Virus record (IMG/VR): IMGVR_UViG_3300027868_000427 | Location: 1-43,549 of that record | Reading direction: 5' to 3' (one strand) | Length of the DNA: 43,549 bases | DNA from: a virus | Shown: positions 1 to 43,549 of the stretch, piece by piece | Layout of the letters: the number at the start of each line of letters is the position of its first letter | Position numbering within the stretch: the stretch's first letter is position 1 | Notes under the pieces: model-generated | Databases searched by the model: none | Told to the model about the DNA's origin: nothing | The model's input: only the letters and a program-made list of their open reading frames with translations | Translations under genes and position numbers: made by a program

Positions 1-18
1 TGATACGTGCTTCAACCA

Positions 19-126
19 ATGTTATTTCGTGATATGGATTTCACTTTAAAACACTGCGAAGATTTCCAGCTGGATTATCTTCTAGATGAACAGGATAAGA
101 CGTTTATTTCTTACGATTTTATATAA
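19..126 (+). CDS. Possible small ORF, 35 aa
   Basis: An ATG-started frame runs to a TAA that overlaps the late-promoter-like box at 122. It encodes a short acidic peptide rich in Asp, Phe and Leu that I do not recognise. A TGA at positions 1-3 in the same frame rules out a longer protein entering from the left. The other two plus frames also close early (stops near 32 and 49), so one of those could instead be the tail of an upstream gene. Coding status is weakly supported. Confidence 0.25.
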   Translation: MLFRDMDFTLKHCEDFQLDYLLDEQDKTFISYDFI

Positions 127-129
127 ATA
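122..129 (+). promoter_or_regulatory. T4-type late promoter box TATAAATA
   Basis: An exact match to the T4 late -10 consensus TATAAATA lies about 80-100 bp upstream of the Hsp20 gene, with no other gene between. A second, sigma70-like possibility for the same gene is TTGAAT at 192-197 with TAAATA at 215-220. The assignment is by motif only. Confidence 0.45.
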
Positions 130-207
130 GATTTGAAGGCGCATAAACCTATTGGTTCAAGGCGGTGGGTTGGCGGGAATATTTATATTACTTGAATTCC
201 CAGGTTT

Positions 208-648
208 ATGAGCTTAAATATTGTTGTCATGAATAACTTAATAAATAAATTGACAGCAAGTCCACGGGCGGGACGGTACAGCCCAATATTCGAAATTTTT
301 AATGATTTCGATCGCATTCTTACACCTGAATCTTTTTCTAACGATAATATTCGTTTCAATGAAAGTAAAGAAAACTTTCATGTAGAGATCGATCTTCCGG
401 GTGTGAAGAAAAAAGATCTTAAGGTCACATACAATGAGGATACAAACGTTGCATATGTTGAAGCTAAGCGTACCATTACTTCCAAAACTGGTTCAAAAGA
501 AGAAACATATACAAGGTCATTCCGTTTAAACCCTTCGGATTTTGATGTAGACAAGTTCGTTTCAAAACTCTCCGATGGTGTATTAACTATAACAGCTCCT
601 CGAAAAAAGGAGAAGGAACACAAAGTTATAGACGTTCAAATCGACTAA
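208..648 (+). CDS. hsp20: Hsp20 / small heat-shock protein
   Basis: This is an ATP-independent holdase chaperone of the alpha-crystallin family, recurrent in T4-like marine phages. There it is presumed to stabilise nascent virion or host proteins during infection. The alpha-crystallin domain fills roughly residues 45-146: an ENFHVEIDLPGVKKKDLKV segment, a basic loop with TYTRSFRLN, then LSDGVLTITAPRKK, the usual family landmarks. An internal ATG at 229 (Met8) is an equally good start because the first seven residues are hydrophobic and not typical. A TATAAATA box lies upstream at 122 and a strong terminator follows at 663. The identification is firm; the start is not. Confidence 0.93.
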   Translation: MSLNIVVMNNLINKLTASPRAGRYSPIFEIFNDFDRILTPESFSNDNIRFNESKENFHVEIDLPGVKKKDLKVTYNEDTNVAYVEAKRTITSKTGSKEETYTRSFRLNPSDFDVDKFVSKLSDGVLTITAPRKKEKEHKVIDVQID

Positions 649-662
649 TAATCAGGTTTATC

Positions 663-687
663 AAGGCGGCCTACGGGCCGCCTTTTC
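663..687 (+). terminator. Rho-independent terminator after hsp20
   Basis: A perfect GC-rich stem GGCGGCC/GGCCGCC closes on a TACG tetraloop and is flanked by AA/TT extensions. It is followed by TTTT and then TCC. It sits 15 bp after the hsp20 stop and just before the promoter of the next gene, so it separates two transcription units. Confidence 0.9.
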
Positions 688-688
688 C

Positions 689-716
689 TTGATTTTCACT
701 GGATTTAACATATATT
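689..716 (+). promoter_or_regulatory. Sigma70-like promoter, leaderless geometry
   Basis: TTGATT (689-694), a 16-bp spacer and TATATT (711-716) are followed by exactly 6 bp and then the ATG at 723. The predicted transcription start is the A of the ATG. The same geometry recurs at 2371, 4463, 5448, 6688 and 11958. Confidence 0.75.
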
Positions 717-722
717 ATTTTA

Positions 723-1637
723 ATGATCGACACTATTGTCACCGCAGTAGAAGAAGTTGAAACCTATACCCCCGACGGGTGTACTTCCACTTTAACACGA
801 AACTTTACACCAGACCATTATATCACTGGAATCAAAGCTTTATGCGATCTACACAAACCAATTATTGTTTATTGCAATCCTAAAATTGAACAATTAATTT
901 GCGAAAATTTACAAGGAAAGGTGGATAGGTTACCAATTTTTAAAAATAAATCTACCCGGGAAATACACCCGTTTTATGATGAATTATTCGAATATAGTAA
1001 AAAAATAGTAGATCGCAACCCAACTGGTGTGTATTGTTGGAACCCAATGATTACTACAGCAAAACTTTTTTACATGTTGGATTCTATTACTTTAGATACC
1101 AAAAATATTATATGGGTAGATGCCGGTCTTTGCAATGAATCATACATTCCTGAAGATTTAGGTGGTGCATGGCACGACATAAAGTCGCAAGATTGGAATA
1201 AGATGTACCCGAAAAATAAAGATGCAGTGTTCAACCCACAACTAGGCAAGCAATTGTTTGATCTTTTAGGTAGAACAGATGGGTATATCACCGGTATACC
1301 ATATATTGGTATTGAACCCGGAAAATTTATTGAAAATTATTGGGATAAAGAAATACCATATTGGTCTGCGTCACCATGCATTATTGGTTTCGTAAAAGAA
1401 AAATTAAAACACATAAAAGATAGTTATATATCAGCTATAAAACACTATATCGATAATTATGATCGTATTTTTACTGATATAGAAATTTTTACTTTCTTGA
1501 ATGTATATTTTGATTTTAGTAAGCTAACTTTCTCAAAATTTGACCCTACACCCGACGAAGGTACCATATACCATACATTAAAAAATAATATTAAACATGA
1601 CAAAATACGCTTTAATCATACCTACATTCGAAAATAA
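723..1637 (+). CDS. HtrL/WlaTC-like glycosyltransferase
   Basis: Predicted glycosyltransferase of the HtrL/YibB/WlaTC type (PF09612 family), cytoplasmic, acting on surface or virion glycans. The recognisable core is a WNPMITTAKLFYMLD segment (residues 106-120) followed by IIWVDAGL (129-136), where the Asp probably serves as the metal/nucleotide-sugar acidic residue. A homologous module, with YNPMVMSKMFML and FLWVDGAI, forms the middle of the large fusion protein encoded at 31313-33928. The gene is driven by its own leaderless-type promoter, and its 3' end overlaps the next glycosyltransferase by 41 bp, so the two are co-transcribed. Donor and acceptor sugars cannot be read from the sequence. 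Confidence 0.7.
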   Translation: MIDTIVTAVEEVETYTPDGCTSTLTRNFTPDHYITGIKALCDLHKPIIVYCNPKIEQLICENLQGKVDRLPIFKNKSTREIHPFYDELFEYSKKIVDRNPTGVYCWNPMITTAKLFYMLDSITLDTKNIIWVDAGLCNESYIPEDLGGAWHDIKSQDWNKMYPKNKDAVFNPQLGKQLFDLLGRTDGYITGIPYIGIEPGKFIENYWDKEIPYWSASPCIIGFVKEKLKHIKDSYISAIKHYIDNYDRIFTDIEIFTFLNVYFDFSKLTFSKFDPTPDEGTIYHTLKNNIKHDKIRFNHTYIRK

Positions 1638-2283
1638 TATAGGTTATAAAATAGCTGCTTTAAACTCATTTTTGAAGCACACACCTAAAAATATGGACAT
1701 ATTTTTTGTTTATGGTGGTAACCAAAATACATCAAAACATAACAGTTTAAATGGTATATCCTTTACAGATGTCTATTTGAAGACACCAGATGCAATTTAT
1801 AACGTTCACAAAAAAATATTCGGTGTATTGAAAAAAATTGTTAATAAAGATTACACTCATGTATTAAAAATTGATGATGATACATTTCTATATAACATAG
1901 ATACATTTTTAGATCACAAGATTTCTGGTGATTATGTAGGTGAAAAGATTATTGTTGAAGATGAAGAGGCTACTCGAAAAATTCTTCTTCATAAAAAGAA
2001 TTACAAAGTAAGAGATGAATATACGGGTGAAATTCCAACACAATATTGTTCAGGTGAATGTGTTATTTTGAGTAAAAAAGCCGTGCAGTGCTTGGTGGAC
2101 TATAAAGGCAAAGAGAAATATGCAAAGTTTGGAGTGGAGGATATTATAATTGGAAATATTTTACTTTCAAATGGATTCAAAATTAATCCAAACAAATTTT
2201 TAAATTACGAACACCCTGTTAAGTTAGAGCGTTTTCATAAACTTTATGATACTCATTATGAAAAAGATCTTGTATTATCTTAG
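1597..2283 (+). CDS. GT31-like (galactosyltransferase-type) glycosyltransferase
   Basis: This is a GT-A fold glycosyltransferase resembling the beta-1,3-galactosyltransferase (GT31) family. The start has the usual ALIIPTF beta-strand, followed by HVLKIDDDTFL (residues 88-98) with the DDD metal/UDP motif. It also carries YCSGECVILSKKAV near 150 and a VEDIIIG segment near 180, matching the family's 'YCSG' and 'EDV..G' landmarks. It is translated from an ATG inside the end of the preceding HtrL-like gene, implying coupling. A long-loop hairpin with a U-tract follows immediately. Donor and acceptor are unknown; the surrounding genes suggest glycan decoration of virion or host surface. Confidence 0.72.
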   Translation: MTKYALIIPTFENNIGYKIAALNSFLKHTPKNMDIFFVYGGNQNTSKHNSLNGISFTDVYLKTPDAIYNVHKKIFGVLKKIVNKDYTHVLKIDDDTFLYNIDTFLDHKISGDYVGEKIIVEDEEATRKILLHKKNYKVRDEYTGEIPTQYCSGECVILSKKAVQCLVDYKGKEKYAKFGVEDIIIGNILLSNGFKINPNKFLNYEHPVKLERFHKLYDTHYEKDLVLS

Positions 2284-2303
2284 CTTGAAATAAATATTTT
2301 TGA

Positions 2304-2382
2304 CCAAGCAGGCTGTTTGGTGGGGCTGCGATGTATGTGGTGGTACTTGTAGCTTTGTAGGTAAGCCTGCTTGGTTTTTTTT
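2304..2382 (+). terminator. Terminator-like stem with an unusually long (49-nt) loop
   Basis: Perfect 11-bp arms, ccaagcaggct at 2304-2314 and agcctgcttgg at 2364-2374, are followed by eight T. The 49-nt G/T-rich loop is far longer than a normal terminator loop, so this may be a small structured RNA ending in its own terminator. The T-tract overlaps the -35 box of the next gene's promoter. Confidence 0.7.
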
Positions 2383-2398
2383 GGATTGATGTTATAAT
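2371..2398 (+). promoter_or_regulatory. Sigma70-like promoter, leaderless geometry
   Basis: TTGGTT, N16, TATAAT (2393-2398), N6, then the ATG at 2405. The -35 is weaker than in the sister promoters and lies within the terminator 3' arm and T-tract, so termination and initiation are interleaved here. Confidence 0.6.
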
Positions 2399-2404
2399 AT
2401 GAGT

Positions 2405-2578
2405 ATGATGTCTAATAAAGACTTAGCAACATGGTTAAACACATCAGGAATGCTAATACAAATTTTAGAAGAGTTTAATGATGAAAACGAGCAGTTAAAT
2501 ATGGCTTCTGAATCAGGGAGACTAATTTTAGCAGAGTTTATTATTGAAAAAATTAAAGATACTGTCAATAAAAAATGA
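2405..2578 (+). CDS. Small acidic hypothetical protein, 57 aa
   Basis: A short helical-looking protein with many Glu, Leu, Ile and Lys and no recognised domain. The ATG at 2405 is chosen because it lies exactly six bases after the TATAAT of its promoter; an in-frame ATG at 2399 would fall inside the -10/start spacer. The stop codon overlaps the start of the RmlA-like gene (ATGA arrangement), making this the first gene of the nucleotide-sugar operon. Function unknown; it could be a small regulator or partner of the enzymes that follow. Confidence 0.6.
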   Translation: MMSNKDLATWLNTSGMLIQILEEFNDENEQLNMASESGRLILAEFIIEKIKDTVNKK

Positions 2579-3450
2579 AGGGCATAATTTTAGCAGGTGG
2601 GACAGGTTCAAGAGTTTACCCTTCAACAACAACTGTTTCAAAACAGCTCCTACCTGTCTATGATAAACCTACTATCTATTACCCATTAACCACTTTAATT
2701 AAGTTGGGTATTAAAGATATAATGATTATCACTAATGGGTTAAGTTACCCGAATTTATTAACATTATTCAAACAAGCAACCGGTAAAGGTAAACCTTATC
2801 TTGGATTAAATTTTACATTTAAAATCCAAATCCAACCTAAAGGCATAGCAGAAGCTCTAATAATAGCAGAAGAATGGCAGGGTGCAGAAGACGTTTGTTT
2901 GATATTAGGTGATAATATTTTCACAGGTATTCAACCTTTTGAATGGTCAAAAGATTGTGGGGCTCATGTAGTAGGATATAAAGTTGCAAATCCTTCAGAT
3001 TACGGGGTAATAGAAACCAAACAAGTAGGTAGTAAGAAAATGGTAAAATCTATCGAAGAAAAACCAGACTGTCCTTTGAGTAATATTGCGGCTACAGGTA
3101 TATATTTCTACGACCAAACAGCAGGAGAACGAGCAAGAAATTTAAAGCCATCTGATAGGGGAGAATTAGAAATAACAGATTTAAATAAGAGTTATTTGAA
3201 AGAAGACTTGCTTTGTTACAGTGAGTTAGATAGCCATTTCGCATGGTTTGATACAGGAAACCCCGATGAAATGTTTGCTGCAAGTATGTATGTAAAATCT
3301 ATACAAGACAGAACCCAAACAATGATTGGTTGTATTGAAGGTGAAGCTTACAGGAAAGGTTTTATTGGTAGAGACGAGTTAAGTAAAATAAAAGATAAAA
3401 TGCCTTCTTGTCAATACAAAACAAATTTAACAATGAGCTACTTAATATGA
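2575..3450 (+). CDS. rfbA: Glucose-1-phosphate thymidylyltransferase (RmlA-type)
   Basis: Catalyses dTTP + glucose-1-phosphate to dTDP-glucose, the first step of dTDP-sugar (for example dTDP-rhamnose) synthesis. At 291 aa it matches the family's usual ~290 aa. Visible landmarks are the nucleotide loop GIILAGGTGSRVYP (residues 3-16), SKQLLPVYDKP, the ILGDNIF strand with the metal Asp, the SIEEKP sugar-binding segment and ATGIYFYD. It overlaps the sugar-kinase gene downstream by 4 bp. No rmlB, rmlC or rmlD lies in the window, so the later pathway must be host-encoded, lie elsewhere in the phage, or use dTDP-glucose directly. The C-terminus after about residue 250 diverges slightly, as is common in the family. 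Confidence 0.9.
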   Translation: MKGIILAGGTGSRVYPSTTTVSKQLLPVYDKPTIYYPLTTLIKLGIKDIMIITNGLSYPNLLTLFKQATGKGKPYLGLNFTFKIQIQPKGIAEALIIAEEWQGAEDVCLILGDNIFTGIQPFEWSKDCGAHVVGYKVANPSDYGVIETKQVGSKKMVKSIEEKPDCPLSNIAATGIYFYDQTAGERARNLKPSDRGELEITDLNKSYLKEDLLCYSELDSHFAWFDTGNPDEMFAASMYVKSIQDRTQTMIGCIEGEAYRKGFIGRDELSKIKDKMPSCQYKTNLTMSYLI

Positions 3451-4244
3451 AAAAGAAAGTTTTAGTAATAGGCGACTTATGCACTGATACATTCATTTAT
3501 GGGAAGGCAACCAGATTGTGTCCTGATGTTCCTGCACCTGTATTATTACCATCTAAAACTGTAGTTGATATGGGTATGGCTGGTAATGTTGTAAAGAATT
3601 TTCGTTCTTTAGGTCTAGAAGTAGATTTTATTCACAATACAGAAAAGAAGATGAATAAAATTAGATATGTAGACGAACAAACCAATCATACATTTTTAAG
3701 GGTGGATGAAGGTGATGAAGCAGAAGAAGGGGTTGTTGCTGGTAGTTGTTGGCATTCCCCAAAAGACTACGACGCAATAGTAATTTCAGATTATTGTAAA
3801 GGGTTTGTAACAGAATCAATTATTAGACATTGTTGTGAAAATAATCCAAACGTTTTTATCGACACAAAAAAAGTTCTTGGAGACTTTTGTAAAAAAGCAA
3901 AAGCTATAAAAATAAATGAACCGGAGTATAAAGCTTTAGAAGGTAAAATAAACGAAGAAGAATGGAAAGAAAATTTAATTGTTACGCTAGGTAAGCAAGG
4001 TTGTAGATGGAAAGATTGCATTTATGCAGCATTTGAAGTAGAAGTTTTTGATCTTTGTGGAGCAGGAGATTCATTTCTTGCAGCTTTGGTTTATAAGTAT
4101 CTGGAAACAGATTGCTTGATGGAATCAATAATATTTGCAAATGATATGGCAAGTCAAGTCGTACAAAAGAGGGGCGTGGTAGCATGCTTTTCACGCACCA
4201 ATGAAAACGGGGAAGAAGAATTAGTTAAAAAGATAAATGCTTAA
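3447..4244 (+). CDS. Ribokinase/PfkB-family sugar kinase, HldE(RfaE)-like
   Basis: A PfkB-fold sugar kinase resembling the kinase half of HldE (D-glycero-beta-D-manno-heptose-7-phosphate kinase). Landmarks are KVLVIGDLCTDTFIYG at the N-terminus, MGMAGNV in place of the classic GGAANV, DAIVISDYCKG, KINEPEY, LIVTLGKQGC, and the C-terminal GAGDSF with the catalytic Asp. The start at 3447 gives the typical ATGA overlap with the RmlA-type gene; a start 39 bp earlier would add a non-homologous extension. At about 265 aa it is shorter than bacterial HldE kinase domains and lacks the cytidylyl/adenylyltransferase half. Likely role: making an activated sugar for the phage glycosyltransferases. Substrate uncertain. 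Confidence 0.75.
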   Translation: MKKKVLVIGDLCTDTFIYGKATRLCPDVPAPVLLPSKTVVDMGMAGNVVKNFRSLGLEVDFIHNTEKKMNKIRYVDEQTNHTFLRVDEGDEAEEGVVAGSCWHSPKDYDAIVISDYCKGFVTESIIRHCCENNPNVFIDTKKVLGDFCKKAKAIKINEPEYKALEGKINEEEWKENLIVTLGKQGCRWKDCIYAAFEVEVFDLCGAGDSFLAALVYKYLETDCLMESIIFANDMASQVVQKRGVVACFSRTNENGEEELVKKINA

Positions 4245-4470
4245 AGTTAAAAAAGGCAGTCTTATTCAGTTTACTAATTTGGTAAACGAATGCTGTGAAC
4301 TAATTGATGATAGTATGGTAGAAGAGTTCTTAACAACCCCTCATGGGTATTTTAATAATACTTCCCCCTTGGAGGAATTTAATGAACACGGTACTACAAA
4401 AATTTTGAGACTTCTATATTTCATAGATATCGGCGAAGCAGATATTTTTGATAAAAAGACCATTGACTGA
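4237..4470 (+). CDS. Small protein resembling MbcA/ParS-type toxin-binding domain
   Basis: This 77-aa protein overlaps the end of the sugar kinase by 8 bp. Residues 30-66 (FLTTPHGYFN, SPLEEF, then KILRLLYFIDIGE) have the spacing of the DUF2384 antitoxin/toxin-binding domain, normally read as W-L-x-T-P-N...PLELL...V...L..IE.G. No RES-type or other toxin gene is adjacent. It might therefore neutralise a host toxin, or the resemblance may be superficial. The call rests on motif spacing alone. The gene is followed directly by a promoter for a 29-aa peptide. Confidence 0.45.
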   Translation: MLKVKKGSLIQFTNLVNECCELIDDSMVEEFLTTPHGYFNNTSPLEEFNEHGTTKILRLLYFIDIGEADIFDKKTID

Positions 4471-4490
4471 AATAAGGATTAAATTATAAT
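4463..4490 (+). promoter_or_regulatory. Strong sigma70-like promoter, leaderless geometry
   Basis: TTGACT, N16, TATAAT (4485-4490), N6, then the ATG at 4497. This is the closest match to TTGACA/TATAAT in the window and is the only evident promoter for the tRNA cluster downstream. Confidence 0.75.
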
Positions 4491-4496
4491 ATACGC

Positions 4497-4586
4497 ATGA
4501 GCACAACATGGCATATAATGAAAGAGTTAGCTAAGGATGATATTTGGTTTATATTATTTCTTAACTTGCTAGTGTGGTGTCTCTAA
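4497..4586 (+). CDS. 29-aa putative membrane peptide
   Basis: A very short ORF whose ATG sits exactly six bases after a consensus TATAAT. The first 15 residues are polar and end in Lys-Asp-Asp. The remainder (IWFILFLNLLVWCL) is hydrophobic and long enough for one membrane pass. The stop lies three bases before tRNA-Leu, so the peptide leads the tRNA transcript. Function unknown; small phage membrane peptides are often lysis or exclusion factors, but nothing here proves it. Promoter placement is the main support. Confidence 0.55.
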   Translation: MSTTWHIMKELAKDDIWFILFLNLLVWCL

Positions 4587-4589
4587 TTA

Positions 4590-4676
4590 GCCGATGTGGT
4601 GGAATTGGTAGACACGGCAGACTTAAAATCTGCTTCCTGCGAAGGAGTAACGGTTCGAGTCCGTTCATCGGTACCA
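4590..4676 (+). tRNA. tRNA-Leu (anticodon UAA)
   Basis: A class II tRNA with a long variable arm. The acceptor GCCGATG pairs with CATCGGT (one G-U) and is followed by A and an encoded CCA. The anticodon stem-loop cagacTTAAAATctg gives anticodon TAA, reading UUA (and UUG). T-arm GGTTCGAGTCC is present. It is an A-ending-codon tRNA as expected for an AT-rich phage. Confidence 0.95.
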
Positions 4677-4682
4677 TTTTAA

Positions 4683-4772
4683 ATGTCTAAAAAACAAAAA
4701 ATCTTTTGGTGGGTAATTATTGCAATTATGGTAGTATTGAATTGCGTTGTTGCTAGCTTAACCTTGGTGTAA
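4683..4772 (+). CDS. 29-aa putative membrane peptide between tRNAs
   Basis: The ORF begins seven bases after the CCA of tRNA-Leu and ends one base before tRNA-Arg. It is MSKKQK-basic at the N-terminus, followed by about 22 mostly hydrophobic residues (FWWVIIAIMVVLN and on). This gives a single transmembrane helix with a positive-inside N-terminus. It mirrors the 29-aa peptide before tRNA-Leu. It exactly fills the tRNA spacer, which argues for selection, but there is no homology evidence. Confidence 0.5.
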   Translation: MSKKQKIFWWVIIAIMVVLNCVVASLTLV

Positions 4773-4773
4773 T

Positions 4774-4850
4774 GCGCCAGTAGTTCAGTTGGATAGAACA
4801 ACTGCCTTCTAAGCAGTGGGTCGCACGTTCGAGTCGTGCCTGGCGTACCA
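4774..4850 (+). tRNA. tRNA-Arg (anticodon UCU)
   Basis: A cloverleaf with acceptor GCGCCAG/CTGGCGT, discriminator A and encoded CCA. The anticodon arm ctgccTTCTAAgcag gives TCT, reading AGA/AGG. AGA is the main Arg codon of the giant Thr-X repeat gene at the right end of the window. Confidence 0.95.
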
Positions 4851-4864
4851 TTAAATAGTTTTTT

Positions 4865-4941
4865 GCCAGCTTAGCTCAGTCCGGCAGAGCAACGGTTTTG
4901 TAAACCGTCGGTCCTCGGTTCGAATCCGAGAGCTGGCTCCA
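4865..4941 (+). tRNA. tRNA-Thr (anticodon UGU)
   Basis: A cloverleaf with acceptor GCCAGCT/AGCTGGC, discriminator T and encoded CCA. The anticodon arm acggtTTTGTAAaccgt gives TGT, reading ACA. ACA is the commonest Thr codon in the giant Thr-rich ORF at 36885-43549. Confidence 0.95.
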
Positions 4942-4960
4942 CTTAAATATTTCAAGATAA

Positions 4961-4980
4961 TTTACCAATTAACTGGTAAA
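4961..4980. promoter_or_regulatory. Near-perfect 20-bp palindrome upstream of HTH gene (operator candidate)
   Basis: TTTACCAATTAACTGGTAAA pairs in nine of ten symmetric positions and lies 11 bp before the predicted start of the HTH gene. A dyad of this size in this place fits an autoregulatory operator. It could also act as a weak 3' hairpin of the tRNA transcript, though no T-tract follows. Confidence 0.5.
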
Positions 4981-4991
4981 TCTGCATAAAT

Positions 4992-5333
4992 TTGAAATTC
5001 CATTTATATCTTACAACACTGAGGAAAAAACTTTTTAAAGATACAGAAAAGCTTTGCAAATTGCTTAAGGTGGAAAAGAATATGTGGCGTAAAATAGAAA
5101 GGGGAATCAACCCTCCACCGAGAAGATCACTCCTAAAAAAGTTTTGTCAATTAGTTAATGTGCTATCATATGAAGAAAATCAATTATATGCTCTGGCTAG
5201 AAGATGGGAGCCCCACGAAGATACCAACACGTGTAATCACCTACTAAACCATTCAAAAATCACATCAGAATGGACAGACGCGATCCTTGAACAAAACAAA
5301 CCTGATTATGAACACAAATACTGGAAAAGATAG
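4992..5333 (+). CDS. XRE-like helix-turn-helix protein, 113 aa
   Basis: Residues about 9-55 (LRKKLFKDTEKLCKLLKV, then MWRKIERGINPPP and LLKKFCQLVNVLS) follow the five-helix layout of Cro/C1-type HTH domains, including the classic 'IERG' turn before helix 4. The rest is polar with no recognised domain. The start used here is TTG at 4992; the next in-frame Met lies inside the HTH, so a non-ATG start seems necessary. It follows tRNA-Thr and a 20-bp palindrome, suggesting autoregulation. It probably controls phage transcription, but targets are unknown. Confidence 0.6.
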   Translation: MKFHLYLTTLRKKLFKDTEKLCKLLKVEKNMWRKIERGINPPPRRSLLKKFCQLVNVLSYEENQLYALARRWEPHEDTNTCNHLLNHSKITSEWTDAILEQNKPDYEHKYWKR

Positions 5334-5447
5334 GTAATTGCTCGTTGTATCCGTTGTTCTCCCGTTAGTCTTTTAATTTTATTTGATGGTATAACGGTGT
5401 GCTTTATTATATCATCTTTCTAAAGAGATAAGAATGGATTATTTAAC
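5334..5447. other. Intergenic stretch without recognised genes
   Basis: About 110 bp between the HTH gene and the promoter at 5448. I see no ORF with a plausible start, tRNA, or clear terminator hairpin in it. Confidence 0.5.
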
Positions 5448-5475
5448 TTGAATCTCCAAAGTTAAATGCTATAAT
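5448..5475 (+). promoter_or_regulatory. Sigma70-like promoter, leaderless geometry
   Basis: TTGAAT, N16, TATAAT (5470-5475), N6, then the ATG at 5482. It heads the small-protein/dCMP deaminase/PQ-loop gene run. Confidence 0.75.
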
Positions 5476-5481
5476 ACGGGT

Positions 5482-5661
5482 ATGAGTAAAGATAAAGTAC
5501 CATATTCTCAAGTTTCGAAAGGATCTATTCCATCGGCAAAATCAAAAGCAAAACCTTCTAAAATTAATACCGGTGGTAATAGAGCAGCTGGAAAAGGAGA
5601 TACTCCAAGACACGAGTTAAAAGCGTATGCCGATAACTACGATGATATAAAATGGAATTAA
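5482..5661 (+). CDS. Small basic hypothetical protein, 59 aa
   Basis: This protein is rich in Lys, Ser, Gly and Pro in its first two thirds (PSAKSKAKPSK, then NTGGNRAAGKGD) and acidic at the end (YADNYDDIKWN). The composition suggests an unstructured nucleic-acid- or protein-binding peptide. The ATG lies six bases after TATAAT. The dCMP deaminase gene begins one base after its stop, so they share a transcript. I recognise no family. Confidence 0.65.
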   Translation: MSKDKVPYSQVSKGSIPSAKSKAKPSKINTGGNRAAGKGDTPRHELKAYADNYDDIKWN

Positions 5662-5662
5662 T

Positions 5663-6127
5663 ATGCCAAAGCAATCACAGTTAGACGAAACATATTTGCG
5701 AATGGCCAACCTTTGGGGTTTGTTATCAAAAGCAAAAAGAAAACAAGTTGGTTGTCTTATCGTAAAAAACGGACAAATTATTTCTGATGGTTATAATGGT
5801 ACCCCGGCTGGTTATGATAACACTTGTGAGTTTGTAAATGAAGGTTTCTTAGAACGAGCTGAAAATAAATTACAAACTAAACCTGAAGTACTTCATGCAG
5901 AATCTAATGCATTAATGAAGTTAGCTAAGAGTACAAACAGTAGCGACGGGTGTACAATTTATTTAACTATGAGTCCCTGTTTCGACTGTGCTAAATTAAT
6001 TATACAGGCAGGGGTAAAAAGAGTAGTTTATTCAGAAGCATATAGAAATACTAGCGGTGTAGATTTTTTAAGAAAAAATAACATCAAATGTAAGAAATTA
6101 ACTGTAACAGAAGAGGTCAGAATATGA
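5663..6127 (+). CDS. dCMP/cytidine deaminase family protein
   Basis: A zinc-dependent deaminase, most likely dCMP to dUMP, feeding dTTP synthesis during phage replication as T4 Cd does. The catalytic HAE is at residues 78-80 (LHAESNAL) and the Zn-binding PCFDC at 105-109, with the usual VGCLIVKNG and GYNGTPAGYDN substrate-site segments before them. At 154 aa it is somewhat shorter than T4 Cd. It overlaps the following PQ-loop gene by 4 bp. Strict substrate (dCMP versus other) cannot be told from sequence. Confidence 0.9.
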   Translation: MPKQSQLDETYLRMANLWGLLSKAKRKQVGCLIVKNGQIISDGYNGTPAGYDNTCEFVNEGFLERAENKLQTKPEVLHAESNALMKLAKSTNSSDGCTIYLTMSPCFDCAKLIIQAGVKRVVYSEAYRNTSGVDFLRKNNIKCKKLTVTEEVRI

Positions 6128-6405
6128 ATGATCCATTAGTAATGTTTTTTGGAGCAATGATGTCTTTAAGCTTTGCTATTTGTTTTGCTCCACAAGTTTA
6201 CAAAATTTATAAAAATAAAAGTTCAAAAAATGTTTCCTGTGCAATGTGTGTTTTACAAATAGCAGGTAACGTTGGCGGTTTGGGATTAGCATTTTCACAA
6301 GAATCCGATTTTTGGTTTAAAATAAATTACGGTTTTGGGTTAACTATGTCTCTCGCATTGACTTACTTTTGGTGGTCTTATCGTATAAATACTAGATATG
6401 CCTAG
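6124..6405 (+). CDS. PQ-loop / SemiSWEET-like membrane protein
   Basis: A 93-aa protein with three predicted transmembrane helices (about 6-24, 38-58 and 65-86). It carries the PQ-loop motif FAPQVYKIYKNKSSKNVS at residues 21-38, the signature of SemiSWEET/PQ-loop transporters. Those proteins work as dimers of three-helix units and move small sugars across the inner membrane. The length matches bacterial SemiSWEETs (about 90 aa). It overlaps the genes on both sides (ATGA with the deaminase; 8 bp with the next). Transport of a sugar during infection is inference; a lysis role is a less likely alternative. Confidence 0.75.
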   Translation: MNDPLVMFFGAMMSLSFAICFAPQVYKIYKNKSSKNVSCAMCVLQIAGNVGGLGLAFSQESDFWFKINYGFGLTMSLALTYFWWSYRINTRYA

Positions 6406-6691
6406 TATACAACAAAAAGTATCCTTTAATAATCTAGATACTTTTTTAAAATTAGCTCCAATTATAGGTTTAGCGATTTTAGCTTATTTACAAACACTTT
6501 TTCCATCAAAAGAGGACTTTTCAAAGATTCATGATACAATGCATGATGTAGAAAAACAAGTTATTATTCTTACAGCTATGCAAAATACTGTAAATCAAAA
6601 CGCGAGGAATATTTCTGATATACAAAAAGCAATAACACAGATACAAATCGACATGGTGAAAATACAAAATAATTCATCATTAAACCCTTGA
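6398..6691 (+). CDS. Small membrane protein with coiled coil, 97 aa
   Basis: One hydrophobic helix around residues 17-34 (LAPIIGLAILAYLQTLF) is followed by a long polar helical region (about 37-92) with heptad-like Ile/Val/Met spacing. This suggests a membrane-anchored coiled coil. The architecture could suit a holin/antiholin or spanin-like component, or an accessory subunit for the overlapping PQ-loop protein. No family signature supports any of these. Its stop codon lies within the -35 box of the next promoter. Confidence 0.6.
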   Translation: MPSIQQKVSFNNLDTFLKLAPIIGLAILAYLQTLFPSKEDFSKIHDTMHDVEKQVIILTAMQNTVNQNARNISDIQKAITQIQIDMVKIQNNSSLNP

Positions 6692-6715
6692 TCTCTTATT
6701 AGTTTAATTTAATAT
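6688..6715 (+). promoter_or_regulatory. Sigma70-like promoter, leaderless geometry
   Basis: TTGATC, N16, TAATAT (6710-6715), N6, then the ATG at 6722. The TTGA also contains the stop codon of the preceding gene. Confidence 0.7.
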
Positions 6716-6721
6716 AGAGAC

Positions 6722-6862
6722 ATGGCGAAAAATAGTTGTTCAACAAAAATAACATTCGGAAAACCCCCAAAAAAGAGAAAAGGTCAAGTTTCTAAAAATT
6801 GGTCACCTAATAAGAAATCAAAACTTTATAAAAAGCCGTATAGAGGGCAAGGCAAACCATGA
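6722..6862 (+). CDS. Small very basic conserved-type protein, 46 aa
   Basis: A Lys/Arg-rich peptide (KPPKKRKGQ, then NKKSKLYKKPYRGQGKP) beginning MAKNSCSTKITFGK. Short proteins with this kind of beginning and a YRGQG ending recur in T4-like marine phages without known function. The charge suggests nucleic-acid binding. The ATG is set by its promoter, and it overlaps the following gene by ATGA. Confidence 0.65.
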   Translation: MAKNSCSTKITFGKPPKKRKGQVSKNWSPNKKSKLYKKPYRGQGKP

Positions 6863-7644
6863 GTGATTTTTGTGTAGAGACCACCGCTATTCATAGCGAG
6901 TGGGTTGAGGAGTATAATAAGAATTTTTCTGATCTTTCTGACAGATTAAAAAACGTTGAATTTTTCTGTGTTACTAATAAACCAGAAGATATTGTTAAAA
7001 AAGATAATATTAAAGTGGTTGATATTAAAAAGTATACAGACACTTCCTTTACAAAAAATTATAACTTAGATACCGGGTTTGCCACTATTCTACAAGCTAC
7101 AAGATATGGGTTACATGAAGCTTATGAAGCTGGTTATACAAAAGTTTTACATCTTCAAACTGATATTATGTATCATAGGGATGAAGGTGAAAAAATGAAT
7201 GAAGAAGCGTTAAGCAAACATTTTAGAAAGGGAGTGTATTTTGAACTTGGTGGTAATCTTTTAAATCTTCTATACGCAACAGATCGAAAAACAAAAGAAT
7301 TAGTAAACAAATTCGATCTTAAACGTAAAATGGAAAGAATTTCTGTTGGTGACGACCCCATTGTATTTTTAAAATTAAATGATAAAGATCATTTCAAACA
7401 ATTTTTAGATAATTTAGAAATTTTATGTGAAGAAACTATTAAACACGAGTCATACACAACAGGGTTATCAGTAGAGCTTGCAATTGCAATGTCTCAAACC
7501 GGAACAAAATCCTACTATAATTACCATAGTCCTGTACATTTAAATGTAGAAAGATTCTTTGATGTGGATAATGATTTTTTACATGTTAGACATTATGAAG
7601 ATAGAGACCCAGAAATGGCTAGAAATCTCGGCATTACAGTATAA
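6859..7644 (+). CDS. Putative glycosyltransferase-like protein, 261 aa
   Basis: No certain family, but the layout is GT-A-like. An N-terminal alternating beta/alpha half contains NVEFFCVTNKPEDI. Then comes a YTKVLHLQTDIMYH segment near residues 92-105, where the acidic residue would correspond to the DxD strand, and FELGGNLLNLLYAT. The second half contains VGDDPIVFLKL and a His-rich end (YHSPVHLNVERFF, then VRHYEDRD). Neighbouring genes are glycosyltransferases, which supports the reading. It could instead be a metal-dependent protein of unknown function. Confidence 0.45.
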   Translation: MSDFCVETTAIHSEWVEEYNKNFSDLSDRLKNVEFFCVTNKPEDIVKKDNIKVVDIKKYTDTSFTKNYNLDTGFATILQATRYGLHEAYEAGYTKVLHLQTDIMYHRDEGEKMNEEALSKHFRKGVYFELGGNLLNLLYATDRKTKELVNKFDLKRKMERISVGDDPIVFLKLNDKDHFKQFLDNLEILCEETIKHESYTTGLSVELAIAMSQTGTKSYYNYHSPVHLNVERFFDVDNDFLHVRHYEDRDPEMARNLGITV

Positions 7645-7653
7645 AATATTTTA

Positions 7654-7908
7654 ATGAACAGTACTGCTGATAAATTTGTAAAGGGTATCTATTCAGAATA
7701 TGTTGGTAAACGTAGCCAGGTATTAGCTGAAATAGAGGTATATCTTAACTCCCCAGTCGGGGTAGGAGAACATAGTAAAATTTCGGTTGAAATTAAAAAC
7801 AGATTAGAAGAATTGGCTCAAGTGGATGACGTTGTTAACACAATTGAAAAACATTTTGATGTCAAGCCAACTATTCCAGAGCTAAACGAAGATCAAACTG
7901 GTGAATAA
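7654..7908 (+). CDS. Conserved-type hypothetical protein, 84 aa
   Basis: A largely helical, acidic small protein. The segment YVGKRSQVLAEIEVYLNSPV followed by GVGEHSKI is the kind of motif seen in short uncharacterised proteins of T4-like marine phages. No enzymatic motif or membrane segment is visible. It starts 9 bp after the preceding gene and its stop overlaps the start of the following glycosyltransferase by one base, so it is in the same operon. Confidence 0.6.
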   Translation: MNSTADKFVKGIYSEYVGKRSQVLAEIEVYLNSPVGVGEHSKISVEIKNRLEELAQVDDVVNTIEKHFDVKPTIPELNEDQTGE

Positions 7909-8594
7909 TGGAAACGATTATCGTATCTACAACAGCTAAAGATTATTTTACAGATACAGATCTGTATCAAAGTTTACTTCTTCACGATTGTCACGCCAAT
8001 AAAGACAGTGGTCATCGTCTTGATTTTTTAGATATTAAAGATCAAAATAAAGAAGGATTAACAAAAGTTTACAATAATTTTTTAGACAAATACCAAGATA
8101 AAGATACGATAATATTTGTTCATGATGATATAACAATTGATTCTGTCAATTTTCTAGAAACAGTGAACTCCTTTTTGCATGAAAAGGAGTTTGCTGTTGC
8201 TGGGTTGGCAGGAGGAAGTAAAATACAAAAAAGAAAACCGTTTTTATGGCATTTAATAACCAAAAAAGAAACACAAAGCGGCATTGTTTTTCATCCTCAT
8301 GGGGGTTATAATTACCCTACAACATTTGGACCAACCCCAAAAGAGGTAGCCGTACTAGATGGGTGCTTTTTAGCAGTTAATGTTAAAAAGTTAAAAGAAA
8401 AGAATGTTAGATTCGACGAAAATATAAAAGGCTTTCATCAATATGATATGAAATTTTGTATTGATTGTAAAAAGGCAGGTCTAAGACTAACTACAATGCC
8501 TATAAATGTTATTCATAATTCTCCAGGACTTAGTAATGTAAAAGATAAAGGCTTTTTGGAGTGTCAAGAATATATTTTAAAATCTATTTCTTAA
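7908..8594 (+). CDS. Family 2-like glycosyltransferase
   Basis: A GT-A glycosyltransferase resembling the Glyco_tranf_2_5 (PF13712) group. IIFVHDDITID at residues 68-78 supplies the paired Asp, VLDGCFLAVNVKKL near 150 matches the 'D-G-x-F-x-x' acceptor segment, and FDENIKGFHQYDMKFCIDCKK supplies the C-terminal FH-YD motif typical of these enzymes. At 228 aa it is a single catalytic domain without membrane segments. Its 3' end overlaps the convergent baseplate gene by 11 bp, with no terminator between. Sugar donor and acceptor unknown. Confidence 0.75.
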   Translation: METIIVSTTAKDYFTDTDLYQSLLLHDCHANKDSGHRLDFLDIKDQNKEGLTKVYNNFLDKYQDKDTIIFVHDDITIDSVNFLETVNSFLHEKEFAVAGLAGGSKIQKRKPFLWHLITKKETQSGIVFHPHGGYNYPTTFGPTPKEVAVLDGCFLAVNVKKLKEKNVRFDENIKGFHQYDMKFCIDCKKAGLRLTTMPINVIHNSPGLSNVKDKGFLECQEYILKSIS

Positions 8595-10860
8595 CATTTG
8601 CAAGTGGCTTAGCAGGATTAGTAAATGGGTTTTCATTATTTTTTCCATCTATTCTAACTAACTTATTATCATCTTTCAAGTCTAAAGGCAGATTAGAAAA
8701 TTTATGAGAGTGTTGATAGGTTGCTATGCAGTTTGGAACCATAGAACCCATAACAGGGTATATACCAGAAGAAGAACCCCGTGAAATAGTAACTCTACCT
8801 ATAACTGAGGCCGCGTCTGTTGTGCCATATACCATGGTACCTTCTGTTTCTTGAATTTCTTTTGGTGCTGTTATATGATTAATTGACAGTTCACCATCAA
8901 CATGTAAGCCTCCTTTAATAATTACATTTCCATTTACACCGAAATTAGAATCAACCAATACTTGACCACCTTGTTTATTTTTAATTGTTACGATATCTGC
9001 TTCTAGACTTAATCTTTTTCCACCTGATATATTTGTTTCAAATTCAGAAGAAAGGTTTAATTGTTCTCCTGCAACATTAGTAATAGTTCCTGATATATCT
9101 ACAGAACCATATGATTTCATACTTATGCCTCCCGACCCTACAGTAACATTAAAACGATTTGCGACATTTAAAGAATAAGAACCACCCGGCATATCATCAA
9201 CATGAACATATTCAAACATTGGACTTTCTTTCATACTAACAAAAGCGCCAAGAGGGTCCAGAGCTATAGAGCTATTTGTAATTTTACCTACACTATCAAC
9301 TCTAACATTACCAAAATCGTTCATTACCAACCCTATTGTTTCGACTTTATTTTTAGTCACGTCCACAATATAGTTACCACCAAGACCCATTTTCTTCTCA
9401 ATATCAGCTAATTTTACTATTTGTTTTTTATATTCGGTTCTATATGCATCTATAGTTTTTCTTGGATCAGGTACCCATGTGCCGTCTTGGCTACTAGGAC
9501 TAAGTCCAGAACCACCACATACAGGGCATCGTTTTGTTGGTGGTATGCTTGTCTTCTTAGCACCTTTACCTACCCCTGGTGGTAATATCGATAAATCGGG
9601 TATCAACCCGGTCATTGCGGTAGTAAAATTTATCATAGCACCTATCGGATTAAATCGTGCTGCTTTATTGTTAGTTACTAAGTATTCTTTTCCTGTACTA
9701 CACACAGGACAAGGACCAAAATCACCGTCTCTTTCTTGCAAAGTCGAAGTTAATTTTAAAAATTGACCACCTTCTAATACTTCAGCTCTTTTTGTTTCGA
9801 ATAATTGTTTTATATTTGCTATAGTTGCAACTATAGCATGCCATTCTTTAAAATATTCTTCTTTAAGATTTCCTGTTTTAAAATAATAATCGCCTCTTAC
9901 AATATAATCTAAGTCTCTCTCCGTGTATATATTACGAAACCCTCTTACTGTGTCATATTGATCTTGTAAAACTAATTTTTGATCATCATGAGTAGCTAAC
10001 TCAACATTTGTTTTAAGTGCGAATTGTTTAAAAGAGCCATTGTAACCAGAAATCTTAAGACTTTCTCTATAATCAGAATTTACAAATTCTATGGTCCCTC
10101 CTTTCTGGTTTATAATATATTTGTTTTTATAGTAATCTATATCAGATTCGTTAGATGCAGATAAGCTTGTATTTTCAAAACCACCAGGGTAATCATATCC
10201 TGATTTACCACCATACATTTGATCCCAATCAAATTGACCATAACTAGCAGCAAAGTAAACAGGAAATAGAGGATCACCATCATGAAAAAATACCCATACG
10301 TGAGCACCAACAGAAGGAACAGCAAAAGCACCTTTTACTTTATTAGAATAAACACTAGGTGTATAATCAAACGAATTAATGTTTACATTGTTTACATTAT
10401 TTTCTGAACTATCAAAAGCATCATTAACTTTAAATCTGTATTTTTCATATACGTTACCTTCCTTTTCACCTATAAGATCAATATTCTGTTGCCCGGATTC
10501 TGAACTATTATCTTTATTTGTAATAGGGTCTGATTCAAACCCGCTTATACCAGAAAAACTACTATCAGATGATGAAGCATAATTTGGAAAAGCATTTAAT
10601 CTACCTGAACTCATTTCACCTGTAATAGGAGAAGCACATATACTCCATGGAAGCATCTTTTTTAGGTCTTCATATATGTTGTTTAAATCACTATCGATAT
10701 TTGCACCTAAAAATTTAAACTTTTTATCTTCTGGTATTTCATTCCAATTTTTGTATACTGTAGGAGACACATGAGGTACAAAAATTTTAACACGACCCCT
10801 ACCTAAAGGATCGTTGTTTTGAATTACTATACCTAAATAATTTCCGTAATATTCTTTCAT
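8584..10860 (-). CDS. 5: Baseplate hub / central spike protein, T4 gp5-like (no lysozyme domain)
   Basis: A structural protein of the tail baseplate hub. The N-terminus (GNYLGIVIQNNDPLGRGRVK, residues 6-25) is the OB-fold start of gp5/VgrG-type spikes, continued by GAFAVPSVGAHVWVFFHDGD near 180-200. The C-terminal third is beta-rich and repetitive (NISGGKRLSLEADIVTIKN, VNGNVIIKGGLHVDGELS), as expected for a trimeric beta-helix needle. There is no T4-type lysozyme domain in the middle. Instead there are two CPVC pairs (near residues 385 and 445, the second CPVCGGSG) that look like a split zinc site. Marine T4-like gp5 proteins also lack the lysozyme domain. It is cotranscribed with the gene just upstream (1-bp gap). 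Confidence 0.8.
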   Translation of the reverse strand: MKEYYGNYLGIVIQNNDPLGRGRVKIFVPHVSPTVYKNWNEIPEDKKFKFLGANIDSDLNNIYEDLKKMLPWSICASPITGEMSSGRLNAFPNYASSSDSSFSGISGFESDPITNKDNSSESGQQNIDLIGEKEGNVYEKYRFKVNDAFDSSENNVNNVNINSFDYTPSVYSNKVKGAFAVPSVGAHVWVFFHDGDPLFPVYFAASYGQFDWDQMYGGKSGYDYPGGFENTSLSASNESDIDYYKNKYIINQKGGTIEFVNSDYRESLKISGYNGSFKQFALKTNVELATHDDQKLVLQDQYDTVRGFRNIYTERDLDYIVRGDYYFKTGNLKEEYFKEWHAIVATIANIKQLFETKRAEVLEGGQFLKLTSTLQERDGDFGPCPVCSTGKEYLVTNNKAARFNPIGAMINFTTAMTGLIPDLSILPPGVGKGAKKTSIPPTKRCPVCGGSGLSPSSQDGTWVPDPRKTIDAYRTEYKKQIVKLADIEKKMGLGGNYIVDVTKNKVETIGLVMNDFGNVRVDSVGKITNSSIALDPLGAFVSMKESPMFEYVHVDDMPGGSYSLNVANRFNVTVGSGGISMKSYGSVDISGTITNVAGEQLNLSSEFETNISGGKRLSLEADIVTIKNKQGGQVLVDSNFGVNGNVIIKGGLHVDGELSINHITAPKEIQETEGTMVYGTTDAASVIGRVTISRGSSSGIYPVMGSMVPNCIATYQHSHKFSNLPLDLKDDNKLVRIDGKNNENPFTNPAKPLANVKK

Positions 10861-10861
10861 T

Positions 10862-11947
10862 TTAATCTGGTGTATCGGATTCTTCTGATTCGTATACTTT
10901 TCGTTCTATTGATATAATTTCATCTGGGGTTATCGAAACATCTAAATCATATGGTCCCATTACATATGGTTCTTGTCTATTTTTAAATTTTTGTTTTAAT
11001 CCGCGTTGAATGTCTTCAAATGAATTACCTTCTTTTGAAAATTTACCTGTTCTAAGCCCTACTTCTTTTACTGAAGCATCACCTAAAGCTTGTTTTGATA
11101 TTTGTACATTTGTATCTGTTAATGTTTCTATTATCCCTGGGTTTTTTCTTATATCAACTTTATCTCTTTTTGTTAAATTTATATCAGTTTCACACCCTAA
11201 GAATTTTGAAAGAGTTAATCTTCCAAGTTCTTGTTGATTATTCATATTTAAAAACTTTAAAGACAGAGCATCTTCTATACCGTTTAATGTCCCTGTAATA
11301 GTATTCTGTATATCAGATAACGTTTTTTCGAAAGCTTCGGTTATACTATCACCAATCCCCGTTAAAGGAGGTACTTTAAATTGATCTAAAGTAGGTATAC
11401 CTAAACTTACCGTAAAAACACCTAACAAATCTTTTAACTTATCTCCTATACAACCAATAATTTGAGGTAAGTTCATATCTATAGCAGAGCTTCTTTTAAC
11501 GCTAGCTAAATCAATTGGTATAGCATTACCTGCGGCATCAATAAAATTTTTAGAAGTTAACTTATCTGTGTTTAATAAATTTAATGTTTCAGTTGGAAGT
11601 TTTGCTGTATTTTGAATAGTAGTAGAAAGATTTCCTCTTAATTCTTCTACCCGCTTAAAGGGGTCTGTTATTCCAGATATCGTACTAGTAATAGAATTAG
11701 ATACACCCGAAAAAATACCTGAAGATGTATTAGTTACAACTTTTCCTAAACCTGCAAAATTACCTGTTGATAAAGCTTTAGTAAAATCAAAAGCACCACC
11801 AAGGGCACCTGTAGCTGTAGATGTAATGCCACCAATTAAATTAGTCACCCCACCTGCAGCAGACTGAAAAACTTTTTGTACACCAGCTAGAGGGTTTGTA
11901 TTCCCTAAAAATGGAATGGCCATTAAATTATTTAATTGGTAAATCAT
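10862..11947 (-). CDS. Putative baseplate/tail structural protein, 361 aa
   Basis: Unrecognised family. The N-terminal third is Gly/Ala/Thr/Ser-rich and weakly hydrophobic (SAAGGVTNLIGGITSTATG and similar), which resembles tail-associated or membrane-interacting phage proteins. The middle is helical (LPQIIGCIGDKLKDLLG) and the C-terminus is charged, ending ESEESDTPD. It sits immediately upstream of the gp5-like hub gene and is read as one unit with it, so a role in the baseplate hub or its assembly is likely by context only. Confidence 0.55.
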   Translation of the reverse strand: MIYQLNNLMAIPFLGNTNPLAGVQKVFQSAAGGVTNLIGGITSTATGALGGAFDFTKALSTGNFAGLGKVVTNTSSGIFSGVSNSITSTISGITDPFKRVEELRGNLSTTIQNTAKLPTETLNLLNTDKLTSKNFIDAAGNAIPIDLASVKRSSAIDMNLPQIIGCIGDKLKDLLGVFTVSLGIPTLDQFKVPPLTGIGDSITEAFEKTLSDIQNTITGTLNGIEDALSLKFLNMNNQQELGRLTLSKFLGCETDINLTKRDKVDIRKNPGIIETLTDTNVQISKQALGDASVKEVGLRTGKFSKEGNSFEDIQRGLKQKFKNRQEPYVMGPYDLDVSITPDEIISIERKVYESEESDTPD

Positions 11948-11957
11948 ATAAACAAGC

Positions 11958-11985
11958 TTGATATTTTAGGTATAAACATTATAAT
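11958..11985 (+). promoter_or_regulatory. Sigma70-like promoter, leaderless geometry
   Basis: TTGATA, N16, TATAAT (11980-11985), N6, then the ATG at 11992. It lies in the 44-bp divergent gap between the baseplate operon and the phosphatase/kinase/queF run. Confidence 0.75.
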
Positions 11986-11991
11986 ATTCAT

Positions 11992-12741
11992 ATGCGTTTA
12001 TGCGTTATTCCGGATCTTCATAATAGAATACAACCTGCCTGGGACATCATTAATAAAGAGGAAAGTGAAGTAGACGAGTTTGTTATGCTCGGAGACTATT
12101 TCGACCATTTTTATGATAAACCAGAAGATGTTAAAGAAACAGCAGAATTTTTAAAAGAAATACATGGTAGAGAAAATTTTAAATTTCTAATCGGTAACCA
12201 CGATTTACATTATATATTAAATCATAGATCGTGGCGATCATCTACTTGGTCAGAAGATAAATTTGATGCTGTAAATAGTGTAATCGATCAAGATATGTGG
12301 TCAGACTTTTTATGGACATATCAAATAGATAATTGGTTGTTTTCACATGCTGGTATAAACATGGAAAATTACAATTCTGATGAATTAGACAATAAACTCA
12401 ATTCACATATTGAAGATGTAATAGAAAATGATTTAGATCGATCCGAACAGTTTTCTCCTTGGGGTGAATTTTGGTTAAAATATCTGTCCAATAATATCCC
12501 TTATGCTGCTATTGATGGTAAACCACTCAATCAAATGTGTGGTCATACAGTTTTAGCTAATTGGAATATGATTCAACAAGTCGGGTATAGAATGTATTGG
12601 ATAGATACATGTACTCAACACTACGCAATAATTGATCTCGAAAAAAACACTGTTAATATCAAGAGAAGTACATATAATCATATGTATCACCCCGGTGAAA
12701 TAAAATGGCTGAACAGAATAAACCAAATCCGAAATTTATAG
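11992..12741 (+). CDS. Calcineurin-like metallophosphoesterase
   Basis: A bimetallic phosphoesterase of the PPP/Ap4A-hydrolase type. All core motifs are visible: DLH (residues 8-10), GDYFDH (34-39), GNHDLH (68-73), SHAG (118-121) and GHTV near 192. At 249 aa it is a single catalytic domain. Possible roles are protein-phosphate or dinucleotide (Ap4A) hydrolysis, or polynucleotide end repair; the motifs do not distinguish them. It leads an operon from a leaderless-type promoter and overlaps the P-loop kinase gene by 37 bp. Confidence 0.85.
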   Translation: MRLCVIPDLHNRIQPAWDIINKEESEVDEFVMLGDYFDHFYDKPEDVKETAEFLKEIHGRENFKFLIGNHDLHYILNHRSWRSSTWSEDKFDAVNSVIDQDMWSDFLWTYQIDNWLFSHAGINMENYNSDELDNKLNSHIEDVIENDLDRSEQFSPWGEFWLKYLSNNIPYAAIDGKPLNQMCGHTVLANWNMIQQVGYRMYWIDTCTQHYAIIDLEKNTVNIKRSTYNHMYHPGEIKWLNRINQIRNL

Positions 12742-13301
12742 CTTTTACAGGGCCGGGATGTTCCGGTAAAACTACTTTAATAAAGAGTTTAAACTTTAAT
12801 AAATTTTTAACTGGTGAAGTAAAAAATATTGACTCTCATACAAGAGAATTGAAAAGTAAAGGGTATCCTATTAATAACGAGGGTAGTGACGATACTCAAA
12901 TAATGATAACTTTTGGTCATTATATGAATATTAAAAATGGGTTGGGGTGTAATTGTATATTTGATAGATGTGTTTTAGATGGATTTATATATACAAAATG
13001 GTTATGTCGACTTAATCAAGTATCTCCATATGTTAAAGCGTTTGCTGAAGGAATATTTTTAGAGAATATAACTAGATATGATCATATATTCTATTGTGTT
13101 CCGGATTTTGAATATAAAAAAGATAAAGATAGGAAAGCAAATAAAAAGGATGAAGAAATGATCGGATCATTATATGATAATGAAATAAGAGTTTTAGAGA
13201 ATATATTACATATACACCACGGTAAAAATGTTATAACAAGACTTACCGGGTCAGTTAAAGAAAGAAAAAAAGTAGTTGAAAAGCAGCTGAAAAGATTATA
13301 A
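12705..13301 (+). CDS. P-loop nucleotide/nucleoside kinase-like ATPase
   Basis: A Walker A loop GPGCSGKTT (residues 16-24), a central FDRCVLDG resembling the DRxxxDG/substrate motif of thymidylate and deoxynucleoside kinases, and a basic lid-like segment (KKDKDRKANKKDEE). Size (198 aa) and layout match small phage nucleotide kinases or NadR-like AAA_28 proteins. The start lies inside the phosphoesterase gene, so the two are translationally coupled. Substrate undetermined. A TATAAT for the next gene is contained in its last codons. Confidence 0.65.
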   Translation: MAEQNKPNPKFIAFTGPGCSGKTTLIKSLNFNKFLTGEVKNIDSHTRELKSKGYPINNEGSDDTQIMITFGHYMNIKNGLGCNCIFDRCVLDGFIYTKWLCRLNQVSPYVKAFAEGIFLENITRYDHIFYCVPDFEYKKDKDRKANKKDEEMIGSLYDNEIRVLENILHIHHGKNVITRLTGSVKERKKVVEKQLKRL

Positions 13302-13302
13302 T
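13276..13302 (+). promoter_or_regulatory. Candidate promoter for queF
   Basis: TATAAT (13297-13302) lies exactly six bases before the ATG at 13309, as at the other leaderless-type promoters. The -35 is imperfect: TTGAAA at 13276 with a 15-bp spacer. It would allow queF expression independent of the upstream operon. Confidence 0.45.
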
Positions 13303-13308
13303 AATATT

Positions 13309-14217
13309 ATGGCGTTACAAGAATTAGATAATTCAAATATTGATACTCATTTAGGTCAAACAAGTTCATATACTGGTGAATATGATAAAAGTTTATTAGT
13401 AAGAGAACCAAGATCAAGTAATCGAGAATATCTCGAAATCAGTGAAGATTCATTACCGTTTCATGGTTGTGATGTTTGGAATGGTTATGAAGTATCTGCA
13501 TTAACAAACAAAGGCAAACCAGTTGCAGCAATTGCTAAAGTCATCTATCCTTGTAATAGCAAATACATTGTTGAATCTAAATCAATGAAATTATATTGGA
13601 ATAGTTTCAATATGACAAAAATGGGTGATAATGATGATGAAGTAATGAATAACATTGCAAAGAGAGCTATCGAAGACTTGGGTGAATTGTTAGAAACCGG
13701 TATTAGTGTTCAATTGTTTTTTCCAGATGAAACAGCTCATGAATTGACTATCAACTCAAAAGAGTATACTCATTTAGAATTATCTGCAAGTGAAGATATA
13801 GAGTTTGATACATATAACGAAAGTCCAGATCTTTTAGAATTTGAAGAAACGATAGACGAGGATAGTGAATTAAGGAAATTTAAGTCTAATATATTAAAAT
13901 CTAATTGCAGAGTAACATCTCAACCTGATTGGGGTGATGTTTTTATTAGTATTAAAGGCAAAAAGATACCTACTATTGACAGCTTGTTGAAGTATATTGT
14001 ATCGTTTAGAGATGAATGTCATTTTCATGAAGAGATATGTGAATGCATATATAAGAGACTTTGGGATCTTTGTTCTCCCGATGAATTGACAGTAACTTGT
14101 TTATATGTTAGACGAGGCGGTTGGGACATCAATCCACATAGAGTCTCACATGAATATCTATATAATAATCAGCTAGCTGATGTCGGTGTAATGTTTACAA
14201 AACAACCTAGACAGTAG
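13309..14217 (+). CDS. queF: NADPH-dependent 7-cyano-7-deazaguanine reductase (QueF)
   Basis: Reduces preQ0 to preQ1 in 7-deazaguanine metabolism. It is the long, two-domain (E. coli-like) form: 302 aa versus about 280. The N-terminal half contains YDKSLLVREPRSSNR and LPFHGCDVW, followed by the QueF motif VESKSMKLYWNSFN (residues 88-101). The C-terminal half carries the catalytic Cys200 in KSNCRVTSQPDWGD, the FHEEICECIY segment and YVRRGGWDINPHR. All match the E. coli enzyme closely. In a phage the product could enter tRNA queuosine or 7-deazaguanine-modified DNA. No folE, queD, queE, queC, tgt or dpdA homologue is in this window. Confidence 0.95.
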   Translation: MALQELDNSNIDTHLGQTSSYTGEYDKSLLVREPRSSNREYLEISEDSLPFHGCDVWNGYEVSALTNKGKPVAAIAKVIYPCNSKYIVESKSMKLYWNSFNMTKMGDNDDEVMNNIAKRAIEDLGELLETGISVQLFFPDETAHELTINSKEYTHLELSASEDIEFDTYNESPDLLEFEETIDEDSELRKFKSNILKSNCRVTSQPDWGDVFISIKGKKIPTIDSLLKYIVSFRDECHFHEEICECIYKRLWDLCSPDELTVTCLYVRRGGWDINPHRVSHEYLYNNQLADVGVMFTKQPRQ

Positions 14218-14218
14218 G

Positions 14219-14941
14219 GTGATTGTATCTCATAAATTAAAAGTAATATTTATAAAAACAAAAAAAGTCGCTGGAACTTCTTTTGAAATTGCTTTATCCA
14301 AATATTGCGGTGAAAGCGATATTATAACCCCCATATCTGACGATGACGAACAAATTCGAAAAGATATGGGGTATGTATGTGCTCAAAATTATGAAAAATC
14401 ACAATGGAATGTACCTAATTTAAACTTCCTTGTTTCAGAACCGTATTATAATCATATGGATGCTTTATCTATTAAAAATTTAATACCATCTGATATATGG
14501 GATAATTACTTAAAAGTTTCAATTTCTAGAGATCCTTGTGATGTTATTATATCACGATATTTTTATGATCTTTCTTATAATCAATCTCTGTTACGACCTC
14601 TTCCTAGAGGTAAAATGTTATCAATTGATGGACAACCGCTTAAATTACCTGAAGGAGTAATATCTTTTAGAGATTATGTTTATAGTTGTTCTGATGAAAT
14701 TTTATCTGAAAATAATTTTATTACCCATATAAAGGGTGTTAACGTAATAGATTATATGATAAAGTATGAAAATCTGCAACAAGATATTTCTTTGTTAGAA
14801 AAGAAAATTAACGCGCCCGGGTTATATCAAACATTTAAAAGAATGAACGCAAAAGGCAACATTAGGCCACATAATGCTAACGTGAATTCAATGTTTACGG
14901 AGGAATTAAAAGACTATGTACAAAAAAAAGCCCGCCTTTAA
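14219..14941 (+). CDS. Sulfotransferase-like protein
   Basis: Resembles small marine and phage sulfotransferases that transfer sulfate from PAPS to sugars. The N-terminal FIKTKKVAGTSFEIAL (residues 11-26) is the 5'-phosphosulfate loop ('K-T-x-GT-S-x-E'). ISRDPCDVIISRYFYD near 102-117 is the 3'-phosphate motif ('R-[DN]-P.....S.Y'). The start is a GTG one base after the queF stop. The last codons fold into the terminator hairpin of the opposing gene. The acceptor is unknown; the many glycosyltransferases nearby make a phage glycan plausible. Confidence 0.65.
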   Translation: MIVSHKLKVIFIKTKKVAGTSFEIALSKYCGESDIITPISDDDEQIRKDMGYVCAQNYEKSQWNVPNLNFLVSEPYYNHMDALSIKNLIPSDIWDNYLKVSISRDPCDVIISRYFYDLSYNQSLLRPLPRGKMLSIDGQPLKLPEGVISFRDYVYSCSDEILSENNFITHIKGVNVIDYMIKYENLQQDISLLEKKINAPGLYQTFKRMNAKGNIRPHNANVNSMFTEELKDYVQKKARL

Positions 14942-14949
14942 CAGCGGGC
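14922..14949 (-). terminator. Minus-strand rho-independent terminator
   Basis: On the minus strand GCCCGC, an 8-nt loop, and GCGGGC are followed by eight U. It ends the 177-aa gene's transcript. The stop codon of the plus-strand sulfotransferase-like gene lies in the loop, so the hairpin is also coding sequence. Confidence 0.85.
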
Positions 14950-14972
14950 TAATTTCACTCAAACAACACGAA

Positions 14973-15506
14973 TTAAACGTAACCTAACATCTTCTTTCTT
15001 CTTAAGTTAGGACCGGTGCCTTTATATCCAGACGATACAGGATGTAACGTCGATGTTCCGGCTCCTGCAGAACTTAAGTGATAATAAACTGTCAAATTAT
15101 TAGAATCAATAGTAGCAATAACTGTGTTTGCTGATCTAACTGATGGTAGCTTGCATGTAATAGTTGAACTTGTACCGTTATATGCTGGCTCTAAATGAAC
15201 TGCTGACATAGTATGTAAAGCGGTCGAACTGTCTCTATTATAAAGTATACCAACGATTTCTGCGTTACCACCATGAGGGTTATTTGAACCCTGATCACCT
15301 AATCTTCTAACAACTATATCTTCATTCTGTCCTGAAAGAGAATAGTTAAGATTATAAAAGTTTGCTGGTGATCCTTTAGAGAGAGGAAAGCCGCTTAATG
15401 GGCTAAAAGGAGATGGGGGCGGTACGATTTTGTCAACCGTTGTACCTTCACCTGCACCGTAGCAACTATGAGAAAAAGGAATAATTTCGTTCGTGTCAAA
15501 AGCCAT
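14973..15506 (-). CDS. Hypothetical, probably virion-associated protein, 177 aa
   Basis: No family recognised. The protein has a Pro-rich segment near residue 30 (VPPPSPFSPLSGFP), then a Ser/Thr/Asn-rich, beta-prone body (ALHTMSAVHLEPAY, SSTITCKLPSV, NNLTVYYHLSSAG). It ends in a basic tail RRKKMLGYV. It is a single-gene unit bounded by terminators at 15545 and 14922, with an AATAAATA late-type box five bases before the start. Position right after gp23 suggests a capsid accessory or decoration protein, but that is inference. Confidence 0.55.
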   Translation of the reverse strand: MAFDTNEIIPFSHSCYGAGEGTTVDKIVPPPSPFSPLSGFPLSKGSPANFYNLNYSLSGQNEDIVVRRLGDQGSNNPHGGNAEIVGILYNRDSSTALHTMSAVHLEPAYNGTSSTITCKLPSVRSANTVIATIDSNNLTVYYHLSSAGAGTSTLHPVSSGYKGTGPNLRRKKMLGYV

Positions 15507-15511
15507 GTAAT

Positions 15512-15519
15512 TATTTATT
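15512..15519 (-). promoter_or_regulatory. Late-type box AATAAATA, 5 nt before ATG
   Basis: A minus-strand AATAAATA is separated by five bases from the ATG at 15506. It is preceded by the gp23 terminator, so this gene needs its own promoter. The geometry predicts a leaderless late transcript. Confidence 0.5.
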
Positions 15520-15544
15520 CATCTATGTTAATTTTTTCGTAAAC

Positions 15545-15570
15545 AAAAAAAAAGCCCTCCGAAGAGGGCT
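15545..15570 (-). terminator. Terminator after gp23
   Basis: On the minus strand a 7-bp stem AGCCCTC/GAGGGCT closes on the very stable UUCG tetraloop and is followed by nine U. It lies about 20 bp after the gp23 stop, typical of a strong stop after a highly expressed capsid gene. Confidence 0.93.
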
Positions 15571-15591
15571 TTGCAATTGTTGTTATTTCTC

Positions 15592-17142
15592 TTAGAAATA
15601 AACGGCTTGTGAGCCTGGCGTGAACGCATCGCCCAAGTTCTTCAAGATCACAACGTGATAATACAAGTTAGCACCGAAGATGTTGTCAACAACACCATAA
15701 CGGGTTAACAAGCCAACACGTGGCGAGAAGTCGTTAGGACCAATTGTTCTCTGAACCATAACAGGAATGTATGGACAGTAGATGATACCTGTGTCATAAA
15801 ACTCAGGACCTTTATATCCAAGCAATGTATACTCAACACGAGTCGCACGAACCTGGTTCGTAACGGTTGTGTAAGGTGTATACGTGCCTTGATCAGGCTG
15901 TGAAATATAACCAGCGTTCTGCTCGAACTGAGCTTCCGTTCTGGTATCACGGTAAACGTTAAAACGACCACCGAGGTTACCAACTTTAGCAACACCGACT
16001 GGCTGTGTATTAACATTACCCTGCACCGGTACCCATTGGAACTCAGGTAACATCTCGAGAATAGCAGCTGCACGAGGTGTTGCAACAATAAAGTTAGCTG
16101 CACCACGGCGGTTTCTAATCGCGATTCTGTTCGCCTGAATAATGAGTCTCTGGTAGAAGTCTCTGTTACGCTCTACTAACCAGCGACCATCCGCTGACTG
16201 AGGAGCCCAGATTGAATAACCATTACCAGTTCCGTTGTCAAGAGCGACCTGGATCATTCTCATTAACATTTCACGGTCGATCTCAGCCTGTAACTCATAC
16301 GACATAGCGTTTGTGAGCTCAGTATCGATATCAATACCATTCATGTTCTTAAGATCCTGCTCTAATTCAACAGACCAACGAGCTGCTAATCTACGAGTAC
16401 CAGCTTCAACAGCTGTTTTCTCGAAACTAACGAGCACCTGAGGAATCTTACCTGTTAACTCGAAGTTAGCAAGCAATCTTGCAACACCAGCATCCTGATC
16501 AGCACCTGGGAAGTCGGTTGCAACACCGCCTAAACCAGACAACTTACCAGAAGATGTACCGGTGAAACGGGTATCTAACATCTGATAACCGAGTTCCTTG
16601 TTTTGGATACCGCCAGTGGCGTCACCCTTAGGAATACCAGAACCGGTAGTTGCGTTCTGAACTGCAGTAGACGTCGGAATACCGTCAACACCGTTACCTA
16701 AGGCATCGGTATCATACTTGTAACGCAAAGCAAATGCTAAGCCTACAGGTCCGCTCATTGGCTGAACACCAACGATCTCGTTAGTGATCAACTCTGGGAA
16801 TGTACGACGAATCATCGGGATGAGAATCTTAGGCAAGCGGTAGTCACCAGTTGCATAAGTATCACCCTGTGTATAGGAGTTAGGGATCTGATTACCATTC
16901 GCGCCGATGTTAACACCGCCGTTAGATAAAACAGAACCTGTACCGCCCGATACGTTATTCGCCTCATTCAAACACCATGCTTCCTGGTTCTCCAGGAGCA
17001 TTGCCGTATTAAGACGAGTGTGGTCGTCTTCGATAGCCGACACGTTATCAGAAGAGTAATCCAATACTGGAGTCCACTTCTCTAACAATGCCTTGGCTCT
17101 ATCTTGATCGATATAAGCCTGTGTGGGTTTGATAGATTTCAT
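15592..17142 (-). CDS. 23: Major capsid protein gp23 (T4-like)
   Basis: The precursor of the main head subunit, 516 aa (T4 gp23 is 521). Landmarks are an N-terminal prohead peptide region (residues 1-60, AKALLEKWTPVLDYS), then LPKILIPMIRRTFPELITNEIVGVQPMSGPVGLAFALRYKY around 103-143. There is also a conserved C-terminal half with RNRRGAANFIVATPRAAAILE and VGKVGNLGGR-type strands. In T4-like phages gp21 removes the N-terminal peptide during maturation. It follows gp22 and ends at a UUCG terminator. Its codons are clearly richer in C-ending and Thr/Asn/Tyr 'fast' codons than its neighbours, as expected for the most abundant virion protein. Confidence 0.97.
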   Translation of the reverse strand: MKSIKPTQAYIDQDRAKALLEKWTPVLDYSSDNVSAIEDDHTRLNTAMLLENQEAWCLNEANNVSGGTGSVLSNGGVNIGANGNQIPNSYTQGDTYATGDYRLPKILIPMIRRTFPELITNEIVGVQPMSGPVGLAFALRYKYDTDALGNGVDGIPTSTAVQNATTGSGIPKGDATGGIQNKELGYQMLDTRFTGTSSGKLSGLGGVATDFPGADQDAGVARLLANFELTGKIPQVLVSFEKTAVEAGTRRLAARWSVELEQDLKNMNGIDIDTELTNAMSYELQAEIDREMLMRMIQVALDNGTGNGYSIWAPQSADGRWLVERNRDFYQRLIIQANRIAIRNRRGAANFIVATPRAAAILEMLPEFQWVPVQGNVNTQPVGVAKVGNLGGRFNVYRDTRTEAQFEQNAGYISQPDQGTYTPYTTVTNQVRATRVEYTLLGYKGPEFYDTGIIYCPYIPVMVQRTIGPNDFSPRVGLLTRYGVVDNIFGANLYYHVVILKNLGDAFTPGSQAVYF

Positions 17143-17145
17143 AAT

Positions 17146-17153
17146 AATTTATA
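17146..17153 (-). promoter_or_regulatory. Candidate late box TATAAATT upstream of gp23
   Basis: A TATAAATT near-match to the T4 late consensus lies only three bases before the gp23 ATG, which is too close for a conventional start. A second TATAAATT lies farther up near 17205, and an inverted repeat TAGTAC-AATAT-GTACTA at 17168-17184 lies between them. One of these is probably the gp23 late promoter. Confidence 0.35.
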
Positions 17154-17214
17154 TCTATGTGGGTTTTTAGTACAATATGTACTAGAAATTCTTATTTTTA
17201 AAAATTTATACGTT

Positions 17215-18090
17215 TTAATATTTGCCAAGCTCGCCCATATAAGTCCTTAATGGTGCGTGACCATTATAGTCTTCCTTAGGAGATTGAACGCTCTCTTCGA
17301 TAACTGGACGATCTACGTCTTTAGTTACAGTGTTCTGTGTTTTGGCTTGCTCATGCAAAACTTCAAGATGCTCTTCGTGATTTTTATCAAACATCTTCAA
17401 CGTATAATCGAAGTTTTCATTAATAAATCTTTGTGATTTACCAGTTAAAACCTTCTTACAAAATGCTGCTTTATCTTCTGGTAGATCAGCTGTCGCTTCT
17501 TCTAAAGTTAATCTACTCTTTAAGATTGCATTTTCTCTTTGTAAACGTTCTACAATTGCTGTAGATTCGCTTAATTTTTCAACAGAATTGTCAATTCTTG
17601 TCTTACCATCTAAGATTGCGGACTTTATGCTATCCTTCTGCAAGGCTGCATCAACCGCTAATACTCTTCTCATCTCATGTAAGACTTTATTAGACTTTCT
17701 ATTCTTTACCGCTTCGTTAATATTACGCTGCGGTATTAATTTCTCAAGATATAAATCAAGGTATTTACTAACTCTTCCTACCAAGTCATTCTTGAAAGTA
17801 TGTGCTTCCTCATTAATGGCTCTGCTATACTTCTCAACCACCGAGATTAACTTATCTCCGTGATTCTTATCAATGGCGCTAATAACCTTATCCAGCTTGC
17901 TTGTATGGTCAACGTCAATGGCTTCGAGCAAATGCTCGAGCTTAGCACTGTATTCGTCGTCCTGTTTTACTAATGCTGATTCAACGTGAAGTGCAACCTT
18001 CTTATTAAATGCATGTTCAATACGCGTTAATGTATCCTCTGTAAGAATATCATCGGCTTTTTCTTGGAGTATATCAGTTATTTTGTCCAT
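17215..18090 (-). CDS. 22: Prohead core scaffolding protein gp22 (T4-like)
   Basis: An internal scaffold that shapes the prohead and is degraded by gp21. It is 291 aa, almost entirely charged and helical (LTRIEHAFNKKVALHVES, AKLEHLLEAIDVDHTSKL, KLISVVEKYSRAINEEA), without Gly/Pro-rich or catalytic segments. That coiled-coil composition is typical of gp22 (T4: 269 aa). Position between gp21 and gp23 in the same orientation supports the assignment more strongly than the primary sequence does. Confidence 0.85.
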   Translation of the reverse strand: MDKITDILQEKADDILTEDTLTRIEHAFNKKVALHVESALVKQDDEYSAKLEHLLEAIDVDHTSKLDKVISAIDKNHGDKLISVVEKYSRAINEEAHTFKNDLVGRVSKYLDLYLEKLIPQRNINEAVKNRKSNKVLHEMRRVLAVDAALQKDSIKSAILDGKTRIDNSVEKLSESTAIVERLQRENAILKSRLTLEEATADLPEDKAAFCKKVLTGKSQRFINENFDYTLKMFDKNHEEHLEVLHEQAKTQNTVTKDVDRPVIEESVQSPKEDYNGHAPLRTYMGELGKY

Positions 18091-18096
18091 TTTAAA

Positions 18097-18240
18097 TTAA
18101 AAAATTCGTTGTTTAGCAGCTTTTTTAATCTTCTGCCTGATTTTATCTTCAACAACTGTCCGTAAATTCCCATGTGCATTTTTATACTCTCCTATTGAGA
18201 CATTTTTTAAAAATTTACCAATTGCTTTACGTTGTGACAT
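18097..18240 (-). CDS. Small basic head-module protein, 47 aa
   Basis: An ORF beginning MSQRKAIGKFLKNVSIGEYK and ending KKAAKQRIF, rich in Lys and Arg, helical in appearance, lying between gp21 and gp22. In T4 the corresponding area holds small prohead-core proteins (gp67, gp68), so an internal core or DNA-binding role is possible, but I see no specific similarity. Two late-type boxes (AATAAATA and CATAAATA, 18242-18256) lie just upstream. It ends six bases before the gp22 start. Confidence 0.65.
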   Translation of the reverse strand: MSQRKAIGKFLKNVSIGEYKNAHGNLRTVVEDKIRQKIKKAAKQRIF

Positions 18241-18248
18241 ATATTTAT

Positions 18249-18256
18249 TATTTATG
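18249..18256 (-). promoter_or_regulatory. Late-type box CATAAATA
   Basis: CATAAATA on the minus strand, eight bases before the ATG of the 47-aa gene; an overlapping AATAAATA lies closer still. It partly overlaps the gp21 stop. It fits the NATAAATA pattern of T4-like marine late promoters. Confidence 0.45.
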
Positions 18257-18932
18257 CTTTAGAGCCAATTTTATCTAAAAAGGTGATAACCTGTTCACCT
18301 AAATAAGCATCTAACTCTTTTGTAGGCAGGATTTCTATACTTTTCTCAAATGTACTATAAGCTTCTTCAAACTTCCCATCTTTATTCATAATGAATTGTT
18401 TGCTTTCTAATATACCATTTACAAAAGCTTTAGGACAAGACGGATCGGATACACAATCCACCGCTACTAACTTCATATCGGTAACTTTACTAACACCCGT
18501 TTTTTCTTTTATCGGTGTTAATTGTCCTAATGCTCTAGAACTCATACCAACTTTTACACCGTCGTTAATTAAACTTTTTACAATTTGTCCACAAGGTGTT
18601 GATAGTACTTTAGACTTGCCATAAAACATGTTTCCTTCTTGCCATATGTCGGTTACTATATGACAAGCGCGCTCCAAGTCAACTTCAGCAGTAGTTGGGT
18701 GATTCAGTTCCCCCATACTTCTGTTTTCGTTAATCATATCTGATTTATAACGCGCGATTTCTCTTTTTAATTCATCTGTCGGGTAATAACGTTTGTTACG
18801 ATTAACCTCTTCAGCCATCATATATGGGCCTTTAATAAAAAGACTTTTCTTTCCGTCTTTACTAGACTCTTCTAGAACGTATTCGAATTCATCTTTTGAA
18901 GCAGGTGTTTCTACTAATAGTTTATAAGACAT
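18252..18932 (-). CDS. 21: Prohead core protease gp21 (T4-like)
   Basis: A serine protease (herpesvirus-assemblin-like fold) that cleaves gp22, gp23 and core proteins during head maturation. The domain begins LFIKGPYMMAEEVNRNKRYYP (split around residues 31-51). The catalytic His is probably His78 in MGELNHPTTAEVD, the nucleophile Ser131/132 lies in VGMSSRALGQL, and a DCVSDPSCPKAFVNG segment near 153-167 is strongly conserved in the family. At 226 aa it is close to T4 gp21 (212 aa). A TATAAATA box lies 9 bp upstream of its ATG. Confidence 0.95.
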   Translation of the reverse strand: MSYKLLVETPASKDEFEYVLEESSKDGKKSLFIKGPYMMAEEVNRNKRYYPTDELKREIARYKSDMINENRSMGELNHPTTAEVDLERACHIVTDIWQEGNMFYGKSKVLSTPCGQIVKSLINDGVKVGMSSRALGQLTPIKEKTGVSKVTDMKLVAVDCVSDPSCPKAFVNGILESKQFIMNKDGKFEEAYSTFEKSIEILPTKELDAYLGEQVITFLDKIGSKA

Positions 18933-18941
18933 GTCTGATAT

Positions 18942-18949
18942 TATTTATA
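18942..18949 (-). promoter_or_regulatory. T4-type late promoter TATAAATA for gp21
   Basis: An exact TATAAATA on the minus strand, nine bases before the gp21 ATG. It is predicted to start the gp21-gp22-gp23 transcript with a leader of only a few bases. Confidence 0.65.
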
Positions 18950-18953
18950 CTTT

Positions 18954-19574
18954 TTAAGATTTTTTAACGTAAAATGCATCACCCCACGACATACCGGCCC
19001 ATGAAGTTTCTTTTCTTTCAAACCCATATAACCCAAGATATGCATCTACTTCTTCAACTCTAGCACAGTTTTCATATAATTCATCTCTGTTTACTTCAGC
19101 GATTATATAGTCAATATTGTTAAGAGTTTTCTTTGCTCCAATAAAAACATTAAGCTCGAATCCCTGTACATCAATATTAATTAAATTAAATTTTTTAGAA
19201 GGTTCATATCTATCTAATGGGTCTATTTTTATTTCTATTTCTTCTGTAAAAACAATATGGGGGTACTGCCTGGCGTGAAGATCCGGTTTCATTAATGAAT
19301 TACTTTGCCCTGAATTATCTTTACTTCTAAAAAAAGATGTTTTTCCTTTAAATGGGCCTAGTGCTTTGTTTATACAAATAGCTCTATCATCACCACCCAC
19401 TTTGTTTACTAAAACTTTATAACTATCTTCATCTGGTTCAAAAAACAGCATATGCTGAATTGAATCATATTGATTATATATGTCGTATTCGCTTCCATGG
19501 TGACCACCTATGTGGATGACACCAGTAACATTCATTTTATATTTTTTTACTAAATTATCGTAGTCTAATAACAT
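18954..19574 (-). CDS. FkbM-family methyltransferase
   Basis: A SAM-dependent methyltransferase of the FkbM type, usually acting on hydroxyl groups of sugars or polyketides. The SAM loop is VIHIGGHHGSEYD (residues 19-31), the acidic FFEPDED (44-50) follows, and the diagnostic NLINIDVQGFELNVFIGAKK spans 130-149. At 206 aa it is a single domain. Its start overlaps the gp4-like stop by one base. It lies as a moron between head genes gp4 and gp21, implying late expression with virion proteins. A glycan on the virion is the natural substrate guess. Confidence 0.9.
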   Translation of the reverse strand: MLLDYDNLVKKYKMNVTGVIHIGGHHGSEYDIYNQYDSIQHMLFFEPDEDSYKVLVNKVGGDDRAICINKALGPFKGKTSFFRSKDNSGQSNSLMKPDLHARQYPHIVFTEEIEIKIDPLDRYEPSKKFNLINIDVQGFELNVFIGAKKTLNNIDYIIAEVNRDELYENCARVEEVDAYLGLYGFERKETSWAGMSWGDAFYVKKS

Positions 19575-20017
19575 TATATACCTAACTCTTTTTCTGTTAA
19601 AATTTTAAATTCTACACCCTTCTTCTTTGCCCATTTTTCAGCTGCATCCCATTTAGCTCTATTTTGAACATACGTTTTTTGTTCATAAATTGTTGTTGCT
19701 TTCTTTTGATACTTTTTTGATTTTGGAGGTTGCGTTTGTTTAGATGGTTTAATTTCTATCAAATAAGTTTTTGGTCCATTTGTTTCATTTATAGTTACCA
19801 ACCCATCTACAAAATATCTTTGTACCTTCTTTGTTAACGGATTCAAATAAGGTATTATAACACACTCACTGTCCCAAGCTGTTACGTTTTCATTCAAATC
19901 ACACCACCTAAAAAATTTTAGCTCCCAACCTGAACGGTATATTGGCAAAGTTTTGCCTCTATATTTGTCCCTATTTCTTGGAGTAAATACCCCTTGTCTA
20001 AATTTACCTTTAGGCAT
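19574..20017 (-). CDS. 4: Head completion nuclease, T4 gp4-like
   Basis: 147 aa, the size of T4 gp4 (150). It has a PD-(D/E)XK nuclease layout: YRSGWELKFFRWCDLN (residues 28-43) with the first acidic residue, YFVDGLVTI near 68-76 with the Asp, and TYLIEIKPSKQ near 84-94 with the E-x-K pair. The C-terminus is Lys-rich. In T4 gp4 acts on the packaged head before tail joining. Late-type box TTTAAATA lies five bases before the ATG. It is flanked by two glycan-modifying enzymes rather than by other head genes. Confidence 0.8.
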   Translation of the reverse strand: MPKGKFRQGVFTPRNRDKYRGKTLPIYRSGWELKFFRWCDLNENVTAWDSECVIIPYLNPLTKKVQRYFVDGLVTINETNGPKTYLIEIKPSKQTQPPKSKKYQKKATTIYEQKTYVQNRAKWDAAEKWAKKKGVEFKILTEKELGI

Positions 20018-20022
20018 AATTT

Positions 20023-20030
20023 TATTTAAA
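20023..20030 (-). promoter_or_regulatory. Late-type box TTTAAATA, 5 nt before ATG
   Basis: TTTAAATA lies on the minus strand five bases before the gp4-like ATG at 20017, the same spacing as at 15512, 20813 and 23795. The motif is AT-rich, so single-site confidence is limited. Confidence 0.4.
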
Positions 20031-20807
20031 TTACTTACACTTTAATACAACCTGTTCGGGAAACTCATATCCAAACTTCTGTCCCAACTTAACTACTTCT
20101 TGTAATAAAGGTTTATTAACTTTTGGTAACATTTCTTTTACAAAAATTTGCATCTCTTCATCTTCAGAAGGCCTACCCATTGATTTTCTTCTAGATCCTG
20201 TATTGTGTTGAACAGAAGTATCTAATTTTGCTGTATTTTTACATTGGGTTTTATCTTTCAAAAAATCGTAAATTTCATTTTGAAACTTCTCAACTTGTAT
20301 TGTTATATCTGGTTTTTTCTCAAGGATTAACTGATGCCATTTTACCCAAAAATCTAAAACGAATTCTATTTGATTTAACGGTTTTTCTTGCCATGGAGGG
20401 TTCATAATATCCCAATTGGCTTCTTTTAGTGCTTTAAACACCCCACGACGCATAATATTAAAATATGCTTCTTCTAATCCCTTTTTAACTGCGGTCATTT
20501 CTTCTTTTAAGCAAGGGATAGATTTAAATGGGTGTCTAGTATAGTGAATAACGTAGTCGTATGTATGTCTTGCCCACTTATAATTTTTATCATATAATTC
20601 TTCAGGGGGATTTTTGACATTATCTGGTAATGATGCATCATACCCCGGGGCGAATGCCCACATAACTAAACTTTGTCCTGGATGAATTTGTTCTATGTCA
20701 CATTTATTACCCATTTCATTCATTACATGGTTTATGAAATGAGAACCACCACAAGGGGAACCTACACACAAAAATGTACTATTACGAAAACACAAGAACT
20801 GTGGCAC
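20031..20807 (-). CDS. Sulfotransferase-like P-loop protein, 258 aa
   Basis: The N-terminal FLCVGSPCGGSHFINHVMNE segment (residues 12-31) resembles the PAPS 5'-phosphosulfate loop, and YVIHYTRHPFKSIP near 105-118 is a good 3'-phosphate binding motif (R-H/D-P-x-x-S). The C-terminal half includes WVKWHQLILEKK and a basic SRRKSMGRPSED, close to the family's late R-K-G motif. The start is GTG (no ATG is available), with a late-type box TCTAAATA five bases upstream. It lies between a virion structural gene and the gp4-like gene, so is expressed late. Acceptor unknown. Confidence 0.65.
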   Translation of the reverse strand: MPQFLCFRNSTFLCVGSPCGGSHFINHVMNEMGNKCDIEQIHPGQSLVMWAFAPGYDASLPDNVKNPPEELYDKNYKWARHTYDYVIHYTRHPFKSIPCLKEEMTAVKKGLEEAYFNIMRRGVFKALKEANWDIMNPPWQEKPLNQIEFVLDFWVKWHQLILEKKPDITIQVEKFQNEIYDFLKDKTQCKNTAKLDTSVQHNTGSRRKSMGRPSEDEEMQIFVKEMLPKVNKPLLQEVVKLGQKFGYEFPEQVVLKCK

Positions 20808-20812
20808 ACAGC

Positions 20813-20820
20813 TATTTAGA
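20813..20820 (-). promoter_or_regulatory. Late-type box TCTAAATA, 5 nt before GTG
   Basis: TCTAAATA on the minus strand with five bases to the GTG at 20807. It is one of four sites with a TAAATA core and exactly five bases to the start codon. Confidence 0.35.
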
Positions 20821-20822
20821 AA

Positions 20823-21848
20823 TTAGCCAATCAAAAACAATGGAGGTTCTGCATCGCTCAATCCTGGAGAAGCACCTGTGTATAATTCTTGTTCTAATTT
20901 TTCTTTTTCTTCTCTTCCTTCTTGCAACATATCATAATTCAATACACCACCACCAAATAATTGTATGTTACTATACTTACCTCTAACTCTTCCTAAGTTA
21001 ATTTTAGTTAAAGCTAATGCATATTGATACACCCAAGGTTCTTTTATTACCCATTGAATTGGTTGTTCAACATAACACTCTAATATACCCCAGAATCTTT
21101 CAGTTCCTGGTTCTGGGTACATTTGCATATATTGTGTCCGTTGATTAAAATTAACACTTTTACGCAACGCTAAAACATGCTCCCTTGTATCTAACCAATT
21201 CTTTAACACATACCAACTAACTAAATCAAAACCATAATTACCCATGGAATAACTAAAATAAGTTTGTTGTGCTAATGTTTGTTCTATAGTAAAAAGAGTA
21301 TTTACCCCGTCAGAAGAACCAACTTCAAACCCTCTAATATCTATAACCTTTCTATAATCATCTAAAAGATAATCAAATGATTCATTTAGATATAATTGTT
21401 CGGGTTTAAGATTTTCACCTACTTCAAAAATATATGGGTTTGCTGTTTCACCTATAACCATTTTACCTATACCATATAAAGGAGCAAAACTAGTTCCACA
21501 TTTATCAGGGTAAAGATAAGAAAAATTATCATTTAATAATGTATCATTATCTAATAACCCTTCTGTCCTTTTAGCACTAAATAAAACATCTAATCTTATA
21601 CCGGGGCCTCTTTCATAAAGAGCAGAATCAAACACTAAATATTCTCTCGTATAACCAGCGAACTTAGTAAACATTTCAACAGCTATACCTATATTTTCAT
21701 ACAAGTTATCTTGATGAACTTCAATGTTAATTAACGGGGCACCTAAAGTTCTAGATATTCTTTGAGCTAATCTATCATAACTACATATCTTGCTATTAAG
21801 ATTAGTTGAATAAAAAGAACTTACAGGTAGTACTGTTGAACAATCCAT
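20823..21848 (-). CDS. Conserved virion structural protein, possibly neck (gp13-like)
   Basis: 341 aa. The N-terminal RLAQRISRTLGAPLINIEVHQDNLYENIGIAVEMF pattern (residues about 27-61) is typical of phage head-tail connector/neck-type proteins. The C-terminal YALALTKINLGRVRGKYSN followed by a Gly-rich FGGG and SPGLSDAEPPLFLIG ending is characteristic of a conserved structural family in T4-like marine phages. I infer a neck or tail-completion role; the specific equivalence to T4 gp13 is uncertain. TATAAATA lies seven bases upstream of the ATG. Confidence 0.6.
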   Translation of the reverse strand: MDCSTVLPVSSFYSTNLNSKICSYDRLAQRISRTLGAPLINIEVHQDNLYENIGIAVEMFTKFAGYTREYLVFDSALYERGPGIRLDVLFSAKRTEGLLDNDTLLNDNFSYLYPDKCGTSFAPLYGIGKMVIGETANPYIFEVGENLKPEQLYLNESFDYLLDDYRKVIDIRGFEVGSSDGVNTLFTIEQTLAQQTYFSYSMGNYGFDLVSWYVLKNWLDTREHVLALRKSVNFNQRTQYMQMYPEPGTERFWGILECYVEQPIQWVIKEPWVYQYALALTKINLGRVRGKYSNIQLFGGGVLNYDMLQEGREEKEKLEQELYTGASPGLSDAEPPLFLIG

Positions 21849-21855
21849 TTAATAT

Positions 21856-21863
21856 TATTTATA
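21856..21863 (-). promoter_or_regulatory. T4-type late promoter TATAAATA
   Basis: An exact TATAAATA on the minus strand, seven bases before the ATG at 21848. It overlaps the stop codon of the upstream fibre-like gene. Confidence 0.6.
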
Positions 21864-22812
21864 CAAAAGACTCAACTGTCATTGAAATAGAAGTTGTTTC
21901 TAGCTCGCCATCATATGAAGGTAAAGGTATTCTGTTGATTTTAGAATTTTCTATATCGATCTCTAACTGAACTTTAAATTCAGACGTTTCAGGATCGATT
22001 GAATTGCCTACAGATTCTTTTTGGTATGTACCGGAAACCGGAAACCAAAGATCGCCTATTATATATGTTTTGGTGTTGTACTGTAAAGGTGGGATGGTAT
22101 CAGATTTAGTTGGGCCTACCGGTGAAGGGTATTGACCTATCGCGCATGCTTTAACAGATTTGGTGCCCCCATAATCCCAAAAAATTATAATCTTATGCTG
22201 ACAAACATCAAAAGCATTATTACCCGTGGGGTCGTTCCTTCCTTGGGTATATGTTATAACGGTCTTTTTATAAGATGAATAAGATTTATCAAAAAAACTA
22301 GTCCATGAACCAATTGTACCACCAATAACGGTGGCCGCTTGTACAGATTCAACTGTTTTATCTATATAACCTTGCCACTCTACACTGGGAGGGGTTGAAA
22401 GAAAAGATCCTGCTATCGTATCAACAACTTTTTCATTGCCTGTAGTTTTTTCTAAATCTGTTACCATTCCATATTCATTAAATGTTAAGGAAGTAACATT
22501 CGGAAAATCCACGGTACTTTCAAAAACTGAAGATTTTATATTACCAGGGTTAAAGTAATTGTCTGTTAGTTGGTATGTATTTCTACATCTAAAATATTTG
22601 CAAAACTGATTAACAGTAATGTGGTTGTTTGTCATAACCCAATCTGACTCCTGAACCATAACAGTGTCATCATCAAGAACAGCATTAATTGTGTCAATAG
22701 CACTTTGATCTATACTGTATTCGATAGGTCTAAGACCAGCTTGTAAGATCAAATCATCAGGCGTTATCTCTCTATTTTCTGCTTGAGTTAGTTGTGATAT
22801 TTTTTTACTCAT
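21859..22812 (-). CDS. Tail fibre/adhesin-like protein, KISQL-type, 317 aa
   Basis: It begins MSKKISQLTQ, a start seen in many phage tail-fibre and virion proteins ('KISEL'). It then has IDTINAVLDDDTVMVQESD and a long beta-rich body (VTSLTFNEYGMVTDLEK, IGSWTSFFDKSYSSYKK, KIIIFWDYGG). It is a diverged paralogue of the gene just upstream: both share the KKIS start, a 'sltFneYGmVtDL' segment and a 'fFdkSYssYkkt' segment in the same order. Start overlaps the upstream stop by 4 bp. Likely a structural or receptor-contact protein; the exact location in the virion is unknown. Confidence 0.6.
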   Translation of the reverse strand: MSKKISQLTQAENREITPDDLILQAGLRPIEYSIDQSAIDTINAVLDDDTVMVQESDWVMTNNHITVNQFCKYFRCRNTYQLTDNYFNPGNIKSSVFESTVDFPNVTSLTFNEYGMVTDLEKTTGNEKVVDTIAGSFLSTPPSVEWQGYIDKTVESVQAATVIGGTIGSWTSFFDKSYSSYKKTVITYTQGRNDPTGNNAFDVCQHKIIIFWDYGGTKSVKACAIGQYPSPVGPTKSDTIPPLQYNTKTYIIGDLWFPVSGTYQKESVGNSIDPETSEFKVQLEIDIENSKINRIPLPSYDGELETTSISMTVESFV

Positions 22813-23789
22813 GTACTTGTTATTACAGCGTTAACTGCTATAGATTGATTTGTAATTACATTATTAGCTGTGTCAATAATAGTATAAATAGGTAACCCTC
22901 TAATCTTTTTGTTTGCACCATCAATTAATATCTTAGGAATACAAATCTTATTAGTAGACCCTTGTATTAACGCTTCAACAACTACACTACCCGCTGGAAT
23001 AGGGGTTGTGGTCCATATAACTGGAAAATTTATTGCACCCTCAGTCGAACTATAAAAAGGAAACGACCCAGTACCTTTAACTGTACTATTTTTCCAATCC
23101 ACTTCAATAGTTGCGCTTCCTGGTTGTGGTTGATAATCGGTATCAGAATCTGAATAAGAATAATATAACTCTATTGTAGTTGAATCGTACGTATCATATG
23201 ATTGATTAAACAAATGCGACCAGTTATAATCATCAGATGTACCATCAGAGTAGTTAACTAAAGTTGCATATTTTGCAGTAGGATAATAATATGTATCACT
23301 ATTAAAATACCCCCCGACGTTTCTATTAACAGGGGTATTTACATTGTCGAAAGAAGAAGGGCCTGGTGCTGCTGTATTTGAAATAGTACCTTTATAAAAC
23401 CCCGCGGCTGTACCGCTTGCAAGTAATATATTATTTGAACTTGCTTCTGTTGTTAAATCCCAAACGCGGCCGTATTTGTCAAATTTAACAGAGCTAATAT
23501 CGGCAATATTGACCGTTTTATTACTAACCGTGTTAGATATTTCTCTACTTTGATTACTAACACCATTAATCTCTAAACCATAAGCTGTTGTTTCTATAAA
23601 CGTAGGTTGAAAACTAATCGGAAACACTGAAGATTGGTCTCTAAGAAAAGTATTAAATTGTTCAATTGTTATCTTCTTGTTTATTTCTGTAATGACAGTT
23701 TCTGATGAATCTACCAATGTAATTAAATCACCATCAACAATTTCATCTGATAATATTGTACTAAGTTCTGATATTTTTTTTCCTGCCAT
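22809..23789 (-). CDS. Tail fibre/adhesin-like protein, KISEL-type, 326 aa
   Basis: It starts MAGKKISELSTILSDEIVDG, followed by DLITLVDSSETVITE and KKITIEQFNTFLRD. This is the standard N-terminal module that anchors many phage fibre proteins. The rest is beta-strand-rich with many Ser, Thr, Tyr and Asn (SVKFDKYGRVWDL, HLFNQSYDTYDSTTIELYY). Paralogous to the 317-aa protein downstream. A GATAAATA late-type box lies five bases before its ATG. Predicted virion protein by composition and context. Confidence 0.6.
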   Translation of the reverse strand: MAGKKISELSTILSDEIVDGDLITLVDSSETVITEINKKITIEQFNTFLRDQSSVFPISFQPTFIETTAYGLEINGVSNQSREISNTVSNKTVNIADISSVKFDKYGRVWDLTTEASSNNILLASGTAAGFYKGTISNTAAPGPSSFDNVNTPVNRNVGGYFNSDTYYYPTAKYATLVNYSDGTSDDYNWSHLFNQSYDTYDSTTIELYYSYSDSDTDYQPQPGSATIEVDWKNSTVKGTGSFPFYSSTEGAINFPVIWTTTPIPAGSVVVEALIQGSTNKICIPKILIDGANKKIRGLPIYTIIDTANNVITNQSIAVNAVITST

Positions 23790-23794
23790 ATTAT

Positions 23795-23802
23795 TATTTA
23801 TC
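23795..23802 (-). promoter_or_regulatory. Late-type box GATAAATA, 5 nt before ATG
   Basis: GATAAATA on the minus strand with five bases to the ATG at 23789; it touches the stop codon of the upstream 1,373-aa gene. This fits a late promoter whose +1 is at or next to the start codon. Confidence 0.5.
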
Positions 23803-26800
23803 TACGGTGTGAAGGGTTTCTTGATTTTCAATGGTTCTGGTTTCTTCTCTCCTTTACCTTGAGATGCTGATTGACCTGTAAACGGATTTATAAACCCATC
23901 ACCGTCTGCATTCTGCACACCAATAACCGATAAATCAAAATCCGGATCATGCTCTAATTGCTCTTGCAAATCTTTAACATCTTGTGGATCAAGTATAACT
24001 CCAGGTTTAATTATACCCCCTGATTGCCCTTTGTTGACGACCGGCGTGTCGGTCCCTGGTTTGGGTTCCGGTTCGGGTTCCGCTATTCGTTTTGTTATTT
24101 CTAAGTTAGGCTTTACCAAAGTATAAAGTATACAACCGTTTACATCGTAAACGTTACCTTCAACAGAATAACCAGCTTGCAGCACAACATCTTTTTCTTC
24201 CTTACCAGTTTTTGCTTGTGATTGAGTCCATGTTACTCCATTTATAGTGATAGAATCAACCGCTTTACCGCTAGTTGACGGGCTATCATCCCACTCCAAC
24301 TCTATGGTTACTGAGCTGTTTCCTGTAATAAAGTTTCCATCTGCAGAAAAAGTCGCATCCCCAGAATTAATTGTAAACGTCGTATCTAAAGAATCGCTAC
24401 CGCTATCATATAGTTTAATTTGTTTTTTATTACTCGATACCTCTATGGTCTCATTACTTGGATTAAGGTTGGAAAAAATTAATTCATAAGTATTGTTTAC
24501 TGTTAACTCAGGATTCATGAATTGATCTAATAGTTGTTCTTTAGTTAGTTGTGGTGGGGTGATATTATTTGGTCCAGGTTTGGTAAAAAAGTCAAAATAC
24601 ACAAAAAAGTCTTTTTGCGCTGCAGAAATACAATTATGATTTACATTGTAGTAAAAGTGGGTGACATCTATACCAACGTAATCCCATGACCCTATAAATC
24701 TCTCAGGAACAGGTACTTTCCACATCATAAATACGGTATCATCAACCCGGTGCTGATTATTTAAATTAAGAGTATCAAAAGATTTACGACCAATAGACGT
24801 TACATTACCAAAATAATTTACTGCATCTTCATTAAGAGAAAGATATGCCAGTACGCCAAATTGTTTACTAGTATCTAATTTATGAATTATATCTCTAGTG
24901 TTACGTTGGACGGTATTTTCTTCTTTATTGGGGTTGGTCCAAGTAAACCCGCTCACACCTAGGGCTGCCTGGCGCCCTTCGGGGGTTTGCACCGATACCT
25001 CGAAGTCGTTTCCGTCTGAATTATCTTCTTGACACTTTCCAGCTAGTTCTACTTGTTCTTGATTAAAATATATTGCTTCTTTAACCCAAGTTGTACCCAT
25101 AGACATTGACCCTAAATCTGGCCCGTTAGTATCACCTTCTACATAAGTTTGAAACCGACCCCAACCATAAGGTGTTATGTTAAGATCTATAAGAGTTTCA
25201 TCGAACATTGGGTCATCAGGATTTCTTATGTAATTAGTTGATACACCACCACTAACGGTTTCTAAATTTATCTTATATTTTCTATCGTTAATTGTTACTT
25301 CTCTAACGCTGTCGTGATTAAAACGAGTTGAAGCTAATTGAGTTTCAGATATTCTATTCCACCCTATAATATATTGAGTTGCAGCACTACCGCTTCTTTC
25401 GCCTTCTGTATCGCCTTCTGTCTCGTATCTAGGTTCAAACCACCCTGGTTGACAAAGATTTGTTTCTGTTACTATTGTTTCTGTATACATCCCATCCAAG
25501 TCAATCAAATCATAAGGAGGAAGACATGTTTCTTCACTATACATACAATCAGTAGTAAAAGGTGTAACAAAACAATCGCATTCTACTATTTCTTCTATTG
25601 TCGGTGGTTCAGCACAATCATTAAGACCAGGATCTTCTATTGGTACTTGTTTTAAGACACTATTTTCTAATAAAATAATATCTCTATTATCAACTAAATT
25701 TTCTAATGGATTTACATCACCACCAGTAACATCATGCCCATGAAAGACCGCCGAAAGGTCCGGGTTCTCTTCCAAGGACGCTTGTATAGCAGTACCGGTT
25801 TCGAGTCTATAATAACCATTAGCATTACCAGGAAAATCTTCAAGCATTAAAGCGTCTAATGTAGGTGATAAAATATTAACTTGCGAAGGTGGTGGTGTTA
25901 CTTTATTTTTAAAAAGAGAAACTAGAAGTAGTTGGTAATCGTATATTTTTTCTAATACCCTATTTGCTACTGATCTAGAAAATATTTCATTGGTCCCAAT
26001 ATAGTTATCTAAAGTAGGTTCGTAATCTAAAACCGTTAAATCATCTTCTGTAAAATATGATACACCGTCGTAATTTATACCCCCGTCTCTTAAAAGAGAT
26101 ACAGTAACAACATTAGTAATAAAATTCTTTAATTGCAAATTGTTACCTAAAAGTTTTATTATACTTTTATTATAAGAAAAGTTTGAAACAAATTCATTTT
26201 TTTCTACTTTAATTTCGTCGACACCATAAACATCAAAATTATAGTTAGAAAGTAAATTTTCGTAACCATTAGCTTCAGAAAATACTAAAATTGCACCATA
26301 TTCATTTTTCCTTACATAAACAAAAAGTTTACTTACACCCTCTACATCTAGTAGAGTCATAAAATTAATATTAATGTTTCTTATGTTAGATTTTGATAAA
26401 TCAAACCTGCCAATATAATTAATATTATTGAAAAAGTATTTGTATATATTTTGTTTTGTTCCAACAAACATGGTATTATCAGATTCGTTAACAACAAAAT
26501 CAATAAAAACTTCTGAATTTTCAAAATTATAAAGCTGCTTTTGTGATATAGGATTTAGTTTATTATCTAAAATATGAAATACACCACTAGTAGTTAACCA
26601 ATAAAATTTGTCATCTATAAGTTTTACGGTAGCAGGAGGGTTGTTTTTTGTAAATGCAGATTTTCTAATGTTCCTTACAAACCCTAAATCTTTGTCATAT
26701 ACTTTAATACAATAATTTCCTTGATCATAAACATATAGTTCATCTTTATAAAATTGTAATATTTTAGGATTATTAAAAGAATAATTATCTCTAACTCCAC

Positions 26801-27923
26801 CTAACCCTCCAATAATTTCTGTTTCATAAAAATTTGGAGTTGGAAAACTTCTTATATTATCTTCTTTTACAAACCCATTTACGTTAATTCTATATACACC
26901 ATTTGTGGCAGAATCAGAAACATATAGAGAGCTGTTAGATGATGCTGATCCGTTTAATCCAACAAAAGCTAACTCATTATTTACCCCAACACTAGACGTT
27001 ATATTAACAAATGTATAATCTGCGGATAACGAAGAGGATGTATTAGCGCTTAAAGCTGATATATGTTTATTACTAACACAGAAAAAAGATTTGTACCCTG
27101 ATAGTGTACCCTCTTCAACAGATAAAGAAGTAAGATAATTAAAATATTTTGACTCTACGGGGTCTCCACTAACATATTGAATATTTCTTGTATCACCATT
27201 AGGCCATAATTTAAATAAATTTGTGTTTTCTGAACCTTGTTGGTATTTTACTGCATCCGGGTTTGTGGCCAACAAACTTCCAAACGTGTTAAAAGATTGA
27301 CCACCAAAAAATAGACCACCGGGGGCAAATGTAGACAATTCAAATGCCGGCCAAGCGTTAAGACCACCATAAACATCGTTCCATCGATATGAATTAACTT
27401 GAAAATATGCACTTAATGCTTGTTGTGTTGCATATACTGCTAGAAAATCACCACCATATTCTCCTTTTGTTAAATCTATTGTTATTAGATCCCCTCTACG
27501 AGTTTCTGCTGAAGGGTTAATACCATAATAATCATACGCTACCGTATAAGTTTTATTATTTTCGTCTTCTACATAAAAATATGGCATTTGATCCAAATTT
27601 TCATTAGCGTGTGCTGTAACAGCTAAAGAGTAGGGGGTTAAATTTTTTAATATTATTTCTGTTTTTTGAGTAGCATATGTAGCTTTACCAATAAAACCTT
27701 CATATAATTTTGGAAGAGAGGGTTGAGCAATTTTAGATACAGAATATAGATACATTAAGTTTGATTGAAGCTTGTTAATGCTTGAATTAAAGTTATATCC
27801 ATTTACTAATTCATTAACCCCCAATAACACTTCATCTTTTGTATAGGGTAATTCTATTACAGAACTTAAACTTCTGTTGAACGTGTATCCGTAATCGGTA
27901 AATTCTGTTGAAATGTTTATCAT
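23802..27923 (-). CDS. Large virion structural/adhesin protein with propeller-like repeats, 1,373 aa
   Basis: The ATG at 27923 gives an ATGA overlap with the upstream gene; the longer frame begins only with TTG. Residues about 310-560 contain repeated beta-segments of the NHL/propeller kind (SSLYVSDSATNGVYRINVNG, DELYVYDQGNYCIKVYDKD, DNTMFVGTKQNIYKY). A central Cys-rich part (about 800-860: DCAEPPTIEEIVECDCF, DCMYSEETCLPPYD) probably carries disulfides or metal. Near 1150-1260 an Ig/CBM-like beta domain is suggested. The C-terminus is Pro/Lys/Glu-rich (EPEPEPKPGTDTP). No enzyme motif is visible. It is likely a tail or baseplate-associated adhesin. Confidence 0.6.
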   Translation of the reverse strand: MINISTEFTDYGYTFNRSLSSVIELPYTKDEVLLGVNELVNGYNFNSSINKLQSNLMYLYSVSKIAQPSLPKLYEGFIGKATYATQKTEIILKNLTPYSLAVTAHANENLDQMPYFYVEDENNKTYTVAYDYYGINPSAETRRGDLITIDLTKGEYGGDFLAVYATQQALSAYFQVNSYRWNDVYGGLNAWPAFELSTFAPGGLFFGGQSFNTFGSLLATNPDAVKYQQGSENTNLFKLWPNGDTRNIQYVSGDPVESKYFNYLTSLSVEEGTLSGYKSFFCVSNKHISALSANTSSSLSADYTFVNITSSVGVNNELAFVGLNGSASSNSSLYVSDSATNGVYRINVNGFVKEDNIRSFPTPNFYETEIIGGLGGVRDNYSFNNPKILQFYKDELYVYDQGNYCIKVYDKDLGFVRNIRKSAFTKNNPPATVKLIDDKFYWLTTSGVFHILDNKLNPISQKQLYNFENSEVFIDFVVNESDNTMFVGTKQNIYKYFFNNINYIGRFDLSKSNIRNININFMTLLDVEGVSKLFVYVRKNEYGAILVFSEANGYENLLSNYNFDVYGVDEIKVEKNEFVSNFSYNKSIIKLLGNNLQLKNFITNVVTVSLLRDGGINYDGVSYFTEDDLTVLDYEPTLDNYIGTNEIFSRSVANRVLEKIYDYQLLLVSLFKNKVTPPPSQVNILSPTLDALMLEDFPGNANGYYRLETGTAIQASLEENPDLSAVFHGHDVTGGDVNPLENLVDNRDIILLENSVLKQVPIEDPGLNDCAEPPTIEEIVECDCFVTPFTTDCMYSEETCLPPYDLIDLDGMYTETIVTETNLCQPGWFEPRYETEGDTEGERSGSAATQYIIGWNRISETQLASTRFNHDSVREVTINDRKYKINLETVSGGVSTNYIRNPDDPMFDETLIDLNITPYGWGRFQTYVEGDTNGPDLGSMSMGTTWVKEAIYFNQEQVELAGKCQEDNSDGNDFEVSVQTPEGRQAALGVSGFTWTNPNKEENTVQRNTRDIIHKLDTSKQFGVLAYLSLNEDAVNYFGNVTSIGRKSFDTLNLNNQHRVDDTVFMMWKVPVPERFIGSWDYVGIDVTHFYYNVNHNCISAAQKDFFVYFDFFTKPGPNNITPPQLTKEQLLDQFMNPELTVNNTYELIFSNLNPSNETIEVSSNKKQIKLYDSGSDSLDTTFTINSGDATFSADGNFITGNSSVTIELEWDDSPSTSGKAVDSITINGVTWTQSQAKTGKEEKDVVLQAGYSVEGNVYDVNGCILYTLVKPNLEITKRIAEPEPEPKPGTDTPVVNKGQSGGIIKPGVILDPQDVKDLQEQLEHDPDFDLSVIGVQNADGDGFINPFTGQSASQGKGEKKPEPLKIKKPFTP

Positions 27924-30900
27924 TCTATTTCCCAATCAACTTTATTTAACTTGGTGTTAGCAGGAATCACGTCTTTTATTTGTTCTATTATATTATTTGA
28001 TATATCTGCTTGTAAGCTTTCTTCTGTAATTCCTGTATCAAGTAATTTTACGTTGAATAAATTGCTCTTTCTTCCTGGTAGCTTAAACTTAAATGTTCTT
28101 TCTATATGTTCAATATAATTTCTTTTACCTGTAGGTAGTTCAAAATATAAATCCTCGATCTTATTTCTTGATCTTATTATATTAGCTACATCATACAAAT
28201 AAAGCGGCGTATTATATATGTAAAAATCTTTTATCTTAAAATTACCGTAATTATAATAATTTACATCTTGTAAATTTTCGTTAAGTTTATTATTACCATA
28301 ACTTGCTTCTGTTCCAATATAAAATATATTATCAAAAATGGTACCATAACTATATTTGGAATTTTGAAAAGCGTATGTATCAACAATTAACCCGTCTACA
28401 TAAAAGTTAAATAATCCTTTTGTTGTATCTAATGAAGTTGTAAAATTATGATAACCGGGACTAATATTAGAAAGAGGATAACTTAAAGTTGCTTCTTCAT
28501 ATGTCTGCACATTATATATGTTAGGTAATCTTAATTTAACATCTAGTGTATTACCTGCATTATAATTGTTTAAAACGTAATTATAGTTGTTTATATTTCT
28601 AAGTAAGCTAAAAGAAGTCGGGTCTTTTTTAATAACGTTAATTGTAGAACTACTTATCTCTGCAAAATTTGTTTTTGTTCTAGTTATAAAAGGAAGGCAA
28701 ACATCAGTTGATGGTGAACTTGAATTACAACTTAAACTAAAAATGGTTAGATAATCGTCTACCAATTCACCATTATACCATTCACTTATAAGATCTAAAT
28801 TTTTACCCCAAGTACCCTGATTTTTTGTTATATTAGAAAGAGGTACTGATAAATCACCTTTGTTTGCAGATAGCTCGGAAAATGTATCTGTTATGTTTAT
28901 ATCATATTGATCAATAACTGCAAATCTATCTTGATCAAAGATCGCATAAAATATTCCATTATTATCAAACGTATAGTCATTTAGAACCTCTACCTCAATT
29001 TTATCATTAAGGGTATTATCCGTAATATTAAAATATTTTAAAATCTTTTCTGCATAAAAATATACATCGTTGTTTACAAATTTAGGATTAAAACCAGACA
29101 ACAAACAAACCGTATTTTCTTGAACAGCAATACTATTGTAAACGTCGCCTAGTTTTTTAACCGTATAACTTAAGTCAGAACTATGTTTAAGTTCTAAACT
29201 AGTAGAATCTAATCTATACCAATCAGTACCGTTTAAAATGAAAACATATTTACCATAAGAATAAAAATTAACGATTTTAAAATTATTAATTTCACTAATA
29301 TATTTTTTCTCTAATTTTGTACCAATATAATTATATTTGCTAACATGAGCAGTAGAATCAAATACTAAAAATTCACCATTAGGTTCTAATTTTTGAACAT
29401 TTATAATAATGTTATCATGTTTTAAGGTTCTTAATAACGTTCCAAAAGAATTATAAATGTATATGTCTTTTAAGTCAAATGTTACGGTATGAGGAGTAAT
29501 TCTTCTGTAGTTAAATATACCATACCCTCTATTTGTATAATTACCAACTATTTGAGATCCAAAAGGCTTAGACCAATCATCATTAAACATTTCAAACGTA
29601 ACAGAAAAATTATCAAAAGTTGATACATCGTCTAAACTCTTATCCATTGCTTTAGCAAAATAATTACCATCAAAAGATATTTCATTTATAAAATCTTGTT
29701 TAATATAAAATTTATCAAAATATCTTTCAAAATTGTCAAATATAATATTACTTGATAACCCGTTGACAAAAGACTCGCTATTTTCGTTTCCAATATGATG
29801 ATATGCGTATAAAGCCCCCTCTTCAAAAGTTAAGTTGCTTATTGTATCATACATATCATAGTCTTGATTATCAAACCCTACATTAGAACTAATTTGGTCA
29901 AAATTAGTATTTGGGAATAAATCTGTTGAACTTTCTGTTAAAGCATCATAATAAGACACGTTAGCAGGATTATAATATCTATCAACCCATAACCCTGGCA
30001 TATTAGGATCATCACCACCTGACAACCACGTACACAAATAAGCTCCTGTCTGCGTGTCAGATACATTACCAAACGGAGAACTAGATAAGTAGTCATTTAA
30101 TGTTTTAAAAATTTTATCTGAATAGTAAGGGGTATCACTAGGTATTGCTCCTGATATCACCAAGGAAGAATCATTAACGTTTAATTGTTGGTAAGGGTAT
30201 ATATTAAAAGGTATATGGAAATAGTTTAAACTATCCTTATATAGGATTTTTGAAATTGTGTAACCAGCATAACCTAGCCCGATATTATAATTACCCTTTT
30301 CTTGATTTACCCCGGTAAAAAGAGAATCATAATATCTATGTTTAAAAGCTGGTTCATTAATAAAAACACCACCTTCAGACTGTTCATTGTTTACGGTCTT
30401 TTCATTTTTAAGATTAATCAGATTAAGATTTAAATTTGCTTCTTTATATGGTTTAATAGAATAGAATTCATTATTGAATAAGAAGTTAGAATTGTAATCC
30501 GCAGTACTTTTTAGTGTATCGACTTGAAGTTGTGTTTTGTCTAAAGATTGTTTGTAAACATAATTTGAACTAGAAAGGGTATTTTGTAACGTATAGTAGT
30601 CTTTTCTTAGTCTGAATACGTTTTTATATCTGAAAGGAGTAATTGATATTGTTGATAATGCATTCCTAAAAGAAAGTAAATCATTGGCTTGATCATAATA
30701 CAAATAGTTTACTTTGTCATAAAGCTTTTTATAGAAAACAATTTGTTGATTTTCTTTATCATAAACGTAACTAAATTCACTTATATTTTCATTTTTACTT
30801 GATAGAAAAACAAATTTACTACTTACATAATCAAATCCCAAATATCTCTTTACATTATATGAATTCGATATATAGCACGTTTCATTATCAAAATTAAATT

Positions 30901-31285
30901 CTACTAAAAAGTAAGAATTATCAGATAAAGAATCAGTAAATGTAACATTTGCTGAATTTTTGCAAGTTGAACACAAATCGCTACCAACTGCTAAATATGT
31001 AGCAGGAGTTTCTGATACCATTATAAACGTTACGAATTTATAATCTTCTGGTACTTCCAGTTTATCTAAAGTAAGAATGTTCCTGTATTTGTTGCTGTTA
31101 GATAAGTAAAAGTTTGAATATTTGTTAGTCGAGGTATCTTTAGTTGCAGATAAGCATGTATCTAGTGTTAGATCTATTCCATGATAACTTGATTTCGAGC
31201 TTTTTAAAAAGTTAACTTGCTGGTCTAGATCATAATTAGCACTTAAACTGACTAAGTTATTGCTGGTAAGTACCTTAACATCCAT
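27920..31285 (-). CDS. Large virion structural protein with laminin-G-like region, 1,121 aa
   Basis: A beta-rich, Tyr/Asn/Ser-rich protein. Residues roughly 930-1055 have a LamG/concanavalin-like pattern: SPGYHNFTTSLDTTKGLFNF, YVDGLIVDTYAFQN, DNIFYIGTEASYG, then FKIKDFYIYNTPLYLYDVANI. That is the usual order of 'w-h-va...dg..lyvDG', 'l.iG' and 'gxid-d-v-iyn-al'. The preceding region contains propeller-like strands (FLVFDSTAHVSKYN and similar). It shares composition with the 1,373-aa protein and overlaps it (ATGA). An ATTAAATA box lies six bases before the ATG. It is probably a long tail-fibre or adhesin component that binds host glycans. Confidence 0.6.
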   Translation of the reverse strand: MDVKVLTSNNLVSLSANYDLDQQVNFLKSSKSSYHGIDLTLDTCLSATKDTSTNKYSNFYLSNSNKYRNILTLDKLEVPEDYKFVTFIMVSETPATYLAVGSDLCSTCKNSANVTFTDSLSDNSYFLVEFNFDNETCYISNSYNVKRYLGFDYVSSKFVFLSSKNENISEFSYVYDKENQQIVFYKKLYDKVNYLYYDQANDLLSFRNALSTISITPFRYKNVFRLRKDYYTLQNTLSSSNYVYKQSLDKTQLQVDTLKSTADYNSNFLFNNEFYSIKPYKEANLNLNLINLKNEKTVNNEQSEGGVFINEPAFKHRYYDSLFTGVNQEKGNYNIGLGYAGYTISKILYKDSLNYFHIPFNIYPYQQLNVNDSSLVISGAIPSDTPYYSDKIFKTLNDYLSSSPFGNVSDTQTGAYLCTWLSGGDDPNMPGLWVDRYYNPANVSYYDALTESSTDLFPNTNFDQISSNVGFDNQDYDMYDTISNLTFEEGALYAYHHIGNENSESFVNGLSSNIIFDNFERYFDKFYIKQDFINEISFDGNYFAKAMDKSLDDVSTFDNFSVTFEMFNDDWSKPFGSQIVGNYTNRGYGIFNYRRITPHTVTFDLKDIYIYNSFGTLLRTLKHDNIIINVQKLEPNGEFLVFDSTAHVSKYNYIGTKLEKKYISEINNFKIVNFYSYGKYVFILNGTDWYRLDSTSLELKHSSDLSYTVKKLGDVYNSIAVQENTVCLLSGFNPKFVNNDVYFYAEKILKYFNITDNTLNDKIEVEVLNDYTFDNNGIFYAIFDQDRFAVIDQYDINITDTFSELSANKGDLSVPLSNITKNQGTWGKNLDLISEWYNGELVDDYLTIFSLSCNSSSPSTDVCLPFITRTKTNFAEISSSTINVIKKDPTSFSLLRNINNYNYVLNNYNAGNTLDVKLRLPNIYNVQTYEEATLSYPLSNISPGYHNFTTSLDTTKGLFNFYVDGLIVDTYAFQNSKYSYGTIFDNIFYIGTEASYGNNKLNENLQDVNYYNYGNFKIKDFYIYNTPLYLYDVANIIRSRNKIEDLYFELPTGKRNYIEHIERTFKFKLPGRKSNLFNVKLLDTGITEESLQADISNNIIEQIKDVIPANTKLNKVDWEIE

Positions 31286-31312
31286 TAGAAATATTTAATA
31301 AGGAAACATTTT

Positions 31313-33928
31313 TTAGTTTTCTCTTCTTTCAGATGCTTCGTAGTAATCGAACCTTTCGTGGAAACAAGGCGTTGCCAGCAAAATTGCAGGATTTATGTTG
31401 CCTTTAACGGTTTCTTGAAAAATATATGACATCCAAGTTTGTTCGAAGGGGGCTGCCCATGTTTCATCAAGAAACATTTTTTTGTTTCCTTCTCGTGATA
31501 CAATTTGTGGCCAATTACAATAAAAGATCTCTCCATCTGCATACGCTAACCCCTTTTCATTTTTAATTGATTTAAAATTTGTTAAAGGTGCATTAGGATC
31601 TAATCCATTTGCTGGTAAAAATTTCTTTTCAGGCCAATGCCGTTCTCTTAATTCTTGAGGTACATTATACCAAGCCCATTGAACCCTGTTATCACCAAAG
31701 AATTCAGTAAAGCAAAACTTAAGAAAATCGTAACCTTCTCTTTCCATAATGGTATGTGTTTTATCATATAAGTCTTTAATATAAGTAGCAAATCCATTTG
31801 GACAAGTGCCTTTCCAATCAGTATGAATGTACATATCGTCTTCTAAAAAGATATAATAGTCACCATCTGTTTGTTCAAAATGTTCTGCTACCCATTGACG
31901 ACCTCCGCAAATACCAATATTGTCTTTTTTAATTTGAGTAAAGTCCCAAGTTTCACATACCCTATCATATTCTGCTTGAGTGGATTCGTCAGTAGAATTG
32001 TTCAATACAACCTTTTTAGTATTATATAAAAACTTTTCTCTTTCTGCCCAATTCTCGCAAAGCTTTTCAAACTGTGAAGGAGAATTATAGGTAATAACAT
32101 AAAGGTATGTTTTAAGTTCGTCTATAGATCTTATTTTCTTAGTAGTGATTAAATCTACAGTATCGTTTTTTAGATTCTCAAAAAAGCATTCAATTAACCC
32201 ATCATCTCTTATCATTACACGATCAATTATATCGTCGTGCTTATACGATAAAATGGTGAATATTGATTCTTCTGTCCCCATTTGTTCTTCATCCAAAGTA
32301 GCTTTTAAGTAGTCGTAATACAAACTATTAACATCGCTAATATAGTCTTTGTGTCCACCAAATATACCAGCTCTTGCAACAAATGTTGTTTTATCGACAT
32401 TACAATACTCTCTTAATCTATCATGATCAAATCCGTGAATTTCATGATTCTCATAAGGGAAACATATAAACAAAAACTTTTGCAAGTAATGATGAATTTT
32501 GTTTATTACTTTATCGTGGGTAAAATACCCTTGATGTATTGTATTAGTTATGGCGCCATCAACCCATAAAAAATAATCTGTATCAAAAGGGTTAGATATT
32601 CTTGCATCATTTAGCATAAACATCTTAGACATTACCATAGGATTATAAAGCTCTAACCCAGCTTGAGTACTTTCGGGGAGCCAGGATGCTTTGTTATACC
32701 ATTCCGGGTTAGAGCGAATCTTTTGAACTTGATCGAAAAATTCGAACCAAGTTTTAAATTCTTCTGCAGGTTTTACTATAACCTGAGTGTTTTCTGGAGA
32801 ACGATGTTCCCACACTAATTCTTCATACTCCGGGTCTATATAAACAATCATCGGAGTATCTGTTTTTAAAAGTTCTATTAATTTATCTGTATAATGAGAG
32901 AACGGTCTATTAAAACTCTCCGCTAAGGTATCCCTCTTTAAATCCCAAATACCAGTTACTATAGTAGTCTTGCTCGGGCCTTCATTAGAGTAAACCTGAG
33001 CTGGCTTCTCCGGTACGTTATCGATTTGATATGCTTCTGGTTCAGGTTCTTTGTAATCATCATCCCCTGATTCAACATTTTCTGGGACATCTACATAATT
33101 ACCGTCTTTATCTAATCTATACCCGGTATTTTCTATACATAAACCTAGCTTTTCTACTTCTGGCCACCTTCTATTATTTTTAATAAACTCTAAATGTTCA
33201 TTTTCAAAAGCCATTATATCACAACCCTCTTGATTGCATAAAGTATAACCAGATGTTATCAGTCTTGTAAATAATTTGTCAAGGTTACCATCTTCACTAT
33301 TAAACAATTCAAACTTTATAACTTTAGGTCTGTACTTTTCTAAATCAAATCCTTCAAATACCCAATAGTCGTGTCCTTCAGTGTCAACTGTAACATAATC
33401 AATTCTTTCTATGTTATGTTTTTCTAGTAAACTATTCAAAACAACAACCGGTACTTCACACATTTCACCATGTTCATCTAAAAGTGCTTTACTTTTAGGA
33501 TCAGAATCAAACCCATTAACCGGAGGAATAAAACTAGCCATTCCTTTTAAAGGGTAATCTAATTCTAAATTGTCAATTTTATCCCATGGAATATAGCACA
33601 TGGTTTCAACTTTCATTTCGTTAGATACTGCTACATTCTCTAATATAACTTTATCGTTTTTTAATACCTCTGTATAATAGTTTGATAACGCTTTAAATGC
33701 ATCCGGTAAGGGTTCAATAAACAACCCGCCCCATCTATATAGCGATATATAGCCAGCCATAGTGTCATGAAAATGACCATCCATTGCACCAACAGAAAGA
33801 CAAAAAACTTCATTATCTTTTTTTCTTCCAGCATTATGAAGAGAAATATCAAACATTCTCTCTACTTGCCAAGTGTTATATGGTGTTAATTTTTCTTGTA
33901 ATTTGTTATCTAGTTCTCTATCACTCAT
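31313..33928 (-). CDS. Three-domain glycan enzyme: FkbM methyltransferase + HtrL-like GT + GT-A glycosyltransferase
   Basis: A fusion of three activities. Residues 40-245 are FkbM-like: LSVGAMDGHFHD (44-55), FIEPLPDAF (70-78), VDTEGHDYWVFEG (181-193). After an acidic linker (about 280-315), residues 320-590 are HtrL/WlaTC-like: TTIVTGIWDL, YNPMVMSKMFML (428-439), FLWVDGAI (453-460), related to the gene at 723. Residues about 595-865 are a GT-A domain: YLYVITYNSPSQF, then YYIFLEDDMYIHTDW with the acidic metal motif. The start at 33928 gives an 8-bp overlap (ATGAGTGA) with the upstream GT60-like gene; an ATG 15 bp earlier is possible. It follows the two GT60-like genes, so it probably extends and methylates the same glycan. 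Confidence 0.8.
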   Translation of the reverse strand: MSDRELDNKLQEKLTPYNTWQVERMFDISLHNAGRKKDNEVFCLSVGAMDGHFHDTMAGYISLYRWGGLFIEPLPDAFKALSNYYTEVLKNDKVILENVAVSNEMKVETMCYIPWDKIDNLELDYPLKGMASFIPPVNGFDSDPKSKALLDEHGEMCEVPVVVLNSLLEKHNIERIDYVTVDTEGHDYWVFEGFDLEKYRPKVIKFELFNSEDGNLDKLFTRLITSGYTLCNQEGCDIMAFENEHLEFIKNNRRWPEVEKLGLCIENTGYRLDKDGNYVDVPENVESGDDDYKEPEPEAYQIDNVPEKPAQVYSNEGPSKTTIVTGIWDLKRDTLAESFNRPFSHYTDKLIELLKTDTPMIVYIDPEYEELVWEHRSPENTQVIVKPAEEFKTWFEFFDQVQKIRSNPEWYNKASWLPESTQAGLELYNPMVMSKMFMLNDARISNPFDTDYFLWVDGAITNTIHQGYFTHDKVINKIHHYLQKFLFICFPYENHEIHGFDHDRLREYCNVDKTTFVARAGIFGGHKDYISDVNSLYYDYLKATLDEEQMGTEESIFTILSYKHDDIIDRVMIRDDGLIECFFENLKNDTVDLITTKKIRSIDELKTYLYVITYNSPSQFEKLCENWAEREKFLYNTKKVVLNNSTDESTQAEYDRVCETWDFTQIKKDNIGICGGRQWVAEHFEQTDGDYYIFLEDDMYIHTDWKGTCPNGFATYIKDLYDKTHTIMEREGYDFLKFCFTEFFGDNRVQWAWYNVPQELRERHWPEKKFLPANGLDPNAPLTNFKSIKNEKGLAYADGEIFYCNWPQIVSREGNKKMFLDETWAAPFEQTWMSYIFQETVKGNINPAILLATPCFHERFDYYEASERREN

Positions 33929-35279
33929 TATCAAAAATTCCATTTTCTACTTCATATTTCGATCTCGGGGTCCTTAAATCATTTGGACCTATCCTATCTA
34001 ACCAACCTTTACTTTTACTATGTGGTAATACTGCCCAAGATCTAGGCTCTTTGTCAGAGCAAAACTTTAAGAAAAAGCTTGCATTGTCTTTTGCTTTTTC
34101 TTCACCTAATCTCCATTCATTTAAATCTTCTCTATATATCTCTTCACCATCTTTATCGTGAGCTGTAACAGCCCAGAAATCACAATCTTCATGTTCTGGT
34201 GTTTTAATTTGATCACCTGATATCCAAATATCTACGCACCAATTTCTCCCGAAATCATTTAACCAATCTTCTTTAGTTGCATACATTTCAGGGTTGTCAA
34301 CGTAATTTGGTGTAGGTGGTTCTTGTCTTTGAGGCCAAGTATACTCCATAACCCCTCTTCTATCAAATTTAATTCCTGCATATCTTTCATAATCTTCTAA
34401 AGTTCTTTCTTGACCAAAACCAAACTTACCAAAATCTATAGAATCGGGGTCTGTATCATCCATACCAAACAAAGTTCTATTTCTAAAATGACATGCATTA
34501 TTAACTGAAATCCAACCTGCTGTTCCATCAGAATCTACATCATGATCTTCCCAATGTTTATCTCTTCCTTCTCTTGTATATTCATGCCAACAAATTGTTT
34601 TATGTGGGTGAAATAAATCGTAACCATGGGTAAATGCTCTTACTGCAATGCTAATTTCTTCACCATGAAAATAATAATCTGGATCATGCGGGACTTCTTC
34701 ACAAAATTTACCTAAAGTAAAACAAAAATGAGCTGAATAAAATCTTGATCTCATAGGCTCAACCCTGGTCATCCAATCTGGAATAGTAGAAGGTAAAAAG
34801 AAAATAGCTCCTTCAGGAATAAATCTATCATACTCCATAAACCATGGGTCTTTTTCTCTACCTTCTGGATCATTTGATGGTTTATAAGATGGTATATACG
34901 CTGTTAATAAAGGCTTTTCATGACCCTTTTTTTGTAATTGATTCATCATATCAATACAAAGCGTATCCCACCCAGGGGCAAATCTATGATGCGAATCTAA
35001 TTGTAAGGTATATGTTTCACCATCATACTCATTTTGTACAATATTTCTAGCCCAACACACTCCTTTAGCTTCTTTCCAAGGTACATTAACCACTCTAAAT
35101 CTAGCATCATTTTCATACTCTGGTATATCATCAAATAGATCTCCTTCTTTAAATTGTCTACATATACCAAATCTTAAATTTTCTGGTTTATGAGCATTAT
35201 CTATACAACTCTTTAAAGTAATAGGGAGTTCTGGGTCTCTATACGAGGCAATTTGAATAAAAATAGTTTCGTCTTTCAT
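33921..35279 (-). CDS. GT60-like polypeptide GlcNAc-transferase homologue (PF11397), 452 aa
   Basis: Resembles the 'Glycosyltransferase (GlcNAc)' family, whose characterised eukaryotic members attach GlcNAc to protein Thr or hydroxyproline. Landmarks in order: IFIQIASYRDPEL (residues 6-18), GVCWARNIVQNEYDGE (73-88), LQLDSHHRFAPGWD (92-105) with the D-x-H metal/nucleotide motif, FYSAHFCFTLGKFCEEVPHDP (180-200, split here by eye), FHGEEISIAVRAFTHGYD (204-221) and WHEYTREGR (231-239). The last 120 residues are an extra domain shared with the paralogue upstream. An SD-like AGGAT lies upstream. It is cotranscribed with the paralogue and the three-domain enzyme. Acceptor protein is inferred, not shown. 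Confidence 0.8.
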   Translation of the reverse strand: MKDETIFIQIASYRDPELPITLKSCIDNAHKPENLRFGICRQFKEGDLFDDIPEYENDARFRVVNVPWKEAKGVCWARNIVQNEYDGETYTLQLDSHHRFAPGWDTLCIDMMNQLQKKGHEKPLLTAYIPSYKPSNDPEGREKDPWFMEYDRFIPEGAIFFLPSTIPDWMTRVEPMRSRFYSAHFCFTLGKFCEEVPHDPDYYFHGEEISIAVRAFTHGYDLFHPHKTICWHEYTREGRDKHWEDHDVDSDGTAGWISVNNACHFRNRTLFGMDDTDPDSIDFGKFGFGQERTLEDYERYAGIKFDRRGVMEYTWPQRQEPPTPNYVDNPEMYATKEDWLNDFGRNWCVDIWISGDQIKTPEHEDCDFWAVTAHDKDGEEIYREDLNEWRLGEEKAKDNASFFLKFCSDKEPRSWAVLPHSKSKGWLDRIGPNDLRTPRSKYEVENGIFDNE

Positions 35280-35301
35280 AGCATCCTGTTAATAATTTAC
35301 T

Positions 35302-36846
35302 TTACTTCAAGTTTGGATCCAGCTGTTTCTCAATCTTATCCAGCCACCCTACATCTTTAATGCTCGGTATAACTGTATAACTTGTAGGTCTTGCATCGCA
35401 AACCAAACCTATTGGGAATCTTGCAGCATGTGGATCTTGTCTCTCGTCGTAAATTTCTTGAATCTTATCTATAGAAAAATCTTCTCTTACTAGTTCGTTT
35501 CCATCTTCGTCATGAACACCAACATACCAAAATTCAGTATCATCATATGATTCGGGTAATTCATCCCAAGGAATAAAAAAGTCAATACACCAATTTTTTA
35601 ACCATTTAACATCTTCATAAGGCGTTCCGTCATTTGGATATACCGGGTTAACACCGTCTTTTACTTCTTGAGTAATAGCTCTTTTTCTAAAATGAATACC
35701 CGAATAGTGTTGATATTCTTCTACTGTTCTAACATCCCCGAAACCATATTCATCACCAAAATTTATTTGATTAGGATCTTCACCATCCATACCAAATAAA
35801 ATTCGATTTCTTTTATGGCACATTTCATTTACTTCCCACCAATCGTGTTGACGACCTTGTTTTTTGTTACAATCATCCCAATGATGAGGTCTTCCTTTAC
35901 GGGTATATTCATGATAAGCAATTATTTTGTTAGGGTGAAATAAATCATAACCATGTGTAAATGCTCTTACTGCAATGCTAATTTCTTCTCCGTGGAAATA
36001 ATAATTAGGATCATGAGGTACTTCTTTACAAAACTGACCACTTGTAAAACAGAAATGAGCGGAATAAAATCTAGAAGGAATTGGTTCTCTTAATTCTTTA
36101 TCAAACATAGAAGTAGGTAAAAAGAAAATAGCTCCTTCAGGAATAAATCTATCAAATACCATCTTCCACGGGTCTGTTTCGAATCCATTTTCCATAGAAT
36201 ACTCACCAGAATCATCACTATTTTCTAACCAAGGCTTATAACTTGTTATATATCCTGTTAATAGGGGTTTCGGGTGACCTTTTTGTTGCAAGTAATAATA
36301 CATGCTTTTCAATTTAGAATCCCAACCAGGAACAAATCGATGGTGAGAATCAATTGCTAAAGTAAATTCTTCTTCACAATACAAATGTTGAATAGAATGC
36401 CTTGCCCAACACGTACCATGGCCTCTTTTATTATCTACGTCAATAATTTGGAATCTTTCATCCTTCATATAATCGTACATTTCTTTATCAAAATCATCTT
36501 CCATGTTATGTTGCCAGCAAATACCAAATCTTAAATTTTCAGGGTTATCTGCATTATCTATCATACTAACTAAAGTTGGGATGAGTTCTGGGTCTCTATA
36601 TGCAGCAATTTGAATGAATATTTGTTGATTACCTTTTAAATGGGAGGGGAAGTCTTCATGATAATTATCGCCTACAATATCTTCGTTTGTTAGAACATAT
36701 GGTTGTGGATCATTTTCTGGTATTGAAACTACCCCTGAACTTCTTTCATGTTCAGAATGATCTACTTCTGATACTTCAGTGGTAGTTGTTTTTTCGGTAT
36801 TTTTATTTTTTAACCTACTCTTACGATAGATTTTTATTCCTGGCAT
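35302..36846 (-). CDS. GT60-like polypeptide GlcNAc-transferase homologue (PF11397), 514 aa
   Basis: A paralogue of the following gene with an extra ~75-residue N-terminus that is Lys/Arg-rich, then Glu/Ser-rich and probably disordered (KIYRKSRLKNKNTEK). The same catalytic landmarks follow: IFIQIAAYRDPEL, GTCWARHSIQHLYCEE, LAIDSHHRFVPGWD, FYSAHFCFTSGQFCKEVPHD, FHGEEISIAVRAFTHGYD and YHEYTRKGR. The ATG at 36846 is preferred over an upstream TTG in the same frame. A TTGAAC-N16-TAAAAT promoter lies seven bases before it. It is the first gene downstream of the Thr-X repeat protein, with only 38 bp between, making that protein the obvious candidate acceptor. Confidence 0.82.
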   Translation of the reverse strand: MPGIKIYRKSRLKNKNTEKTTTTEVSEVDHSEHERSSGVVSIPENDPQPYVLTNEDIVGDNYHEDFPSHLKGNQQIFIQIAAYRDPELIPTLVSMIDNADNPENLRFGICWQHNMEDDFDKEMYDYMKDERFQIIDVDNKRGHGTCWARHSIQHLYCEEEFTLAIDSHHRFVPGWDSKLKSMYYYLQQKGHPKPLLTGYITSYKPWLENSDDSGEYSMENGFETDPWKMVFDRFIPEGAIFFLPTSMFDKELREPIPSRFYSAHFCFTSGQFCKEVPHDPNYYFHGEEISIAVRAFTHGYDLFHPNKIIAYHEYTRKGRPHHWDDCNKKQGRQHDWWEVNEMCHKRNRILFGMDGEDPNQINFGDEYGFGDVRTVEEYQHYSGIHFRKRAITQEVKDGVNPVYPNDGTPYEDVKWLKNWCIDFFIPWDELPESYDDTEFWYVGVHDEDGNELVREDFSIDKIQEIYDERQDPHAARFPIGLVCDARPTSYTVIPSIKDVGWLDKIEKQLDPNLK

Positions 36847-36853
36847 CAAAAAT

Positions 36854-36881
36854 ATTTTACTATTTTCCCCGGGGAGTTCAA
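36854..36881 (-). promoter_or_regulatory. Sigma70-like promoter for the GT60 genes
   Basis: On the minus strand TTGAAC (36881-36876), a 16-bp spacer containing CCCCGGGG, and TAAAAT (36859-36854) are followed by seven bases to the ATG at 36846. Spacing matches the leaderless-type promoters on the plus strand. It fills the whole gap after the repeat-protein stop, so the glycosyltransferases can be expressed separately from the fibre gene. Confidence 0.6.
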
Positions 36882-36884
36882 CTG

Positions 36885-39800
36885 TTACGCGTAAGTCATG
36901 TTAATAGAATCTATACAAATATCTGCTTGATATGTATAAATTGTACTTCCAGATGTATAAAAGAAGGATATATATTGCTGTGTAGAAGTTGGGTTAGAAT
37001 ATGAAAAGGTTTTCTTAATCCAAGCAGAAGTACGATCCCCTTGTTGCTGACCTGTTAAGGTGGTGCCTGCTAAATATGTATATGCATTTATATGAGATGA
37101 ATGCCCAGCTGTAACTTCTAACGCACCTACATTACCTCCAAACATATAATACCAGAAACCACAAGTAACTGTTTTACCGCTTGGACAACTATTACTTCTC
37201 ATAATAATACCAAAAGATACACTAGGGTAGTTCGGTGATGATGTTTCGCAATAGATAAATCTATAACTACTGGAACTATTTTGAGTTCCAGATGTTGCCG
37301 TGGCACTTGAATCAACAACACCACCTGTTGAAACCCCGGTACCACCACTAGGTGTACTACCATAATCGCACTGAAAGCTTCTTGTTGTAGTTGTTTTAAA
37401 ACTAGAAGTAGATACCCGATATGCACCAGCATAATAATCTGTTGCTGGACCGGTTGTTGGTGTTTGTAATGAAACTGCTCCGGTTTGAGACGTTGTTGTA
37501 GGTGAATTGTTTACATTTTGAAATAATATAGTCGTGGCTGCTGCACCGCCGGCTGATGGCGATTTAGTAGGTGTTCTTGTTTTAGTAGGTGTTTTTGTTT
37601 TTGTTTTAGTACTCGTTGGTGTTCGTGTTTTACTTTGTGTAATTGATTTCGTTCTTGTAGGAGAACTCGTAGGAGTCCGCGTTTTACTTTGCGTTATAGA
37701 CTTCGTTCTTGTTGGTGTTTGTGTTCTAGTTTTAGTTTTAGTTGCTGTATATGTAGGTGTTCGTGTTTTACTTTGTGTAATAGATTTTGTCCTCGTAGGT
37801 GTTCGTGTTTTACTTTGTGTGATAGATTTCGTTCTTGTAGCGGTACGTGTACTACTTTGTGTAATAGATTTAGTTACTGTAGGTGTTCTGGTTTTAGTTT
37901 GTGTAATAGATTTTGTTCTCGTAGGTGATACTGTTTTGGTTTGTGTGATAGATTTCGTTCTGGTCTGTGTGATAGATTTAGTTCTAGTAGGCGAAACGGT
38001 TCTTGTTGGCGTTCTAGTTTTAGTTTTAGTTTGGGTAATAGATTTCGTTCTTGTAGGTGTTCTTGTTCTTGTAGGTGTTTGTGTTCTTGTTTTAGTTTGT
38101 GTAATTGATTTCGTTCTTGTAGGTGTTCTTGTTCTTGTAGGTGTTTGTGTTCTTGTTTTAGTTTTCGTTTTCGTTCTTGTATATGTAGGTGTTCTTGTTC
38201 TTGTAGGTGTTTGTGTTCTCGTTCTCGTATATGTAGGTGATTGTGTTCTGGAACGTGTAGGAGTTTGTGTTCTGGTTTTTGTTTTGGTCTTCGTATACGT
38301 AGGTGATTGCGTTCTTGTAGGTGTTTGTGTTCTAGTTCTTGTAGGTGTTTGTGTTCTTGTTTTTGTTCTTGTAGGAGTACGTGTTTTACTTTGTGTAATA
38401 GATTTCGTTCTCGTTGGTGTTCTGGTTTTAGTTTTCGTACTAGTAGGGGTTTGTGTTCTTGTACGAGTAGGTGATTGTGTTCTTGTCGGTGTTCGTGTTT
38501 TACTTTGTGTAATTGATTTTGTTCTTGTTGGTGTTCGTGTTTTACTTTGTGTAATAGATTTCGTTCTCGTTGGTGTTCTGGTTTTAGTTTTCGTACTAGT
38601 AGGGGTTTGTGTTCTTGTACGAGTAGGTGATTGTGTTCTTGTAGGTGTTTGTGTTCTAGTTCTTGTAGGTGTTTGTGTCCTCGTTTTGGTTTGTGAAGGT
38701 GTTCTCGTTCTCGTTGGTGTTTGTGTTCTAGTTTTGGTTCTAGTTCTAGTTGCTGTTTGTGAAGGTGTTCTCGTTCTCGTTGGTGTTCTCGTTCTCGTAG
38801 GTGTTTGTGTTCTTGTGCGAGTAGGTGATTGTGTTCTAGTAGGTGTTTGTGTTCTAGTTTTAGTTTGTGTAATTGATTTCGTTTTCGTAGGAGTAACGGT
38901 ACGTGTCGGTGTGCGTGTTTTTGTTTTGGTTTGTGTAATTGATTTCGTTCTTGTAGGTGTTTGTGTTCTAGTTTTAGTTTGTGTAATTGATTTCGTTCTT
39001 GTAGGTGTTCTTGTTCTTGTTCTCGTAGATGTAGATGTTTGGGTTTGTGTTGGTGTTTGTGTTCGTGTAGCTGTTTGAGTAGACGTTCTTGTATATGTTG
39101 GTGTTCTTGTTCTTGTAGGTGTCTGTGTTCTTGTTCTTGTTTTTGTAGGTGTTTGAGTTCTGGTTCTTGTATTTGTAGGTGTTTTTGTATTTGTAGATGT
39201 TTTAGTTTGTGTTGGTGTTTGTGTTCTCGTTGGTGTTTGTGTTCTAGTTCTTGTTTGAGTTGTGGTTCTGGTTTGTGTAGGTGTCTGTGTTCTGGTTCTT
39301 GTTCTTGTTCTTGTAGGTGTCTGTGTTCTGGTTTTTGTTTGTGTGGCTGTTCTTGTACTAGTCGGTGTTTGGGTTCTTGTTCTCGTAGCTGTTTGAGTTG
39401 GTGACTGTGTTGGTGTTTGTGTTCTCGTTCTTGTTTGTGAAGGTGTTCTAGATCTTGTAGGTGTTCTTGTTTTTGTTCTTGTATTTGTAGGTGTTTTTGT
39501 TTGTGTAGGTGTTTGTGTTCTCGTTCTCGTTCTAGTAGACGTTCTTGTATATGTTGGTGTTCTTGTTCTCGTAGCTGTTTGTGTTGGGGTCTGTGTTTGT
39601 GATGGTGTTCTAGATCGAGTAGGTGTTTGTGTTCTTGTTTTAGTTTGTGTAGATGTTTGTGTTTGAGATGGTGTCCGTGTTCTGGTTCTTGTTCTTGAAG
39701 GGGTGACCGTTTGTGTAGCTGTTCTTGTTCTCGTGGGTGTTTGTGTTCTCGTAGGTGTTTGTGTTCTAGTTTTTGTATTTGTAGTAGTTGATGTTTGTGT

Positions 39801-42800
39801 TGGTGTTTGTGTGCGTGTAGCTGTTTGTGTGGCTGTTCTTGTTTGTGTTGGTGTTTGTGTGCGTGTTTTAGTTTGTGTAATTGATTTAGTTACTGTAGGT
39901 GTAACCGTTTGTGTGGGTGTTTGCGTGCGTGTCCTAGTTTGTGTGGCTGTTTTAGTTTGTGTTGGTGTTCTTGTTCTTGTAGATGATTGTGTTGGTGTTT
40001 GTGTTTGAGATGGTGTCCGTGTTCTTGTTTTAGTTTCGGTAATTGATTTCGTTCTCGTTGGTGTTTGTGTAGCTGTTGGTGTTTGTGTTCTTGTTCTCGT
40101 AGATGTAGATGTTCTTGTCTGGGTTGGTGTTCTTGTTCTCGTAGCTGTTTGAGTTGTTGTTTGTGTGTTTGATGGTGTTCGAGTTCTAGTAGAATCGGGT
40201 GTATCCGTTCTGGTAATTGTTCTAGTACTTGTAGGTGTTTGGGTTCTCGTAGCTGTTTGTGTTGGTGTTTGTGTAGGTGTCTGTGTTCTTGTTTTTGTAT
40301 TTGTAGGTGTTCTTGTTTGTGTACGTGTTTGAGTTTGTGTAGCTGTTCTACTTTGTGTAGTTGTTTGTGTCGGGGTTTGTGTAGGTGTTTGTGTACTGGT
40401 TTTCGTTTTGGTTTGTGTTGGTGTTTGCGTACGTGTACTAGTTTGTGTAGCTGTTCTTGTACGAGTAGGTGTTTGTGTGCGTGTTTGAGTTTGTGATGGT
40501 GTACGGGTTATTGTTCTCGTGGGTGTTTGAGTTCTTGTTCTCGTGGGCGATTGTGTACGAGTCTGTGTTTGTGTAGCTGTTCTTGTTTGAGAAGGAGTTC
40601 TTGTTCTTGTAGGTGTTTGTGTACTGGTTTGAGTCTGGGTTGGTGTTCTTGTTCTCGTAGGCGTTTGCGTTCTTGTTTTTGTCTGTGTGCGTGTACGAGT
40701 CTGTGTTTGTGTAGGTGTCTGAGTCGGTGATACGGATCTAGTAGGTGTTTGTGTTCTGGTTTTAGTTTGTGATGAGGTTTTAGTGTTTGTAGGGGTTTGT
40801 GTTTGTGTAGGTGATTGCGTAATTGATTTAGTTACAGTAGGTGTAACAGTTTGCGATGATGTTCTTGTATTTGTAGGAGATTGCGTTCTCGTCTTTGTTT
40901 GTGTTGGTGTTCTTGTATTTGTAGGCGTTTGTGTGCGTGTCGGTGTTTGTGTACTAGTAGCTGTTTGTGTGGCTGTTCTTGTTCTCGTAGGTGTTTGGGT
41001 TCTCGTCTTAGTTTGGGTGGGGGTTTGAGTTCTTGTTTGAGTTATTGTTTGCGTGGGTGTTTGAGTTCTGGTTATTGTTTGTGTGGGTGTTTGAGTTCTG
41101 GTTTTTGTTTGTGTACGGGTTTTAGTGTTTGTAGGTGTTTGTGTTTGTGTGGGTGATTGTGTAATAGATTTAGTTACAGTAGGTGTAACAGTTTCCGTTG
41201 ATGTTCTAGTATATGTAGGTGATTGAGTTCTCGTCTTTGTTTGTGTTAATGTTCTTGTATTTGTGGGTGTTTGGGTTCTCGTAGGTGTTTGTGTACTAGT
41301 AGCTGTTTGTGATGGTGTTCTTGTACGAGTAGGTGTTTGAGTTCTTGTTTTTGTATTTGTAGCTGTTTTAGTTTGTGTAGGAGTTTGTGTCCTAGTTCTT
41401 GTTTGTGTAATTGATTTAGTTACTGTAGGTGTAACCGTTTGTGTGGGTGTTTGTGTTCTGGTTACTGTTTGCGAAGGTGTTCTTGTTCTCGTTTGTGTTG
41501 GTGTTTGAGTTCTGGTTTGTGTGGGTGTTTGAGTTCTGGTTCTGGTTTGAGTAGGTGTTCTTGTCTGTGTTGGTGTTTGTGTTTTAGTTCTCGTTCTCGT
41601 GGGTGTTTGTGTAGGTGTTTTAGTTTGTGTAGTAGTTGATGTTTGTGTCGGTGTTTGTGTGCGTGTAGCTGTTTGAGACGGTGTTACTGTTTGAGTAGGT
41701 GTTCTTGTTCTAGTTACTGTTTGTGATCTAGTCGGTGTTTGCGTTCTAGTCCTTGTTTGTGTGGGTGTTCTAGTTATTGTTACGGTAGGTGTCTGTGTTT
41801 GGGTTTGTGTTTGAGTAGGTGTCTGGGTTCTGGTTTTAGTTTGTGTAGCTGTTCTAGTTTGGGTAGGTGTTTGTGTTTGAGTTGGTGTCTGTGTTCTGGT
41901 TTTTGTTTGTGTGGGTGTTCTAGTCTGTGTTTTTGTTCTTGTTGTTGTAGGGGTTTGTGTTCTCGTCCTTGTTTGTGTAGGAGTTCTAGTCTGAGTTTGT
42001 GTTTGTGTTTGAGAAGGTGTTCTCGTTTGTGTTGGTGTTCTGGTTCTAGTTGGTGTTTCAGTTCTTGTATTAGTAGGTGTTTGAGTAGGTGTTCTAGTTC
42101 TGGTTCTAGTAACTGTGCTAGTAGCAGTCCTACTTTGAGTAGGGGTTCTTGTTCTTGTAGGTGTTTGTGTACCGGTTTGAGTCTGGGTTGGTGTTCTTGT
42201 TCTCGTAGGCGTTTGCGTTCTTGTTTTTGTTTGTGTAGGCGTTTGTGTTTGTGTAGGTGTTTGGGATTGAGTAGGGGTTTGTGTCCTAGTTCTTGTTGAT
42301 GTACGTGTGTTAGTGGGTGTTTGTGTTCTAGTTTTAGTTTCTGTAGGTGTTCTTGTTTGTGTAGATGTTTGTGTTTGTGTAGGTGTTCTTGTTCTTGTAG
42401 GTGATTGTGTTCTAGTTTTGGTTTGTGTTCTGGTTCTAGTCTGTGTATTAGTTCTTGTATTAGTTTGTGTAGAAGTTTGAGTAGGAGTTTGTGTTCTGGT
42501 TTTAGTATTTGAAGGTGTTCTAGTTTGAGTAGGAGATTGTGTTTGGGTTGGCGTTTGTGTTTGAGTTGGCGACTGCGTCGGTGTTTGTGTTTGCGACGGT
42601 GTTCTCGTTCTAGTTGGGGTTTGTGAACGTGTTTGAGTCTGTGTAAGTGTTCTTGTTTGTGTAGGCGTTTGTGTACGAGTACCTGTTTGTGTGTTCGTTG
42701 GAGATTGTGTTCTAGTTCTAGTTTGCGTCGATGTTCTAGTAGGTGTTCTCGTTTTCGTTTTTGTCTGAGTCGGTGTCTGAGTCGGTGATACGGATCTAGT

Positions 42801-43549
42801 CGGTGTTTGCGTTCTGGTTTGTGTTGGTGTTTGTGTAGATGTTTGAGTAGGTGATTGTGTTCTTGTAGGTGATTGTGTTGGTGTTCTTGTACGGGTAGGT
42901 GATTGTGTAATTGATTTTGTAACTGTTGGAGTTATTGTTTGTGTAGGTGTTTGTGTTCTGGTTCTAGTTAGAGTAGCTGTTCTTGTATTTGTTGGTGTTC
43001 TAGTTCTTGTAACAGTATTAGTTGGAGTTTGTGTTTGTGTTTGAGTTGGTGACTGTGTCGGTGTTTGTGTACGTGTTTTAGTTTGCGTCGGTGTTCTTGT
43101 AGATGTTTGAGTAGGAGTACGTGTTCTGGTTTTCGTCTTGGTTGCTGTAGCTGTTTGAGAAGGTGTTCGTGTTGGTGTAGATCCAGGCGTATCCGTTCTT
43201 GTTATAGTTCTGGTTTGTGTAGGTGTTTGTGTTCGTGTCGCTGTTTGAGATTGAGTAGGAGTTTGTGTTCTCGTTGTAGTTTGTGTAGGTGTCTGAGTTG
43301 GTGTTTGCGTTCTTGTTCTCGTAGGTGTTTGGGTTCTGGTTCTAGTTTGTGTTAATGTTTGTGTAGATGTTTGAGTAGGTGTTCTTGTTCTGGTAGGTGT
43401 TTGTGTACGTGTTTTAGTTTGAGTAATTGATTTTGTAACTGTTGGTGTTGTTGTTTGTGTAGGCGTTTGCGTTCTAGTTTTGGTCTGCGTTCTAGTTTGT
43501 GTTTGAGAAGCTGTTCTCGTTTGTGTAGCTGTTCTCGTTCTTGTAAGTG
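36885..43549 (-). CDS. Giant Thr-X repeat (mucin-like) protein with C-terminal MAM-like domain; N-terminus outside window
   Basis: One minus-strand frame is open from the right edge to TAA at 36885: at least 2,221 residues. I read it line by line for stops and found none. From about 37561 to the edge nearly every second residue is Thr (sometimes Ser); the others are mainly Pro, Arg, Gln and Lys (TRTQTPTRT, TKTRTPT), with periodic KSITQ(T/S)K blocks. After a short SPSAGGAAATT linker comes a non-repetitive C-terminal domain (about 37580-36888). It contains GSTPSGGTG, CETSS, a CGFWYYMFGGNVGALEV segment and WIKKTFSYS, ending DICIDSINMTYA. This is the order seen in MAM domains. It is probably a very long virion fibre or stalk with an adhesive tip, and its Thr density makes it a plausible O-glycan carrier for the adjacent GT60-like enzymes. 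Confidence 0.8.
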   Translation of the reverse strand, partial: LTRTRTATQTRTASQTQTRTQTKTRTQTPTQTTTPTVTKSITQTKTRTQTPTRTRTPTQTSTQTLTQTRTRTQTPTRTRTQTPTQTPTQTTTRTQTPTQSQTATRTQTPTQTRTITRTDTPGSTPTRTPSQTATATKTKTRTRTPTQTSTRTPTQTKTRTQTPTQSPTQTQTQTPTNTVTRTRTPTNTRTATLTRTRTQTPTQTITPTVTKSITQSPTRTRTPTQSPTRTQSPTQTSTQTPTQTRTQTPTRSVSPTQTPTQTKTKTRTPTRTSTQTRTRTQSPTNTQTGTRTQTPTQTRTLTQTQTRSQTPTRTRTPSQTQTPTQSPTQTQTPTQTQSPTQTRTPSNTKTRTQTPTQTSTQTNTRTNTQTRTRTQTKTRTQSPTRTRTPTQTQTSTQTRTPTETKTRTQTPTNTRTSTRTRTQTPTQSQTPTQTQTPTQTKTRTQTPTRTRTPTQTQTGTQTPTRTRTPTQSRTATSTVTRTRTRTPTQTPTNTRTETPTRTRTPTQTRTPSQTQTQTQTRTPTQTRTRTQTPTTTRTKTQTRTPTQTKTRTQTPTQTQTPTQTRTATQTKTRTQTPTQTQTQTQTPTVTITRTPTQTRTRTQTPTRSQTVTRTRTPTQTVTPSQTATRTQTPTQTSTTTQTKTPTQTPTRTRTKTQTPTQTRTPTQTRTRTQTPTQTRTQTPTQTRTRTPSQTVTRTQTPTQTVTPTVTKSITQTRTRTQTPTQTKTATNTKTRTQTPTRTRTPSQTATSTQTPTRTQTPTNTRTLTQTKTRTQSPTYTRTSTETVTPTVTKSITQSPTQTQTPTNTKTRTQTKTRTQTPTQTITRTQTPTQTITQTRTQTPTQTKTRTQTPTRTRTATQTATSTQTPTRTQTPTNTRTPTQTKTRTQSPTNTRTSSQTVTPTVTKSITQSPTQTQTPTNTKTSSQTKTRTQTPTRSVSPTQTPTQTQTRTRTQTKTRTQTPTRTRTPTQTQTSTQTPTRTRTPSQTRTATQTQTRTQSPTRTRTQTPTRTITRTPSQTQTRTQTPTRTRTATQTSTRTQTPTQTKTKTSTQTPTQTPTQTTTQSRTATQTQTRTQTRTPTNTKTRTQTPTQTPTQTATRTQTPTSTRTITRTDTPDSTRTRTPSNTQTTTQTATRTRTPTQTRTSTSTRTRTQTPTATQTPTRTKSITETKTRTRTPSQTQTPTQSSTRTRTPTQTKTATQTRTRTQTPTQTVTPTVTKSITQTKTRTQTPTQTRTATQTATRTQTPTQTSTTTNTKTRTQTPTRTQTPTRTRTATQTVTPSRTRTRTRTPSQTQTSTQTKTRTQTPTRSRTPSQTQTPTQTATRTRTPTYTRTSTRTRTRTQTPTQTKTPTNTRTKTRTPTRSRTPSQTRTRTQTPTQSPTQTATRTRTQTPTSTRTATQTKTRTQTPTRTRTRTRTQTPTQTRTTTQTRTRTQTPTRTQTPTQTKTSTNTKTPTNTRTRTQTPTKTRTRTQTPTRTRTPTYTRTSTQTATRTQTPTQTQTSTSTRTRTRTPTRTKSITQTKTRTQTPTRTKSITQTKTKTRTPTRTVTPTKTKSITQTKTRTQTPTRTQSPTRTRTQTPTRTRTPTRTRTPSQTATRTRTKTRTQTPTRTRTPSQTKTRTQTPTRTRTQTPTRTQSPTRTRTQTPTSTKTKTRTPTRTKSITQSKTRTPTRTKSITQSKTRTPTRTQSPTRTRTQTPTSTKTKTRTPTRTKSITQSKTRTPTRTKTRTQTPTRTRTQTPTRTQSPTYTKTKTKTRTQTPTRSRTQSPTYTRTRTQTPTRTRTPTYTRTKTKTKTRTQTPTRTRTPTRTKSITQTKTRTQTPTRTRTPTRTKSITQTKTKTRTPTRTVSPTRTKSITQTRTKSITQTKTVSPTRTKSITQTKTRTPTVTKSITQSSTRTATRTKSITQSKTRTPTRTKSITQSKTRTPTYTATKTKTRTQTPTRTKSITQSKTRTPTSSPTRTKSITQSKTRTPTSTKTKTKTPTKTRTPTKSPSAGGAAATTILFQNVNNSPTTTSQTGAVSLQTPTTGPATDYYAGAYRVSTSSFKTTTTRSFQCDYGSTPSGGTGVSTGGVVDSSATATSGTQNSSSSYRFIYCETSSPNYPSVSFGIIMRSNSCPSGKTVTCGFWYYMFGGNVGALEVTAGHSSHINAYTYLAGTTLTGQQQGDRTSAWIKKTFSYSNPTSTQQYISFFYTSGSTIYTYQADICIDSINMTYA
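36888..37382 (-). other. MAM-like adhesion domain (C-terminus of the giant protein)
   Basis: About 165 residues in MAM order: FQCDYGSTPSGGTG, SYRFIYCETSS, then RSNSCPSGKTVTCGFWYYMFGG followed by NVGALEV. The remainder is W-IKKTFSY and ADICIDSI(N)MT. In MAM domains the equivalents are the 'GSTPS-GTGP' entry, 'Y-yvE-S', 'C-L-FWYhMyG...GsL.V' and 'dIAiDdI.l'. Four Cys residues are present. The call is by motif order, without a profile search. Confidence 0.65.
37561..43549. repeat. ~6-kb degenerate tandem repeat, G/T-rich on plus strand, coding Thr-X on minus strand
   Basis: The basic unit is 6 bp (Thr codon plus variable codon), kept in one frame over the entire span. Thr codons vary freely (ACA, ACT, ACG, ACC), so the protein pattern is conserved better than the DNA. 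Larger duplicated blocks exist: 38380-38486 is identical to 38536-38642 (107 bp, offset 156). Blocks at about 40598-40681 and 42146-42229 are nearly identical (offset 1,548). A TRTITRTDTP block is repeated 2,988 bp apart (40191 and 43179). Confidence 0.9.

Follow-up and report, generated by a model that had tools for sequence, protein, structure and literature searches.

The window, a stretch of 43,549 nucleotides that is identical to a complete IMG/VR record, is a fragment of a T4-like phage. Profile searches resolved a minus-strand block running from position 43547 down to 15592, in which a gene for a Thr-X repeat protein stands first and gp23 last:

36885-43547, minus strand: Thr-X protein ORF of at least 2220 aa, its 5' end lost at the contig end
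37527-43547, minus strand: Thr-X stalk of at least 2007 aa, proposed O-glycan acceptor, in which Thr or Ser fills 998 of the 1003 register positions
36885-37526, minus strand: C-terminal tip of the Thr-X protein, about 215 aa, MAM-like (PF00629), proposed binding tip
35302-36849, minus strand: GT60/PF11397 glycosyltransferase, 515 aa (E = 1.8e-68), proposed polypeptide O-glycan initiator
33921-35279, minus strand: GT60/PF11397 glycosyltransferase, 452 aa (E = 2.8e-72), proposed polypeptide O-glycan initiator
31313-33943, minus strand: FkbM domain, HtrL/YibB glycosyltransferase and second GT-A domain in one protein of 876 aa, proposed to act in extension and methylation
27920-31285, minus strand: 1121-aa protein of the cassette operon, gene order kept in the related loci L005, L006 and L376
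23802-27935, minus strand: 1377-aa virion-structural-like protein of the cassette operon (phrog_32965, 1e-27), resembling cyanophage virion structural and PA14-domain proteins
18954-19574, minus strand: FkbM methyltransferase amid head genes (PF05050, 4e-14), possible glycan methylation
15592-17142, minus strand: gp23-type major capsid protein (PF07068, 3.2e-87), marker of the T4-like late structural operon

Spacing within the cassette is tight: 35 bp separate the Thr-X gene from the first GT60 gene and 22 bp the first from the second, while the second GT60 gene and the FkbM + HtrL + GT-A gene (hereafter HtrL-GT) overlap. Beyond the 1377-aa gene the block continues with a neck protein, a head-completion-type nuclease, the FkbM enzyme, an S77 prohead protease and gp23. 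The 1121-aa protein matched nothing in Pfam, PHROG or phage proteins, and both it and the 1377-aa gene were seen beside the cassette in L005, L006 and L376 alone, all of them close relatives; L005, a separate record, repeats the window architecture. No integrase or lysogeny gene was among the profile-search matches of the window. Several open reading frames antisense to the stalk, among them 37534-39078 on the plus strand, merely mirror the repeat and hence were rejected as genes.

The stalk register (909 Thr and 89 Ser among 1003 residues) is unbroken over 2007 aa, and all four Thr codons occur in it, which together indicate selection on the protein. The intervening X residues are chiefly Arg (272), Gln (264), Pro (196) and Lys (100). 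Expressed as shares, Arg accounts for 27%, Gln for 26% and Pro for 19% of X, compared with 30-45% Pro in most relatives; richness in Pro is a trait of classic mucin repeats. With 372 Lys and Arg against 7 Asp and Glu, the net charge is about +365. Strong basicity (Arg/Lys at about 36% of X) marks the window lineage, comprising the stalk at 37527-43547 and that of L005 (1-6204), which follows the same design; most relatives are neutral and rich in Pro, Asn and Val. A long, repetitive Thr/Ser-rich domain makes the predicted stalk mucin-like, and dense O-glycosylation is supported only indirectly, by the virion glycoproteins of Xanthomonas jumbo phage XacN1. By inference, in an extended chain the alternation would turn the Thr residues to the same side. 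The place of the stalk in the virion is likewise inferred, the only context being its operon, which includes neck, capsid and protease genes on the same strand.

ACA makes up 61% of Thr codons in the stalk and 41% in the other window genes. Of the three tRNAs of the window (4590-4941), Thr(TGT) decodes ACA and Arg(TCT) decodes AGA, in each case the most frequent codon of a residue that is among the stalk's two commonest. Both tRNAs are common in T4-like phages, and the idea that the tRNA-Thr was gained for the stalk is offered as a remark only.

The tip matches the MAM family barely above the threshold (PF00629, 2.2e-6; 28.0 bits, cut-off 26.4). Between the window and L005 the tips are 45% identical and the GT60 enzymes 90% identical; the tips differ among other relatives too. 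A divergent tip beside conserved GT60s is the pattern that a binding tip would give, and with a variable C-terminal tip on a repetitive shaft the Thr-X protein fulfils one criterion for a fibre. For the Thr-X proteins of five related loci no Pfam identity was found. Where Thr-X proteins matched PHROG, it was mostly through families that bear repeats and have no known function (phrog_15511), and such matches were uninformative on function. Domains of about 60 aa, of at least two sequence types, stand at the N-terminus ahead of the stalk in many related phages (L596, L601-L603, L606, L608 and others). They are confined to Thr-X proteins (59 of 59 ORFs) and could be a virion anchor or an enzyme recognition domain.

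A preliminary description of this DNA had assigned the two genes after the Thr-X gene to PF11397/GT60, and profile searching bore this out very strongly, with scores of 244.6 and 232 bits against a curated cut-off of 21; of the lengths it gave, 452 aa is correct and 514 aa becomes 515. The motif DSHxRF (D95-S96-H97) is invariant across 46 GT60 relatives, as are further Gly, Glu, His and Arg residues. AlphaFold modelled the 452-aa enzyme (pLDDT 89.8) as a GT-A fold with a DxH metal motif. In a fold search with this model, the 35 top PDB matches listed were almost all polypeptide GalNAc-transferases (best 3e-11), at moderate TM-scores of about 0.4-0.5. A PDB sequence search with the protein and its profile retrieved no homologue, so that the fold search alone gave matches. 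The model ends in a β-rich region of about 100 aa that remains unclassified; GT27 enzymes carry a ricin-like lectin domain at their C-terminus. Polypeptide GalNAc-transferases initiate mucin glycosylation in animals. In protists, it is GT60 members that start mucin-type O-glycans (PMC8724618). We found no biochemistry of a phage or bacterial GT60 in the literature. From family membership and the predicted fold we propose that the window enzymes are polypeptide-type initiators, with donor, acceptor and linkage inferred.

The third gene, previously described as a fusion of FkbM, HtrL-like and GT-A domains, proved to be one: FkbM matched at 1.4e-15, HtrL_YibB (PF09612) at 3e-7 (30.8 bits, cut-off 24.1), and the C-terminal glycosyltransferase domain through PHROG at 6.3e-6. 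HtrL_YibB is a bacterial family. The structural model contains two tandem GT-A domains arranged as in LARGE1, LH3 and K4CP; overall TM-scores are low (about 0.3), and the likeness is therefore limited to layout. Further candidate glycan genes lie elsewhere in the window:

1597-2283, plus strand: Galactosyl_T-type glycosyltransferase (PF01762, 1e-6), possible glycan extension
2575-3450, plus strand: RmlA-type sugar nucleotidyltransferase (PF00483, 1.3e-48), possible donor supply
3408-4244: PfkB kinase, candidate glycan gene
7908-8594, plus strand: Glyco_tranf_2_5 glycosyltransferase (PF13712, 1.2e-14), possible glycan extension

Profile matches uphold the RmlA, the sugar kinase and the second FkbM enzyme named in the preliminary description, from which the PF01762 and PF13712 glycosyltransferases were absent. 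Its two sulfotransferase-like proteins could not be sustained: the pair yielded a single weak match (14219-14941, E = 0.004) below the cut-off, leaving glycan sulfation unsupported. Adjoining the sulfotransferase-like gene is a QueF-like phage gene (7-cyano-7-deazaguanine reductase family; 13309-14217), which suggests 7-deazaguanine metabolism or modification.

We consider it probable that the locus is a cassette through which the phage adds mucin-type O-glycans to its own fibre, a reading in which acceptor, donor, linkage, virion location and role are inferred. It draws on sequence, predicted fold, operon context, a conserved trio of Thr-X, GT60 and HtrL-GT genes, and the recurrence of that trio in many phage lineages and in bacteria. 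A stalk encoded directly before enzymes that resemble mucin initiators, in a trio that recurs, suggests that these phages probably coat their fibres with mucin-like sugars. In the mechanism we envisage, the fibre-like protein would offer Thr or Ser at every second stalk residue and carry a fast-changing MAM-like tip at its C-terminus. The GT60s, built like animal polypeptide GalNAc-transferases, would act in the host cytoplasm and add the first sugar, most likely α-GlcNAc, to Thr/Ser of the stalk; the tandem-glycosyltransferase HtrL protein would lengthen the glycan, which may be decorated by the FkbM domain of that protein and by further enzymes of the locus. The glycosylated stalk would then be assembled into the virion as a stiff, hydrated bottlebrush that keeps the tip off the particle and either shields or mediates adhesion. 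The self-glycosylated fibre of the preliminary description is supported, having survived two of the three refuting conditions set there (no PF11397 match, no co-occurrence), while GlcNAc as the sugar, the stalk as a virion component and sulfation are not established.

The strongest competitor, which we regard as unlikely, is that the glycosyltransferases build or alter a glycan of the host surface (LPS, capsule), or else modify DNA, their place next to fibre genes being due to the joint exchange of host-interaction genes. PF11397 is indeed widespread in bacteria without Thr-X nearby, the cassette enzymes Glf, FkbM and methyltransferases occur in surface-polysaccharide loci as well, and the bacterial nature of the HtrL_YibB family fits. 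It has to contend, however, with a fold nearest to polypeptide-acceptor enzymes, with the lack of integrase or lysogeny genes in the window searches, and with the company the genes keep. PF11397 was present in 15 of 50 DNA records containing Thr-X repeats (35 had no GT60 on the contig). Among the controls, records fetched by an arbitrary 14-mer had it in 0/50 cases, those with collagen-type Gly-Pro-X repeats in 1/50 and those with a window-like capsid gene in 3/50 (Fisher, 1.8e-5, 1.7e-4 and 3.3e-3, respectively). Phages with collagen stalks thus rarely carry GT60, and two of the three positive capsid records (G101, G102) share the window gene order. Starting from GT60, a (Thr-X)7 run was found in 20/30 records, against 2/43 random and 3/35 capsid-positive records without GT60 (Fisher, 1.1e-8 and 1.1e-6). 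Among 80 viral loci fetched by HtrL-GT alone, 69 had GT60 and 56 a Thr-X gene; where the upstream gene was visible, a same-strand Thr-X gene lay directly upstream of GT60 in 52 of 63, mostly at gaps of 30-95 bp. The co-occurrence of Thr-X and PF11397 on which the preliminary description had made its reading depend therefore holds from all three independent starting points: Thr-X DNA, GT60 and HtrL-GT.

Shared ancestry inflates these raw counts and is not the full explanation, since the excess persists after clustering of the GT60s: Thr-X remained upstream in 23/34 at 95%, in 13/24 at 90% (P = 5e-8 against a background of 34/355) and in 5/14 at 80% (P = 1.6e-3). In one set of GT60 clusters taken without the HtrL-GT query, the signal is modest (Thr-X immediately upstream in 5/17 versus 11/274, P = 4e-4); the HtrL-GT loci strengthened it. 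On a quickly built tree of 92 GT60s from phages and bacteria, in which long branches are present, the Thr-X label requires 17 changes, at least 12 of them forced by well-supported branches.

GT60 loci without a nearby Thr-X gene are numerous (tandem pairs in L028-L040, Burkholderiaceae, cyanobacteria), implying that some members of the family act on other substrates. A second alternative, less likely still, takes up this point: other enzymes, host or phage glycosyltransferases, would glycosylate the stalk, and the GT60s would target the 1121- or 1377-aa protein, the capsid or the tail tube. The Thr-X records without GT60 on the contig and the GT60 loci without Thr-X leave room for it, and in mycobacteriophages it is the capsid and tail tube that bear glycans (Freeman 2023, as cited in PMC12619734). 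Yet across lineages the gene directly beside GT60 is Thr-X, not the 1121- or 1377-aa gene. Separately, we observed that several large phages (L028-L035, L039, L040) have GT60 genes arranged in tandem within a glycan cluster and no Thr-X or HtrL-GT nearby, and that G177 (288 kb), a record of the tandem-GT60 group, holds 2136 Thr-X pattern matches elsewhere.

Returning to the fibre-glycosylation cassette, the genes between GT60 and HtrL-GT differ among related phages. One insert (L008) comprises a UDP-galactopyranose mutase (6e-79), a PLOD-type glycosyltransferase, a GT10 fucosyltransferase and a methyltransferase, and another (L017) a rhamnosyl O-methyltransferase-like gene; the GT60s of these two loci are nearly alike, falling in one 85% cluster. 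The varying sets look like an exchangeable decoration cassette. Among 80 bacterial GT60 loci, a Thr/Pro-repeat gene lies within 0.5 kb of GT60 in Jiulongibacter sediminis and in bins of a Saprospiraceae, a Bacteroidia and a Gemmatimonas bacterium, with HtrL-GT adjacent or one gene further. The Saprospiraceae and Jiulongibacter Thr-X proteins begin with what looks, by eye and without a predictor, like a Tat-type signal, as if exported. The occurrence of the trio on bacterial chromosomes with exported-looking Thr-X proteins is a further argument against a host-glycan role. HtrL-GT and Thr-X are associated in bacterial GT60 loci (Fisher, 0.038); most bacterial GT60s have neither, so the family must have other substrates. 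Somewhat better than evenly balanced, in our judgement, is the broader proposal of a portable mucin module common to phages and bacteria, made up of three genes (Thr-X acceptor, GT60 initiator, tandem HtrL-GT extender) and an exchangeable decoration cassette, by which many large aquatic phages would bear self-made, host-independent fibre glycan 'serotypes'.

That the stalk is an unglycosylated low-complexity repeat, here a polycation, born of repeat expansion and acting as a flexible spacer, next to GT60 by coincidence or hitch-hiking, can draw on the repeat-rich DNA, the net charge of about +365 and the Thr-Pro linkers in records without GT60, but seems very improbable given a register held through 2007 aa while each of the four Thr codons is used, the association statistics and a pairing repeated in bacteria.

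Some observations do count against the mucin cassette that we favour: the strongly basic window stalk, unlike the neutral Pro-rich stalks of most relatives, the moderate TM-scores of the fold matches and the unnamed XacN1 glycoproteins, as well as the lack of biochemistry, the records in which GT60 and Thr-X occur apart and the share of the adjacency that comes from common ancestry. In the open-access literature we found no paper tying PF11397 or GT60 to phages. The statement in the preliminary description that no such phage system had been described needs qualification: this form is nowhere described as far as we found, whereas virion glycosylation is already known in mycobacteriophages and suspected in XacN1. 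What is new is the pairing of a mucin-like acceptor with its dedicated initiator of the polypeptide type, conserved as a module in phages and present in bacteria too. If this is correct, phages encode side by side a dedicated pathway of mucin-type O-glycosylation and the substrate for it, and bacteria have a counterpart; the XacN1 virion glycoproteins would have a possible origin; small cytoplasmic enzymes would become available for attaching O-glycans to designed Thr-X peptides in E. coli; and the study of adsorption, mucus adhesion and immune shielding in large phages would change. The prediction is simple, and the cultured phages XacN1, Stenotrophomonas RAS14 and CM1 allow it to be tested directly.

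Compared with known systems, the GT60s share the GT-A fold and DxH motif of animal polypeptide GalNAc-transferases (GT27), their best structural matches, although no sequence relationship to the GT27 PDB entries is detectable. HtrL-GT has the tandem GT-A layout of LARGE1, LH3 and K4CP, a resemblance of fold only. In mycobacteriophages, the glycosylating enzymes are reportedly phage-encoded. Virion proteins are glycosylated there as well, at the C-termini of capsid and tail-tube proteins according to the citing paper, whereas the window points to a proposed mucin-like stalk. The cultured relative XacN1 encodes a GT60 (ORF334, 46% identical), an HtrL-GT (ORF330, 41%) and a Thr-X protein (ORF350) whose gene adjoins a structural gene that we read as tail-tube-like, while ORF325 has Thr-Pro linkers and matches a virion structural family (5.6e-73). 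All three parts thus occur in both phages, with the XacN1 Thr-X gene apart from GT60. XacN1 virions contain at least two glycoproteins, not named in the main text, and its authors proposed that phage glycosyltransferases glycosylate virion proteins; in the main text the GT60, the Thr-X acceptor and the cassette are left unrecognised (PMC5852040). With the protist pp-α-GlcNAc transferases of GT60 (Trypanosoma cruzi mucins, Dictyostelium) the window has the Pfam family in common and, as proposed, a Thr-rich repetitive acceptor, and the UDP-Galp mutase and fucosyltransferase in the cassettes of related phages recall how protist mucins are extended with Galf and fucose (PMC8724618). Unlike the protist systems, the one proposed here is phage-encoded and presumably cytoplasmic, and combines acceptor and enzymes in one operon.

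Follow-up and report, generated by a model that had tools for sequence, protein, structure and literature searches.

Glycosyltransferase families GT27 and GT60 have in common that they O-glycosylate serine and threonine in polypeptides, with a DxH motif replacing DxD (PMC7185993). Among GT60 members, the T. cruzi UDP-GlcNAc:polypeptide alpha-GlcNAc-transferase starts O-glycosylation on the threonines of mucins, and Skp1 Gnt1 belongs to the same family (PMC6939170; PMC3769586). In phages, glycosyltransferases modify DNA and capsid or tail proteins (PMC12619734), and mycobacteriophage virions are glycosylated by phage-encoded glycosyltransferases (cited in PMC12619734). The Xanthomonas phage XacN1 contains at least two glycoproteins according to proteomic analysis, which the main text does not name, and its own glycosyltransferases have been suggested as their makers; tail-fibre homologues were not found in this phage (PMC5852040). 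Our literature search, confined to open-licence papers and without preprints, found no report of mucin-like stalks or of MAM domains in phages.

The stretch of DNA considered here, hereafter the window, comprises positions 1-43,549 (one strand) of IMG/VR record IMGVR_UViG_3300027868_000427. It encodes a T4-like major capsid protein (gp23), a prohead protease and a head closure protein on the same strand as the fibre gene under study, so that its earlier labelling as phage DNA was justified; these genes mark the contig as part of a T4-like myovirus genome. The fibre gene is a minus-strand reading frame (36885-43547, stop codon at 36885-36887) of 2,220 codons plus stop, which is open at the contig end and hence has at least 2,220 codons. 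Read in its own direction, it specifies a Thr-X stalk of 1,995 residues (37563-43547, 5' end open at the contig end), a stalk-tip junction, SPSAGGA (37542-37562), where the last stalk residues are near letter-for-letter common to a homologue on an independent viral contig, L002, and a MAM domain (36888-37541, tip residues 8-225). Four further genes follow on the minus strand. The first, GT60a (35302-36849), starts 35 bp after the fibre stop codon and carries an N-terminal extension; the second is GT60b (33921-35279); the third is a fusion of FkbM methyltransferase, HtrL/YibB-like and GT2-like parts (31313-33943); and the last gene of this conserved block encodes a large conserved protein of 1,121 aa without a family match (27920-31285), which, as inferred from gene position, is probably structural. 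Long plus-strand frames (for example 37534-39078) read as repetitive VLVGV, the antisense of the stalk, and were rejected as genes.

The reading we favour, and hold to be likely, is that this locus encodes a long mucin-like fibre of a T4-like phage, which is glycosylated by the phage and bears exchangeable jelly-roll tips; its glycosylation, virion location and ligand are inferred. We envision that GT60a and GT60b would add sugar post-translationally to many of the roughly 1,000 stalk threonines and serines, most likely as alpha-linked GlcNAc (donor and acceptor both being inferred), and that the downstream fusion, for which such activities are possible, would extend or methylate the glycan. 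Crowded glycans might keep the chain stiff, extended and protected from proteases, and the stalk would hold the MAM tip away from the particle, where its ligand could be a surface protein or glycan of the host; the choice of target would lie with the tip, which would be swappable (MAM, LamG and others). In short, the virus probably makes a sugar-coated, mucin-like fibre of its own, the sugar coat being an inference.

Along stalk residues 1-1,995, threonine or serine alternates with another residue so regularly that 995 of the 997 Thr-phase positions are T or S, with two exceptions; the earlier note had spoken of a Thr-X stalk, and the pattern is stricter than it had described. The other positions are mainly R, Q, P and K, giving a net charge of about +365, and with 916 Thr, 123 Ser and 195 Pro in 1,995 residues the stalk meets the mucin-like criterion of a long Thr/Ser/Pro-rich repeat region. 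Thr is written with each of its four codons and just 15% of 24-mers recur, so the alternation is held by selection on the protein; the same codon diversity and low repetition led us to reject the stalk as a recent product of DNA slippage. ACA and AGA account for 28% and 11% of stalk codons versus 2.9% and 2.2% elsewhere. The window contains three tRNA genes (4590-4941; Leu-TAA, Arg-TCT and Thr-TGT), of which the plus-strand tRNA-Thr (4865-4941, anticodon TGT) reads ACA, the commonest stalk codon, and the plus-strand tRNA-Arg (4774-4850, anticodon TCT) decodes AGA, the stalk's main codon for Arg. An inferred link between these two tRNAs and stalk translation is suggestive only; tRNA-Thr and tRNA-Arg genes are common in T4-like phages, and neither was present in 11 related loci that were scanned, most of them short stretches. 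A mucin-like chain measures about 0.25 nm per residue, and one of the stalk's length could span several hundred nanometres. That the tip occupies the free end of the fibre is inferred, the N-terminus lying beyond the contig end.

How might such a stalk become glycosylated? Both neighbouring enzymes match PF11397, which we take to be family GT60, far above its cut-off (232 and 245 bits versus 21; E 1.8e-68 for GT60a, which is also a phrog_24687 glycosyltransferase, and 2.8e-72 for GT60b). Their DSH motifs lie at 36343-36351 (GT60a) and 34989-34997 (GT60b), and DxH is present in 8/8 aligned and 84/84 scanned phage enzymes, in the 84 always as DSH. Since a sequence search with the glycosyltransferase alignment against PDB chains returned nothing, we turned to the fold. 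With the AlphaFold (AF2) model of GT60b (pLDDT 88, pTM 0.86) as query, the first 41 Foldseek and the first 29 VIA entries in the PDB were all polypeptide GalNAc-transferases (VIA Z 19.7-23.0; next entry 17.0). The predicted fold of GT60b is thus closest to mucin-type polypeptide O-glycosyltransferases, the fold alone being no proof of the acceptor. An echo of eukaryotic mucin-type adhesins had been remarked upon from the domain combination alone; adjacent GT60-type genes and a fold matching mucin O-glycosyltransferases make that echo stronger.

Elsewhere in the window, an RmlA-like sugar nucleotidyltransferase gene is followed by a heptose-kinase-like gene (2575-4244), and these are possible sources of sugar for glycosylation. 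Two sulfotransferase-like genes (14219-14941 and 20031-20807) were also seen, one matching Pfam below threshold and the other recognised only by eye; given these, and a similar gene directly before the GT60 pair in the viral locus L037, the glycan might be sulfated. A QueF-type nitrile reductase of the 7-deazaguanine pathway (13309-14217) is a further observation in this T4-like phage.

The association between stalk and enzyme extends beyond this contig. We fetched 80 viral loci with a PF11397 enzyme, of which 65 remained after removal of duplicates, and used simple gene calling with thresholds of our own setting. In 44/80 fetched loci a strict T-X frame, 30 residues or longer, was found near the enzyme. 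A Thr-rich stalk gene stood immediately upstream of the enzyme in 22 of 63 loci as compared with 37 of 913 other genes (odds ratio 12.7, p 2e-13), immediately downstream in 1 of 65, and among genes around gp23 in 4 of 906. The excess persisted when enzymes were collapsed at 70% identity (9/24 versus 15/370, p 2e-6), and at 60% identity only five clusters were left and the test was without power. It is because Thr-rich genes adjoin the PF11397 enzyme that we infer dense O-glycosylation of the stalk. In the cultured phage XacN1, the PF11397 enzyme is ORF334, and in the stretch examined a T/P-rich stalk protein with a LamG-like domain recognised by eye (ORF350, L006:959-2923) adjoins an annotated structural protein about 12 kb from it. 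This distance speaks against the reading, as does the lack of a PF11397 match in many viral T-X contigs (L009-L018), though these are fragments; four of them (L010, L012, L017 and L018) carry two to four tandem Thr-X stalk genes with differing short N-termini and unassigned tips.

Alternatively, the fibre may bear a MAM tip on a stalk that stays unglycosylated, its Pro- and Arg-rich sequence giving extension, while the GT60-type enzymes act on a capsid or tail protein, DNA or host surface polysaccharide. In 41 of the 63 enzyme loci no Thr-rich gene lies directly upstream, and the enzyme may therefore have other substrates; DNA and capsid or tail proteins are what known phage glycosyltransferases modify (PMC12619734), and in Stenotrophomonas phage RAS14 the enzyme is present with no comparable stalk seen nearby. 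This possibility keeps some weight, but we judge it unlikely, because the adjacency departs strongly from randomness and is particular to the gene upstream, and because both the fold and the DxH motif indicate Thr in a polypeptide as acceptor, and the stalk has about 1,000 Thr/Ser to offer.

The preferred reading, a phage-glycosylated fibre with exchangeable tips, also draws on a comparison of viral loci. The four-gene block downstream of the fibre is syntenic in L002, L003, L004 and L037, and the gene in front of it differs: in L002 it encodes a MAM-bearing stalk and in L004 a LamG-bearing one; in L003 it points the other way and encodes an Mtd_N protein, an occupant of the place before the enzymes that counts against the reading; and in L037 it is, by eye, a sulfotransferase-like gene, with a T-X frame some 10 kb upstream. 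Thus, a MAM tip and a LamG tip occur on the same stalk type before the same block. Among 28 stalk tips compared with Pfam, LamG was found in three and MAM in two, and most were without a family. In L037, a 2,070-residue protein of NTTGxxNTAxG repeats (L037:393-6605), the C-terminus of which resembles by eye a chaperone-type S74 peptidase, lies between the T-X frame and the GT60 block. Relative to L002, the block genes of the window are 84, 90, 88 and 79% identical, whereas the tip reaches only 44%, as expected of an exposed, fast-evolving part. This divergence, far faster than that of its neighbours, speaks against the MAM domain being a folding or oligomerisation cap at the fibre end and not a receptor binder. 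Such a role has a precedent in meprin beta, where MAM contributes to dimerisation (PMC9848320), and the roles of cap and binder are not exclusive; that LamG or other domains take the place of MAM on stalks of the same type is nevertheless more in keeping with exposed binding tips than with a conserved part of the assembly, and we find a cap distinctly improbable. Receptor binding by the tip remains an inference.

Display of the fibre on the virion is probable and is supported by gene position only, as its N-terminus is off the contig. For the same reason neither a virion-docking part nor a signal peptide is visible, and the Bacteroidota proteins in which the closest MAM relatives were found are large, contain repeats and are probably secreted; it is conceivable, then, that the protein is no virion component, and that the infected cell releases it or carries it on its surface, for instance as a glycosylated coat against superinfection. 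We give this little credence, because the fibre gene lies upstream of head and neck genes on the same strand, and because complete stalk proteins of relatives start, as judged by eye, with large N-terminal domains and not with obvious signal peptides.

The tip itself is a genuine MAM domain. The C-terminal 225 residues of the fibre protein (36888-37562, minus strand) match PF00629 with 27.9 bits (cut-off 26.4, E 2.5e-6) over tip residues 86-223 (36894-37307) and profile positions 29-153 of 158, and the homologous tip of L002 scores 32.0 bits; as both tips pass the Pfam cut-off, the assignment is above chance without any custom alignment. The MAM motif order that the earlier note had read from the letters is present on the minus strand, and the two checks it had proposed, a PF00629 profile search and a structure prediction, both came out in its favour. 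The AF2 model of the tip, built on a homologue-based alignment, has a mean pLDDT of 74 and a pTM of 0.77, with residues 130-225 mostly at about 90 (one block at 78) and residues 20-59 poor. Its best structural matches are solved MAM domains, namely those of SR-C (VIA Z 15.7), enteropeptidase (14.9) and meprin beta (14.3), with carbohydrate-binding modules next (Z 11-12). We conclude that the tip has a MAM-type beta-sandwich jelly roll, as predicted and not solved. The alignment behind the model was MAM-dominated, so the predicted fold depends on the family assignment in a way that the Pfam scores do not; the model supports compatibility with a MAM fold rather than standing as sole proof. The best viral structural match to the tip, at 24% identity, is BFVD A0A218ML01, a putative peptidase of an uncultured virus, and another viral MAM-like domain thus probably exists.

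The domain was first delimited as 36888-37382. The start is too late, and only residues 61-225 are covered; the modelled first strand lies at residues 10-15 (about 37541-37517) and structural alignments start at about residue 8-10, so that 36888-37541 describes the domain better. Residues 20-59 of the model form an insertion predicted with low confidence. The tip holds five Cys, of which C65, C105 and C216 are common to L002, and Cys positions are not near-invariant across the phage and bacterial alignment; the MAM domain of meprin beta has two disulphides (PMC9848320). That the resemblance is a chance match of low-complexity Thr/Ser/Gly-rich sequence could be argued from the mere 1.5 bits by which the window tip clears the Pfam cut-off, but can hardly be maintained when the independent L002 homologue scores higher, a Bacteroidota-grown profile gives the tip 80 bits (though phage tips seeded it), 70 of 72 aligned members match PF00629 and MAM ranks first in the fold search.

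Where might a phage have obtained this domain? A scan of bacterial genomes with two phage tips gave 183 related stretches confirmed by tblastn, of which the best 80 were kept; these 80 are mostly from Bacteroidota, chiefly Flavobacteriales, with some from Calditrichaeota, Planctomycetota, Cloacimonadota and others. The profile of a 72-sequence alignment recognises the solved MAM domains of SR-C (3e-28), MDGA1 (1e-26) and neuropilin-1 (7e-22). MAM had been introduced as mainly an animal domain, which in this context does not hold: the closest relatives found are Bacteroidota proteins, and MAM was reported in marine bacteria already in 2007 (PMC1821046). The fold is best known from animal cell surfaces yet common in aquatic Bacteroidota. 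As the nearest relatives found are Bacteroidota surface proteins, bacteria and not animals are the likely source, and lateral gain from Bacteroidota is likely, with no tree behind this claim. Within viruses, a search of viral contigs with the tip alone gave no match and one with a two-tip alignment only L002 again, suggesting that, at the sensitivity reached, this collection contains few MAM-tipped stalks; of the phage loci examined, just 2 showed MAM. A search of 50,697 phage records found no match, nor was there any MAM match in 50 further PF11397-bearing contigs, where a built-in control was also silent and absence is unproven. A weak MAM match in S-SKS1 was dismissed because it runs across stop codons.

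Whether all this amounts to a widespread class of aquatic phages that make their own mucins, with stalks of up to about 1,000 Thr, co-encoded GT60-type O-glycosylation inside the bacterium by enzymes whose fold is related to that of animal mucin transferases, and lectin-like tips, MAM among them, that can be exchanged, is a proposition that we find evenly balanced. If true, viruses of bacteria would possess a complete mucin-type adhesin system; stalk and enzymes together suggest that mucin-type architecture and mucin-type glycosylation co-occur in phages. A phage glycosyltransferase family without a known target would gain a concrete, testable role, host-binding fibres overlooked by ordinary annotation could be recognised (as in XacN1, with no tail-fibre homologues reported), and enzymes that make mucin-like glycopolymers in bacterial cells could come from such phages.

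Among known systems, the tip shares with the MAM family (PF00629), and especially with Bacteroidota MAM repeats, the motif order FWYxM-G, GQQQ...W and D-I-x-D-S/D near the end, as well as the jelly-roll fold. It differs from the family in its long N-terminal insertion and from the Bacteroidota proteins in being a single domain that ends a Thr-X stalk, whereas the bacterial relatives often occur in multiple copies in large proteins. Taken alone, the MAM domain would give a known family a new and rare member, in a phage. With the characterised GT60 alpha-GlcNAc-transferases of protists (the T. cruzi mucin enzyme and Skp1 Gnt1), the phage enzymes share PF11397 and DxH, and their putative acceptor is likewise Thr-rich; unlike them, they form a tandem pair beside the putative acceptor gene and would act in a bacterial cell and not in the Golgi, their activity being inferred. 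GT27 polypeptide GalNAc-transferases are the closest solved folds to GT60b (Z up to 23), but at only 10-16% identity we do not claim GT27 membership. T4-like cyanophages such as S-SKS1 and S-PM2 encode LamG-bearing proteins, so that jelly-roll, lectin-like domains occur in T4-like phages too, although the S-SKS1 protein examined has no Thr-X stalk. XacN1 (PMC5852040) resembles the window system in that its enzyme is of the PF11397 family and its T/P stalk bears a LamG-like domain, whereas the mycobacteriophage glycans are on the C-termini of capsid and tail-tube subunits and not on a mucin-like stalk (PMC12619734). Set beside these, the larger system proposed here, in which a phage encodes both a mucin-like fibre and the mucin-type transferases that serve it, would add a new variant to the glycosylated virions already known.
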